Source: Dysidea avara
Taxonomy: Eukaryota > Porifera > Demospongiae > Dictyoceratida > Dysideidae
Length of the DNA stretch: 64,000 bases
NCBI RefSeq assembly: GCF_963678975.1
Contig: NC_089273.1
Coordinates: 5,596,507 to 5,660,506 of the forward strand
Direction of reading: 5' to 3'
A program made the position numbers and the translations under genes. Of the stretch, positions 1-64,000 are shown piece after piece. The notes under the pieces are model-generated. The model had not been told where the DNA came from. It did not search any database and saw only the letters and a program-made list of their open reading frames with translations. How positions within the stretch are numbered: the first letter of the stretch is position 1; each line of letters starts with the position of its first letter.

Positions 1-175
1 CCATTCTAGGAGAAGACAGAGAAGGCACACTGTAAGAATTACTGTGGCTTGTATTACAATGTGTTATAGATATTATTTTTGTAGAAAGTGTGTAAAGTAC
101 CACAGATTTCTTCAAATATTGGCACAGAATCAAAATGAACGTATGAAGAAGTACTAGGAGCAACCGTTGAAGTAA

Positions 176-367
176 TCAGGAAAGATTCTGGTGGCAGCTA
201 GTGCACGGACAGAGATAAGACATCTGATCGTCCGCCAGAAGAAAGAAGCTGACATTACAGGATGTGGAAGGTCTCTTAACAACAAAATAGATGTCGTAGC
301 ACAAGAAGCAGGGCTATGTTGGAGAATCCACAAACCAAGACCAAAGCCTTGTGAACTTTTCAGTTAG
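176..367 (+). pseudogene. Open coding-like fragment, unidentified
   Basis: An open frame of 63 codons runs from just after a TAA (173-175) to a TAG (365-367) and contains no ATG. The predicted peptide is charged and of ordinary composition (many K, R and E, with C and W), unlike the low-complexity noise around it, and it ends in ...CELFS. Upstream of the TAA another frame looks open for a short distance, so this may be a frameshifted relic or a terminal exon with an unseen acceptor. I do not recognise the family. It could also be chance in AT-rich DNA. Confidence 0.28.
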
Positions 368-1027
368 TGACAAACTCATTTGAACTAAAAGTAGACACAA
401 AAACTGTTATTGGAGTGGAGTTGTATAATTATTTTCATGTTTTATTTTCAAATCAAATTAATTGTCAAATCAAACTACATAGCTTATAAGTGAAATTTTC
501 CATGTGTATGCTACATATGCCCTGTACATGCACTTCAGGTTTGTTCTGTCCATGCGTGTGAAATTGCACAAATACAGGCCACTTGTGCTGCAAATCTGGT
601 TTATCTTCTCCAACACTCAACAACAAATGTGAAGCAAATAACAAATTTACTCTAGAGCGAATATGATGCTTATTAACTTAATAAAAATAGTACCCTGTAA
701 TGTTTTTTTTTTTTAATGTAGTTGTGACTGCTCCAATAAAACTACATTAATTTTGACTGCTCTATTATAGCATCTCCATCTTATAAAGATTTTCTTACTA
801 CATGCGTATGTATACCTTTGTTCTTCCCTATTGATAACACTTCTAAAGAATATAATCGTAAGCACCCTGTTAGTTATGCTGTGCTTCATTGATCTTTATT
901 TCTACATTGTGCTAGCAAACCTTGATAGCTTGGTGTTCCTGTTGCAAGCCTACAGGCTCAAATTGCTGAGGAGGTTTCCAGAACCCTAGAAAAACTGTTT
1001 CCTATGCCACTGATGAAACTCTATTAT
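368..1027. other. Non-coding stretch, no gene seen
   Basis: AT-rich sequence with no supported exon. It contains two degenerate copies of the dispersed TGACTGCTCTATTAGAG motif (about 726 and 757). Confidence 0.5.
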
Positions 1028-1234
1028 GTAGCCGGATTTGGCAAAACCAGGCTCCCACACACGTCCAATTATATGACTTTGACAGATCATAGCTCAAAGT
1101 AGAAATACATTAAAATTTGATCTGTAATTTGGAATGTTACGGAAGAATTGTGTAAAAATAGCATGCTGGCTGTTCACGTTACAGGTGGTTAAAGTCTAAG
1201 AATTGGGTGTGTGTTGAAGCCCAAATTCGGTCAC
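1028..1234. mobile_element. Degenerate GTGAC-family MITE
   Basis: The left end reads GTAGCCGGATTTGGCAAAA and the right end is the inverted form ending in GGTCAC. The inner arms carry the CCACACAC/GTGTGTG sequences also seen in the copy at 55525-55761. Flanks are TTAT and ATAT, a slightly decayed 4-bp duplication. It is short and non-coding. Confidence 0.6.
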
Positions 1235-1504
1235 ATATTGTGGACCTATAGATGTCTGTTGTAATATTATACATAGCAGTTTGGTGTTTGTAATGAAACT
1301 GCAATGGTGGCCATTAGGTGTCTAATGTTTCTTTAAAGCATGCATAAAATTTTTACCACTTTCTTCCTTCTCAGTTTGCATTTTCACTTTTCATTTCAAC
1401 AGTTTCCAATTTCTGACATTGAATTAGAAGTAATTACACTGTAACTAACTACTACGTAGAATTGAATTGTGCTATATTTCCATCACTATTAATATGCATA
1501 GATA

Positions 1505-1505
<1 letters not shown>

Positions 1506-1537
<32 letters not shown>
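1506..1537. repeat. (TA)n microsatellite
   Basis: An uninterrupted run of alternating T and A of about 32 bases, just left of the hairpin beginning at 1544. Confidence 0.9.
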
Positions 1538-1542
<5 letters not shown>

Positions 1543-1543
1543 C

Positions 1544-1869
1544 ATCTAATCCAAAACAGCCAAGCTGTAAAAAAAAGAGTGCGGCCCTCAAAAAGGTTAT
1601 GGTGAAAAAAGATGTGAAATCCAAGGTGGCGGCCAAGAAATGGCTGTGATGGTAGGTTAATGGTAAAATTTTTAATAAAAATTCAGGTGAATTTGGTACC
1701 GCTTGGTCTTGGCACAAAATTCATCTGAATTATCGTTATTAAAATTTTTACCATTAACCTATCATCACAGCCATTTCTTGGCTGCCACCTTGGATTTCAC
1801 ATCTTTTTTCACCATAGCCTTTCTGGGAACCACACTCTTTTTTTACAGCTTGGCTGTTTTGGATTAGAT
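1544..1869. repeat. Long hairpin (inverted repeat), copy 1
   Basis: The sequence from ATCTAATCC reads inward for about 150 bases and returns as its reverse complement, ending in GGATTAGAT with a short loop near 1700. The arms differ by scattered substitutions and small indels. If transcribed, it would fold into a long double-stranded stem. Confidence 0.85.
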
Positions 1870-1975
1870 TTCACTTCTTTTTGTATTTGTATATGGCAAA
1901 GCCAGCCTATGGCTGGCTTTAGGGCTTTTTAACCTATCATTTTTTTCTTTACCACAAAAAGAAGAAAAGATGAAG

Positions 1976-3615
1976 CAGGGTGACTTCTTTGTAGCTGAAC
2001 TCTCTACAAGGTGATCCTTCTAGCTGATCTCTCTACCGGATGACTTGTTTGTAGCTGAACTGTCTATAGGGTGATTTGTTTGTAGCTGCACTCTCTACGA
2101 GGTAACTTCTTCTAGCTGAAATTTCTACAGGGCAATTTGTTTGTAGCTGAATTCTCTACAGAGTGATTTGTTTGCAGCTGAACTCTCTATAGCGCTGGCA
2201 CTCATAAACATCCACAAAAAAACACGTTAAAGTATGCATGTCTTTAAACAAACTGCTATAGCTTGAGTTGTGTTAACGATAAATGATCCCAACCACCGCC
2301 ATTCTGCTCGCCACCTCGAGGTGAATACAGAGGTATACACAATTTGGCTACCAAACCATTGTGAAGGAAGGTAAGGATCAATATAAACAGTTTTCTAGCG
2401 TTCCAGCTAAATTCGCAGCTGTATCTCTTTCCTTGTTCGTCGTACGAAGTTGAAATAAACATCAAAAGAATTGTTACATCATAACAAATTGGCTGGTATA
2501 CAAGATCACGTGATTCTAACAAAGCAAAATGGCAGATTGACGTAGAATGCGTTTCTGTTTAAGAAACGTACGGGAAATGATTATCACATGCGTTAGTCAC
2601 AGGAAAGAAAGTGAAGTCTGAAGGACCACTACAATAGCTGTTTAGAAGATGATGCCTAATGCTTCTGTGAGATTTTAGTATAGTCTGTTCAGCTTCTACT
2701 GACGTGCAACATGGGAGATTGCTGTTATTACTTTGAGAGAAATGTCTCAAAGAAGAATGCATGTTAAACAACACAAGATTTGATGACTGTACACCTGTAA
2801 TTACGTTTAGAGGTAAAATTTTCTGTGAAAAGATGTGTAATATAAGAGGTATAATATGTGTGTAAAATTTCAGCCATATACCATATCTAGTTATGCAGAA
2901 ATCAATCAAAATGTTTAAAATTATGTTTGTGTGCTACACCCAAAGTGGGCATGTCACCTCTTCCACTATGGGATATATTGTACATCATATCAATTACAAT
3001 TTGTCCTTAAAACAGAATGCTGATATCTACATCAGAATATAAGATATTAAACTTGAAAATTATGGAGCTTTATGAGTGCCAGCGCTATACATGGTACTTT
3101 CTTTTGTAGCTGAACTCTCTACAATGTAACTTCTTCTAGCTGAACTCTCTACAGGGTGACTTGTTTCTAGTTGATCTCTCTACAGGGTGACTTGTTTCTA
3201 GCTGAACTCTCTACAGGTGATTTGTTTGCAACTAAACTCTCTTACATGGTGGTTTCTTTGTAGCTGAACTTTCTACAAGGTGACTTCTTCTAGCTGATCT
3301 CTCTACAGGATGACTTGTTTCTAACTGAACTCTTTACAGGGTGATCTGTTCATAGTGGAACTTTCTACTGGGTGATTTGTTTGTAGCTGAACTCTCTACA
3401 TGTTGGTTTCTTTGTAACTGAACTCTCTACAAGGTAACTTCTTCTAGCTGATCTCTCCACAGGGCAATTTGTTTGTAGCTGAATTCTCTACAGGGTGATT
3501 TGTTTGAGATGAACTCTCTACATTATGGTTTCTTTGTAGCTGAACTCTTTATTAGGTACCTTCTTCTAGCTGATCTGACTACAGGGTGACTTGTTTGTAG
3601 CTGAATTCGTTACAG
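1976..3615. repeat. ~31-bp satellite array 1 (interrupted)
   Basis: Degenerate tandem units of about 30-32 bases at 1976-2189 and 3088-3615, built around (A/T)GCTGAACTCTCTACA, with alternating subtypes such as GTGACTTCTTCTAGCTGA and TTTGTTTGTAGCTGAA. The array is split by the element at 2190-3087. It is the reverse complement of the arrays at 47393-50992 and 53649-55404. Confidence 0.85.
2190..3087. mobile_element. TA-flanked inverted-repeat element in the satellite
   Basis: The ends are perfect inverted repeats, TAGCGCTGGCACTCATAAA and its complement. A TA dinucleotide follows each end outward, and satellite units resume on both sides. TA duplication is the rule for Tc1/mariner-type elements, so this is probably a non-autonomous member. 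Two minus-strand open frames inside (2256-2522 and 2559-2909) show no recognisable transposase. Confidence 0.65.
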
Positions 3616-4475
3616 AACAATTTGCAATGTAATATAATTGAAGAAATTATATACGCTGCTGAATGCTTTATTAGGGTGACTGTTCTATTAGAGTATCTCG
3701 ATCTCGCATTTGCTACACGTAGTTGCCTTTCAAATCATAACTCAGTGGTTTTATAATCCGATTCTTCTGTACTACTGCAAGGACTTTCTATGATGATTAT
3801 TCCAGCTACATACTGATTTTCAGCTCGTTGCTCTAAGCAGTTTGCCTGGTAGGCATGAAAACTAATAGTTTTTTTTATTCATAAAAAAATCGATCGCGTA
3901 ATTTTGATACAGGTTGGGTTTTTGTCATATCTCCATTGTCTTTATCCCGATTCCTTTCAAACCACAAAAAGTCCTATGATGGTTGCTCCATCCAAATATC
4001 AATGTTCAACTGATTCCTCCAAGGGGTTTACCCTGTAGGCGTGACAGACCTTCGACCTTATTATACGCAAATAATCGGTCATACCTCCGTGAATGTTCAT
4101 CGGATTCCTACCAAAGTTGGTACGGAGATCTGCCTTAATGAGCCCTTTAAGTGTGCCAAGGTTCCGCCCGATCCGAGCACGCATTCGTGTTTTATGCGGA
4201 TTTTGCAAAGTGTGCAAAATGAAGGAAAAACGAAGAAATTAAAACGAAATTTTATTCGTTTGTATCTCGGAAATGGCTGTAGCGATTGTCTTCAAATTTG
4301 GTATGTAGACTTCCCTAACTGGCCGGCACTTCTCTAGCAAAGTTGGTTCCAATCGGAGTAGGGATCACAGAGCTACATAGGTGTGAAAAGTGCGTTTTCT
4401 TTCTTCCTGTTAATATACTCACGGTGTGGTGCGCCGGCTTCTTGGGGCGTAAGACACACTACCGTGTGTCTTGAT
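3616..4475. repeat. Conserved right module of composite element, copy 1
   Basis: About 860 bases matching 46521-47392 in reverse orientation at high similarity. The module appears to be made of diverged ~150-190-bp clauses. Open frames on both strands are conserved in part between the copies, but their length differs (72 versus 183 codons on the matching strand), so coding is not supported. Near 3680 it carries one copy of the CTCTATTAGAG motif. Confidence 0.65.
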
Positions 4476-4480
4476 ATTAT

Positions 4481-6008
4481 ATGTACTAGATAAAACACTG
4501 CCGCGAGTGCTATACGGGAAATATAGCACGAAAAGAGTGGGCGAGAGACAAATATAGCACGAGGCAAAGCCGAGTGCTATATTTCATCTCCAGACCACTC
4601 TTTTGAGTAGCACAAGCGAAAGGCAGTGCTTTATCTGGTATAGAGAACTGTCAACACGAGGTGCACACAAGACACAGGAAATAATTAGAAACTCACTGAG
4701 TAAGGTAAGTGCGCCTAACTCCGGACAGTTTTTGCTTCCGATGCTCTATCTCCGCCATGCAAGCGAATTACTTAAACCTTAAAATATGGTGATAAAGCCT
4801 ATCCTATGGTGCATCAGTCTTGCAAGTTTCATCAAAATATCTCCATCCGTCGAGGAGCTGCGCTCCAAAGTTCAACTATGTGTAAATTTCGCGTGTGCTG
4901 CTAACTCCGGACACTTTTTATCACGCCTGACACAGCACTTCCGAGCTTGATTTCGAATTTTAAACACCGCCACGTTAAACTTGCATCTATTACCTACCTC
5001 ATACTCGATTTTGATAGTAGTAGTACCTTTCGTTGCCGAGTTCTGGGTATTTCAAATCTAGGTGTATTTACACAGATATTATGCAGTTTGAATGTGACTG
5101 GCTCTTACAAAATCGTCCATAGAAAATGTTTGGCTGATTGTTTGCAAACGAAACTTAGTACAGTAGTAAGTCATAGTTGTCCCTCTGCACTGTACTAAAA
5201 TCAGCCAAATAGCTCTTTGTGTTTGGGAATAAGCAGCAATTATCGAAGAATTTGTGATAATTTTGCCACACATGGCAATAAATAATCACCTCGTTTAGAA
5301 AAAACTAGCAGGACTTTTAAGCTGATTTTAGGACCACAGTATCATTGTGTATGAAGCATTAATCACCAAAAATTCAAGTAAATGCTGTAGATAGTTTTGG
5401 AGATGTGATGCCAAACATTGGAAGTGTTCGGAGTTAGGAACTGTCCGGAATTAGGCACACTTACCTTAGTGTTATCATCGGTAGAATAGGCACTGCTCCT
5501 GTGTTTCTCCTGCGTTACACCGTGTTGTGCTTTCATTTGTCGTTTTGTGAGCCTAGTCCATCTTCTCATTACTAAAAGATCCAATTGTGGTACTTTAATA
5601 AGCATATATATATAGTTCCAAGGACTCGTCCATTTATGTGAACAAAATGTAGTAAGAATATTCCCTGCTGCTGACCACAAGCAACCATCATCAAAATCTT
5701 CAAGTGTGTTTATAAATTAAATCCAGTGGTTTTGCTCTTACTGGTTGGGTTGACTGGTCAGCCAGCGTAGTCAGGCTATCAGCCTACACTGGCTTGGTGA
5801 TTGGTTGTATACTGGCCAGAATGAGTGATTACTCACTCAAAGTAGATTATCAGCCTGCAAAATAGACTTTACAATTCTATATCTACCTGATATAGAACTG
5901 TGGTCTATTAAAATGTTCTATAACTACCCAATATAGCTAGAATTCTTGTGCTTGTATGGCGAATATAGAACACTTTTTTTGCTTTGATCCTCCCACGCAA
6001 AGTTCTTT
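4481..6008. repeat. Tandem duplicate unit 1, with insertion
   Basis: First of two adjacent related units. Each begins with a ~165-bp foldback whose ends read TACTAGATAAAGCACTGCC and the inverse, rich in TATAGCACGA. A ~530-bp tail follows, with hairpins such as GACTGGTCAGCC and GGCTATCAGCC, ending near CACGCAAAGTTCTTT. This copy is lengthened by the inserted element at 4702-5467. No coding sequence is supported. Confidence 0.7.
4702..5467. mobile_element. Inverted-repeat element, GTAAGTGYGCCTAAYTCCGG ends
   Basis: The ends are near-perfect inverted repeats of about 26 bases (AAGGTAAGTG then YGCCTAAYTCCGGACAGTT). The neighbouring unit at 6009-6775 lacks the insert at the equivalent place and is the empty-site comparison. 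Flanks allow either a TA or an AGT duplication. A partial internal repeat of the end lies near 4905. No transposase is seen. Confidence 0.7.
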
Positions 6009-6775
6009 ATGTACTAGATAAAGCACTGCCGCGAGTGCTAAACCGGAAATATAGCACGAAAAGAGTGGGCGAGAGACAAATATAGCACGAGGCGAAGCCG
6101 AGTGCTATATTTTGTCTCGAGACCACTCTTTGAGTGCTATATTTCACGTATAGCACGAGCGAAAGGCAGTGCTTTATCTGGTATAGAGAACTGTCAACTT
6201 AAGGTACACACAAGACACACGAAACAATTAGAAACTCACGGAGGGGTGTTATCATCGGAGAATAAGCATTGCGCCTGTGTTTCGCCTGTGTTGCACTGTG
6301 CTACGCCTTCATTAGTCGTTTTGTGAGTCTAGTCCGTCTTCTCAATACGTAAAGTTTTTGATTGTGGTATATTAATAAGCATATTTCCGTGATATTCCTA
6401 GGACTCGTCCGTTTATGTGAGCAAAACGTACTAAGAACGTTCACTGCTGCTGACCACAAGAAACCATCATCGAAATCTTCAAGTGTGTCTATAAATAAAA
6501 TCCAGTGGTTTCCATCTTATTGGTTGGGTTGACTGGTCAGCCAGCGCAGTCAGGCTATCAGCCTACACTGGCTTGGTTGATTGGTTGTACTGACCAAAAT
6601 GAGTGATTACTCACTCAAAATAGGCTATCAGCCTACAAAATAGACATAGCAGTTCTATAACTACCTGATAAAGAACTGTGGTCTAATAAAGTGTTCTATA
6701 ACTGCCCAAAGTGTTCTATAACTGCCCAATATAGAACACTTTTTTGCTTTGATACTCCCACGCAAAGTTCTTTAT
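6009..6775. repeat. Tandem duplicate unit 2
   Basis: Second copy of the unit at 4481-6008 without the insertion. The foldback spans about 6013-6183. The right part has a short internal duplication of GTGTTCTATAACTGCCCAA near 6700. It lies immediately downstream of gene 1. Confidence 0.7.
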
Positions 6776-6898
6776 ATATATATAAGGTGCAAACTACATA
6801 ATTAATTATTTTAAGCAGCCATTTTTATGTGATATGGACAATAGTTGCTGTAACACGTAGAGTACATACTGTAATATTATGCAATCACATGAGTTAAC

Positions 6899-9800
6899 TT
6901 ACATTTCACAAATAGTAGCATTCTTCCTCATATCATCATCAACAACAACACCATATTCCCTCATTGGTACCTCAACAATGTTATTGGCAATGCGAGGTAT
7001 TGGCTTGAAGTATTTAGTAAGCTTTTTGATATTCTTTCTGTGAATTAACATTATAAATCCAGCAAAACTGACTAATGGAAGCAGAGCAGTAATTGGTAAC
7101 AGTACACCTAAGCTGGAGCTATCAATTAGTGGGATCATTGCAATGAAAGTAATTGATAATAAAACCAATCCATCAAACAAGTTTAGTGCTTTATTTACAT
7201 ACGGTTTCTGCACAAACTGTATTAGAGCAAACACAGCACTTACAGCAAACAATAAATACTGCATTGTGTTGTTGTTAGAGAAATTGGAAATGAAGATCAC
7301 AATGATAACCAGTCGACATATCATGTAATAAGCTGCATAGTAACGACAGTTGTCTTTGTAACATCCTTGAAACTGATCCAACAATGGCTTTATTCTGATG
7401 AAGTTGATCTTGCGGTTAAGAAATGGCTCAAGTAAAAGCAGAAGTGGAAGTCCAATTGCAATTGATATTGTACACAATATTGCCACAATAGCATATGGTA
7501 AATGGCGACCGTGAAAGTAGTCAATATCAGGTGACAAGTATGTTTTAACTTGAACTGTATTTCCAATTGTAAATTTCAATGGTCGCACTATTAGCAATGA
7601 GGTTGTTGCTACAGAGGAATAGGATAGCAGCAAAAGAAAACAGACAACATGGATAATTCCCCTACTCACTAATGATGAAATCTTGTAAGATATCCTTGCT
7701 GATAAGCAGATCATTGCTAGGATGAATGTGACAGCTAATGGATGAATATAATGAATGAACTGTTGGTCAATTCCACTCATGTTTTGTATTAAACAAAACT
7801 GTCCCAGAAACTGTGGTGTGACTTTAGCAATGCTGGACATGATGCTAACAGTTGTAAATATTGCTGGTGTTGTGTATAAACTTTGGTTGAGTATGATATC
7901 AATTATACTGTAGTAATATGTAATAGCATATAAATATCCAATTCCAATTCTATAATACATCATAGCAAAGACAGCGATAACCAGAATTATCCAGTATGTA
8001 ACTGATAAAATGATCACAAGAAGCATTTGACCAGTGGTACAATAGTCAACACTTACACATTCTATAGAATCAAATGAAAGAGTATAGTTTTCCTTACAGC
8101 TGCCACAAGCAATACCAGATCGCTGTGAATTACATTGATTTGCTCTGACTGGTGATAGTTTAAAAAATCCATTAGCTGATTCACAACAAGTAAAATTACA
8201 GTAACTATTTGGACAAATTGTCACTGTAGCTTTATCCTTAACTTCACCAAACCAGTAACCTCTTTTGATAGATGATGCACTACCAGAACAAGACACAATA
8301 TCACTATCACTGTAGCATACACATGTTTGTGTAGTATTATCATAGTGGAAACCAGGGTGACATGGTGATAGTTCAGTTATTAGCTCCGCAGATATTGTTT
8401 TAAAATTAGATTTACTGCCATGATTAGAAGTAATACTGATTGTAAAATTAGTTGCATTAAAAATTCTCTTTCCTATTACACTGATTCCCTGAAATACTGT
8501 ACAAGATATCAGCACTTGTGATCCATTAATCTTATGATTGTGATTATTTCCACTAACTACAAACTTCGTAGCTTCAGCAGGCTGCTCATAATAATCTTGT
8601 ACACAAGCATCAGTTATGATTTCATGACCAAGCATTACATTCTTTATCACATAGATATAGCAGTTTGTGTGGTTATCAATGCATTTGATATCATAAAATT
8701 CTAGTGTTCTAGGAGGAGTAATGATATGATCCTTTAATCGGCTATTTAACAATGATGTTTTGTTAATGCCAACAATGCTGTTGTCCAAACAAGTCTCATC
8801 ACATGATTTTGGTACATCAATGTATATGTCAGCTTCTGTTAAGGCAGTGTTGTTGTAAAGACCAATTTCTTCTGTGTTAAATATTAATTTACTCTCATCA
8901 TTTTGCAATAGTTCACTATATATGGCTCCACCATACTGAGCACTATTATAAAAGAAATTAACAGTTGTATCATTTTTAAATGTTGTAGTATAATTGCTGC
9001 TGAGATGTATGGCTCCTCCATTACCCTTGGCTGTGTTACTAATAAATTGTGAAATAGATTTTTCAGAAAATGTTAAAATAGATTGCTGAATAGAAATAGC
9101 TCCACCATTTTCTGCACTGTTCATTTCAAATGTTGCTGAAACATTACTGGTAAGTGTTATACTAGACTGAATTATTGAAATGGCTCCACCACGCTCAGCA
9201 GTATTGCCTGTAAACATCACTGATATGTTTTCTTTTAGATAAATATCAGAAAATCTATCACAATGTATGGCCCCACCATGTTGTTCTGCTTTGTTATTAA
9301 GAAAAGTAACATTAGAATAATCTTCGATGACAGCGATAGAATGATCAAAAGAATATATCCCCCCTCCACCTCTAGTGGCTATGTTATCATCAAATGTGAC
9401 TTTACCGTATTCTGTAATACTAAGATTAGTTCTATCATGGATATACATACCTCCACCATATAAGCTGCATGTGTTGTTGGAAAATGCTGTACTGCTATAT
9501 TCATCAAAAACGATAGAGCATTTGTTGATAGAATATATTACTCCACCACTTAGTGTAGCTGTATTATTACTAAATAAAACTACAGAGTATCCTTTGAATG
9601 AAATAGCTGATTGGCTACTTAAATATAAGGCCCCACCATTTTGCCCTGCTGTGTTATTGTTAAAGGATACATTAGTATGGCAACTAAATGTCATGCTAGT
9701 TTTATCAACCAGATATACAGCTCCTCCTAGCTGCAATGCTCTATTATTTGTAAATGTAATATGAGAGTTTCCATTAAATCTCACTTCTGAATTATCAAAA

Positions 9801-12800
9801 ATATAAATAGTTCCTCCTTGTTGTTGAGCAGAATTAGTATGAAATGTGATATTAGAGTGGTCCATGCTGATCAGTTTGGAATTGTGATATAAGTATATTG
9901 CTCCACCATGTACAGCTTTGTTGTGATCTAATTTCAATGTGGAGTTTCCTTCAGACAATGTATGGCAGCAATTAGTACAATATATAGCTCCCCCTCTTTC
10001 GGCACTGTTATTGGTAAATGTTACTGATGTACTTCCATCAAATGAGACATGGCAATGTTCATGACAGTATACAGCTCCTCCAAATGTGGTAGCTGTGTTG
10101 TTGTTAAATGTAACTCTTGACGTTCCATTCAATGTGATATCAGATCCATTTATAGACATTATTCCTCCTCCAATAGATGCATAATTATCAATAAAGTCCA
10201 TGCTTGTATTTTCATGAATAATAATATTTGAAAATTGAATAAAACACATGGCTCCACCTCCATTTGTGGCTTTATTACTTTGAAGTATTGTATACGATCG
10301 ACTTTCAAATAGAACAATGGAATTGTCTTCTAAATAAATAGCTCCTCCTTGTTGCATTGCTTGATTGTTTTGCATAACAACAATGGAATTTTCACTGATT
10401 ACAACTTGGGTCAGAACATTACAATAAATAGCCGCACCATTTTGCATAGCTACATTACTACTGAACAACACTCTTGAATGTCCAGTAACAGTTATGTTGG
10501 ATTCACCAACAGCTGATATTGCTCCACCATTTTCGTTGGCTGTGTTATGACATAAGGACACATTAGAGTTTTGGTCAAAGGTAAGGAAAGATACTTTATC
10601 AGAATATATAGCTCCACCATCTATAGCTCGGTTATTGATGAATGTTACTGTTGCAATTTCTTTATACATAGCATAAGAGTTGTCATTACAGTGTACAGCT
10701 CCTCCAGTTTCAGCACTGTTATTGGTAAATGTTACTGATGTACTTCCATCAAATGAAATACCACAACGTTTATCACAGTATACAGCTCCTCCACTGGTGT
10801 TGGCTGTGTTGTTGTTAAACGACACAATAGAATTGTCACCAAATATGATAGTACTAAGATGTAATGATGCTATAACTGCTCCAAAGTTTGCTCTGTTGTT
10901 ATCAAATATTATGTTACTGTTTTGTTTGAATGACAAGGTTGAGTGTGAGTTTAGGTAAATTACTGCACCATACTTTGCTGTGTTTCTTCTTGATGTAACA
11001 GTTGACATTCCTTTGAACACAATAGAAGTGTTATCAGAAGAATACACAGCACCACCATGTTTCATTGCTGAATTACTTTGAAGCAAAATATTGGAATTTT
11101 TATTTAAAATAACATTGCTGAAGGAAAAAATATACACTGCTGCACCATTTTGATTGGCAACATTGTAATTTAACAAAACTACTGAATTTCCAATAAAAGT
11201 GATATTAGAGGCATTAGTAGATGATATGGCTCCACCATTTTGTGCAGCTAAATTGTTAGCAAGAGTAATATTGGAATATTCTTCACATATAATGTAGGAC
11301 ATAGTAGTGGAATATATAGCTCCTCCATGTGTGGCTGTGTTATGGATAAAAGTTGAATTTGAATGTCCTTTAAATATTAGAAAACAGTTGTTACTGCAGT
11401 GTACAGATCCACCAGTTTCTGCACTGTTATTTGTAAATGCTACTGATGCACTTCCATCAAATGAGATACCACAATGTTCATCACAGTATACAGCTCCTCC
11501 ACCTCTGGTGGCTGTGTTGTTGGCAACTAAATCTGACGAATTGTCATTATAAGAAATTTGACATACATAACTGGATAGTATAGTTGTCCCATTGCAAGCA
11601 AAATTTCTATCAAATGTTACCATTGTGTTACCATCAAACCTGATATTAGAGTTATTGTAAGACAGTATTGCTCCACCATCCCTCACTGCATAATTGTCCA
11701 GAAATTCTACCACAGAATTCTCACCAAATTTGATATCAGAATACTGTTTGGAATATACAGCTCCTCCAAAACTTGCACTATTACCTTTAAAGGTTATCAC
11801 TGAGCTTCCTTGATTAATAATAGAAGAATAATACTCAAATATAATTCCTCCTCCATAATTTGAGGCATGGTTGTCATTAAATGCAACTGATGATCTTCCA
11901 GTAACTGTGATACCTGAATATCGACAATACACAGCTCCTCCATCAGAGGCTTTATTATCAGTAAATGTTATGATTGATGAGTTATCAAATGTAATGTTAG
12001 ACATCATTTCAGAAAATACAGCACCACCATAATCTTCAGCACTGTTTCCAATAAATGTTACAACTGAATGTCCTTCAAAAGATTGAGTGGAATGAGTTTG
12101 GTAGATAGCTCCACCGTACATTTCAACAGAATTTCCCTCAAACTTTATAATACACTTGTCATCATATATCACAGCAGAATAGTTACAGTAAATGCCCCCA
12201 GCAGTTCTTGCTTTATTTCCTTTGAACAATACGTTACCACTAAGGTGAAGATTAGTGTGAAAAATGTAAAGGGGTACTCCTTGGTTGCTGATGAAGACAG
12301 AATTCTGCACTGAATTGTGATAAAAGTGTTTAGTGGCTGATCCATCAAGGTAAATTACACTTTGAGCAATGCTATTGAAGGAGAAGTTGCTATGTTCAAT
12401 AATAAGTTGTGATATAAAACTGGTTTTAGGTGTGTAATGAATAGCTCCACCTTGACCTGTATAATGATTATTATGTGTAAAGTTACAACTGCTAATGGTA
12501 ATGTTCCCTGATACATTAGACAGCACAACAGCTTGTCCTGTTGATTTGTAGAAAGAACAATTTTCCATTGAAATATCTGATGAATTGTAAAACATAATTC
12601 CAGGGTTTGAAGTACTCTTTTCATTGTTCATAGAACCACACCTTTGCCATTTTATACCAAAAATGGTTACATTGTTACAGTTAACAAACTCTAATCCTCC
12701 AACACTGTTACAGTTTATTACTACATTTCTGTGACCAGTAATTGTAACATTTTCAAAGAATTTTAAAGTCATTATGGTAGTCACTGTAATATCAGATGCT

Positions 12801-14464
12801 ATATAGACAATAGCATTGCTTAAATTATTTGTAAGATTGACAAGAGATTGACTTGAATTATCACAAACGGATATTGTTGAATTTCCAGTTAAAGATGTGT
12901 TAGGGGCAGTGTAAAATATATGTTGAATAGATTTGCTTACACTATGATCATAGTTTGTTTCATTGTATATCATACAAGGCATATGGTCAAACTGTACAGC
13001 TTTACCTCCTAGTAATATAAGAACTCTGTCATTAGTGAATCTCACAAATGAATTTCCCTCAAATGTAATGTTCGAAGAAGATACTGCTGTAACAGCTTGT
13101 ATATACTTGTCAATGTTTTCATCGAAGCTTACATTTGAATTTCCATCAAATTTGACTGGAGAGCTTGTGTTAGAGTATATAGCTACACCACGTAGAGCTT
13201 TGTTATGAAAATATTTTACTAGTGAATTTCCTGTAAACGATACTGAACTATTTCTTGAACTATATATAGCTCCTCCAGATTTGGCTTCATTATCATTAAA
13301 TGTTACACTTGAGTTACCATCAAATGTGATATGAGATGAATCATAACAATATACAGCTCCTCCATCATCACTGGCTTCATTATTATTAAATGTTACACTT
13401 GAGTTACCATCAAATGTGATATTGGAATTAGTACTGGATACGGCACCACCATATCTTGCACTGTTGTCCTTAAATGTCACTATTGAGTTTTCCCAAAAGA
13501 TGATCCTGGAATGAATTAAATAAATAGCTCCACCATTTTCTGTACCAGAGTTACTAATAAAATTTACATCAGACTTATCATATAATATGACAGTGGAGTT
13601 CCTGCTATAAATTCCTCCACCAGACTTTGCTGTATTACCCTTGAATAACATTCTTCCCCTAATATGAAGATTAGTATTTAAAATGTAAATTGGTACTCCT
13701 GTGTTGTTGACAAACATATTGTCTTGTATGTAAACATGACCAGGGATCCTGCTACTTGAGCCATCAATATAAACTACACTTTGTGTGGCTCTATTGGAAA
13801 TGAATTTGCAATTTTGGACCGCTAGCTTGTGTTGAATATGGCTGTTAGTATTTGGTGAATAATGTATAGCTGCTCCATGTCCACTGTATTTATTTTTGTG
13901 TGTAAAATTGCAATTGTTAATGTACACATTTCCAGGCACTTCTGAAAGTAAAACACTTCTTCCTTTGGAGTTATGGAATGAGCATCTTTCAAAAGAAACA
14001 TTGGATGAGTTGTAGAATTCAATTCCTGGATGATCTTTAGAGCTACATCCCTCCCACTGGATACCTTTAATGGTTATATTATTGCAGGAGATGAACTTTA
14101 CAGCACCAACATCATTACACTTTACAACAGGATTTCTGTGTCCTATTATCATGATATTTTCAAAACCTTCTAATGTCACAATAGAAGGCAACTCAACATC
14201 AGTTGCAATGTTAACAGTGGTGTTATTACTGGAGATGTTATTTAGAATGTCATCAATTGAAAGAAAGGTAAAGTTTCCAGATGCACAACAGGGAAGTTTA
14301 TCCTGACCTCTCTCATTTAAATCACCTGAGCCACTAACAAAATCATCACTTCTATTCTGAGAAGTATCAGATAGATCATCCGGCATCACTTTTGTAGCTC
14401 CTTCAATTTGGCTGAACAAACACACTAGCAGAACAGCAGCTATGGAAATGTTTAAGAGTTCCAT
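6899..14464 (-). CDS. Giant beta-helix multi-pass membrane protein (paralogue 1)
   Basis: A 2521-residue single-exon protein. The open frame extends 21 bases further, but its first codon is TTG. ATG at 14464 sits below a TATA box and begins a clean signal peptide (MELLNISIAAVLLVCLFSQ). Residues about 60-330 and 545-800 are two related beta-helix modules (IIGHRN, CSFxxS, CNFTH, GxIYxD). Residues to about 1880 are tandem ~24-residue Pmp-like repeats with FxxN and GGA(I/V). A cysteine-rich neck (about 2035-2140, CHPGFHYD and CGSCKENY) precedes nine or ten membrane helices (about 2145-2475) carrying HGRHLPY, LLLLEPFL and KPLLDQFQGCYKD. N-glycosylation sequons are very frequent. Repeat and membrane patterns match an uncharacterised family I know from sponges and cnidarians; a surface adhesion or recognition role is inference. 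The final ATGTAAGTT is also a splice donor, but no convincing partner exon was found. Confidence 0.9.
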   Translation of the reverse strand: MELLNISIAAVLLVCLFSQIEGATKVMPDDLSDTSQNRSDDFVSGSGDLNERGQDKLPCCASGNFTFLSIDDILNNISSNNTTVNIATDVELPSIVTLEGFENIMIIGHRNPVVKCNDVGAVKFISCNNITIKGIQWEGCSSKDHPGIEFYNSSNVSFERCSFHNSKGRSVLLSEVPGNVYINNCNFTHKNKYSGHGAAIHYSPNTNSHIQHKLAVQNCKFISNRATQSVVYIDGSSSRIPGHVYIQDNMFVNNTGVPIYILNTNLHIRGRMLFKGNTAKSGGGIYSRNSTVILYDKSDVNFISNSGTENGGAIYLIHSRIIFWENSIVTFKDNSARYGGAVSSTNSNITFDGNSSVTFNNNEASDDGGAVYCYDSSHITFDGNSSVTFNDNEAKSGGAIYSSRNSSVSFTGNSLVKYFHNKALRGVAIYSNTSSPVKFDGNSNVSFDENIDKYIQAVTAVSSSNITFEGNSFVRFTNDRVLILLGGKAVQFDHMPCMIYNETNYDHSVSKSIQHIFYTAPNTSLTGNSTISVCDNSSQSLVNLTNNLSNAIVYIASDITVTTIMTLKFFENVTITGHRNVVINCNSVGGLEFVNCNNVTIFGIKWQRCGSMNNEKSTSNPGIMFYNSSDISMENCSFYKSTGQAVVLSNVSGNITISSCNFTHNNHYTGQGGAIHYTPKTSFISQLIIEHSNFSFNSIAQSVIYLDGSATKHFYHNSVQNSVFISNQGVPLYIFHTNLHLSGNVLFKGNKARTAGGIYCNYSAVIYDDKCIIKFEGNSVEMYGGAIYQTHSTQSFEGHSVVTFIGNSAEDYGGAVFSEMMSNITFDNSSIITFTDNKASDGGAVYCRYSGITVTGRSSVAFNDNHASNYGGGIIFEYYSSIINQGSSVITFKGNSASFGGAVYSKQYSDIKFGENSVVEFLDNYAVRDGGAILSYNNSNIRFDGNTMVTFDRNFACNGTTILSSYVCQISYNDNSSDLVANNTATRGGGAVYCDEHCGISFDGSASVAFTNNSAETGGSVHCSNNCFLIFKGHSNSTFIHNTATHGGAIYSTTMSYIICEEYSNITLANNLAAQNGGAISSTNASNITFIGNSVVLLNYNVANQNGAAVYIFSFSNVILNKNSNILLQSNSAMKHGGAVYSSDNTSIVFKGMSTVTSRRNTAKYGAVIYLNSHSTLSFKQNSNIIFDNNRANFGAVIASLHLSTIIFGDNSIVSFNNNTANTSGGAVYCDKRCGISFDGSTSVTFTNNSAETGGAVHCNDNSYAMYKEIATVTFINNRAIDGGAIYSDKVSFLTFDQNSNVSLCHNTANENGGAISAVGESNITVTGHSRVLFSSNVAMQNGAAIYCNVLTQVVISENSIVVMQNNQAMQQGGAIYLEDNSIVLFESRSYTILQSNKATNGGGAMCFIQFSNIIIHENTSMDFIDNYASIGGGIMSINGSDITLNGTSRVTFNNNTATTFGGAVYCHEHCHVSFDGSTSVTFTNNSAERGGAIYCTNCCHTLSEGNSTLKLDHNKAVHGGAIYLYHNSKLISMDHSNITFHTNSAQQQGGTIYIFDNSEVRFNGNSHITFTNNRALQLGGAVYLVDKTSMTFSCHTNVSFNNNTAGQNGGALYLSSQSAISFKGYSVVLFSNNTATLSGGVIYSINKCSIVFDEYSSTAFSNNTCSLYGGGMYIHDRTNLSITEYGKVTFDDNIATRGGGGIYSFDHSIAVIEDYSNVTFLNNKAEQHGGAIHCDRFSDIYLKENISVMFTGNTAERGGAISIIQSSITLTSNVSATFEMNSAENGGAISIQQSILTFSEKSISQFISNTAKGNGGAIHLSSNYTTTFKNDTTVNFFYNSAQYGGAIYSELLQNDESKLIFNTEEIGLYNNTALTEADIYIDVPKSCDETCLDNSIVGINKTSLLNSRLKDHIITPPRTLEFYDIKCIDNHTNCYIYVIKNVMLGHEIITDACVQDYYEQPAEATKFVVSGNNHNHKINGSQVLISCTVFQGISVIGKRIFNATNFTISITSNHGSKSNFKTISAELITELSPCHPGFHYDNTTQTCVCYSDSDIVSCSGSASSIKRGYWFGEVKDKATVTICPNSYCNFTCCESANGFFKLSPVRANQCNSQRSGIACGSCKENYTLSFDSIECVSVDYCTTGQMLLVIILSVTYWIILVIAVFAMMYYRIGIGYLYAITYYYSIIDIILNQSLYTTPAIFTTVSIMSSIAKVTPQFLGQFCLIQNMSGIDQQFIHYIHPLAVTFILAMICLSARISYKISSLVSRGIIHVVCFLLLLSYSSVATTSLLIVRPLKFTIGNTVQVKTYLSPDIDYFHGRHLPYAIVAILCTISIAIGLPLLLLLEPFLNRKINFIRIKPLLDQFQGCYKDNCRYYAAYYMICRLVIIVIFISNFSNNNTMQYLLFAVSAVFALIQFVQKPYVNKALNLFDGLVLLSITFIAMIPLIDSSSLGVLLPITALLPLVSFAGFIMLIHRKNIKKLTKYFKPIPRIANNIVEVPMREYGVVVDDDMRKNATICEM

Positions 14465-14702
14465 GCTTGTATCAACTGGTAACAAAAATACTAACTTGTA
14501 GTTCAGTTACTGATATTTATAGCTTCAAAGAGGATATGATGTCATACTGATGATGTCATGATAAATGTACACATTCAGTCAATGATAGTTATAAACATGT
14601 TTGTGGAAAACAAGGACTGTACATTATTACTTCAGATTCTAGGCCTGATAGCTATACACCAATTTGATTTTACTAAGCAGTAAACTTTTAAAACAACTAT
14701 GT
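14465..14702 (-). promoter_or_regulatory. Promoter of paralogue 1
   Basis: This flank is closely similar to 44147-44402 upstream of gene 2. On the minus strand it has TATAAATA (14521-14514), which would place transcription start near 14490 and so favours the ATG at 14464. Two copies of TGATGTCA (14537-14544 and 14551-14558), 14 bases apart, resemble CRE/ATF sites with one mismatch from TGACGTCA. Conservation in both paralogues supports function; factor identity is inference. Confidence 0.6.
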
Positions 14703-17700
14703 TGATAGGGACCCACTGATTATGCTGGCATAATAATGAACATAATAGGTGCTTAAGAATGAGCATAATAGGCAGAAATGTGCAGTACTATAAATTCTTC
14801 CTTATCAAAATACATATCACACAAAAATATTGATATACTTTAATAATAGAACAGTCAGTAATTATAATAAAATTATCAGGTAGCTGACTGTTCTATTAGA
14901 GTATATTGATCTTTTCTGTGAAATGCATTTTGACAAAGCAAGGATTTACAGTCTGTGCTTCAACCACAGTGCAACAATATTAGAAATCAGTGCTTTTATA
15001 AATCCTAGATCCGCTTCTGAGGCTCTGGCTGGCTTGGCTGTCTTCCTTTATCTGGTTCATCTGGCTTGCATACTCCTACAGTATTGTGTAGCTATCTCCT
15101 GCAAGTTGTGTATGCATAATTATAGTGTGTCACCCATCACTGTGCCATTGCTACACCACTGATGAACCTTATTTAGCTCTAGTTGATGTTAATACTGTGC
15201 TGTATATTGCATGGCTAATAATTTTTATCTGGTGATGTTGCCTATAATGTATTGCTGTATACAATACTGCAATAGTGTATAGTTCTCTTTTGTACGTTTT
15301 ATACACATAATTATACTGCATACACATCACTGCGCCATTACCACATCAATGATGTACTGGCACTTAGCTACTTAGTTAAGATGCCACTATTGTGTTATAT
15401 CTGTCACTACTGTGACATATTGAGTTGATTTGGCCATTGTACCTTCACCACCTAATAGCCTCATTTGGGGGCTGTCACACTGGTGTATGCACTTGGTTGT
15501 ATGTTACGCGGTCCTAGTTATACAACCAAGTACTAAGATTAATACGAAATGCGGTTAAAATTACATCATTAATAATGAATGAATGAATAAATAATTAAAT
15601 AATAAATAAATAATGTTTGAGAAAATTACGAGGCCTAGAGACGTGAACTAAGCGGGGATAGATTCGCCTGTGAATGAAGGCACAACCGTATAATAAGTAC
15701 GCCTGTTCGTGCTGATGACTTTACCGTACGTGTAATTCTATATAACGCCCAGCACCACACCCTTGTTTAATTACAGATTGCTCGAAGGAGACGATTAGTA
15801 AACGTCCGCGGAGTGACTACAACAGAGCCAGAGGCCACCTTACACGTAAGCAACAACATTACAAGTATTTTTAAATGTTTGTAACTGTATATTTTGTATG
15901 CAGGATATGCGCTCCAGGCGCGTCATGCAGTGAACAACCAGCTGATGACCAGTTGGGATACCAGCTGATGCGCTCGTAAACAACCAGCTGGAACAACAAG
16001 GTAATAAGTAATGTAATACTTGTACCAGTAGTTGTATTATACATCCTCATCCTTCATCTGGCTTGCTAGCGGCTGGAATTATTTTCCACTCGGCTTAACT
16101 ACTACCCTACTGTGAGTCTATAATAGCTAAACAAGAAGCCGATGCAGTGCTGCATATACAACAATGTGTAACTATCTCCTGTATGTTGTGCATGGCTGTA
16201 TGTATAATATTATAGACTGTGATCACTGTGCCAATGCCACACCGCTGATATACTGGCATATCACCAGTGGCCTCTAGTTACAACAGTCTGTTGTGTCATA
16301 TTGGCTTGATCGGGATCAATTGCTAATTGTGCCTTCATCATATTCCTTGTTCTGCAAAGCCTCACTTCACTGCTGAGTCATCTTCAGAGACACGTCACAC
16401 CTACGATATATAGTTACTTTCAATATAGTTAACTTAACTTGGTTTTTGTGTAGGTTGTGCTTTAGTATTGTGGTTTTCTGATGCCAGTTAAACTCCCCTG
16501 CCTGTGTACGTATGCATATGTATCACTTCCACCAGTACACACACACTGCTCTGAGTGCTGCCTATGGCACTGTTTATACTTGCCCAATAGGTAGGTTGCA
16601 ACGTTGGTGTATGTACTTGGTTGTATGTGACGCGGTCCTAGTAATATAATTATATAACCAAGTACTAAGAATAATACGAAACGCGGTTAAAATTACGTAA
16701 TAAATAAATAAATAATTAAATAATTAATAATTAATGTTTGAGAAAACTACGAGGCCTAGAGACATGAACTAACCGGGGATAGATTCGCCTGTGAATGAAG
16801 GCACAAACGTATAATCGTCGCTCCTGTTTGTGCTGATGACTTGACCATACGTGTAATTCTATATAACGCCCAGTACCACACCCTTGCTTAATTACTTACA
16901 TATTGCGCGAAGAAGATTAGTGATGCCCGTGCAGGAGAGCCAGAAGCCACTTGTGTAAACAAGAAGATTACAAGTAAGTTTTTATGTTTGTAACATCTCA
17001 AGTCTCCATGCCAGCTGCCAGTGGATTCACTGATTCATGTAAATAAACAATACAAGAAAACATTAAACTGACATATGCCACGCTCTTTACAATAAGCTTA
17101 CAGTTACATATAAAATACAAGTAAACAATTTTGTCTTGTGCAGCTGGCATGGCGAACTTTCTTTGTGTTGGTGTCAGGCAATTCAATACGTGCTTAATCT
17201 TTTTTGCCTTCACCTGGCGTAGCTACTAGGCTCTAGTGGCTTGGCTGTCTTCCTTTATCTGGTTCATCTGGCTTGCATACGCCTACAGCATTGTGTAGCT
17301 ATCTCCTGAAAGTTGTGTATGCATAACTATGGTGTGTCACCCATCACTGTGCCATTGCTACATCACTGATGAACCTTACTTAGCTCTAGTTGATGTTGAT
17401 ATGCATTGCTGTATATTGGCTAATAATTTTTATCTGCATGGTGATATTGCCTATAATGTATTGCTGCATACAATACTGCAATAATGTATAGTTCTCTCCT
17501 GTATGTTTTGTATACATATACTTTGTACACATCACTGTGCCATTTATACCACACCAATGATGTACTGGCACTTAGCTACTGGTGGCCTTTAGTTACGATG
17601 CCACTATAGTGTTATATCTGTCACTACTGTGACATATTGAGTTGATTTGGGGATAATGCATTCACCACCTAATAGCCTCACCGGGGGGCTGTCACGTTGG

Positions 17701-18030
17701 TGTATGTACTTGGTTATATGTGACGCGGTCCTAGTAATAATAATAATAATAAATATTGAGCATACACAGGAATAAATTCTATTTGTACAGCAACAGTACA
17801 GTAAATAAATTGCAGGCACTTATTTATTTCATCATAAGTCACAACTGAAACAAGCTTACAAAAAAAAGTTTAAAATAAAAAATAAAAAAAGTACATGGAA
17901 AATTATGTAATTTGAGCATAATAATAGGTAAATATTGAGCATTAATTAAAGCATATGCATATTAAGTAAATTTTTTAAGTGGGCAGCTTAGCATAATAGG
18001 TAAAATAATGAGCGTAATTGGTGGGTCCCT
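14703..18030. mobile_element. 3.3-kb insertion upstream of gene 1
   Basis: The ends are inverted: TAGGGACCCACTGATTATGCT on the left and, read on the other strand, TAGGGACCCACCAATTACGCT on the right. Imperfect CTATGT repeats flank it. In the gene 2 flank the two sides are contiguous around AACTATGTACC (about 44395-44405), so this is an insertion made after the gene duplication. Subterminal copies of AGCATAATAGG occur at both ends. No transposase was recognised. Confidence 0.75.
15033..17745. repeat. Internal duplications within the 3.3-kb insertion
   Basis: A ~440-bp block (15033-15478) recurs at 17238-17695. A ~400-bp block (15478-15880) containing GAGGCCTAGAGAC and GGGGATAGATTCGCC recurs at 16600-17000, and its first ~50 bases recur again at about 17700. 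The copies differ by scattered substitutions and small indels. Their compact GC-richer core looks structured, but I could not assign it to an RNA class. Confidence 0.75.
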
Positions 18031-18600
18031 AAGTCTATGTACCATCATAATCTGTTCCTTATTGACACTTTCATTCACAATGGGATAGTACTGTAGTTAT
18101 GATAGCTGCATAGCCATGTAATGTATGGCTGTAAGTGCTAATACTTGTGGTCTTCTACCATCTATGACAAGTCTTTACTGAACGGTAATGAAGTACTACA
18201 CTCGTACATAAAGGTTAACACACACATACGCACACAAAATATATAAACTTATCAAAGTGATATCAACAGTGGCTGCTATTAATAAAGGAGGAATAGGATA
18301 ATAGGAGTTACAATGATGAATTGAAGGCCAGTTTTATTACGGTTGTTATTTTGCTCTCAACTGCACCAATTTTGTACTATAAAGTTACATAAGAGTAACA
18401 TACATATGATAGAATATAGTGAAATGTGTATTATAGTAAACATGTTGTAAACATACAGTAATTTTATAGTAAATATTATAGCTAGAAGGGAAGCAATTTA
18501 TCACTAAAGCACGTAATACTCAAAAGGTGTGATGTGTTTATAGCAGAGACTGCAAGCTGTAGCTTATACTTTTATGTACATGTCTGTTCTGAGTGACTTC
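18031..18600. repeat. Displaced upstream flank of gene 1
   Basis: 18031-18243 matches 44400-44547 plus 44796-44888 (upstream of gene 2), and 18355-18600 matches 53141-53390. These are pieces of the original duplicated 5' flank now separated by insertions. The site homologous to the MITE at 44548-44795 is empty here (CTGAACGGTAAT near 18180). Confidence 0.75.
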
Positions 18601-20007
18601 TTAAATTAAATGGGCATGACTATAGTTATGAGAAATGTTAACCAAGTAAGAAATAATGATATTCAGTACAATTATCTAAGAAACTATCTTACCACAAAGT
18701 TATTTACAAAATTCAAATGGTTTGGTAGTACCTTGAAAATAGATTTACTATCAATGAAAATAATATGATATAATCTAAACAACACGTACCTATATAACTG
18801 TCAAATAACAATGGGCAATGGCTGTAGCTATTATTTGCTAAATTAATTTACTCATGTTTGTCTATTTGCTTTATACTATAGATACATCTAAATATCGATC
18901 ATGGGATAAACGTGAGGTGACAATCATTGTTCATACATTTACACAGCTTTAGAATTGATTGTGAGTTTCAGTTCCTTAATATAAGTGGTACTGGACTAAC
19001 TATTGCTGGTCATCTTACTTATTCAATCCTGCTATGTTCTCTATCATACAATACAGTTTTATCTTCACACAACAAAGACTTAATGTCAGTATTCTGACTG
19101 TAGTGTGATGAGGTAGTGACTGTATAATTTACTGTATTGTAGCCATTATTGTATACACTATAAGAAATGTGTACCAAAAGTGATAGAGTGCAGGGAGCAT
19201 GTGAGAATATTGTACGTCAATTTTGACTGATCATGTGGATATTGCATAATATTATATAACTAGTTCTGAGAAGTGCTATTGGACCATGAAATAATAATAT
19301 TCAAGTGTTATCATTCATGTAACTGCCTAACCACAAAGTTGTTTACAACATTCCAACACTTTATTGAATCAATAATGGCATTCATGGTCCATTGTAACTA
19401 CCTGAAATACAGGTATCTTAATGTAGCTATAAGTAGCTTCCAATTTGTTCACTTAGATAAAATAGTAACAATGACAATTGGTCAATTACAACACTATAAA
19501 CACTGGAGTAAATACTTACAATGTGTACACATACCCTGGTAGTTAGTACATATGCAGATATCAGTGCAAGTGTACAGTACAGGTGCTTATAATAAAGCAG
19601 TATATTATACAACTTTTATATGGATGCAATGCTATACAGGTTGAGACTACTATAGTATGTACAAGTTGAGCTGAGCCTTGGGATAACAGCTATAAAAACT
19701 GATGTAGATTTTTCTCAAGAAGAATAATATTTCAGCTAACCACATGATTAGTGGTGACAGTAAAGGTGTCGAGAGCATACATGTGTGGTTTAGCTCCATT
19801 AAATATTTGGAAAGGAATATAATGCAACGGATGGTACACTTTTACAGGAAATGTGAGGGTGGGACGGAAGAGACAACTTAACATATTCTTATGTAATTTT
19901 TATTGTCTATACTTCTAGTAATCTACCCAACATAAATCCATCAAAGGCACTCAGTTAAAACTACCCTTTCAGCAAATAGGATATTAATCAACCAAGTTTG
20001 CAGTAAG
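18601..20007. other. No gene seen
   Basis: AT-rich sequence with scattered stop codons in all frames. Short open frames near 19273-19612 overlap on opposite strands and have no recognisable domain. Confidence 0.5.
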
Positions 20008-20824
20008 CAGGGGCGGATCTAGGATTTATAAAGGGGGGGGGGCTAACTCAAGGTACTAATCTCTTGGGTAGAAGAACTAGGGGAGTCTGGGGGCATGACC
20101 CCCAGGAAAATTTTGAAAAATAGATGCTAAAATACTGCAATTTGGAGACATTTCCACATAAAATTCATAATATTTTCTGCCTGTAGATATTTTATATACT
20201 GCCTTTAGATTATAGGTATGGCTATCTAAGCATTTTGCCAATGGAAAAGTTTGGGTAGGTACAGACAACCAAGTACATGATGCACCCCTCTCACAATTGC
20301 ACAACACTGAATAGGTGCATATTAGAATAAGAAGGTTGAAAGTGGAAAATTTTGAAATTTGAACAATATAAGATTGAATCTGAGAGCATTTTCAATCAGG
20401 GAAATTGTGTACCTGAATTAAGTATTGCCATATATATTAACTACACAAGTAGATGAATGAAGCCCTTTAAACAGACCAATGCACTTCATTGTATGTATAG
20501 GTGCAGGCAGATTTGGAAAAATTCCATAACAGAACCAACTACATGTTTCCAGTGAATGTTGTATCTCGATCTTGTACACCTCCAATGCTGATCCGGGTCC
20601 TTGTTACATAAACTTTAGCGTAAATCCACTGATAATACCTTGAAAAGATGTTTATAAGGTAACCCGGTTTTATGAATATTTGTATTATTAGTGATCATAT
20701 AATTATGCTAAGACAAAATTTCATTATAATACTCAGCATATTGATCAAGTAAAGCCTAAATATGAAGGGGGGGGGGGGGGGGGGGCTTCAGCCCCCAAAA
20801 TCCCCCCCCATGGATCCGCCCCTG
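20008..20824. mobile_element. hAT-like element with CAGGGGCGGATC ends
   Basis: The left end CAGGGGCGGATCTAGG and the right end GGATCCGCCCCTG are inverted repeats, flanked by a 5-bp direct repeat GTAAG. Both ends carry adjacent G or C runs. Ends of this type with 5-bp duplications fit the hAT5 branch of hAT transposons (family knowledge). The ~817-bp interior encodes no transposase, so it is non-autonomous. Confidence 0.75.
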
Positions 20825-21055
20825 GTAAGATATTATTGGTGAGTTTTAATACAAGTTAGCTATCTTTGTGAAGTTTAACACAGGTTTTATACAGCCTTCG
20901 GCTTTCACACAGTAAATGCTTTTACTATAAGACATTTTGATCATGTGGATGCAGAAAAACAAATATGCACACACACCAAGACAACATTATTCCTTTTAAT
21001 TTTAAAGTATTGGACTAAAATTTCCATGCTAGCAGTTGTAGGTAATCGTCTTTGA

Positions 21056-21821
21056 ATGTCATTACTGTCAATAATGACATTTGTGATGCCTGTATGGAGT
21101 GCAGATGTCAGTTTGAAACTTCAACCTGCAACCAGTCAAACTGAGCCAGTTAATCAGGCTGAAAACCTGTCAGCCGTTGGAAGTCTCATGTATTTGGCAG
21201 TGAGTACAAGACCAGACATAGCATTTGCTGTATACAGCTTAGCTCGGTTTAACTCAAATCCTCAGAAGGACCACTGGACAGCCCTGAAACGAGTCTTAAG
21301 ATATCTAAAAGGTACTATCAATATTGGTATACTTTACAAACAAGATGGTTCAGACAAATGTATTGGGTACAGTGATGCAGACTGGGCTGGTGACACTTCA
21401 GACAGAAAGTCAACTTCTGGCTACATTTTTATGTTTAGTGGTGGACCAATCTCCTGGAGCAGTAAAAAGCAGAAGTGTGTAGCACTGTCCACAGCCGAAG
21501 CTGAGTATGTGGCATTATCTGGGGCTGCCCAAGAGTGTTTATGGCTACGACTACTAGAAAAAGAGTTAGGATGAAGGTCCAACTTTACTATTTGAAGATA
21601 ATCAATCTGCTATAGCGATGGCTAAGAATCCCCAATTTCATGGGCGAGCAAAGCATATAGACATTCGTCATCATTTTGTTCGTGAACAAGTAGCAAATGG
21701 AACTATCAAATTAGATTATTGTTCAACTAGAGACATGACCGCTGATATGATGACTAAAGGTCTGACACGTGAGCAGCATTGTAAGCTGAGAGAGAAAGTT
21801 GGAATACTTGAACTGCATTAA
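21056..21821 (+). pseudogene. Ty1/copia polyprotein C-terminal fragment (RNase H), frameshifted
   Basis: Only the end of a copia-type pol survives. The upstream frame (to 21574) carries the segment linking reverse transcriptase to RNase H (VGSLMYLAVSTRPDI), then SDADWAGD, KSTSGY, SWSSKKQ and LSTAEAEYVAL, all hallmark copia RNase H motifs. It stops at a TGA, and the protein resumes in another frame from about 21575 (EDNQSAI, KHIDIRHHFVRE) to 21821. One extra base explains the break. Gag, protease, integrase and most of the reverse transcriptase are absent. Sequence similar to copia begins about 21100, so the first residues are probably not element-derived. Confidence 0.88.
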
Positions 21822-21840
21822 GTCAAGTGAGGAGGAGTAT

Positions 21841-22146
21841 TGAACTGTATGCATACACATGCACACACTTAGACTTAATGTATGTATTAGCTTTAAACTA
21901 TTCATTGTTGAATTAGTTATTCACACCTTGATTCTTAGCTACCGTGGTTTTGTATAGGAATTTTAATCTGTGTAATAGGCCACATCTTTTGTTCTTTGTA
22001 GTTTTGGTTCTTTTTGGCTTGTACTTCTACATTGTAGTTGTTGTGTTGTGTTGCTAAACTTTAATACTGATTGTTGTGTTACTCTTCACGGTCTTCCTGG
22101 CTAAGTAGCAGCATCCAGCTTGCGCGTGAGAACACTCCTGCTAACA
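21841..22146 (+). repeat. Probable 3' LTR of the copia relic
   Basis: A purine-rich tract (AAGTGAGGAGGAG, about 21824-21836) directly follows the pol stop, as polypurine tracts do. The sequence then runs from TGAAC to CTAACA before a G run, giving TG...CA ends. No second LTR copy is available for comparison, so the borders are inferred. Confidence 0.4.
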
Positions 22147-22449
22147 GGGGGGGGGGGAGACTAAGGATGTTTTTTGGGTGATTTGAAGGGCATGTAAGTC
22201 AAAACTCATAATGATTCTTAGTGTATGATAGAAGTGGGAACTGTGTGACTTATTGTGGTGCTTTACTTATCGTCCCTTACATTAGTATTGCATATTTGTG
22301 GAGTACAAGTACAGATAGTAGATATGTCTATAATGGCTACAAAATATATAAAGTATAGGAATTTTGTTTACTTAGTGTTTTATCTTGCAACTGTTATTAG
22401 GTTTAAGGGCCTTTGTCTCTGCATTTCACCACTGCAAGACAATTTCAAT

Positions 22450-22520
22450 GGCTTTCAGTTGGAGTGACCACCTTTAAAGTCTTGCCAAGACTTTAAAGGT
22501 GGTCACTCCAACTGGAAGCC
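22450..22520. repeat. 71-bp near-perfect palindrome
   Basis: Two 35-base arms with one mismatch meet at a single central base near 22485. Each arm contains TTGGAGTGACCACC and TTTAAAGTCTTG. It resembles two transposon ends joined head to head with no interior. Confidence 0.9.
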
Positions 22521-22906
22521 AAAAAAAACCATAAGTAAACACTTTAAAGTGAAGTTTTTTAAGGATACAACAATTGCATAAAATGTATACCCAGACTCCT
22601 TGACTCCATGTTTCCACTAATATTGTGACACTTTTTCAAAGTGTGATGAACAAAGTACTTAACATCAAACATTGAATTTTATAATCTGATTATGGAAAAA
22701 GAGGTTAATGAAATCATGCATCATAATTATGTAAAATACAGTATCTTCATTTGCAACTCCAACACTAAATGACTACTTAAAATACTAGAACTACAGGAGA
22801 GTATTATAGCAATGAGACCATATAGCTCAACATCATCAATACCTGCACCCTTATTGTATACTAGCAAAGTATTTTTATTATGTATATATTGTTATGGTAT
22901 ATAAGG

Positions 22907-23622
22907 CAGGGGCAAATCCAGGAGCTGGCAAGGGGCACTGCTTGAAGGTTCTTAGTTTACTAATTTGTTAAGATGCCTTACTGTAGTTATACTGAAAGTA
23001 AAATGTCAGTAAACTTAAGTATATGGAACATAATTATTTTACTAAGTTTTAAACTCTCAGTAAAACATCAGTGAATGCGGGTTTACTGAAAAACTACTAA
23101 AATAAAAAAAACAATTAACTGTTCCATATACTGGGGATATACCACTGTAGTAAACTAAGATACTTCAAGCAGTGGGGAGGGGCACAAACAGGCTGAGTTG
23201 TAAGTGGTTGGGGAGAGCCAGGTTCTCTAGTTCAGTGCTGCACTTTTGAAGCAACAAATAATCACCTGTTAGTAGTGTATCACTGTTGATTTTTGCCATT
23301 TTGGCCTTTTCAGATGGTTGTGAAGTCTTAAAGCTGATTAAGAGGCTCTGAATGTCTCAAACGTGGTAATTATTTTTAGAAGAGCTTAATATGCACGAAG
23401 GTGCTGGGTGACAATTTTACAGTTAGTTTGACTTTGGTTTGCTTTGGATTAAGGCGAATTTGTAATAAATTGGTAGTAAAATGTACATGTTTTCATGAGC
23501 TTCTTGGCCTGACATAAAGTTTAGTAGCTATTTTAATCAGATGTATGACTGGCTCCTCCACAAGGCAAGGGGGTTGAGGCGTGGGCATTTGCCCCAAATG
23601 CCCCATCCTGGATCCACCATTG
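22907..23622. mobile_element. hAT-like element with nested insertion
   Basis: The left end CAGGGGCAAATCCAGGA and the right end TCCTGGATCCACCATTG are inverted repeats, flanked by TAAGG on both sides (22902-22906 and 23623-23627). The interior matches the copy at 58683-59161. It is interrupted by the element at 22936-23174. No coding capacity. Confidence 0.78.
22936..23174. mobile_element. CACTG-ended MITE nested in a hAT-like element
   Basis: The ends CACTGCTTGAAG and CTTCAAGCAGTG are inverted over about 25 bases. The uninterrupted relative at 58683-59161 reads AAGGGGAGGGG where this copy has the insert, which fits a 3-bp GGG duplication. CACT(A/G) ends with 3-bp duplications are typical of CACTA (EnSpm) transposons. 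Confidence 0.72.
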
Positions 23623-23945
23623 TAAGGCCTAGGTGTATTGCACTCTTGCACTATTCTTTTTGCATTATACTTGTTCTCTACATTGCAACATAGCTATACA
23701 GATGTGGAAAATCCCTACATTAGCATGTTACCAATAATTTCTCTGTTAAATGCCAATTAGGAATTTTACCACATAGTATAGCTACCATCATTCTTCTTTC
23801 ACTACTTTTTATCAATGGAACCTACTTCATTAATTTTTTTATTTTTTATTACACATTTAGCCATCAATTCTATACTGTGTTCAGAGCATTACTTGTATGG
23901 TCTTTGGATACAGCCACATAGTCCAATAAATTTATTATGTATTAA

Positions 23946-26720
23946 CCACTAATTTATGGCTGTCTACAGCTAATAAGTTTCAATCAATGTAGTAGCCAAC
24001 ACTCTAAATGATCTAATGATCTCTACTTTTTAGCTCACAACATTATTACAACAGTACAACTTCTGTTTTGCTTTTCATGGAAATTCACAAGGATGTACCA
24101 ATTTCGTTTCGAATATTTGTGTACGCTACTTCATTGCCGATACCTCTGAGCTTTATGCTGTGACTATTAGACACTTAATCCATCTCAAAGCCTCACTGTG
24201 ATCTACCAGTTACTTAACATCACAGCCACAAGAGTTTTCATCATACAGTGTACAGTACAGTAGGGATCATATAGAGGTTTGTACTTCTTACAAAAAAAAA
24301 TGTTGACCAGAAAACAACCTCACAATATCATCATGATGGAATTTGGCAGCATTAGTTAGCTGGAAGATAGGCCAAAATTGTCTTCAAGATGGCAAAATGC
24401 TTCCAATAAGTTGCTACGGAACTTTCTTTACTAAACAGAATGATTTCTGCTGTCTATATTGTAACTAATTTCTTACCTGCCTGATACCTTCAAACACGTA
24501 GAATGGCTAAGTTGATAATTTCACTGTTATACATTATTTTGGCCCAACACGTGTCTTTTGGCAGCTTACCACACTATGATGCATCCATCATGTACTTACC
24601 ATTATTCCCTTATCTATTTGTTGCCGAGTGCAGACACCCTTCTCATTTTGTTCATCATTTGTAATGTTACTAACAGGTTTAACATAGCTGAAAATGAAGT
24701 GAAACAGCCACTTCTCTTGTTATGTTATAAATTCTTTATAAAGTACACTTTGATTTCAGTCATAACTGCATCAGAGACTTGTGTGTGTTGCCACTGGTAA
24801 GGACTACAAAGTCAGTAAAACTAATTAACCACTAATGTATGGTGGTCTACAGTTACAACAACATGGTAGTTAAGAAGCACTATATGATCACTACCTCAAT
24901 CAGTTAAATAGTATCACAACTTCTGAAACTTCTGTTTGGATTTTCGTGGAACCTCAAAGGATATGACAATTTCTTTTAGGACACAATACTTGTATATTCC
25001 ACTTTTATACCAGATCTCTTAACTCCAGACCTCTTCACTTCCTGTAGTCTGTTAAATTTTATGACATCTCAAAGTCTTAGTGTGTTGTACCAGTCAGTGG
25101 TGGATCTAGGATTTTTTAAATGGGAAAGTTGGTATAGCTAAAAAATAAGGAATCTGAAGACATTTCTCCAGAACATTTTGAGATTTTAGAAGCTCCGAGG
25201 TTGAGTTTTAGGTTACTTTTAGTTAACACTCACTAATGCTTTAGACTGTAAATAGTAAATACTATAGTTAACTGTATAGTTGTGATTAAGCTGCAGCATT
25301 GATTGTTTTATTAGAGTAGTTACATGACTGCTCTATTAGAGTATCTCAATTATTTTTAAACTAATGTAGCGGGAGGTGATAAGTGATGGTTTAACAGCTA
25401 TAAATGGTGTTAGTTAAGTGCAATTTCATGCATGCTACTGGAATACAATGGTGTAGTTGCTTGCTATGACAAATTGTCAATACAGCAGTTAGTTAGACTG
25501 AGCTAAATTTAAAAAGGGGTTTCTGTTAACCCACAGAAACCCTTCTAGATATGGCACTGTAAAATCAGACATTTATTTTTACATATATGATGAAGGTGTT
25601 TTCATTTAATTATGGTTTAGGTGCATATATTGTGCCATTCTACAACTGTTAAGACTAGTACAGATTATGATAGGAATTAAAGAGCCTGTAAATTATTTGC
25701 TATATAGTTGCTGTACAATTGTAAATCAACTTTCATAATGTTCCTATAATATGGTTTAGTGGTAGAACTCCAAGGTCATTCAACAAAATTGATTAAAACT
25801 TTTGAAGATCTACAATATATGATTAAAAGCAATAAATGAATTTGTGAACATGGTGAGATTTCACTCAGCCAATCGCATGCTCTTGTTTATATGTAAGTGT
25901 GTTTGTGCATATGTGTGTGAGTGTGGGTATTTCTGTCATCACTGCATTCAGAGAATTGTGTGTAGTGTCACTGATAAGAGCCACAAAGTCAGTGAAACTA
26001 ATTAACCACTAATTTATGGTGGTCTACAGTTACAACAACATGGTAGTTAAGAAGCACTAAATGATAACTACCTCAATCAGTTACATAGTATCACAACTTC
26101 TGAAACTTCTGTTTGGATTTTCGTGGAACCTCAAACGAAATGACAATTTATTTTTAGAACACAATACTTGTATATTCCACTTTTATACCAGATCTCTTAA
26201 TCCATACCAGACCTCTTAACTCCATACCAGACCTCTTAACTCCATAACAAACCTGTTAACTCCATACCAGACCTCCTAACTCCATGTAGTCTGTTAAATT
26301 TTATGACATCTCAAAGTCTCAGTGTGATGTACCAGTCAGTGGTGGATCTAGGACTTTTAAAAGTAGAAAGTTGGTATACCTAAAAAATAAGGCACCTAAA
26401 GGCATTTCTCCAGAACATTTTGAGGTTTTAGAAGCTCTGAGAATGAGTTTTGGGCTACTTTTAGTTAACACTCACAATAAACCTAACGCCTTAGACTGTA
26501 AATAGTAAATACTATATAGTTAACTGTATAGTTGTGATTAAGCTGTAGATTTGATTGCTTTATTAGAGTAGTTACGGGACTGCAGCTGCTCTATTAAAGT
26601 ATCTCAATCATTTTAAACTGATGCAGTGGGAGGTGATAAGTGAAGTGTTGTTGATTAAGTACAATTTCATGTATGCTACTGGAATATGGTGGTATATAGC
26701 ATAGGCATAACAAGATATTA
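23946..26720. repeat. Cluster of related dispersed repeats (units A and B)
   Basis: Unit A (about 24028-24810) matches 56312-57010 and 58245-59400. Unit B (about 24811-25540) matches 25980-26720 and 57010-58060. Unit B contains a hAT-like end (CAGTGGTGGATCTAGGA), a short minisatellite of variable copy number and a pair of CTCTATTAGAG motifs. The A-then-B order is kept at both loci. No coding sequence is seen, so the class of element is unknown. Confidence 0.7.
26185..26286. repeat. 20-21-bp minisatellite in unit B
   Basis: About five copies of ATACCAGACCTCTTAACTCC with single-base variants. The homologous place in the other B units has fewer (about two near 25020, four near 57450-57533). Confidence 0.85.
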
Positions 26721-28023
26721 TTGGATAGGGGGCTCTAGTTTGGTGTTGAAGAGCAAAAAAAAAGGTCTAAGAATGGATGCCCTCTACTAAATAATATAGA
26801 CCATATCACTGATAAAGCACATAAAATAAAAATCCTTATTCACAAGTCCATAGTTTGTTACACTTCTCTGAATACTGTGACTGCTTTATTAGAGTAACTG
26901 ACTGCTCTATGGCCATCACTATTTTATTCCTTGTTTCCCGTCACCGCCTGCATCAATTTTTAGGTAGCCATACCAATATTTAATTAATTGATTACTAGAT
27001 CACGTGAATGCACTATTTCATGCTACAGAGTAACCAATTGTAAGTATTAAGGTAAATGCATTAGCCACTGATTAGCTGTGCATATAAACATAGCAGATGG
27101 GTGGAAAAATTTTGAGCACTGCAGCATAGCATAATAGGCAAAATTAAAAGCATAATAGGCTGGTGCCTATTCAGGACAGGTTATCTATCATGCTCAAATT
27201 TATTCCAGCGTAATAGGTTGATGCCTACGGGTACGTATGTTTATAATAAGTTTTCTGAAATCAGACTCAAAAAATGTTTTGTTATATACACCATCACATT
27301 GTTTGCTGCATATGCACACTCAAGTCAGATTATATATAAATGCACAGGTGTGCATTATATTGAATAAGTGGTACCGTAACAAACAGGGGTAAATGTTCAA
27401 TTATTGTTGCAGTAGGTAGATGAAAAAATGAAAAAAACAAGAAGTGATTTGATTTAGTATCCTCCTTACAGTGGTTGATGGTAATTGGCTACAGATGTAT
27501 CAATACAGTTATTAAGCTGAACTTAATAGTTAGTTTCTCATCCCCACCAGCATCCAATTGTTTCTTGTCACATCAATACTATTGATGGCTATAGATTAGT
27601 CATGTGAGCTATTATGTTATTCAACCACCTAGTGTAAATCTGCCTATTGTTATTTTGAACATTGGTGGATGATAAACTACTAATTAAGTTATGTAGCCTT
27701 ATATGGTGATAAGGTGGCTCCTATCAAATAATAACATGCAGATTTTGGTGTTTCTTTTCTGGAATGTCAGCAAATTTGCCATTAAGCTGCCTGACTATAA
27801 TAATATTATTTGGGTTGTAACCATAATTATATTAATTATATTATAAGCACCTGATATGTATGTACTAACTAATGAATGTGTGAATGATTATTAATAGTTA
27901 TACCATAGCCACAGGGGGTTTCCCTGATATAATTATATGTCCAAGCCTGAGGGCTGCAGGCCCAAGGGAACGGGCGTATACGTATATCAGGAACATCCAG
28001 TGTGGGCATGGTGTAATATATAT
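26721..28023. other. No gene seen; AGCATAATAGG-rich segment
   Basis: At 27125-27165 there are two copies of AGCATAATAGG, the subterminal motif of the 3.3-kb insertion, so a remnant of that family probably lies here. CTCTATTAGAG-type motifs lie near 26880-26905. No exon was supported. Confidence 0.45.
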
Positions 28024-28735
28024 GTGACTGGATCTACGAAAACCGTTCTTATCGCCCAAGACAGGAAGTTTGATCTTTTCACACAAACACAAAGCTTAAT
28101 GAATGCACTATCAAGTTTCACTGCCACAGTCGACCAGAGTAAAGTGGTCTGCTTTTGCTGGCTGCTTTTCTAGAGCACAGTGGCGAGCCGTACGAGTGGT
28201 CTGGGGTCTTGATGGAGTCCTGGCCGACCAGGAGATGGCTGTGTGTGGCTGTACAGCTCTGTGGTGTTGGACAATGACCTGTGCTGTAAATTTCCTTTCA
28301 TTTTAGCCAGTTCTGAGCCCTGAATGGCCTATAACTTGGCCTAATTAATCCTAGCACGTCTCTTTTCAATTTTTGAACACCATCTTGCCCGCCTTCCAGG
28401 GCCCCCGCCTCCAACCCTTTCTGGGGCCCCCGCCTCCCACCCCTTCTGGAGCCCCCGCCTCCCACCCCTTCTGGAGCCCCCGCCTCCCACCCCTTCTGGA
28501 GCTCGCCTGATACAGACAACCTCGGTTTAAAAACTATCTAAAATGGCGGGAAACTTAGCTGTTGACTACTTCTTCAGTGGATGATCAGGAAGGTAAGAAA
28601 TTGTTGTGAAACGTGTGAAAATTTGGTATGCGTAGCTACCACCATTGGCCAGCTACAACACACAGAATATTTAAAACCAACGTTTCTCGATACTTTTAAA
28701 TGGGCGATAAGACCGGTTTTCCCAGAGACAGTCAC
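28024..28735. mobile_element. GTGAC-family element, 712 bp
   Basis: The left end GTGACTGGATCTACGAAAA and the right end, read inward on the other strand, GTGACTGTCTCTGGGAAAA share the continuation CCGKTCTTATCGCCCA. It is flanked by ATAT on both sides (28020-28023 and 28736-28739). The interior is unusually GC-rich and holds a minisatellite (28394-28503). An ATGGCGGG sequence near 28543 with a following AAGGTAAG donor-like site opens only 13 codons. Confidence 0.78.
28394..28503. repeat. GC-rich 25-bp minisatellite
   Basis: Between four and five copies of a 25-base unit containing GGAGCCCCCGCCTCCCACCC, very unlike the surrounding AT-rich sequence. The later copies are nearly identical, suggesting recent expansion. 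Confidence 0.85.
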
Positions 28736-29573
28736 ATATCACTCTGGTATGCTCACCTAATAGGTGAAGAAGACAAACCTGCATTCACCTCATTACTTTT
28801 ATATAGAGGTTTGTAAACATCGATTGTCGGATTTAAATTGTGGGCACAAAAAGAAATTATTGTGGGTTTTGCTGGTTGTAGCAATACCAAATAGCCACTT
28901 TGTGGATGCCTAAAGTAACTAAAATAAACACTTGGGTGTATTGATTGAGTCATCTTGTCATGTGTTTGAAATGTGCTGTGAAGAAAAAGGACTCCACATT
29001 GTGAAACTGATTACTTAGTACTAGTGATGCCTAGTAAGTATGTAGTGCTGACTTGCTCATTTATTTTTTCTTTCAAAACAATGCCTAGTCTAACTAAACA
29101 AACTCAAACCCAACTTTAGCAGCTCTACATAAACAATCAAAGGAAACTGATGTTTTGTAACTGTCTGGCAGTTGTGGACAAGGCAATACAAGAAATATAA
29201 ACCTTTGATCTGAGGTGTCAAAGTAATATATAAAACATTATTCCAGTAGATTGCTGCATATCATTTGATTTTTCAAATCTCTCAAGGCCCGGTATTATTG
29301 ATATAAATTATGGTAAAATTTAACTATGAAGGTAATTTTTGCTCAGACTTTAAATAGGCAGAAAGTAGTTAACCATAGCTATCACCCTGCATAGATAAGT
29401 ATAGTTTTTCTACTTTGGAATTTGAAACCAGTTAGCAAATTTTCTATATAGAACTGTCCCTGACAGGAACACATTGAGTAAATCACTGAACATACAATAC
29501 ATTCACCTTTTTTATGTCAACACTATGTACCAGAAAGTCAGTCAGTCTCAATGTCACATTTGACAGCTTAAAT

Positions 29574-30238
29574 GTGACCGGATCCGCAAAACGGGGCTGG
29601 ATCTCATAGCTTTTCCAAATTCTCAAGTTTAACTGATAATAACTCCTAATGTATTTAACCTATCACCTTCAAATTACACCAAGCAATAGTGCCATGTTAG
29701 GGGTAGGGTTGGGCAATATTTCAATAAATCACCAATATCGTCTAAGCAGGTGCTCGTAATAACATTATCGCATGTATTTTACCTTCGCAATATTATCGCA
29801 TAGGCAATATTTATCACTTTTTGCAATAATCATCGCATTTTTCATCTATTTTGTGTCTCTTCTAAGCCTCATATTTGATACAGTTCATGCATAACTATTG
29901 TTAACTATGTCAATTGATTAACTTGCTAGTGAAGAAGTTGTGTTTGTAAACTAATTCTCAGTGAAAACAAGCAGTCATATGGATTTTTCAAACTATGTGG
30001 TTGAGTTTCAATTTTCACATACAATTGCAATTTTCACATACAATCACATATATTGCAATAATCACATTAAATGACTCATGGAACAATCGCATGTCACAAA
30101 TTCAATATTTCCCAACTCTATAGTTAGGGGTATTTAGTAATCAAAATTAGGGTGGTACCATTTTCACAAGTGAAGTTATGGGTTGCCAAGTATATGCAAT
30201 CTGAAAGGCTATAAACCCCTTTTCGCAGATCCAGTCAC
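29574..30238. mobile_element. GTGAC-family element, 665 bp
   Basis: The left end GTGACCGGATCCGCAAAAC and the right end CGCAGATCCAGTCAC are inverted repeats, flanked by AAAT (29570-29573 and 30239-30242). It is interrupted by the hAT-like element at 29704-30122. Confidence 0.78.
29704..30122. mobile_element. hAT-like element nested in a GTGAC element
   Basis: The ends TAGGGTTGGGCAATATT and AATATTTCCCAACTCTATA are inverted repeats. An exact 8-bp duplication GTTAGGGG flanks them (29696-29703 and 30123-30130). The 8-bp size and the TAGGGnTGGGCnATAT type of end are typical of hAT elements. The interior is AT-rich and non-coding. Confidence 0.78.
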
Positions 30239-30242
30239 AAAT

Positions 30243-33200
30243 GTAATTTTTAAATCAAAATAAGGTAGCTATTTCAAGCCTCTAATCAACTTTACAGTAG
30301 TTAGTATCAGTAGTCAATACCTTAAATTGCAGTAATTTATGTGAAATATATTTCAACAGGTGCTAAACTTCTTGATTTTCCTCAGTTTTTGCCACATAAT
30401 AAAATCATTAATTCAAATCCAGTGTGGATGATATAACACTAACTGCAGAATGTTGAGTAGTTCACAAACTTGACAATTCCTACTTTCTTTGAATTTGATA
30501 ATTCCACCTACGCACAGTCTGTAGCTACCAAATGTATGGGCATTGGGAATGTTATTATTGTAGGCAAAGATAATAATTGTAATTCTAGCTATAGTACGTG
30601 CTAGCATGGAAAGAGTGTTTTAATCTACTATTAAATTTTAACTGTAATCAGGCATATACTGTACATTGTGAAATAATATGTGTGTATGTTTGTCTTACTG
30701 TATCCACATATCTTATGTTAATTGCAGTCAGTAAAGCCAGGCTGTATACATGTTAAACTTCACAATAGCAATTTGTGTTAAAGTTCACATAATTTGATTG
30801 ATTAATTTCCTATTAACCAAAATGATGGTCTTAACTGAGTGTCTAGTTTGTGTGTGATGTATTAATATTGTGTTGTCTATCCTGGACAATAAAAATTGCA
30901 GTCTTGATTGGTACACATTCCCCTCTGTCTTTCCACTCCTCTAAAATTTTAGGACAACATGGAAAGCACACTAGGATATTAATCTCACAATTTATTGCAG
31001 AGGCAGATCAAGACTTTAAGGAGGGGGAGGGGAAATTCACTCTGAAACATGACAATTGTAGCTTAAGTCCTGCTACCTAGTAAAAATATTTCATATTAAA
31101 TAATCACTCTCCAGCAATTAAATCTTATCACTTAGGCTTGTAATACACCTAAAGCATTTAGAATACTCTGAATGTGCTGATTGTGCTTCACATACTGTAC
31201 TAGTTATATTAATTTTAGTACTTTTCTTATCCCCCCACTATAGCTATTATTAAACCAGGCACATACCCACAGCTGGCTGAAGGCTGCCAGGCTGTGGACA
31301 AACACCTGGTTTACTATTATTATTATTACTATTAGTAAAGCTAACTATGGGTGACATGCTGATGTCAATTACAGACACATAATTATAATGTTCTTATTAA
31401 ATGCTTCATGTTCAATTGTGTCAATAACTGAAACTGGTAGGGAGTTCAATTGTTTAGGGTAAGAAGGAATACGTATACACATCAACTTTTGATTGTAATT
31501 TACTGAGCTTTGTAAAAGGATGTTGAGGATGATTCTAGGACACCAGAGTTGCCAATGGTAAGCAGCTATCAGGTATGACTAGTACTAAATGTTTGACAAT
31601 AAATTTCAGTCTAGCAATTGTCTTCTGTTTTGGATACCATATAAGCCATTTAAGATATATAGGTAACATGTCCGTAATACTGTTGTGTGACTGACTAGAA
31701 CTACATACTGTATGTCATGGCTTATTTAGACCAAATATGGCAGCTTGTTGTGCCTTGATTGTTGTGTCCCAGATGGCTGAGTATACTATTCAATGTAAGG
31801 TAGCAGTAATAGTTGTAATTTCCATTATAACAGATTCCTTTTCAGGAGTTCTTCCTTGCCACAGATGTGGGTACCCAAGGTCGTCTATGGTGGAGGAGGA
31901 TGACAATAATATTATCTTGTTAATGACTGTATATTCATTGGGATATTTGACGTTTTGGACATATTATGTATCATCAACAAAAATAATATTCTGTCTATTT
32001 AGTCAATCATCAACTGTTATCTGGATCATCCAAAGAATTCTCCACCTAAAACGATTGTTACAAATGTGTGGTTCAACTTCAGCAAATATGGATCTCAGCA
32101 TCACACATAAGACTTCAAATAAAATCAGCAATAATACAGCTTCCACTATGATTAATGTTTTTTTTTTGCTTCATAACATTCAGGTTCTCTGTTTTTTCTG
32201 TAAATTATATACAATATATCAGCTGTGTATGCAATATTAAATATTAATTCACAAAGTATAGACAGTTGATTTTTGCTAAAAATTATTTTGTCCATAATTT
32301 ATATAGATTCTTTGGTATTAGTTCTCATTTCAGTATTTGTTTAAATCTTTGATAGAACATCTGCGCAGTCTAATAACTTCAAACAATCTTTATACTGCAG
32401 ACTGAAGCATTCATCTCTTGAGCCCAGGATTGCACATAATATCGAACACATCTACAATGACACACTGTGCATACACAACATGTGAACTAACATACTTGCA
32501 TACCAGAGGAAGTGAATTCTTATCTGAGCTAGTATTACAGCCTGAAATTTTAAAATAATCATAACTCAGGTATTAAATTAAATACGTCACATGTTGTGTT
32601 ACAACTGTCATCTGTTTCCAATGCTTCATTCAATGGCAGATTGATAATCTCTAAGCTCATCTATATCATCAAGCTCCATTATATTATCATCATGCAAGCT
32701 CCATTATATTATCATCAAGGGTCTCCATCAGCACTTATGACCAACTGTCAATTATTTTGCTATAGCAGGAATACTGTCCAAGAATTTTTATAACACAACA
32801 GAACATGCAAAAACCATTGGCCAAAGTTATTGGCTTTCTCCATTCACTTCAACTATTCACACTTAGCACATGTCACAATTACAACTCACTTAGTTTTCTA
32901 TCTCAGCTCATCTAGCTGACATCACAAATAAAGAACTGTGATGTCTTCCTCAGTAATTAAAATATACAAAGCTACAACTGAACTCATTCATATATACAGG
33001 TTATACAGTACTTTACAGCAAACTAAAATTCTAACATATAATATTTATATCACTGTTTGTAAAGTGAGAATACATTACAAAATTACTTACAGTATTCTTT
33101 ATACAAAAATTATTTCTCAGTGCTGTTTAAATGTCCTATTGTACTATATTACAGTAGCTTCCACTATGTTTCTCTGTATAGCATTTCCTGTGCCACACAC

Positions 33201-33246
33201 CATTTGTGAGGACTCGTCACATAGCAACACTAAAGAAAAACCCTAT
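30243..33246. other. No supported gene downstream of gene 2
   Basis: Mostly AT-rich non-coding sequence. A 167-codon open frame at 31737-32240 (+) has biased composition and no domain I recognise. At 32660-32740 a ~24-base unit (TATATTATCATCAAGCTCC type) is repeated two to three times. A small inverted repeat lies at about 31252-31312 and a (TTA)n tract follows it. Confidence 0.4.
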
Positions 33247-33328
33247 TTAAAATGGTGTGACTGATTCTTTTGAGATGGTCTCAAAGGCCACAAATGTTTC
33301 CTTCTTCAGTGAAATTTCACCCACATAG
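33247..33328 (-). CDS. Candidate alternative last exon of gene 2 (tail B)
   Basis: On the minus strand an acceptor (...CATTGGCAG) at 33331-33329 is followed by an 82-base exon ending in TAA (33249-33247). Spliced to the gene 2 donor at 34418, the split codon becomes ATC and the frame stays open, adding 27 residues that include GEISLKKETF and end in SVTPF. The composition is protein-like and hydrophilic, as expected for a cytosolic tail. The pyrimidine tract is modest and no AATAAA follows closely. It could instead belong to another gene. Confidence 0.42.
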
Positions 33329-33849
33329 CTGCCAATGTTGGTGAGTTAAATTACAGTATAAAACACAATTTATCTACAGATATAGTTATAATGTACCAGT
33401 TTTCCAAAATCAGGTGACATAATACAAATATCATGAAAATGTTAGAATTCAACCTTGTATTGTTAAGCAGGAATATGTAGCTACATACAAGAACAGTACT
33501 AGCAATGAATATCATGAGCAGTTTTTCACCTAACCTACCATGTTAGGAATGAATTACTCCAGCTAGTAACTAGAATGTAGTTTTCTTGTGCAATGAAATG
33601 TCTGTCATATCAAATAGAACTTAGCCTTCAGCCCACCTGTTTCTGAACCAAGCCATCACTTATAATTGTGACGTACATAAAATTTTATATTATGATAGCA
33701 TTAGGGAAAAGATCTGTATATAATACACTACAGCTATTACATTAAAAAGCTGAAACTTCTATGATACACATTAGGGGGATACATGCATGTGTGACACACT
33801 ATATACATACAATCTACACTTGTCATTGTTCACATCTCATAGCATACAG

Positions 33850-33925
33850 TCAGTCTTCAATCTCATCCATCACTTCCATGAAGGATTCACGATAGTGAGT
33901 CGCATCATCCATCTCTGATTCTCTG
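33850..33925 (-). CDS. Candidate alternative last exon of gene 2 (tail A)
   Basis: On the minus strand a pyrimidine-rich acceptor (CTCTCTCCACTCTTACATATAG) ends at 33926, followed by a 76-base exon closing with TGA (33852-33850). Joined to the donor of gene 2 it completes an ATC codon and adds 25 residues, strongly acidic, starting IRESEMDD and ending MDEIED. A second CAG three bases in would also keep the frame. The implied intron is 493 bases. Phase, acceptor quality and composition all agree. Confidence 0.58.
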
Positions 33926-34231
33926 CTATATGTAAGAGTGGAGAGAGCATATTATTTGCCATGACAACAATCAAACTGTAATGGATGATGTGTAGAATAT
34001 TTAGAAACAGTAACACAGTAAAGTGCAATATTGATGGAGTTTCCTGAAGATCCAGAAACATCTTTTGATATTTGTACATACACAGGTTTGCAGCATAACC
34101 ATCAAAATTATCAAAACTTTAGTAGCACATTTGAAAGTAGCTACAGAAAAATCTACAGTGCAGTACACTATTAAAACTGCAGCAGTGGAGTATTGCATTA
34201 GCTAACTTAATGAATAATAATATTATGTTAC

Positions 34232-34241
34232 TTTATTTATT
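34232..34241 (-). terminator. Overlapping AATAAA poly(A) signals
   Basis: The minus strand reads AATAAATAAA about 175 bases past the TAA of gene 2, inside the proposed intron. It would serve a transcript that is not spliced at the donor and ends with ...ICEM. Confidence 0.5.
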
Positions 34242-34412
34242 TTTCATAGTCTTCCATCCAGCATATTTTCCTCAAATGCTTGATATTTTGCTCAACAATT
34301 ATCTTTTTTGCCTTTGACACAAATGAATGTGGTTTTGCAAGTAATTTTTGGCAATGTACATGGAAACATGATATGGCATTGCCATACCACATAATGATAA
34401 TAATAATAATAT

Positions 34413-34420
34413 ACTTACAT
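34413..34420 (-). promoter_or_regulatory. Splice donor overlapping the stop codon of gene 2
   Basis: ATGTAAGT on the minus strand is both the last sense codon plus TAA and a consensus 5' splice site (AT|GTAAGT). Gene 1 has the same arrangement (ATGTAAGTT, 6904-6896). Similarity of the two paralogues fades just after this point. Confidence 0.6.
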
Positions 34421-37400
34421 TTCACATATAGTAGCATTCACCCTCTTGCTATCATCAATAACACTATCAACAAACTCTTCTATCATCGGTATCTCATTGT
34501 TGTCATTGGTAGTGTCTGGTTTAGGTGGTACACAATATTTAGTGATTTTCTTAATTGACCTTTTGTAAAGGTAAATTTCCATTATCAGAAATGGTATTAA
34601 GGGTAGTATAACTAATACAAACATAAATGATAGCAATAAATCAGGATCATAACTGTCAATAAGTGGTACCATTGAAACCACAATCATCAGCTGTAACACA
34701 AAGCCATCAAACACATTAAGAATATTAGATCCATATGGCTTTAGTATCAAATGTATCAAGGCTAGTGTGGAATTAGCAATGATCAGTGAATACTGGGTGG
34801 TGTTATTGCTGGATGGATTAGCAATAATTACCAGAATAATCACCAGTCGACATGTCATGTAATAAGCTGCAAAACTACGATACTTGTCTTTGTAGCATCC
34901 TTGAAACTGATCCAACAATGGTTTTATCCTAGTAAAGTTTATCTTGTGGTTAAGGAATGGCTCTAGCAGCAGTAAAAGTGGTAGACCCATCACAATGATA
35001 AGTGAACATACTATTGCTATGATAACATATGGTAGATGACGTCCATGAAAATAATTTATGTCAGGTGACAGGTAAGCGTAAACCTTATCCACATTATGAA
35101 ATGTCAGTGATCTCAATAGCAGCAATGAAGTTGTTGCCACAGAAGTATAGGATAGCAGTAGAAGAAAAGAGATAACATGGATAATTCCTTTACTCACAAA
35201 TGATGAAAACTTGTATGATATCCTTGCTAATAGGCAGATTACTACTATGATAATAGCAACAGCTAGTGGATGGGCATAATGAATGAACTGTTGGTCAATT
35301 CCACTCATATTAGTTACTAAACAGAACTGTCCTAAAAATTGTGGTGTAACTTTTACAATACTGGACATAATGCTAACAAATGTAAATAATCCTTGTGATG
35401 AGTACAAGTGTTCACTTAGCAAAATATCTACCACACTGTAATAGTATGTAATAACATACAAATAACCAATCCCAATATGATAGTATGTCACAATGAACAC
35501 TAATATAACTACAACCACCCAGTAAAGGATTGATAATGTCACAACAAGTACTGTTTGTCCAGTTGTACATGTGTCAACACTTACACATTCTATAGAATCA
35601 AATGAAAGAGTAAAGCCTTCCTTACAACCACTACAAGCTGTACCAGATCGTTGTGAATTACACTGATTTGCTCTGACTGGTGAAAGTTTAAAAAATCCAT
35701 TAGCTGTTTCACAACAAGTGAAATTACAGTAACTATTTGGACAAATTGCTACTGTAGCTTTATCATTAACTTCACCAAACCAGTAACCTCTTTTGATAGA
35801 TGATGTACTACCAGAACAAGACACAATATCACTATCACTGTAGCATACACATGTTTGTGTAGTATTATCATAGTGGAAACCAGGGTGACATGGTGATAGT
35901 TCAGTTATTAGTTCAACAGATATTGTTTGTAAGCCAGATTTACTGCCACGATTAGAAGTAATTGTTATTGAAAAATTGGTTGTGTTAGAGATTCTCTTCC
36001 CTATTACACTGATTCCTTGAAATACTGTACATGATACCAGCACTTGTGATCCATTAATTTTATGATCGTGACTATTTCCACTAACCACAAATTGTGTAGC
36101 ATCAGCAGGCCGATCATAATAATCTTGTACGCAAGCATCAGTTATTATTTCATGACCAAGCATTACATTCCTCATCATATAGATATAGCAGTTTGTGTTG
36201 GTGTGGTTATCAACACATTTGATATCATAAAATTTTAGTTTACTAGGAGGAGTAGTGATGTGATCATTTAATAGGCTATTTAACAATGATCTTTTGTTAA
36301 TGCCAACGATGCTGTTGCTCAAACAGGTCTCATTACATGATGTTGGTATATCAATGTACACGTCAGCTCCTATTAAAGCAGTGTTGCTGTAAAAACCGAT
36401 CTCTTCTGTGTTAAATATTAATTTACTTTTATCACTGTGCAATAGTTCACTATATATGGCTCCACCATACAGATTAGCAGTATTATAAAAGAAATTAATG
36501 TTTGTATCATTGTTAAATGTTGCAGTATAATTGCTCCTGAGATGTATGGCTCCTCCATTACCCTTAGCCGTGTTACTAATAAATGTTGGAAAACAGTTTT
36601 CAGAAAATGTTAGAATAGATTGCTGAATAGAAAGAGCTCCACCATTTTCTGCACTGTTCATTTCAAATATTGCTGAAAAATTACTTTTGAGCATTATACT
36701 AGACTGAATTGTTGAAATAGCTCCACCACGCTCAGCAGTGTTGCCTGTAAATATTACTGATATGTTTTCTTTTGTGTAGTTGGAAAACACTGTACTGCAA
36801 TATTCATCAAAAAGGATAGAGCATTTGTTGATGGAATATATAGCTCCACCACTTAGTGTAGCTCTGTTGTTACAAAATAAAACTGTAGAGCATCCTTTAA
36901 ATGAAATAGCTGATTGGCTGCTTAAGTATAAGGCTCCACCATTTTGCATTGCTGTATTATTGTTAAAAGATACATTAACATGGCAACTAAATGTTATGCT
37001 AGCGTTGTCCAACAGATATACAGCTCCTCCTTGTTGCGATGCTCTGTTATTTGTAAATGTAATATGAGAGTTTCCATTAAATCTCACTTCTGAATTATCA
37101 ATTATATAAATAGTTCCTCCATGCTGTTGAGCAGAATTGGTATGAAATGCGATTTTAGAGTGATCCATACTGATCAGTTTGGCATTATCATATAAGTATA
37201 TTGCTCCTCCTTGTTGAATTGCTGTGTTGTTTTGGAATACAACACTACAGTTTTGATCAAACCTTATTAATGAACTTTTAAATAAATATATAGCTCCTCC
37301 TTGCTGTAAAGCTTTGTTATTCTGGAATACAAGAATGGTAGCTCCACCAAGTAGCACACGATCATTGTTGTTAGAATACATCACTGCACCATTTTGTACA

Positions 37401-40400
37401 GCAGTGTTGTGCATCAAAACAACCTGTGAATTGTCTGTGAACATGACAGTGCCATTATGAGATGATATGCATCCTCCATTTTCTGTAGCCATATTACTTC
37501 TAAAAGTAACATTAGAGTTTCTCCCGATTGTGATGTTGGACATAGTGTGAGAATATACAGCTCCACCTTGTATAGCTTTGTTGTGATCTAATTGCAATGT
37601 TGGGTTTCCTTTAGATAATATAAAGCAATGACTACAATATAAAGCTCCACCAGTTTTTGCACTGTTATTGGTAAATGTCACTGATGTACTTCCATCAAAT
37701 GAGATACCACAATGTTCATCACAGTATACAGCTCCTCCACTGATGGTGGCTGTGTTATGGTTAAATGTAACCGTTGAGTTTCTATTAAATTTAATGTTGG
37801 AGCCTATTAATGAAACTATAGCTCCTCCATATTCAGCCGTGTTGTTAATAATTTTTACTTCTGAATTATCAAGGAAATCCATAACAGATTGTTGAGTGAA
37901 ACATATGGCTCCACCATAACCCATACTAGCTGTATTGTTCTGAAACATTACTCTTGAATTACCTTCAGTGATCAAAGTGACATTGTCAGTTGAATATAAT
38001 GCACCTCCATGCTGTATAGCTTCATTACTTTTGACAACAACGTCACATAATTCACTGAGTACAATGTTGCAATTATTTGTAGAGTATATGGCTGCACCAT
38101 CTTGTATTGCAACATTGGTAAGAAAAGAAACTGCTGAATGTCCTCTAAATGCTACGTTTGAAGTATTAGCAGATGATATAGCACCACCATTTTGCTTTGC
38201 TTTGTTCTTATTAAGAAGTACTTTAGAATATCCTTCAAATATTGTATCAGATATGGTAAGTGTATGGATAGCTCCACCCTGTGTAGCTTCATTACAAGTG
38301 AAGTTCACTATTGAGTTTCCTGTGCACAGAACATAAGAATTGTCATTACAGTGTACAGCTCCACCAGTTTCTGCACTGTTATTGGTAAATGTTACTGACG
38401 TACTTCCATCAAATGAGATACCACAATGTTTATCACAGTATACAGCTCCTCCACTTGTGGTGGCTTTATTGCTATAAAACGTAACTTTTGAAATTCCTTT
38501 AAACATCACACTGGAATTGCTTGAAGATGCTATAGCTCCTCCATGCTCTGCATCATTATCATTAAAACTGATGTTAGAGGTATTTTGTAATAATAAGATT
38601 GATTGATTGTTCAAGTAGATGGCTCCACCAGTTTCTGCACTGTTATTGGTAAATGTTACTGATGCACTTCCATCAAATGAGATACCACAATGTTTATCAC
38701 AGTATACAGCTCCTCCACCAGAAGCGGCTATGTTGCTGTTAAATGTGACTGTTGAGCTTACATTTAATATCAAATAAGAGTTATTTGAAGATGCTATAGC
38801 TCCTCCATGCTCTGCATCATTATCAATGAAACTGATGTTAGAGGTATTTTGTAATAATAAGATTGATTGTTTGTTTAAGTAGACAGCTCCACCAATTTCT
38901 GCACTGTTGTTGGTAAATGTTACTGATGCACTTCCATCCAATGAGATACCACAATGTTCATCACAGTATACAGCTCCTCCACCGATGGTGGCTATGTTGT
39001 TGTTGAATGTGACTATTGGGCTAACATTAAAATTTAATGTCAAATATGAATTATTTGAAGATGCTATAGCTCCTCCATGCTCTGCATCATTATCATTAAA
39101 ACTGATGTTAGAGGAATCTTCTAATAATAGGATTGATTGTTTGCTTACATAGACAGCTCCACCAAGAATAGCACTATTTAAATTGAAACTCACCAGTAAT
39201 TTTGTTTTAAAATGCACCAAAGAGTTAGTTTTGCACATCATAGCTCCACCAGTTTCTGCACTGTTATTGGTAAATGTTACTGATGTACTTCCATCAAATG
39301 AGATACCACAATCTTCATCACAGTATACAGCTCCTCCACCTCTGGTGGCTGTGTTGTTGTTGAATGTAACTCTTGACCTTCCATTGAATGTGATATTAGA
39401 TTCTTTCATAGACAACATTCCTCCTCCAATAATTGCACTATTATCAATAAAGTCCATGCTTGTATTTTTGTAAATAATTACATTTGAATATTGAATAAGA
39501 TACATGGCTCCACCTCCAATTGTGGCTTTATTGCTTTGAAATATTGTACATGATTGACTTTCAAATATAGCAACAGAATTGTCTTCTAAATAAATAGCTC
39601 CTCCTTGTTGCATTGCTTGATTGTTTTGCATAACAACAGTGGACTTTTCACTGATTACAACTTGGGTCAGAACATTACAATAAATACCAGCACCATTTTT
39701 CATGGCTACATTACTACTGAACAACACTCTTGAATCTCCAGTAACAGTTACATTGGATTCACCAACAGCTGATATTGCTCCACCATTTTCATCGGCTGTA
39801 TTGTGACATAAGGACACATTAGAGTTTTGTTCAAATGTAAGGAAAGATACTTTATCAGAATATATAGCTCCACCGTCTGTAGCTCGGTTATTGATGAATC
39901 TTATTGTTGAGGATCCTTTATACAGAATATAAGAATTGTTATTACAGTGTACAGCTCCTCCAGTTTTTGCACTGTTATTGGTAAATGTTACTGATGCACT
40001 TCCATCAAATGAGATACCACAATATTCATCACAGTATACAGCTCCTCCACCACTGGTGGCTGTGTTGTTGGTAAACGACACCATAGATTTGTCACCAAAT
40101 ATGACATTAGTAAGATGTAATGATGCTATAGCTGCTCCAAATTTTGCACTATTGTCTTCAAACATTATGTTACTGTTTTGCTTGATTGACAATGTTGAGT
40201 GTGAGTTTAGGCAAATGACTGCACCATACTTTGCTGTGTTTCTTCTTGATGTAACACTAGACATTCCTTTGCACACAATAGAAGTGTTATCAGAAGAATA
40301 CACTGCACCACCATGCTTCATTGCCATATTACTTTGAAGCAAAATATTAGAATTTTCATCAAAAGTAACATTGCTAAAGGAAACAATATACATTGCTGCA

Positions 40401-43400
40401 CCATTTTGCTGGGCATCATTGTAATTCAACAATGCTGTCGAATTTCCATTACACGTGATATTAGAGGCATTAACAGATGATATGGCTCCACCATTTTGTG
40501 TAGCTAAATTGTTTGTAAGAGTAATATTGGAATATTCTTCACATATGATGTAGGACATAGTAGTGGAATATATAGCTCCTCCATGTGTGGCTGTGTTATG
40601 AATAAAAGTTGAAGTTGAATGTCCTTTAAATATTAGAAAAGAGTTGTCATTACAGTGTAAAGATCCCCCAGTTTCTGCACTGTTATTGGTAAATGTTACC
40701 GATGCATTTCCATCAAATGATATTCCACAATGTTCATCACAGTATACAGCTCCTCCACCTCTGGTGGCTGTGTTGGCTGCAAATAAATCTGAGGAATTGT
40801 CATTATAAGAAATTTGACAAGCATGTCTGGATAGTGTAGTTGTCCCATTGCAAACAAAATTTCTATCAAATGTTACCATTGTGTTACCATCAAATGTGAT
40901 ATTAGAGTTACTGTGAGACAAAACTGCTCCACCATCCCTCACTGCGTAATTGTCAAGAAATGCTACCACAGAGTTCCCACCAAATCTGACATCAGAATAC
41001 TGTTTGGAATATATAGCTCCTCCAATACTTGCACTATTACCATTATAGGTTACCATTGAGCTGCCTTGATTAATAATAGAAGAATAATCAAATAAAATCC
41101 CTCCTCCATAATTGGCATGGTTGTCATTAAATGTGACTGATGATCCTCCAGTAACTGTGATACCCGAATATCGACAATACACAGCTCCTCCATCAGAGGC
41201 TTTATTACCAGTAAAAGTTATGTTTGATGAGCTATCATATGTAATGTGAGACATCCAATCAGAAAATACAGCACCACCATAATCTTCAGCACTGTTTCCA
41301 ATAAATGTCACAACTGAATTTCCTTCAAAAGATTGAGTGGAATGAGTTTGGTAGATAGCTCCACCATATGTTTCAACAGAATTTCCCTCAAAAGTTACAC
41401 TACACTTGTCATCATATATTACAGTAGAATAGTTACAATAAATGCCTCCAGCAGTTCTTGCTTCATTTCCTCTGAACAATACATTACCACTAAGGTGAAG
41501 ATTAGTATGTGAAATGTAAACTGGTACTCCTTGGTTGCTGATGAAAACAGAATTCTGTACTGTAGTGTGAGATAAGTTTTTATTGGCTGATCCATCAAGG
41601 TAAATTACACTTTGATCAATGATATTGAAGGAGAAGTTGCTATGCTCAATCATAAGTCGTGATGTAAAACTGGTTTTAGGTGTGTAATGAATAGCTCCAC
41701 CATGACCTGTGTAATGATCATTATGTGTAAAGGTACAATTACTAATGTTAATATTCCCTGATACATTAGACAGCATAACAGCTTGTCCTGTTGATTTGTA
41801 AAAAGAACAACTTTCAATTGAAATATGTGATGAATTGTAAAACATAATTCTAGGCTTTGTAGTACTTTTTTCATTGTTCATAGAACCACATCTTTGCCAT
41901 TTTATACCAACAATAGCTACATTTTCACAGCTGACGACCTCTAATCCTCCAACACTTATTACTGGATCTCTGTGACCAATAATTGTAATGTTTTCAAAGA
42001 ATTGTAATGTTATTATTGTAGTCACTGTAATATCAGATGCTATATAGACAATAGCATTGTTTAAATTATTTGTAAGATTGACAAGAGACTGACTTGAATT
42101 AACACAAATAGAAATTGTTGAATTTCCAGTTAAAGATATGTTAGGGGCAGTGTAAAATACATGTTGAATAGATTTGCTTACATTATGATCATAGTTTGCT
42201 GCACTGTATATTGTGCAAGGCATACTGTTAGACTGAACAGCTTTACCTAGTAATATTAGAACTCTGTGATTAGTGAATCTTACAAATGAATTTCCGTCAA
42301 ATGTGATGTTTGAAGAAGATACTGATGTAACGGCTTTTCCATACTTGTCAATGTTTTCATCAAAGTTTACATTTGAATTTCTATCAAATTTGACTGGAGA
42401 GCTTGTGTCAGAGTATATAGCTCCACCATGTAGAGCTTTGTTGTGAAAATATCTTACTAGTGAATTTCCTGTAAACAATACTGAACTTCGTCTTGAACTA
42501 GATACAGCTCCTCCATAACTGGCCTCATTTTTATTGAATCTTACACTTGATTCACCATCAAATGTGATATGGGATGAAGACTCACAATATACAGCTCCTC
42601 CATCATCACTGGCTGCATTATTATTAAATGTTATGCTTGAGTTACCATCAAATGTGATATGAGATGAATACGAACAATATACAGCTCCTCCATAACTGGC
42701 TGTATTATTATTAAATGTTACACTTGAGTAACCATCAAATGTGATATTAGATGAAGACTGACAATGTAAAGCTCCTCCAATCAGACTGGCTTCATTATTA
42801 TTAAATGTTATGCTTGAGTTACCATCAAATGTGATATGAGATGAAGACCGACAATGTAAAGCTCCTCCAGCAATGGCTGCATTATTATTAAATGTTATAC
42901 TTGAGTTACCATCAAATGTGATATGAGATGAAGACTGACAATGTAAAGCTCCTCCAGCCAGACTGGCTTCATTATTATTAAATGTTATGCTTGAGTTACC
43001 ATCAAATGTGATATGAGATGAAGACTGACAATATACAGCTCCTCCATCACCACTGGCTTCATTGTTATTAAATGTTACACTTGAGTTACCATGAAATGTG
43101 ATATTGGAATTTTTACTGTATATGGCACCACCATACCTTGCATGGTTGTACTTAAATTTCACTATTGAGTTTGCCCAAAAGATCATCCTGGAAAGAATTT
43201 GATAAATAGCTCCACCATTATCTGTAGCAGAGATATTAATAAATTTTACATCAGATTTATCACAAAATATTACAGTGGAGTCCCTGCTATAAATTCCTCC
43301 ACCAGACTTTGCTGTATTACCCCTGAATATCATTCTTCCCCTAATATAAAGATAAATGTTTGAAATGTAAATTGATACTCCTGTGTTATTGACAAAAACA

Positions 43401-44146
43401 TTGTCTTGTAAGTAAACATGACCAGAGATCCTGCTACTTGAGCCATCAATGTAAACTACACTTTGTGTGGCTCTATTGGAAATGAATTTACAATTATGGA
43501 CCACCAACTTGTGTTGACCATGGCTATTAGTATTTGGTGAATAATGTATAGCTGCTCCATGTCCACCATATTCATTTTTATATGTAAAATTGCAATTGTT
43601 GATGCACACATTTCCAGACACTTCCGAAAGTAAAACGCTTTTTCCTTTGGAGTTATGGAATGAGCATCTTTCAAAGGAAACATTGAATGAGTTGTAGAAT
43701 TCAATTCCAGGATAATCTTTAGAGCCACATCCCTCCCACTGGATACCTTTAATGGTTATATTCTTGCAGGAGATGAACTTTACTGCACCAACATCATTAC
43801 ACTTTACAACAGGATTCCTGTGTCCTATTATCATGATATTTTCAAGACCTTCTAATGTCTCAATAGAAGACAACTCAACATCAGTTGTAATGTTGACAAT
43901 GATGTTATTACTGGAGATGTTATTTAGAATTTCAGCAATTGAATGAAAGGTAAAGTTTCCAGATACACAACAGGGAAGTTTATCCTGACCTCTCTCATTT
44001 AAATCACCTGAGCCACTAACAAAGTCATCACTTCTATTCTGAGAAGTATCAGATCGATCATTTGGCATCACTTTTGTAGCTCCTTCAATTTGGCTGAACA
44101 AACACACTAGCAGAACAGCAGCTTTGGAAATTTTTAAAAGTTCCAT
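34415..44146 (-). CDS. Giant beta-helix multi-pass membrane protein (paralogue 2)
   Basis: 3243 residues unspliced, or about 3267 with tail A. The architecture is that of gene 1: signal peptide (MELLKISKAAVLLVCLFSQ), two related beta-helix modules (second from about residue 696), tandem Pmp-like FxxN/GGA repeats, cysteine-rich neck (from about 2752), nine or ten membrane helices (about 2860-3190) with HGRHLPY, LLLLEPFL and KPLLDQFQGCYKD, and a cytosolic tail. ATG at 44146 is preferred over the TTG at 44167. Compared with gene 1 it gains extra near-identical repeats around residues 342-555 and several CDEHCG cassettes at about 1600-1930, and lacks about 80 residues near 36770. It is one 9.7-kb exon with a possible short second exon. 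Surface recognition or adhesion is inferred from architecture only. Confidence 0.9.
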   Translation of the reverse strand: MELLKISKAAVLLVCLFSQIEGATKVMPNDRSDTSQNRSDDFVSGSGDLNERGQDKLPCCVSGNFTFHSIAEILNNISSNNIIVNITTDVELSSIETLEGLENIMIIGHRNPVVKCNDVGAVKFISCKNITIKGIQWEGCGSKDYPGIEFYNSFNVSFERCSFHNSKGKSVLLSEVSGNVCINNCNFTYKNEYGGHGAAIHYSPNTNSHGQHKLVVHNCKFISNRATQSVVYIDGSSSRISGHVYLQDNVFVNNTGVSIYISNIYLYIRGRMIFRGNTAKSGGGIYSRDSTVIFCDKSDVKFINISATDNGGAIYQILSRMIFWANSIVKFKYNHARYGGAIYSKNSNITFHGNSSVTFNNNEASGDGGAVYCQSSSHITFDGNSSITFNNNEASLAGGALHCQSSSHITFDGNSSITFNNNAAIAGGALHCRSSSHITFDGNSSITFNNNEASLIGGALHCQSSSNITFDGYSSVTFNNNTASYGGAVYCSYSSHITFDGNSSITFNNNAASDDGGAVYCESSSHITFDGESSVRFNKNEASYGGAVSSSRRSSVLFTGNSLVRYFHNKALHGGAIYSDTSSPVKFDRNSNVNFDENIDKYGKAVTSVSSSNITFDGNSFVRFTNHRVLILLGKAVQSNSMPCTIYSAANYDHNVSKSIQHVFYTAPNISLTGNSTISICVNSSQSLVNLTNNLNNAIVYIASDITVTTIITLQFFENITIIGHRDPVISVGGLEVVSCENVAIVGIKWQRCGSMNNEKSTTKPRIMFYNSSHISIESCSFYKSTGQAVMLSNVSGNINISNCTFTHNDHYTGHGGAIHYTPKTSFTSRLMIEHSNFSFNIIDQSVIYLDGSANKNLSHTTVQNSVFISNQGVPVYISHTNLHLSGNVLFRGNEARTAGGIYCNYSTVIYDDKCSVTFEGNSVETYGGAIYQTHSTQSFEGNSVVTFIGNSAEDYGGAVFSDWMSHITYDSSSNITFTGNKASDGGAVYCRYSGITVTGGSSVTFNDNHANYGGGILFDYSSIINQGSSMVTYNGNSASIGGAIYSKQYSDVRFGGNSVVAFLDNYAVRDGGAVLSHSNSNITFDGNTMVTFDRNFVCNGTTTLSRHACQISYNDNSSDLFAANTATRGGGAVYCDEHCGISFDGNASVTFTNNSAETGGSLHCNDNSFLIFKGHSTSTFIHNTATHGGAIYSTTMSYIICEEYSNITLTNNLATQNGGAISSVNASNITCNGNSTALLNYNDAQQNGAAMYIVSFSNVTFDENSNILLQSNMAMKHGGAVYSSDNTSIVCKGMSSVTSRRNTAKYGAVICLNSHSTLSIKQNSNIMFEDNSAKFGAAIASLHLTNVIFGDKSMVSFTNNTATSGGGAVYCDEYCGISFDGSASVTFTNNSAKTGGAVHCNNNSYILYKGSSTIRFINNRATDGGAIYSDKVSFLTFEQNSNVSLCHNTADENGGAISAVGESNVTVTGDSRVLFSSNVAMKNGAGIYCNVLTQVVISEKSTVVMQNNQAMQQGGAIYLEDNSVAIFESQSCTIFQSNKATIGGGAMYLIQYSNVIIYKNTSMDFIDNSAIIGGGMLSMKESNITFNGRSRVTFNNNTATRGGGAVYCDEDCGISFDGSTSVTFTNNSAETGGAMMCKTNSLVHFKTKLLVSFNLNSAILGGAVYVSKQSILLLEDSSNISFNDNDAEHGGAIASSNNSYLTLNFNVSPIVTFNNNIATIGGGAVYCDEHCGISLDGSASVTFTNNSAEIGGAVYLNKQSILLLQNTSNISFIDNDAEHGGAIASSNNSYLILNVSSTVTFNSNIAASGGGAVYCDKHCGISFDGSASVTFTNNSAETGGAIYLNNQSILLLQNTSNISFNDNDAEHGGAIASSSNSSVMFKGISKVTFYSNKATTSGGAVYCDKHCGISFDGSTSVTFTNNSAETGGAVHCNDNSYVLCTGNSIVNFTCNEATQGGAIHTLTISDTIFEGYSKVLLNKNKAKQNGGAISSANTSNVAFRGHSAVSFLTNVAIQDGAAIYSTNNCNIVLSELCDVVVKSNEAIQHGGALYSTDNVTLITEGNSRVMFQNNTASMGYGGAICFTQQSVMDFLDNSEVKIINNTAEYGGAIVSLIGSNIKFNRNSTVTFNHNTATISGGAVYCDEHCGISFDGSTSVTFTNNSAKTGGALYCSHCFILSKGNPTLQLDHNKAIQGGAVYSHTMSNITIGRNSNVTFRSNMATENGGCISSHNGTVMFTDNSQVVLMHNTAVQNGAVMYSNNNDRVLLGGATILVFQNNKALQQGGAIYLFKSSLIRFDQNCSVVFQNNTAIQQGGAIYLYDNAKLISMDHSKIAFHTNSAQQHGGTIYIIDNSEVRFNGNSHITFTNNRASQQGGAVYLLDNASITFSCHVNVSFNNNTAMQNGGALYLSSQSAISFKGCSTVLFCNNRATLSGGAIYSINKCSILFDEYCSTVFSNYTKENISVIFTGNTAERGGAISTIQSSIMLKSNFSAIFEMNSAENGGALSIQQSILTFSENCFPTFISNTAKGNGGAIHLRSNYTATFNNDTNINFFYNTANLYGGAIYSELLHSDKSKLIFNTEEIGFYSNTALIGADVYIDIPTSCNETCLSNSIVGINKRSLLNSLLNDHITTPPSKLKFYDIKCVDNHTNTNCYIYMMRNVMLGHEIITDACVQDYYDRPADATQFVVSGNSHDHKINGSQVLVSCTVFQGISVIGKRISNTTNFSITITSNRGSKSGLQTISVELITELSPCHPGFHYDNTTQTCVCYSDSDIVSCSGSTSSIKRGYWFGEVNDKATVAICPNSYCNFTCCETANGFFKLSPVRANQCNSQRSGTACSGCKEGFTLSFDSIECVSVDTCTTGQTVLVVTLSILYWVVVVILVFIVTYYHIGIGYLYVITYYYSVVDILLSEHLYSSQGLFTFVSIMSSIVKVTPQFLGQFCLVTNMSGIDQQFIHYAHPLAVAIIIVVICLLARISYKFSSFVSKGIIHVISFLLLLSYTSVATTSLLLLRSLTFHNVDKVYAYLSPDINYFHGRHLPYVIIAIVCSLIIVMGLPLLLLLEPFLNHKINFTRIKPLLDQFQGCYKDKYRSFAAYYMTCRLVIILVIIANPSSNNTTQYSLIIANSTLALIHLILKPYGSNILNVFDGFVLQLMIVVSMVPLIDSYDPDLLLSFMFVLVILPLIPFLIMEIYLYKRSIKKITKYCVPPKPDTTNDNNEIPMIEEFVDSVIDDSKRVNATICEM

Positions 44147-44402
44147 GCTTGTATCGACAGGTAACAAAAATACTAACTTTCCATTTCAGTTACTGATATT
44201 TATAGCTTCCACAAAGAGGATATGATGTCACACTGATGATGGCATGATAAATGTACACATTCAGTCAATGATAGTTATAAACATGTTTGTGGAAAACACG
44301 AACTGTACATTACTACTTCAGATTCTAGACCTAGCTGATAGCTAATTAGACCTATACACCGATTTGATTTTACTAAGCAGTGAACTATTAACACAACTAT
44401 GT
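44147..44402 (-). promoter_or_regulatory. Promoter of paralogue 2
   Basis: The minus strand has TATAAATA at 44204-44197, about 50 bases above the ATG at 44146. TGATGTCA is at 44223-44230, with a one-base-different second copy (TGATGGCA, 44237-44244). The flank is closely similar to that of gene 1. Confidence 0.6.
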
Positions 44403-44547
44403 ACCATAATATGCTGTTCCTTATTGACACTTTCATTCACAGTGGGGTAGTACTGTAGTTATGATAACTGTATAGCCATGTAATCTATTGTAGGTGTTAA
44501 TACTTGTGGTCATGACTTACAGTAAGATCAATTAGTCTTTACTGAAT

Positions 44548-44795
44548 GTGACTGGGCCTGTGAAAATAGGGCATGTGGGTACAAACTACACTCTATCACT
44601 TTACAGGTCATATTTCAGTACTGGAACAAACTATTTGCATTCTGTAACTTGCATCATAAAGCCAATTAACTGCATACCGAGAGTTGAAAATGCATTGCCA
44701 TAGCATAATGATACAAAAAGTTATAAGTGATGAAAGTTTGAAAACGTAGGCAAAAATCATGTGCCCACATGCCCTATTTTCGCAGGCCCAGTCAC
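44548..44795. mobile_element. GTGAC-family MITE upstream of gene 2
   Basis: The 248-bp element has ends GTGACTGGGCCTGTGAAAAT and the inverse, flanked by GAAT on both sides (44544-44547 and 44796-44799). The homologous gene 1 flank near 18180 reads CTGAACGGTAAT without the insert. Confidence 0.85.
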
Positions 44796-44833
44796 GAATG
44801 GTAATAAAGTACTACACTCATACATAAAGGTTA

Positions 44834-44880
44834 ACACACACACGCATGCGCACGCACGCACGCACGCACGAACGCACGCA
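44834..44880. repeat. (ACGC)n microsatellite
   Basis: A run of CA then ACGC repeats with few interruptions. The gene 1 counterpart near 18220 has only a short CACACACATACGC, so the tract expanded in this copy. Confidence 0.85.
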
Positions 44881-45344
44881 AAATATATAATTTTAATGTA
44901 GTTTGTTACCTCAACAACAAACAAAAGTTAACAGGCTAGCTTCCTGGAGTGGTGGGTCAGGAGCAGAAATCAAGTTTTAGCACCATCTGTCATCTGGTTG
45001 ATAAGTGCATGTCATAATTAAATTTCACATTCCTATATAGAAGTGGAACTGAGTTGTATCTGCCACAATTGTCTAATTGTCTCATCTGTGTTAGGGTTCG
45101 CAACGTGAAAAATGAAGTAGCAAGAAACAAATCCCCGACTATCGTAGTATGTTACCCTTAGTGTTCCATCACTAATACCACCCTTGGTTTGGAACCGAGT
45201 TCCTTTGTTGGAGAGACACGCGGATTTTAATATCTCACGTGATTGATCTTTATTTCGTGCGCTCCAAAGAAGACGTCCAGAGCTCCCAGATTCTGAGTGT
45301 GATACCAAGTGTTGTTGGCCTACCAAACCATGTATAGAAGTGAG

Positions 45345-45983
45345 CAGGGCCGCCCAGAGAAATTAAGGGGCCCATGGCAAAGAGTTAAAGTGGGGCCCTT
45401 GACCCAAGTTGTAAGTAGTCTGGCGCCGCCCGCCCCTTCGCATAAAGTAAGGGTCTGGTGAAATACAGATACTAAATCATTTCTAGCGCCCAGATTCGGC
45501 GCTAGCCAATTAGTGCATGCCAATGACGTTCACACAGAAATCGCCTTGGCAACACAATGCTTTTGTTCGAATTGAAGTGCAATCATCTGACGTAACAAGC
45601 ATTACGTGCGCTGTCTAATTGAATTCCTTTTGAAATGATCAGGTATTTGTATTTCACCAGACCCTTACTTTTTGCGAAGGGGCGGGCGGTGCCAGACTAA
45701 GTTGTAAGGTGAAGACCAAAAAAAAAAAAAAAAAGGTCAGAACCTGCTGGCAATGACAATAACTACCCGTCACCAACCATATCTCCTTATCTATAAGCTT
45801 GCTACACTGTTCCTCTGAAGAATATTGTGACTGCTCTATTAGAGTATTTAGATCTGACTGCTCTATTAGAGTATATCGATCTTTTAAACAAGTATTCAGG
45901 GGGCCTCCTGGGGCCCCTTTCAGGCTGGGGCCCGGGGCAAAATGCCCCAGTTGCCCCCCCCCCCCCCCCCGTGGGCGGCCCTG
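45345..45983. mobile_element. hAT-like element with 8-bp duplication
   Basis: The ends CAGGGCCGCCCA and TGGGCGGCCCTG are inverted, flanked by an exact GAAGTGAG duplication (45337-45344 and 45984-45991). The interior holds a second transposon (45416-45699), a poly(A) tract, a dimer of the CTCTATTAGAG motif (about 45830-45880) and a C run near the right end. No transposase. Confidence 0.82.
45416..45699. mobile_element. MULE-type MITE nested in the hAT-like element
   Basis: The inverted ends are about 50 bases long, beginning TAGTCTGGCRCCGCCCGCCC. They are flanked by an exact 9-bp duplication AGTTGTAAG (45407-45415 and 45700-45708). Long ends with a 9-bp duplication are typical of Mutator-like elements. 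Confidence 0.8.
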
Positions 45984-45991
45984 GAAGTGAG

Positions 45992-46520
45992 TAAGACTTT
46001 GCCTGTGTTTTCCACGGAGGCTGACTTTCTGCGGATGGGTCGAGAAAATTTTTCGTTCGAGGTGCTCTACCAGCCAAGAGAAGAGAAGCCAACCCTATCA
46101 CATAGGATGGTAATGAAGTTGGATGTGTAAGTATTCTACACACCAAGTTTGAAAGAGCTGCGACCTTTCTAACCATCTGGCTGGCAGAAATGAAATTTTC
46201 AGTGCAATGATCTTCAATGATTTTGGTAGGTTGCCTCCTTCCTACTGTTACAAACTGTCTTCCTAGGAGCTTTAAATCAGGGGAAGATCCAGAAGAATAT
46301 CTGAGGCTTCTAAGAAGTGGTCAAATCCTTGACCTTTAAAGTTAAAAGGTCATTGGGAGCTACTACTCTAATAGAACATTCAGTATTCTATTAGAACAAC
46401 CATGTATAGTCACTACATTTGCCATCTACTATTAGTTGTGTCAATTGAACAGCTGTAGACAAATTGCTTAGTTAATAAAGTTGCACAATCATTATAATAT
46501 TATTTTATAAATAATGTAGA
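45992..46520. other. Intergenic; fragment resembling the right-module clause
   Basis: Around 46130-46180 the phrase CTACACACCAAGTTTGAA followed by GCTGCGACC resembles 46683-46720 in the composite element, suggesting an older related copy. A ~45-codon plus-strand open run ends at 46130 next to GTGTAAGT. No gene is assigned. Confidence 0.4.
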
Positions 46521-47392
46521 ATCAAGACACACGGTAGTGTGTCGTGCGGCCCAAGAAACCCGCGTGCCACCCGTGAGTATATTAACAGGAAGAAAGAAAA
46601 CGCAATTTTCACACCTATGTAGCTCTGTGATCCCTTACCCGATTGGAACCAAATTTGCTAGAGAGGTGCCGGCCAGTAAGGGGAGTCTACACACCAAATT
46701 TGAAGTAAATCGCTCCAGCCATTTCCGAGATACGAACGAACAAAATTTCGTTTTAATTTCTTCGTTTTTTTCTTCTTCTACTTCTTCATTTCGCACACTT
46801 CGCAAAATCCGCCATAAAACACGAATGCGTGCTCGGATCGGACTGAAATTTGGCACACTTAAAGGGCTCATTAAGGCGGATCTGTGTACCAACTTTAGTA
46901 GGAATCCGATGAACATTCACGGAGTTATGACCGATTATTTGCGTAAAATAAGGTCGAAGGTCTGTCACGCCTACAGGGTAAACTCCTTTGAGGAATCAGT
47001 TGAAAATTGCTATGTAGATGGAGCAACCATCGTAGGAGTGCCTTTTTGTGGTTTGAAAGGAATCGAGATAAAGACCACGGAGATATGACACAAAACCCGG
47101 CCTGTGTCAAAATTACGCGATCGATTTTTATGAATAAAAAACTATTAGTTTTCGTGTCTATCAGGCAAACCGCTTAGAGCAATGAGCTGAAAATCAGTAC
47201 GTAGCTGGAATAATCATCATAGAATGTCCTTGCAGTAGTACAGAAGAATTGGATTACAAACCACTGAGTTATGATTCGAATAGCAACTACGTGTAGCAAA
47301 TGCGAGATCGAGATACTCTAATAGAACAGTCACCCTAATAAAGCATTCAGCTGCATTTATAATTTACTCAATTATATTACATTGCAAATTAT
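46521..47392. repeat. Conserved right module of composite element, copy 2
   Basis: Reverse-oriented match to 3616-4475. Clauses beginning near 46690, 46844, 47001 and 47188 share phrases such as TGAAAAT...GTAG.TGGA..AA.CATC, pointing to an ancient repeat of about 155-187 bases. A 183-codon plus-strand frame (46537-47088) is only partly intact in copy 1. Confidence 0.6.
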
Positions 47393-50300
47393 TCTGTAGG
47401 GAATTCAGTTACAAACAAGTCACCCTGTAGTCAGATCAGCCAGAAGAAGGTACCTAATAGAGAGATCAGCTACAAAGAAACCCATCATGTAGAGAGTTCA
47501 GCTCAAACAAATTGCCCTGTAGAGAGATCAGCTAGAAGAAGTTACCTTGTAGAGAGTTCAGTTACAAAGAAACATTCATGCAAAGTGTTCAGCTACAAAC
47601 AAATCACCCAGTAGAAAGTTCCACTATGAACAGATCACACTGTAGAGAGTTCAGTTAGAAACAAGTCATGTTGTAGAGAGATCAAGTAACCTTGTAGAGA
47701 GTTCAGCTACAAAGAAACCACCATGTAAGAGAGTTCAGATGCAAACAAATCACCTGTAGAGAGTTCAGCAGGAACAAGTCACCCCCGTACAGAGATCAGC
47801 TAGAAACAAGTCACCCTGTAGAGAATTCAGCTACAAACAAATCACCCTGTAGAAAGATCAGGTAGAAGAAATTACCTTGTAGAGAGTTCAGCTGCAAACA
47901 AATCCCGTGTAGAGAGTTCAGCTAGAAACAAGTCACCCTGTAGAGAGATCAGCTAGAAACAAGTCACCCTGTAGAGAGTTCAGCTAGAAGAAGTCACATT
48001 GTAGAGAGTTCAGCTACAAAGAAACTACCATGTAGAGAGTTCAGCTGCAAACAAATCACCCTGTAGAGAACTCAGCTACAAAGAAATCGCCCTGTAGAAA
48101 GATCAGCTAGAAGAAGTTACCTTGTAGGGAGTTCAGCTACGAACAGATCACCCTGTAGAGAGTTCAGCTACCACACTGTAGAGAGTTCAGTTACAAAGAA
48201 ACCACAATGTAGAGAGTTCAGCTGCAAAAAAAATCAATCACTCTGTAGAGAGTTCAGCTAGAAAAAGTTACCTTGTAGAGAGTTCAGCTGCAAATAAATC
48301 ACCCTGTAGAGAATTCAGCTACAAACAAATCACCCTGTAGAAAGATCAGCTAGAAGAAGTTACCTTGTAGAGAGTTCAGCTACAAAGAAACCACCATGTA
48401 GAGAGTTCAGCTGCAAACAAATCACTTGTAGAGAGTTCAGCTAGAAACAAGTCACTCTGTAGAGAGATCAGCTAGAAACAAGTAACCCTGTAGAGAGTTC
48501 AGCTAGAAGAATTCACCTTGTAGAGAGTTCAGTTGCAAATAAATCACCCTGTAGAGAATGCAGCTACAAACAAATCACCCTGTAGAAAGATCAGCTAGAA
48601 GAAGTTACCTTGTAGAGAGTTCAGCTACAAAGAAACCAGAGTTCAGCTGCAAACAAATCACCTGTACAGAGTTCAGCTAGAAACAAGTCACCCTGTAGAG
48701 AGATCAGCTAGAAACAAGTCACCCTGTAGAGAGTTCAGCTAGAAGAAGTCACATTGTAGAGAGTTCGGCTGCAAACAAATCACCCTGTAGAGATCAGCTA
48801 CAAACAAATATGCCCTGTAGAAAGATCAGCTAGAAGAAGTTATCTTGTAGAGAGTTCAGCTATAAAGAAACCACCATGTAGAGAGTTCAGCTGCAAACAA
48901 ATCACCTGTAGAGAGTTCCACTAGAAACAAGTCACCCTGTAGAGAGATCAGCTAGAAACAAGTCACCCTGTAGAGAGTTCAGCTAGAAGAAGTCACAGTG
49001 TAGAGAGTTCAGTTACAATGAAACTCCCATATAGAGAGTTCAGCTGCAAACAAATCACCCTGTAGAGAACTCAGCTACAAACAAATATGCCCTGTAAAAA
49101 GATCAGCTAGAAGAAGTTACCTTGTATAGAGAGTTCAGCTACAACAAAACCATCATGTAAAGAGTTCAGCTAGAAACAAATCACCTGTAGAGAGTTCAGC
49201 TAGAAAACAAGTCACCTTGTAGAGAGTTCAGCTAGAAGAAGTCACATTGTAGAGAATTCAGCTACAAAGAAACTACCATGTAGAGAGTTCAGCTGCAAAC
49301 AAATCACCCTGTAGAAAGTTCAGCTATGAACAGATCACCCTTTTGAGAGTTCAGTTAGAAACAAGTCATCCTGTAGAGAGATCACCTAGAAGTATCACCT
49401 TGTTGAGAGTTCAGCTACAAACAAATCACCTGTAGAGAGTTCAGCTACAAACAAATCACCCTGTAGAAAGATCAGCTAGAAGAAGTCACCTTGTAGAGAG
49501 TTCAGCTATAAAGAAACCACCACGTAGAGAATTCAGCTGCAAACAAACACCCTGTAGAGAACTCAGCTAGAAGAAGTTACCTTGTAGAGAGTTCAGCTAC
49601 AAAGATACCACCATGTAGAGAGTTCAGCTGCAAACAAACACCCTGTAGAGAGATCAGCTAGAAACAAGTCACCCTGTAGAGAGTTCAGCTAGAAGAAGTC
49701 ACATTGTAGAGAGTTCAGCTGCAAACAAATCACCCTGTAGCGAACTCAGCTACAAACACATAATATGCCCTGTAAAAATATCAGCTAGAAGAAGTTACCT
49801 TGTAGAGAGTTCAGCTTCACATTGTAGAGAGTTCAGCTACAATGAAACTCTCATGTAGAGAGTTCAGCTGCAAACAAATCACCCTGTAGAGAACTCAGCT
49901 ATGTACAAACAAATATGCCCTCTAAAAATATCAGCTAGAAGAAGTTACCTTGTAGAGAGTTCAGCTACAAAGAACCACCATGTAGAGAGTTCAGCTGCAA
50001 ACAAATCTCCTGTAGAGAGTTCAGCTAGAAACAAGTCACACTGTAGAGAGATCAGCTAGAAACAAGTCACCTTGTAGAGAGTTCAGCTAGAAGAAGTCAC
50101 ATTGTAGAGAGTTCAGCTACAAAGAAACCACCATGTAGAGAGTTCAGCTGCAAACAAATCACCCAGTAGAAATTTCAGCTAAGAACAGATCACCCTGTTG
50201 AGAGTTCAGTTAGAAACAAGTCATCCTGTAGAGAGATCACCTAGAAGTATCACCTTGTAGAGAGTTCAGCTACAAACTAGTCATCCTGTAGAGAGAACAA

Positions 50301-50992
50301 TGCAGCTAGAAGAAGTTACCTTGTAGAGAGTTCAGCTACAAAGAAACCACCATGTAGAGAGTTCAGCTGCAAACAAATCACCCAGTAGAAAGTTCAGCTA
50401 TGGACAGATCACCCTGTTGAGAGTTCAGTTAGAAACAAGTCATCCTGTAGAGAGATCACCTAGAAGTATCACCTTGTAGAGAGTTCAGCTACAAACAAAT
50501 CACTCTGTAGAGAGTTAAGCTACAAAGAAATCATCATGTAGAGAGTTCAGCTGCAAACAAATCATCCTGTAGAGAGTTCAGCTATGAAAAGATCACCCTG
50601 TAGAGAGTTCAGCTATAAGAAGTCACCTTTTAGAGAGTTCAGCTACAAATTAAAGCAACCACCATGTAAAGAGTTCAGCTGCAAACAAATCACCCTGTAG
50701 AGAATTCAGCTACAAACAAATCTCCCTGTAGAGAGACCAGCTAGAAACAAGTCACCCTGTAGACAGATCAGCTAGAAGAAGTTACCTTGTAGAGAGTTCA
50801 GCTGCAAACAAATCACCCTGTAGAGAATTCAACTACAAACAGATAGCCCTGCAGAGAGTTCAGCTAGAGTCAAGTCACCCTGTAGAGAGAATCCTGAAAA
50901 GAGCTCATCTACATACAAGCAGATCACCCTGTAGAGAGTTCAGCTACATTTCAAGTCACCCAGTAGAGAGATCAGCTGCAAATTATCCTGTG
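47393..50992. repeat. ~31-bp satellite array 2 (3.6 kb)
   Basis: About 115 degenerate units of the form (C/T)TGTAGAGAG(A/T)TCAGCTA followed by one of several endings: CAAACAAATCACC, GAAGAAGTTACC, CAAAGAAACCACCA, GAAACAAGTCACC. The endings recur in a partly regular order, giving a higher-order pattern of roughly four to six units. Short open frames across it are noise. Confidence 0.92.
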
Positions 50993-51232
50993 GGGATTAA
51001 TTGACATGTAATAAATATATGCAAGAGTTCATAATATAATGAACTCTTGATATATGCATTATTTATATAATTTGTACATTTACTGATAAAATCAGAATGA
51101 GTTAAAGTACAGTATTTATAAAATCTGCTTCATCTTTTTCTTTTTCCTCTGGTAAAGAAAAATCTATAGGTTAAAAAGTCCCAAAGCTGGCCATAGGCCG
51201 GCTTTGGGGTATACAAATACAAAAAGAAGTGA

Positions 51233-51487
51233 AATCTAATCAAAAACAGCCAAGCTGTAAAAAAAGGAGTGCGGCCCTTGAAAAGGCTATGGTGAAAAAA
51301 GATGTGAAATCCAAGGTGGCGGCCAAGAAATGGCTGTGATGGTAGGTTAATGGTAAAAATTTTAATAACGACAATTCTGGTGAGTTTTGTGCCAATTGAC
51401 CAAGCGGCACAAAACTCACCAGAATTGTCGTTATTAAAATTTTTACCATTAACCTACCATCACAGCCATTTCTTGGCCGCCACCTAT
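51233..51487. repeat. Long hairpin, copy 2 (right arm truncated)
   Basis: The left arm is full length. The right arm returns only as far as GGCCGCCACC and then breaks into a duplicated CCGCCACCTATTATG. The arms are almost perfectly complementary near the loop (51375-51425). Confidence 0.85.
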
Positions 51488-53140
51488 TATGGCCGCCACC
51501 TATTATGTATAATTTACAATTATGTATGTTTGAGGTGCATATCGTGCACTTTGATATCCTCATGCAGTGTGGTTGGGTATTTTATGTACAAGTAAAGTAG
51601 TCCTCCAGGGATGGCATCCCAGACATCCTGCAATGTACATGATGATAGAATCACTGCTAGTTTTCACTAATTGTTGACATGTGTAGGGTAGTTACATTTT
51701 TATCCAAACACACTTAGTTATAACTGTAGGAGTGCATCTAGCTATAGTTTCATTTGAAACAATGTGGTAAATACTTTAAAAAGTTGCACAATGTTAAGTT
51801 ATAGCATTACAATTTCCATTTTGTCATTAGCACTCTCAATCAAGGTGCTAAAGTACAAAAGTGTTCTAGGATGGAAATCCAGACTCCTGCCATGTAGTTG
51901 ATCCCAGCACAGTAAGTGTTGCATTTCCCTGTGTTCTATGTTGCACACTCATCATCTCACTCACATTACTTTGGAAAGCAGTCACCAAAGCTGAATCATC
52001 CATGATAGCTGTCAATCTAATGATAGTTCATGGAATGATTGGCACTATGATTTTAATGCAGGAATAGCAAGGGCGGACATTATTTAATGGGGGTCTAGAT
52101 TGATGATGCCATGGTCTAGCAGTAAGTTGAAGACCAAAAAAGGTCACTGTACTACCTGTTGGCAATAGTTTCCTAGACTATATCTCCTTATTTATAACTA
52201 CATACGTAGCTTGCTACACTGCTCCTCTAAGAATAGTGTGACTGCTCTATTAGAGTATATACTTCAATCTTGACTGCTCTATTATATAGTATCTAAAATA
52301 ATTATTGATGCTATTGAGCTAGGCTCTCCATCACAGCTACAGATAACCTTAGGGGGGCTAAGCCCCATAATTTTTTTACAGGGGTTGCAGCCCTCTTTCT
52401 CTGCTGCCTCTGAGGAATAGTCAAATAGACCGTTTTACCATAAAGTTGTATTAACAACTTTCAAACGTAGCACAATAAGCACATGCTAAATTTATAATTA
52501 TGAGCATAAGTAAGCATGTTTATCACTGCAATGACTCCTTCATAATTAACTCTATAATAATTATTTATATTCAGTAGTTACATTGTGCTCAATAAGCAGA
52601 CAAACTGCCAGGTCTTTGATTTCTTATTCCAGCTCCTGCATACATTTCCCACATCCTATTAAGCTATATAGTGAGGCATACCATATATACTTGTACATTA
52701 ACCTACTCACATTCTACAGGTCGCTTCAAGAACAAATTGTGTGATTAGTCTATTACATTACACACATGTAGTTTACAGTAAACAATCATACATATGTATG
52801 ACCATACGCTTAAATAAATTAGGTCACATAAACTCAATCATCAGTTTCTCATCCATCAATACTCAAAATATTGTCCAAGCTTATATAGCCAATTATTCTT
52901 TACAAACTAGTTGGCTGAATTTATACCCCAAAATTAATGATTTGTAATGCTGTGTTTTAGTCTGCTCTAGCCATGCATTTATTAACTTTGATGACAGCTT
53001 CATACAGCTGCACTCAACAATCAATGGAACAAACAATCATTGATATGGTAAGGGAAACAATGACATAGGCAGAGATGTAAAATTAATACATCTAAATGAA
53101 CAGAAATTTGGCTTCATTATAGCAGAGATTAGTTATTTGC
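51488..53140. other. No gene seen; hAT-like fragment at 52060-52440
   Basis: 52110-52290 resembles 45700-45890 (GTTGAAGACCAAAAAAGGTC, then CTCTATTAGAG motifs), so a relative of the 45345-45983 element lies here, beginning near GGGCGGACATT (52073). The rest shows no exon. Confidence 0.45.
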
Positions 53141-53390
53141 TCTCAACTGCACCAATTTTGTACTATAGGGTTACATAAGGGTAACATGCAAATGATAGAA
53201 TACTAAAGTGTGTATTATAGTGAACATGTTGTAAACATACACTAATTTTATAGTCAATACTATAGCTAGAAGGGAAGCAATTTATCACTAAAGCATATAA
53301 TACTCAAAAAGTGTTATGTGTTTATAGCTGTGGACTGTAACTTAAACTTTTATATACACGTCAGCTATAATTTTTTATACACATGAAACC
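53141..53390. repeat. Duplicated flank matching 18355-18600
   Basis: Starts at GCTCTCAACTGCACC and stays closely similar to the gene 1 upstream region for about 245 bases. It is the far end of the duplicated 5' flank of gene 2, pushed away by inserted elements. Confidence 0.8.
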
Positions 53391-53600
53391 AGGCTTCCAC
53401 ACACATCCAAATGTATGATTTTAAAGGACCATACTTCAGTGTAGGAGTAAGCTATCACTTTCACATTTTGACCTATTATTGAATAAAGCAATGAAAGAAT
53501 TGTGTGTAATTTTCAGGTCAATAGTGTACTGACTTGTCAAATTAAAGGTGGTTAAAGTCGAAGAATTGGATGTGTGTGGAAGCCTGGTTTTGTCAAACAT
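53391..53600. mobile_element. Degenerate GTGAC-family MITE
   Basis: Inner arms AACCAGGCTTCCACACAC and the complement are clear, and internal sequence resembles 1028-1234 and 55525-55761. The GTGAC ends themselves are decayed. Confidence 0.55.
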
Positions 53601-53648
53601 ATTGTAACTAATTAATTTCCTGCCTGCCTGATAGCTTCAGACAAGTGT

Positions 53649-55404
53649 TCAGCTACAAAGAAACCATCATGTAGAGAGTTCAGCTACAAACAAATCTCCC
53701 TGTAGAGAGATCAGTTAGAAGAAGTTACCTTGTAGAGAGTTCAGCTTCAAACAAATCACCCTGTAGAAAGATCAGCTAGAAGAGGTCACCTTGTAGAGAG
53801 CTCAGTTACAAAGAAACCACCATGTAGAGAGCTCAGCTACAAACTAGTCACCTTGTAGAGACATCATCTAGAAGAATTTACCTTGTAGAGAGTTCAGCTA
53901 CAAAGAAACCATTCTTTAAAGAGCTCAGCTGCAAACAAATCACCTGCACAGAATTCAGATACAAATAAATCACCCTGTAGAAAGATGAGCTAGAAAAAGT
54001 TACCTTGTAGAGAGTTAAGTTACAAAGAAACCACCATGTAGAGAATTCAGCTACAAACTAGTGACCCTGTAAAGACATCAGCTAGAAGAAGTTACCTTGA
54101 GAGAGTTCAGCTACAAAGAAACCATTATTTAAAGAGCTCAGCTGCAAACAAATCACCTATACAGAATTCAGCTACAAACAAATCACCATGTAGAGAGATC
54201 AGCTAGAAGAAGTTATCTTGTAGATAGTTCAGCTACAAAGAAACCATTATTTAAAGAGCTCAGCTGCAAACAAATCACCTATACAGAATTCAGCTACAAA
54301 CAAATCACCCTGTAGAGAGATCAGCTAGAAGAAGTTAACTTGTAGAGAGTTCAGCTACAAAGAAACCATCATTTAGAGAGTTCAGCTTCAAACAAATCAC
54401 CTGTACAGAATTCAGTTACAAACAAATCACCCTGTAGAGAGGTCAGCTAGAAGAAATTACCTTGTACATAGTTCAGCTACAAAGAAACCACCAAGTAGAG
54501 AGTTCAGCTGCAAAGAAATCACCCTGTAGAAAATTCAGCCACAAACAAATTGCCCTGTAGAAAGATCAGTTAGAAGAAGTTACCTTTTAGAGATTTCAGC
54601 TACAAAGAAACCATTCTTTAAAGAGCTCAACTGCAAACAAATCATCTGTACAGAATTCAGCTACAAACAAATCACCCTGTAGAGAGATCAGCTAGAAGAA
54701 GTTAAGTTGTAGAGAGTTCAGCTACAAAGAAACCAACATTTAGAAAGTTCAGCTTCAAACAAATCACCTGTAGAGAGTTCAGCTACAACAAATCTCCCTG
54801 TAGAGAGATCAGTTAGAAGAAGTTACCTTGTAGAGAGTGAAGATACAAACAAATCACCCTATTGAAAGATCAGCTAGAAGAAGTCACCTTGTAGAAAGTT
54901 TAGTTACAAAGAAACCACCATGTAGAGAGTTCAGCTACAAACTAGTCACCTTGTAGAGACATCAGCTAGAAAAGTTATCTTGTAGAGAGTTCAGCTACAA
55001 AGAAACCATTCTGTAAAGAGCTCAGCTGCAAACAAATCACCTGTACAGAATTCAGCTACAAACAAATCACCCTGTAGAGAGATCAGCTAGAAGAAATTAC
55101 CTTGTAGATAGTTCAACTACAAACAAATCACCCTGTAGAAAGATCAGTTAGAAGAAGTTACTTTGTAGAGAGTTCAGCTACAAAGAAACCATTTTGTAAA
55201 GAGCGCAGCTGCAAACAAATCACCTGTACAGAATTCAGCTATGAACAAATCACCCTGTAGAGAGATCAGCTAGAAGAAGTTACCTTGTAGATAGTTCAGC
55301 TACAAACAAATCTCCCTGTAGAGAGATCAGCTAGAAGAAATTACCTTGTAGAGAGTTCAGCTACAAAGAAACCATCATGTAGAGAGTTCAGCTGCAAAGA
55401 AATC
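53649..55404. repeat. ~31-bp satellite array 3
   Basis: Same unit as array 2. Here a four-unit order (TACAAAGAAACCA, GCAAACAAATCACC, TACAAACAAATCACC, AGAAGAAGTTACC) repeats fairly regularly and includes a variant AAAGAGCTCAGCTGC not common in array 2. Confidence 0.9.
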
Positions 55405-55511
55405 ACCACTGCCCAAATTTCAAGGCAATAGCTCTTTCCAATCTGAAGTTATCAATTATCAAAGTTGGCAAATTGGATATGTGGAAGGCCCCTTTTCGCA
55501 AATCCAGTCAC
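55405..55511. mobile_element. Truncated GTGAC-family MITE
   Basis: Only the right half is present, ending CGCAAATCCAGTCAC. It matches the right half of the neighbouring full copy (55525-55761). Confidence 0.7.
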
Positions 55512-55524
55512 ATATGTATTATAT

Positions 55525-55761
55525 GTGACCGGATTTACGAAAAAGGGTCTTCCACACACATCCAATTCTATGAACTTGAATGACCATACCTTTATGCTCA
55601 AAGAAGATACTAACCTGAAATTTTGTTCATGTATTAACCTATATTGTTACTCATCACTGTCCAAATTTCAAGGCAATACTATTTTCCTATCTGACATTAT
55701 GAACTGCCAAAGTTCGTAAATTGGATGTGTGTGGAAGACCCCTTTTCGCAAATCCGGTCAC
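55525..55761. mobile_element. GTGAC-family MITE, 237 bp
   Basis: The ends GTGACCGGATTTACGAAAA and the inverse are followed inward by CCACACACATCCAATT arms. ATAT flanks both sides (55521-55524 and 55762-55765). It sits between the satellite and the hairpin of copy 3. Confidence 0.85.
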
Positions 55762-55920
55762 ATATATATAATTTGTACATTTACTGATAGAATAATTATT
55801 TAAAGTACATCTACTTCATCTTTTCTTCTTCCTGTAGTAAAGAAAAAAAACATAGGTTAAAAAAGTCCCAAAGCTGGCCATAGGCCAGCTTTGGGGTATA
55901 CAAATACAAAAAGAAATGAA

Positions 55921-56240
55921 ATCTAATCCAAAACAGCCTAGCTGTAAAAAAAGTGTGCGGCCCTCAGAAAGGCTATGGTGAAAAAAGATGTGAAATCCAA
56001 GGTGGCGGCCAAGAAATGGCTGTGATGGTAGGTTAATGGTAAAAATTTTAATAATGACAATTCAGGTAAATTTTGTGAAGCGGCACAAAATTCACCTGAA
56101 TTGTCGTTATTAAAATTTTTACCATTAACCTACCATCACAGCCATTTCTTGGCCGCCACCTTGGATTTCACATCTTTTTTTACCATAGCCTTTCTGAGGG
56201 CCGCACACTTTTTTTACAGCTTGGCTGTTTTGGATTAGAT
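55921..56240. repeat. Long hairpin, copy 3
   Basis: 320 bases, two arms of about 157 with a loop of about six bases near 56081. Mismatches between the arms are few, and this is the most complete of the three hairpins. Confidence 0.9.
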
Positions 56241-57029
56241 ACTGTTAGCATCACAACTTTTGCAACTTCTGTTTAGCTTTTCATGGAATACAGAAAAGTA
56301 TATAAACAATTCCTTTTTAGCTCACAACATTATTACAACAGTACAACTCCTGTTTTGCTTTTTGTGGAAATTCACAAGGATGTGACAATTTCTTTTAGAA
56401 TATTTGTGTAGGCTACTTCATTGCCCACACCTCAGACACCTGACCCATCTCAAACTCTCACTGTGATCTACCAGTTACTTAACATCACAGCCACAAGAGT
56501 TTTCATCATACAGTGCAGTAGTAGTAGTGTACATTAGGGATCATACAGAGGTTTTTCTTCAAGATGGCATAATACTTAAAATAAGTTGCTATGGAACTTT
56601 CTTTACTAAACATTTCTACTGACTATAATTATAATGATACTAATTTCTTGCCTGCCTGATACCTTCAGACAAGTGGAATGGCTAAGTTGATAATTTCACT
56701 GTTATACATCACTTTGGCCCAACATATGCTTTTTGGCAGCTTACCACACTATGTACATGCATCCATCATGTACTTAACGTTATTCCCATATCTGTTAGTT
56801 GCTCAGTGTAGAGACCATTCTTGTTATGTTCATTAATTATAATGCTACTAACGGGTTTAACATAGCTGAAAATGAAGTGAAAGGGCAAATGGCCACTTCT
56901 CTTGTTCTGTTATAAATGCTGACAAAATATATTTAATTTTTATCATAACTGCATTAAATATTTTAGAGAATTGTGTGTGTTGCCAATGGTAAGAACCACA
57001 AAGTCAGTGAAACTAATTAACCACCAATT

Positions 57030-57281
57030 GTGACAGAATTTTGGAAAATCACCCATATGGGCATACATGAAATAATTAGAATTTTCATATTTAGTGGGAT
57101 GCTACTATAAGCAGGGCATATTCATTTTTAAAAAAGTTCAAGAATTTTCTAGTAATTTGAGGTATTGAGAATGGTTTATAATCAGTAACAAGTAGATTTG
57201 CACTATAAAGCTTGTTATTTGATCATTAAAGATTTTAAGTGTCAAATGCACCATATGGTTGATTTACCAAAATTTGGTCAC
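57030..57281. mobile_element. 252-bp MITE with AATT duplication
   Basis: The ends GTGACAGAATTTTGGAAAAT and CCAAAATTTGGTCAC are inverted for about 29 bases with few mismatches. AATT flanks both sides (57026-57029 and 57282-57285). Related B units at 24830 and 26005 read CCACTAAT(G/T)TATGG with no insert. Confidence 0.82.
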
Positions 57282-58682
57282 AATTTATGGTGGTCTGCAG
57301 TTGTAACAATATGGTTACGAAGCACTAAATGATCACTACCACAATCAGTTACATAGTATCACAATTTCTGAAACTTCTGTTTGGATTTTCGTGGAACCTC
57401 AAAGGATGTGACAATTTCTTTTTAGGACACAATACTTGTATATTCCACTTTTACACCAGACCTCTTAACTCCATACCACACCTCTTCACTCCATACCAGA
57501 CCTCTTAACTCCGTACCACACCTCTTCACTTCTTGTAGTCTGTTCAATTTTCTAACCATCTCAATGTCTCAGTGTAATGTACCAGTCAGTGGTGGATCTA
57601 GGATTTTTAAAAGAGAGTTCTGAAAGTTGGTATAGCTGAAAAATAAGGCATGTGAGGACATTTCTCCTGAACATTTTGAGATTTTAGAAGCTCTGAGATT
57701 GAACTTTACGTTACTTTAGTTAACACTCACAATAAATCTAATGCTTCAGACTGTAGTAAATACTATAGCTAACTATATAGTTGTGATTAAGCTGCAGCAT
57801 TGATTGCTTTATTAGAGTAGTTACGTGACTGCTCTATTAGAGTATCTCAATCATTTTAATAAACTGATATAGTGGGAGGTGATAAATGAAGTGTTTCTGA
57901 TGGCTTAACAGCTATAAAAATAATGGTGTTAGTTAAGTGCAATTTCATGCATGCTACTGGAATATAGTGGATATAGTTGTTTGCTATGACAAATTGTCAA
58001 TACAGCAACAATGAAGCTAGTTAGACTGAGCTAATAAAATTTAAAATTGGGTTTCTGTTGAAACCAATTAACCACTGTAATTCATGTTGGTCTACAGTTT
58101 ATACAATTACATTCAATTTGTTAGTTAAGAAACTGTAAATTATCACTACCCTCAACCAGTTACATGATACTGTTAGCATCACAAGTTTTGCAACTTCTGT
58201 TTGGCTTTTCATGGAATACAGAGAAGTATATAAACAACTCCTTTTTAGCTCACAACATTATTACAACAGCACATGTCCTGTTTTGCTTTTCATGGAAATT
58301 CACAAGAATGTGACAATTTCTTTTAGAATATTTGTGTAGGCTACTTCATTCCCCACACCTCAGACACCTGACTCATCTCAAAGTCTCACTGTGATCTACC
58401 AGTTACTTAACATCACAGCCACAAGAGTTTTTATCATCCAGCGCAGTAATGCTGTACATTAGTGATCATAATGGAGGTTTGTCTTCAAGATGTCTTAATA
58501 CTTCAAATAAGTTGCTATGGAACTTTCTTTACTAAGCATTCTACTGACTGTAATTATAATGATACTAATTTCTTGCCTGCCTGATACCTTCAGACAAGTG
58601 GAATGGCTAAGTTGATAATTTCACAGTTATACATCACTTTGTCCCAACATGTGCTTTTTGGCAGTTTACCACACTATGTACA

Positions 58683-59161
58683 CAGGGGCGGACTCAGGAG
58701 CTGGCAAGGGGAGGGGTGCAAAGAGGCTAAGTTGTAAGTGGCTTGGGAGAGCCAGATTTTCTACGATAGTCCAGAGCTGCATTTTTGAAGTAACAAAATT
58801 AATGATCACCTCTTAGTAGTGTCTCACTGCTGATTTTTGCCATTTTAGTCTTTTCAGATGGTTGTGAAGTCTTAAAAACTATTTAAAAGGCTTTGAATGT
58901 CTTCACAATAGCAAAAACTATAATTAGTTTTAGAGGTGTTTAGTATGCACAAAGGGGCTGGGTGAGAATTTCAGTTAGTTTGACTTTAGTTCACTTTGGT
59001 TTTAGGTGAATTTGTAATAAATGCAAGTAAAATGTCATGAGTTTCTTGGCCTGACAGTTTAGTAGCTATTTTAATCAGAAGTACATATGGCTGATTCCTC
59101 CACAACCACAAGATGAGGGGGGGAGCATTGCCCCAAATACCCCATCCTGGATCCACCATTG
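58683..59161. mobile_element. hAT-like element with empty-site proof
   Basis: The ends CAGGGGCGGACTCAGGA and TCCTGGATCCACCATTG are flanked by GTACA on both sides (58678-58682 and 59162-59166). The paralogous A unit near 56750 reads ACTATGTACATGCATC with one GTACA and no element. Confidence 0.85.
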
Positions 59162-59410
59162 GTACATGCATCATCATGTATTTACCGTTATTTCCATACC
59201 AGTTTGTTGCTGAGTGTAGAGACCCTTCTCGTTTTGTTCAATAATTGTAATGCTACTAACGGGTTTAACATAGCTGAAAATGAAGTGAAAGGGCAAATGG
59301 CCACTTCTCTTGTTCTGTTATAACGCTGATAAAATATATTAATGTTGATTTCTATCATAACTGCATTTAGAGACTTGTATGTGTTGCCACTTAAATGTAA
59401 CCTTTTCATA

Positions 59411-60037
59411 CTAAGTCATGTGTGTATTGTATACACTACTGCTAAGTATCACTGTGTGGTAGTATTGCATAACACCTTACTGATGTCTATACTCCACTAA
59501 TTCAATAAAGACCAAGATAATTTCCATAGGAAATCCTATCACTAAGTGGCTACTATATTAGAGCAATATTTTAGACTGTTGTATTAAAGCATTTGTGACT
59601 CACTGAGCAAAAACATGACTAATTTGCAATTTCTTGAACTTGATTTCTTCATTGTCTAGAGGGATGGGCTGTTAAAGTTTCAGTCTTATCTGGTGAGTAC
59701 ATTTGGAGTTATGGCAACAGAAAGCAAGAAGAGCAAAACTACTGATTTGTACCATGCTGGCCTCTACAAAGAGTAAATAATTACAAGCAACTCTTATGTG
59801 CATTTTTTTTTACAAGTGCAACAGGCTACGGATTTGGGACTTGTGTCATTCATAAATTGGGGTATGCATCAAAGTACAACTTTTGGCCTATATCACCAAT
59901 GCTATTAAGGCAAGAAGGCTACGTACTTAGGTACAGCAATGATAAACCTATGTTTTACTGAAAGTAAACAGTTAACGCACATACATAACTCACAGAATAA
60001 CAGCATATACACACAAGCAGACATTTCACAATAATTA
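59411..60037. other. No gene seen
   Basis: AT-rich sequence. At 59660-59740 a phrase like AAGTTTCAGTCTTATCTG...TTTGGAGTTATGGC resembles the clauses of the composite-element module. It is bounded by splice-like sites, but I do not call an exon. Confidence 0.4.
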
Positions 60038-60376
60038 TCATAATGTACCATGCCAGGTGAGTGAAGTGTGTTCATCAATAAGAACATTTACAATGTCATT
60101 GCCGTTGCTGCCATTAACTTGATAACAATTTACAACAGTAGCTACTTGATTCTGTGAGAGATTGCATGCTTCAATGGGTCAGCTTTATCACAACCAACAA
60201 CTTGTGGTATTATAGGACTGTTAGCTGCTACTGAAGTGACTAGAGGACTAAATGATTCAAGACTTGATCCATGACTATCTTGGTAGTTAGATGGTAATGA
60301 TGAGGTGGTGATGTCATCATTAACTGGTGTTATTATTGAAGAAGTGAGCTCTCCTTTTTACTCCTGTCACCTAATT
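60038..60376 (-). pseudogene. Frameshifted terminal-exon-like sequence, unidentified
   Basis: On the minus strand a strong acceptor (TTTATTATTTTCATTTTCTTCAG) ends at 60377. The following sequence is open in one frame (LGDRSKKESSLLQ), then in a second for about 65 codons rich in S, T, N and P, then in a third with NGSNGNDIVNVLIDEH and a TGA at 60040-60038. Composition is consistent across the frames, so two small indels in one ancestral exon explain it better than chance. No family is recognised. It may be a pseudogene or contain assembly errors. Confidence 0.4.
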
Positions 60377-60836
60377 CTGAAGAAAATGAAAATAATAAAA
60401 TTAACTGAAATATTTTAGTTATGATTATAACTCAGGTGGCCACAAGTCAATGGCTCTAGAAGATAGTGTACACTACAAATTTGGTGTTAACAGTGGAGAC
60501 TACAACACAACTTTCATACTGACCTCAAGACTATTTTATTACAAATAAGGCAAATTTTTTTTTGTGGGAATGCCCTTCACATTAAGTAGCCATGAGCTCT
60601 CAAAAAATGACTTATTAGTTTCTTATTTCTTTTTCCCACTTGTAAAATCATGATATCCAACTACCTTGGAATATAGCACATATTAAGGAGCTTCAAAAGT
60701 GACAAATTTTACTGAATACAAAATAAACGGTCATAGAGTAATACATGTCATGTGTGTTAATTTGCTGATGTAGATGTAAACAAGATTGTCATTAATAATT
60801 TTATTCATTTAATTCCCTTCTATGTGTATACTACAG
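60377..60836. other. No gene seen
   Basis: A 31-codon plus-strand open frame starting ATGGCTCTAGAAG near 60451 has no donor and no recognisable domain. Otherwise non-coding. Confidence 0.4.
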
Positions 60837-60924
60837 GGCTAAACTGTACCGTGGTAGATTTTTTCAATTCGTATATGGTGAACATTTGAAGCCAAATCCC
60901 AACTCTGAACTATTTCCAAAGGAG
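60837..60924 (+). CDS. Candidate internal exon, unidentified gene
   Basis: A pyrimidine-rich acceptor (TTCCCTTCTATGTGTATACTACAG in the sequence before 60837) and a donor (AAGGAG|GTATGG at 60924/60925) bound an 88-base exon. Only one phase is open: one base completes a codon, then 29 codons follow, including LYRGRFFQFVYGEH and ending PKE. It ends on a codon boundary, which matches the start phase of the candidate terminal exon at 63389. The upstream exons were not found. Confidence 0.4.
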
Positions 60925-62123
60925 GTATGGCTGTGAATACCTGCTGATTAATGGTAGTTTATTTTAGCATAGTCCCTGTACAAATTAATTTCTTTGCTGT
61001 TCCTACCTACTGTAATTCTAAAACTACTCTTGGCTGAAACTTTGGTAACCCATTCTTCAGACACTGTAAATTAAAGCTGATAGGATATAAAAAACAATTG
61101 GAAGTTGTGCACTCAAAGAGTTCCTTATGAAGTGCTAATATTCACTAGTGCAATAAAAATATACTAAACGGACTCGAGGTGAGCGGTATACAATGATTAA
61201 TTTCCTTTTTAATAGTTTTTCAAATGCCAATGTATTGGACACGCCTGTAACAGCTGTTATTTTTATTATAAACAAATGTATAGCAAATTTCCATAATGTC
61301 TTGGTATGTCTCTCTAATCCGAAGCTCAATGGGTGTCAGCCTAAATTTTGCTGGATTAAGGAGGTTGTTGGATTATCAAGTCACCTCTGTAATCCAAAAC
61401 CTAGAGTTATGTCAGATTATGCAATAAATTACATGTAAAATGGATCACAAAATGTTTTAAATATGAATTAATTTTAGAATTTGCAAGCATTGTCAACTAA
61501 TTAATATTTTCTTTGATCATTTTAATGCTACTATTATTCACTGTTGGATTACAGTCGAAGAAAATGTTTTTCCGTTTCTAGGTAATCAAATTTTGTGGTG
61601 GATTACGAAGTACAAATGTGTCAGATTACAGAGGTTGTTTTCCAAAAGTGTTGGTAAATGACATTTTGATTGGATTAGAAAGGATTCTGGATTATGCAGG
61701 TGTTGGATTAGAGAGGTTCAACTGTATTATGATAAAATGTACCTATCAATGTTAAGTCCCTACTCCCCTTCCGGTATTAGGCTTAGGTGGGGATTAGACA
61801 ATCTGCAAAAGCAAAAGCCCCACTACTGGGGATAGGGCTTTGTCTAATCCCCTGTGATCCCCCCACTAATCCCTGCCATATGATTTCTGTCAAGTGTACA
61901 AGTTTGTGTGGGTTGTAGCCTACATGAGTTTAAATCCCTGAGTCAAAAGCCCCAGTACTGGGGGCTTCTCTCTATGGTCCCCTCCCCCCATCCATACTTC
62001 CTCTATTTAGCTGGTAATGGGGTTTACAAATGATAGGTGCATTAGAATCAATCCAATGTGTTGTTATGCATTCATCAATGTGTAAATAACTACCCCTCTA
62101 CTTTAAGATTACTGGTGAAAATT
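60925..62123. other. Possible intron; mariner/pogo-like end near 61725
   Basis: No exon seen. The sequence to 61724 ends TTGGATTAGAGAGGTTCAACTG followed by TA. Internal GGATTA(C/G)AGAGGTTG phrases resemble the ends of pogo-type elements, but the opposite end was not located. Confidence 0.35.
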
Positions 62124-62130
62124 TTCCAAA

Positions 62131-62400
62131 GCAACGTGGCCAAGTGGTGAGAGCACCAGTTACTTAGTGATATCAGAATTGTGCAACTTTAAGATCACGG
62201 CCTCTATCTACACATCTCCTGAAGGCTACTAGTTCTGTCACAGGCATGTTTGCCTGCACAGACTCAAGTGCAGTGGTTAATAGGCACCTTAGTGCTGGTT
62301 TACTTGACGGAAATAGATGTGCTCGCATGGCTGCTGGAGGCTTGCTTTTCTCACAGTCAATAGGCTAGTGGTCAATCCCTCCACTGCTCCACATATTCTA
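62131..62400 (+). repeat. Possible tRNA-derived SINE
   Basis: TGGCCAAGTGG (62137-62147) matches a pol III A box, and GATCACGGC (62193-62201) matches a B box with one mismatch at suitable spacing. The sequence before it resembles a degraded tRNA 5' half. It cannot fold as a full tRNA. No second copy in this window confirms it. Confidence 0.38.
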
Positions 62401-62423
62401 CACACCCACATTAATAGTACATA

Positions 62424-63103
62424 TAGGGGTGGGCGGTATCTCGGTTATATCGTAAAACCGCGATATTCTGATGTAACGATACCAGTATCGTCAAAAATTC
62501 TTGGAAACGATATCATTGCGATATCGTGATTACCGCGGTGTTCTCCAATAATATTCGTATTAGCTAACTACTGTAAACATAGTGCTGCTGTTTAACTCCA
62601 GGAAAGATCGAGATACTCTAATAGAGCAGTCACCTATATACTCTAATAGAGCAGTCAAGTAACTCTATAGAGTATTCATGCGAATATGAAAGTAGTTACT
62701 AAAGGGACTTTATTTATTTTGGATTATTATTGAGAAAAGAATATTTCTGCACATTGTGGCATTATATAGCTAATAAAATGTGCATGGGTGAATGAGCTTT
62801 TGCTGCTATAGTTAGCAGTCTTTTAGTCATGCATGGGAATCTGTAGAGCTCCTGAATTTATATCATGCACTTGGGTGTGTAAGACACATCCTCTCCATGC
62901 TTAATTGTAGGTCTAGCTAATGTTTATATCTCCATGCATAGTTCAATAAATGGTTAATGCCATATACATGTATTTTTGCACATTCATTCATGTTGCTGCA
63001 GGTTATATCACTTGCATATTACGTAGGTGCAGTTTCATAGTAGAGCATCTGTCAAAATATGAAAAATATCGTGATAGTAAAATTTCAATACCGCCCAGCC
63101 CTA
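62424..63103. mobile_element. hAT-like element, 680 bp, 8-bp duplication
   Basis: The ends TAGGGGTGGGCGGTAT and ATACCGCCCAGCCCTA are inverted, flanked by an exact AGTACATA (62416-62423 and 63104-63111). Subterminal sequence is rich in ATATCG. The interior holds three copies of the CTCTAATAGAGCAGTCA motif but no transposase. Confidence 0.88.
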
Positions 63104-63388
63104 AGTACATACCGCCATATGGTGGGTCTTGCATCATCAATACCACAAAATTAGCCAAGTCTCCTACATGTATAAATGATAATTATCGCTGCTGTTTATA
63201 GCAACTAATTAATTTTTGTGTTAGCTACATGAGACTGGGCGTGATGGATACAACAAAGCACTCATCTATTAATTCTCATAGCCACAAACACAAACAGATT
63301 TTTGAATACCAAGTTGAATTTCATGTTCAAATGTCTAGTATTAATTTTGCTTGCATCCTCTCTATTGTAGTGTTTCAATCTTATACAG

Positions 63389-63502
63389 ATTCTTTATTTT
63401 GCTACATGCTACATTGCCATCGCTATAGTGCTACATCTCTACATCACCATTGTAGTATCTGCACAAAAAGAAAGGAAATTAACTTCTGATGATGAAGCTT
63501 GA
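63389..63502 (+). CDS. Candidate terminal exon with membrane helix
   Basis: An acceptor (GTGTTTCAATCTTATACAG) ends at 63388. The exon opens for 37 codons to TGA (63500-63502). The first ~23 residues (ILYFATCYIAIAIVLHLYIT then IVV) form a convincing membrane helix, followed by a charged tail AQKERKLTSDDEA, the usual end of a single- or multi-pass membrane protein. AATAAA follows 18 bases after the stop. An in-frame TAG just upstream means the exon must begin at or near this acceptor. Its phase fits the exon at 60837-60924. Family unknown. Confidence 0.48.
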   Translation: MLYFATCYIAIAIVLHLYITIVVSAQKERKLTSDDEA

Positions 63503-63519
63503 AAAAGTTGCTGCAGTTG

Positions 63520-63525
63520 AATAAA
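63520..63525 (+). terminator. AATAAA poly(A) signal
   Basis: AATAAA lies 18 bases past the stop of the candidate terminal exon at 63389-63502. It supports that exon but is common by chance in AT-rich DNA. Confidence 0.4.
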
Positions 63526-64000
63526 CTATTAAAACTATTTTTGAGTAAAATTTTTATGGACAATCTGTACCCACAATTTTTATTTACTCAAAACAAAAAC
63601 TTTTTAACACAATTTTTCTTTGTAGTACCATCATTAGGAGATGACCCTTATTTGAATTTGGAGGTTTCAGTTCCCAAATCACCTATTGTGTGATGTTTGT
63701 AGACAAACAACTGATATCAAATGTTCCTCTCCAAATTAAGTGCTAGTAGCAAGGTGATGCTAAATTTTGGTGTCATGTAACTCATGTCAGAAGATACTGC
63801 TGAGGTCAGTCTGTTATCATAAACTTTTTGTGATGTAATTATGTACTGTACATACTATAATTATAGATAGTTAAATAGATTAGCATTTTTCAAAATATAA
63901 ACGATTAAAGTTTTCATTGAAGTACTTTTAAACCATAATTAAGTAGATATCCCATAATTTATGGATCACTGGAAAGGTAAATCAACAGTCTTCCATCAGT
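63526..64000. other. No gene seen
   Basis: AT-rich sequence to the window edge. Short open frames have no supporting splice or domain evidence. Confidence 0.45.

Follow-up and report, generated by a model that had tools for sequence, protein, structure and literature searches.

At the 3' end of gene 2, a giant gene of the sponge Dysidea avara, a stop codon and a consensus 5' splice donor share the same bases, which raises the question of where the encoded protein ends. The window analysed here, a stretch of 64,000 nucleotides, lies at C2:5596507-5660506 in a genome of 550.8 Mb and 108 contigs. The initial annotation had combined this stop with two small downstream frames into a signalling switch, in which one receptor would carry any of three alternative cytosolic tails (ICEM, acidic tail A or tail B). 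The overlap itself was confirmed in the letters of the window: ATGTAAGT is present at 34420-34413, and the gene end, TGTGAAATGTAAGTAT, comprises ATG at 34420-34418, TAA at 34417-34415 and the donor GTAAGT at 34418-34413, the last base of the coding exon proper being 34419.

34415..44146, minus strand: gene 2, one large open frame of 3243 residues from the chosen ATG to the intron-borne TAA.
34413..34418, minus strand: 5' splice donor GTAAGT in phase 2, after an exon end ..GAAAT; the TAA at 34417-34415 is the first full codon of the intron in frame.
33926..34418, minus strand: last intron, 493 nt, with a TAG acceptor, delimited by comparison of copies.
33850..33925, minus strand: tail A, terminal coding exon, (I)RESEMDDATHYRESFMEVMDEIED followed by the stop TGA at 33852-33850.

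Taken together, the comparisons described below make it very probable that the last intron of gene 2 is an ordinary one and that a single conserved exon supplies an acidic tail. The giant coding exon would run to a phase-2 donor; beyond an ordinary intron, a small terminal coding exon would add about 25 acidic residues ending in HYRESFMEVMDEIED, so that the normal product would read ..NATICE-I joined to RESEMDDATHYRESFMEVMDEIED.

The family of gene 2 is very large in its own genome. When the last 493 residues served as a protein query, with 87 of 1086 candidates scored and counts thus lower bounds, at least 87 places matched at 66-100% identity, each row ending at query residue 490-493. Many of the scored places belong to open frames 1000-3300 residues long, and groups of places occur on C2 and C8; gene 1, the paralogue in the window, is absent from these 87. 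A DNA search of the genome with 34500-33200 gave at least 58 matches (40 of 130 candidates scored). Among the matches listed, a few near copies align along all or most of the query, whereas many distant copies break off at about query position 91, just past the donor, and resume in or near tail A. Loci for closer comparison were picked among these DNA matches (28 fetched and eight taken from the search itself); after removal of the duplicates L001 and L008, 34 distinct exon ends remained and, with the exon of gene 1, 35 distinct tail copies.

AT|GTRAGT is the exon end in all 34 distinct copies. Positions 1-6 of the donor are kept in 34, 34, 33, 34, 34 and 34 copies, respectively, whereas the next six positions, in ungapped columns, are kept in 26, 24, 24, 15, 17 and 23. 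The sole change within the donor, GTGAGT in L026, again yields both a donor and a stop (TGA). Furthermore, the G at +5 and the T at +6 play no part in the stop and are nevertheless invariant, which in a sequence alignment is the mark of a splice donor. The TAA is thus most likely a by-product of GTAAGT in phase 2. Indeed, an account of Drosophila introns, in the part of it available here, states that a phase-2 GT(A/G)A donor gives TAA or TGA as the first full codon (PMC2809761). Because the stop is forced in this way, its position inside the donor, which had been singled out as a special feature, is of little importance by itself, and the arrangement is already in print.

Downstream of this donor, tail A forms a 25-residue phase-2 frame, and joining 34419 to 33925 reads IRESEMDDATHYRESFMEVMDEIED followed by a stop. 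An AG acceptor, a phase-2 frame and a recognisable HYRESFMEVMDEIED-like core are found in all 35 distinct copies, gene 1 included; where several AGs were possible, the one giving a tail closest to 25 residues was chosen. The final two residues are missing from L019, and the tail of L027 stops early. The intron in front of the tail varies from about 435 to 3810 nt in the other listed copies and reaches about 13.8 kb in gene 1. The exon bears the signature of coding constraint. In 17 disjoint pairs, pN/pS is 0.41, compared with a median of 0.63 under random placement of changes (5 of 1000 as low; shared ancestry not corrected). Moreover, variable columns number 7, 3 and 15 of 23 at codon positions 1, 2 and 3, respectively, an excess at the third position that none of 10000 permutations reached, again with shared ancestry not corrected. 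The proposal of an in-frame acidic exon at 33850-33925 was therefore well founded. At the sequence level, comparison of the copies establishes the donor, the acceptor, the frame and the coding constraint of the tail of gene 2, and we infer that the splice from 34419 to tail A takes place in the animal.

The acceptor of tail A has a feature of its own.

33923..33928, minus strand: tandem acceptor TAG/CAG, 3 nt apart (NAGNAG), keeping the frame both ways (IRES.. or IES..).

TAGCAG is present in gene 2 and many copies, and the choice between the two sites adds or drops one Arg; L009 and L016 have only CAG, whereas L011, L012 and L032 have only TAG. Use of both sites would be a subtler alternative splice, one better grounded in the sequences than the three-tail switch.

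Gene 1 offered a prediction that could be checked, as did a set of more distant copies.

6899..14464, minus strand: gene 1, paralogue of gene 2; the exon end is again GAAAT|GTAAGT, and the tail exon is located beyond the window.

The exon end of gene 1 is at 6902/6901, and no tail exon was found in the 6.9 kb of the window downstream of it. A search of 30 kb of further flank located the exon on the right strand, as HYRESFIEAMNEIED (E 6e-6 within those 30 kb); it runs from L038:3140 downwards on the minus strand, about 6.9 kb ahead of the first base of the window. Its likely acceptor is TTTTGTATTTAAACAG, with two more in-frame AGs, which gives the intron of about 13.8 kb. The hold-out set comprised ten distant copies from ten contigs (66-70% identity), for which the predictions were noted before fetching. 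The tail is present in all ten, scoring 19.1-56.1 bits, whereas five shuffles per copy reached 6.7 bits at most; the weakest, in L044 (19.1 bits), ends early. All ten donors begin with GT and eight are GTRAGT; the prediction of GTRAGT in all ten failed for L045 (GTAAGA) and L043 (GTTAGC). L043 thus has no stop in its donor, and its tail exon is kept all the same.

These data also bear on the reading that the gene truly ends at ICEM and that the tail exon is a separate small gene duplicated alongside. In its favour are the long, repeat-containing intron of gene 1 and the result that no intronless copy showing the junction was found among the scored matches. However, a tail in phase and on the same strand follows the exon end in 33 of the 34 distinct loci (that of gene 1 in the flank fetched later) as well as in all ten hold-out copies, the donor bases past the stop are conserved, and no start codon is conserved in the tail frame upstream of its core. 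A separate gene is therefore highly improbable. In the one remaining locus, L029, the exon end is present and the fetched stretch contains no tail exon; about 20 kb farther on, L030 has a tail on the same strand.

Intronless copies were sought with the joined sequence. None was found among 40 scored of 111 candidates, where the rows reach at most 11 bases across the join; a start at query position 83 is forced by the query and was not counted as evidence. Nor was any found among 150 scored of 167, most of these rows being read in the table only. Five of the 150 rows run more than eight residues past the junction on both sides. C2:15196999, C9:17783864 and C1:29391695 each contain stops, and C2:5431238 is L013, which has a donor followed by about 870 nt of intron. 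C2:49150815 has a longer tail exon behind an acceptor and no significant match to the first exon in the 1.3 kb fetched. This last locus (L050, C2:49150815-49150943) is of interest in its own right, since its tail starts differently, with SSPIDNSDELNDSSCIQNACTQDDYESAIHYRESFMEVMDSIKD; the first half is unlike that of gene 2 and the HYRESFMEVMD core is the same.

The second small frame gave a different result.

33247..33328, minus strand: tail B frame, 27 residues, phase 2, rejected as an exon.

Joining 34419 to 33328 reads IYVGEISLKKETFVAFETISKESVTPF followed by a stop. That this frame is kept says little, because any terminal exon reads on until it meets a stop. Indeed, a count of phase-2 frames of 24-60 residues preceded by AG gave nine in 33200-34412, and 300 Markov resamples averaged 9.2. 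When a YAG and 8 or more pyrimidines out of 15 are also required, six frames remain (two pairs of them nested) against a mean of 2.45, and two or more occur in 203 of the 300 resamples. Two phase-compatible small frames by themselves are not clearly above chance, and phase compatibility was set aside as evidence for exons, the number of frames being at chance level. In our sequence comparisons, it is homology that raises tail A above chance, and the tail B frame is without it.

In fact, the tail B frame is broken in all five copies in which its acceptor could be aligned: in L002 a stop follows after nine residues, and in L003, L004, L005 and L012 one extra base changes the frame. A different frame, of 45 residues, is open at this place in the latter four. 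L014, L015, L019 and L031 align to tail B more loosely, with another frame of 21 residues; L006 and L007 show no match to tail B, and L009, L011 and L013 have no tail B acceptor. The 27-residue frame fits phase 2 in the window but, given these breaks, does not qualify as an alternative tail. Three tails chosen by splicing (ICEM, A and B) are accordingly an extremely improbable arrangement, despite the fit of both small exons to phase 2 and the AG at the tail B acceptor, which is kept in five of the five aligned copies. The broken frame and the chance number of compatible frames weigh against it. Thus, of the proposed switch on one receptor only tail A is supported, tail B being broken and the intronic AATAAA, discussed below, not clearly enriched.

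A separate observation concerns 33200-33260, where tail B ends and the sequence continues past it: this block (CCATTTTAAATAGG .. AGTCCTCACAAA) is recognisable in 12 fetched loci besides gene 2 (L008 and L012 counted as one). The tail B frame is not kept there, and the block is perhaps a transcript end or a regulatory stretch.

There remains the stop itself. ICEM is most likely the reading carried on into the intron, and a protein ending in it could arise by intron retention or intronic polyadenylation. For the latter, the initial annotation had pointed to a motif that might end an unspliced form.

34232..34241, minus strand: AATAAATAAA, candidate intronic poly(A) signal, 177 nt into the intron, not clearly supported.

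The letters are present, at 34241-34232 and thus slightly above the 34220 first given, whereas enrichment across the family is not clear. Of the 32 distinct introns measured, seven contain AATAAATAAA, namely those of gene 2 and its six nearest copies. AATAAA was tested in 44 introns grouped in 23 clusters, at about 90-185 nt into the intron, an interval chosen after looking. With this post hoc interval, 6 of 23 cluster representatives carry an early-intron AATAAA against a mean of 3.0, and 165 of 2000 shuffles reach 6. If any member of a cluster is counted, the figure rises to 7 of 23, which 54 of 2000 shuffles of single representatives reach, a comparison favouring the observed count.

On this basis ICEM might be a second real C-terminus, with the last intron sometimes retained or the transcript ending at AATAAATAAA, and with a product devoid of the acidic tail. 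Retention of a last intron need not trigger decay. Intron retention is also common in one other sponge, Amphimedon, where it accounts for 45.0% of alternative splicing events and alternative terminal exons for 22.1%, as given in the available part of the source (PMC4432959). Further points in favour are the count of AATAAA when any cluster member is considered and the retention of AATAAATAAA in gene 2 and its six near copies, while AATAAA is absent from the 1500 nt past the tail stop of gene 2. More generally, 10 of the 35 copies, gene 2 and three of the six near copies among them, have no AATAAA in the 1500 nt that follow the tail stop, which speaks against the reading of a single spliced tail; AATATAAA is located about 160 nt past the tail stop of gene 2. 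Conversely, the test with one representative per cluster is weaker and its interval was picked after looking, and the near copies are so alike that a shared AATAAATAAA carries little weight. The conserved stop and M give no independent support because the donor forces both, and in L043, without a stop in the donor, the tail exon is kept nonetheless. We therefore regard a second C-terminus at ICEM as unlikely. Similarly, it is doubtful that gene 2 and its six nearest copies, as a young sub-clade, use AATAAATAAA to make either acidic-tail or tailless ICEM products; if they did, this would amount to regulated loss of a signal kept by the rest of the family.

A single conserved acidic tail is thus the preferred reading, and it has consequences for the gene model, since an annotation stopping at ICEM loses a presumed cytosolic piece common to the copies examined. 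By eye, the start of the gene 2 protein resembles a signal peptide; long PMP-type repeats follow, in which N-N-x-A and GGA(I/V)Y are visible, together with a Cys-rich stretch and several hydrophobic segments. Chlam_PMP (Pfam PF02415) scores just above the cut-off in the 761-residue stretch of gene 2 that was scanned (E 0.00028, 21.3 vs 20.6 bits), and a 700-residue stretch of gene 1, the part of that protein scanned, has no Pfam match. For the membrane part, the best sequence match is DUF7630, of unknown function (E 0.016, 5 of 16 members); among solved structures only the factor Xa light chain appeared (E 0.99) and no receptor was matched, and the fold model of this part is unusable (mean pLDDT 39.4). 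Relatives were also sought in viral and prokaryote contigs, where none was confirmed. That the product is a receptor is a fair guess, and its large family is possibly a recognition-receptor family. In the literature searched (titles and abstract starts) no paper on the family was found, which does not make it undescribed. If tail A is cytosolic, as presumed, its conserved core may be a docking or sorting signal common to the family; the shared HYRESFMEVMDEIED offers a handle on the intracellular partners of this huge family of surface-type proteins.

Several other features of the window deserve mention. Gene 1 is 722 residues shorter than gene 2 (2521 vs 3243), and whole blocks of ectodomain repeats are present in one only. 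Most of their well-aligned 100-column blocks are 72-89% identical, with a drop to 41% shortly before ICEM. Repeats lie at 4480-6785, inside the last intron of gene 1: two copies of a sequence of about 550 bases (6785-6246 and 6021-5469, 84% identical) and a further pair of 236-base repeats (87%). Dense arrays of repeat units of about 105-120 bases occupy 47488-55400 and are related to units within about 1985-3700. At 21056-21574 an open frame of 172 residues is found, whose translation resembles the end of a copia-type retrotransposon polyprotein.

Three known systems invite comparison. The likeness to Chlam_PMP repeat proteins (PF02415) consists of the one Pfam match and the repeats in gene 2, which differs from them in its giant size, its intron, its several hydrophobic segments and a tail predicted to be spliced on. 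With isoforms that shorten protein tails by intronic polyadenylation or intron retention, gene 2 shares the donor, the in-frame stop and the intronic AATAAATAAA; it differs in that the signal lacks clear family-wide conservation. The closest counterpart is provided by the phase-2 GT(A/G)A introns, as far as the available part of the source describes them (PMC2809761), since the arrangement in gene 2 is exactly theirs and of the same kind. What sets gene 2 apart from such introns in general is the place of its intron, which is the last one found and would stand between a giant exon and a tail exon of about 25 residues.
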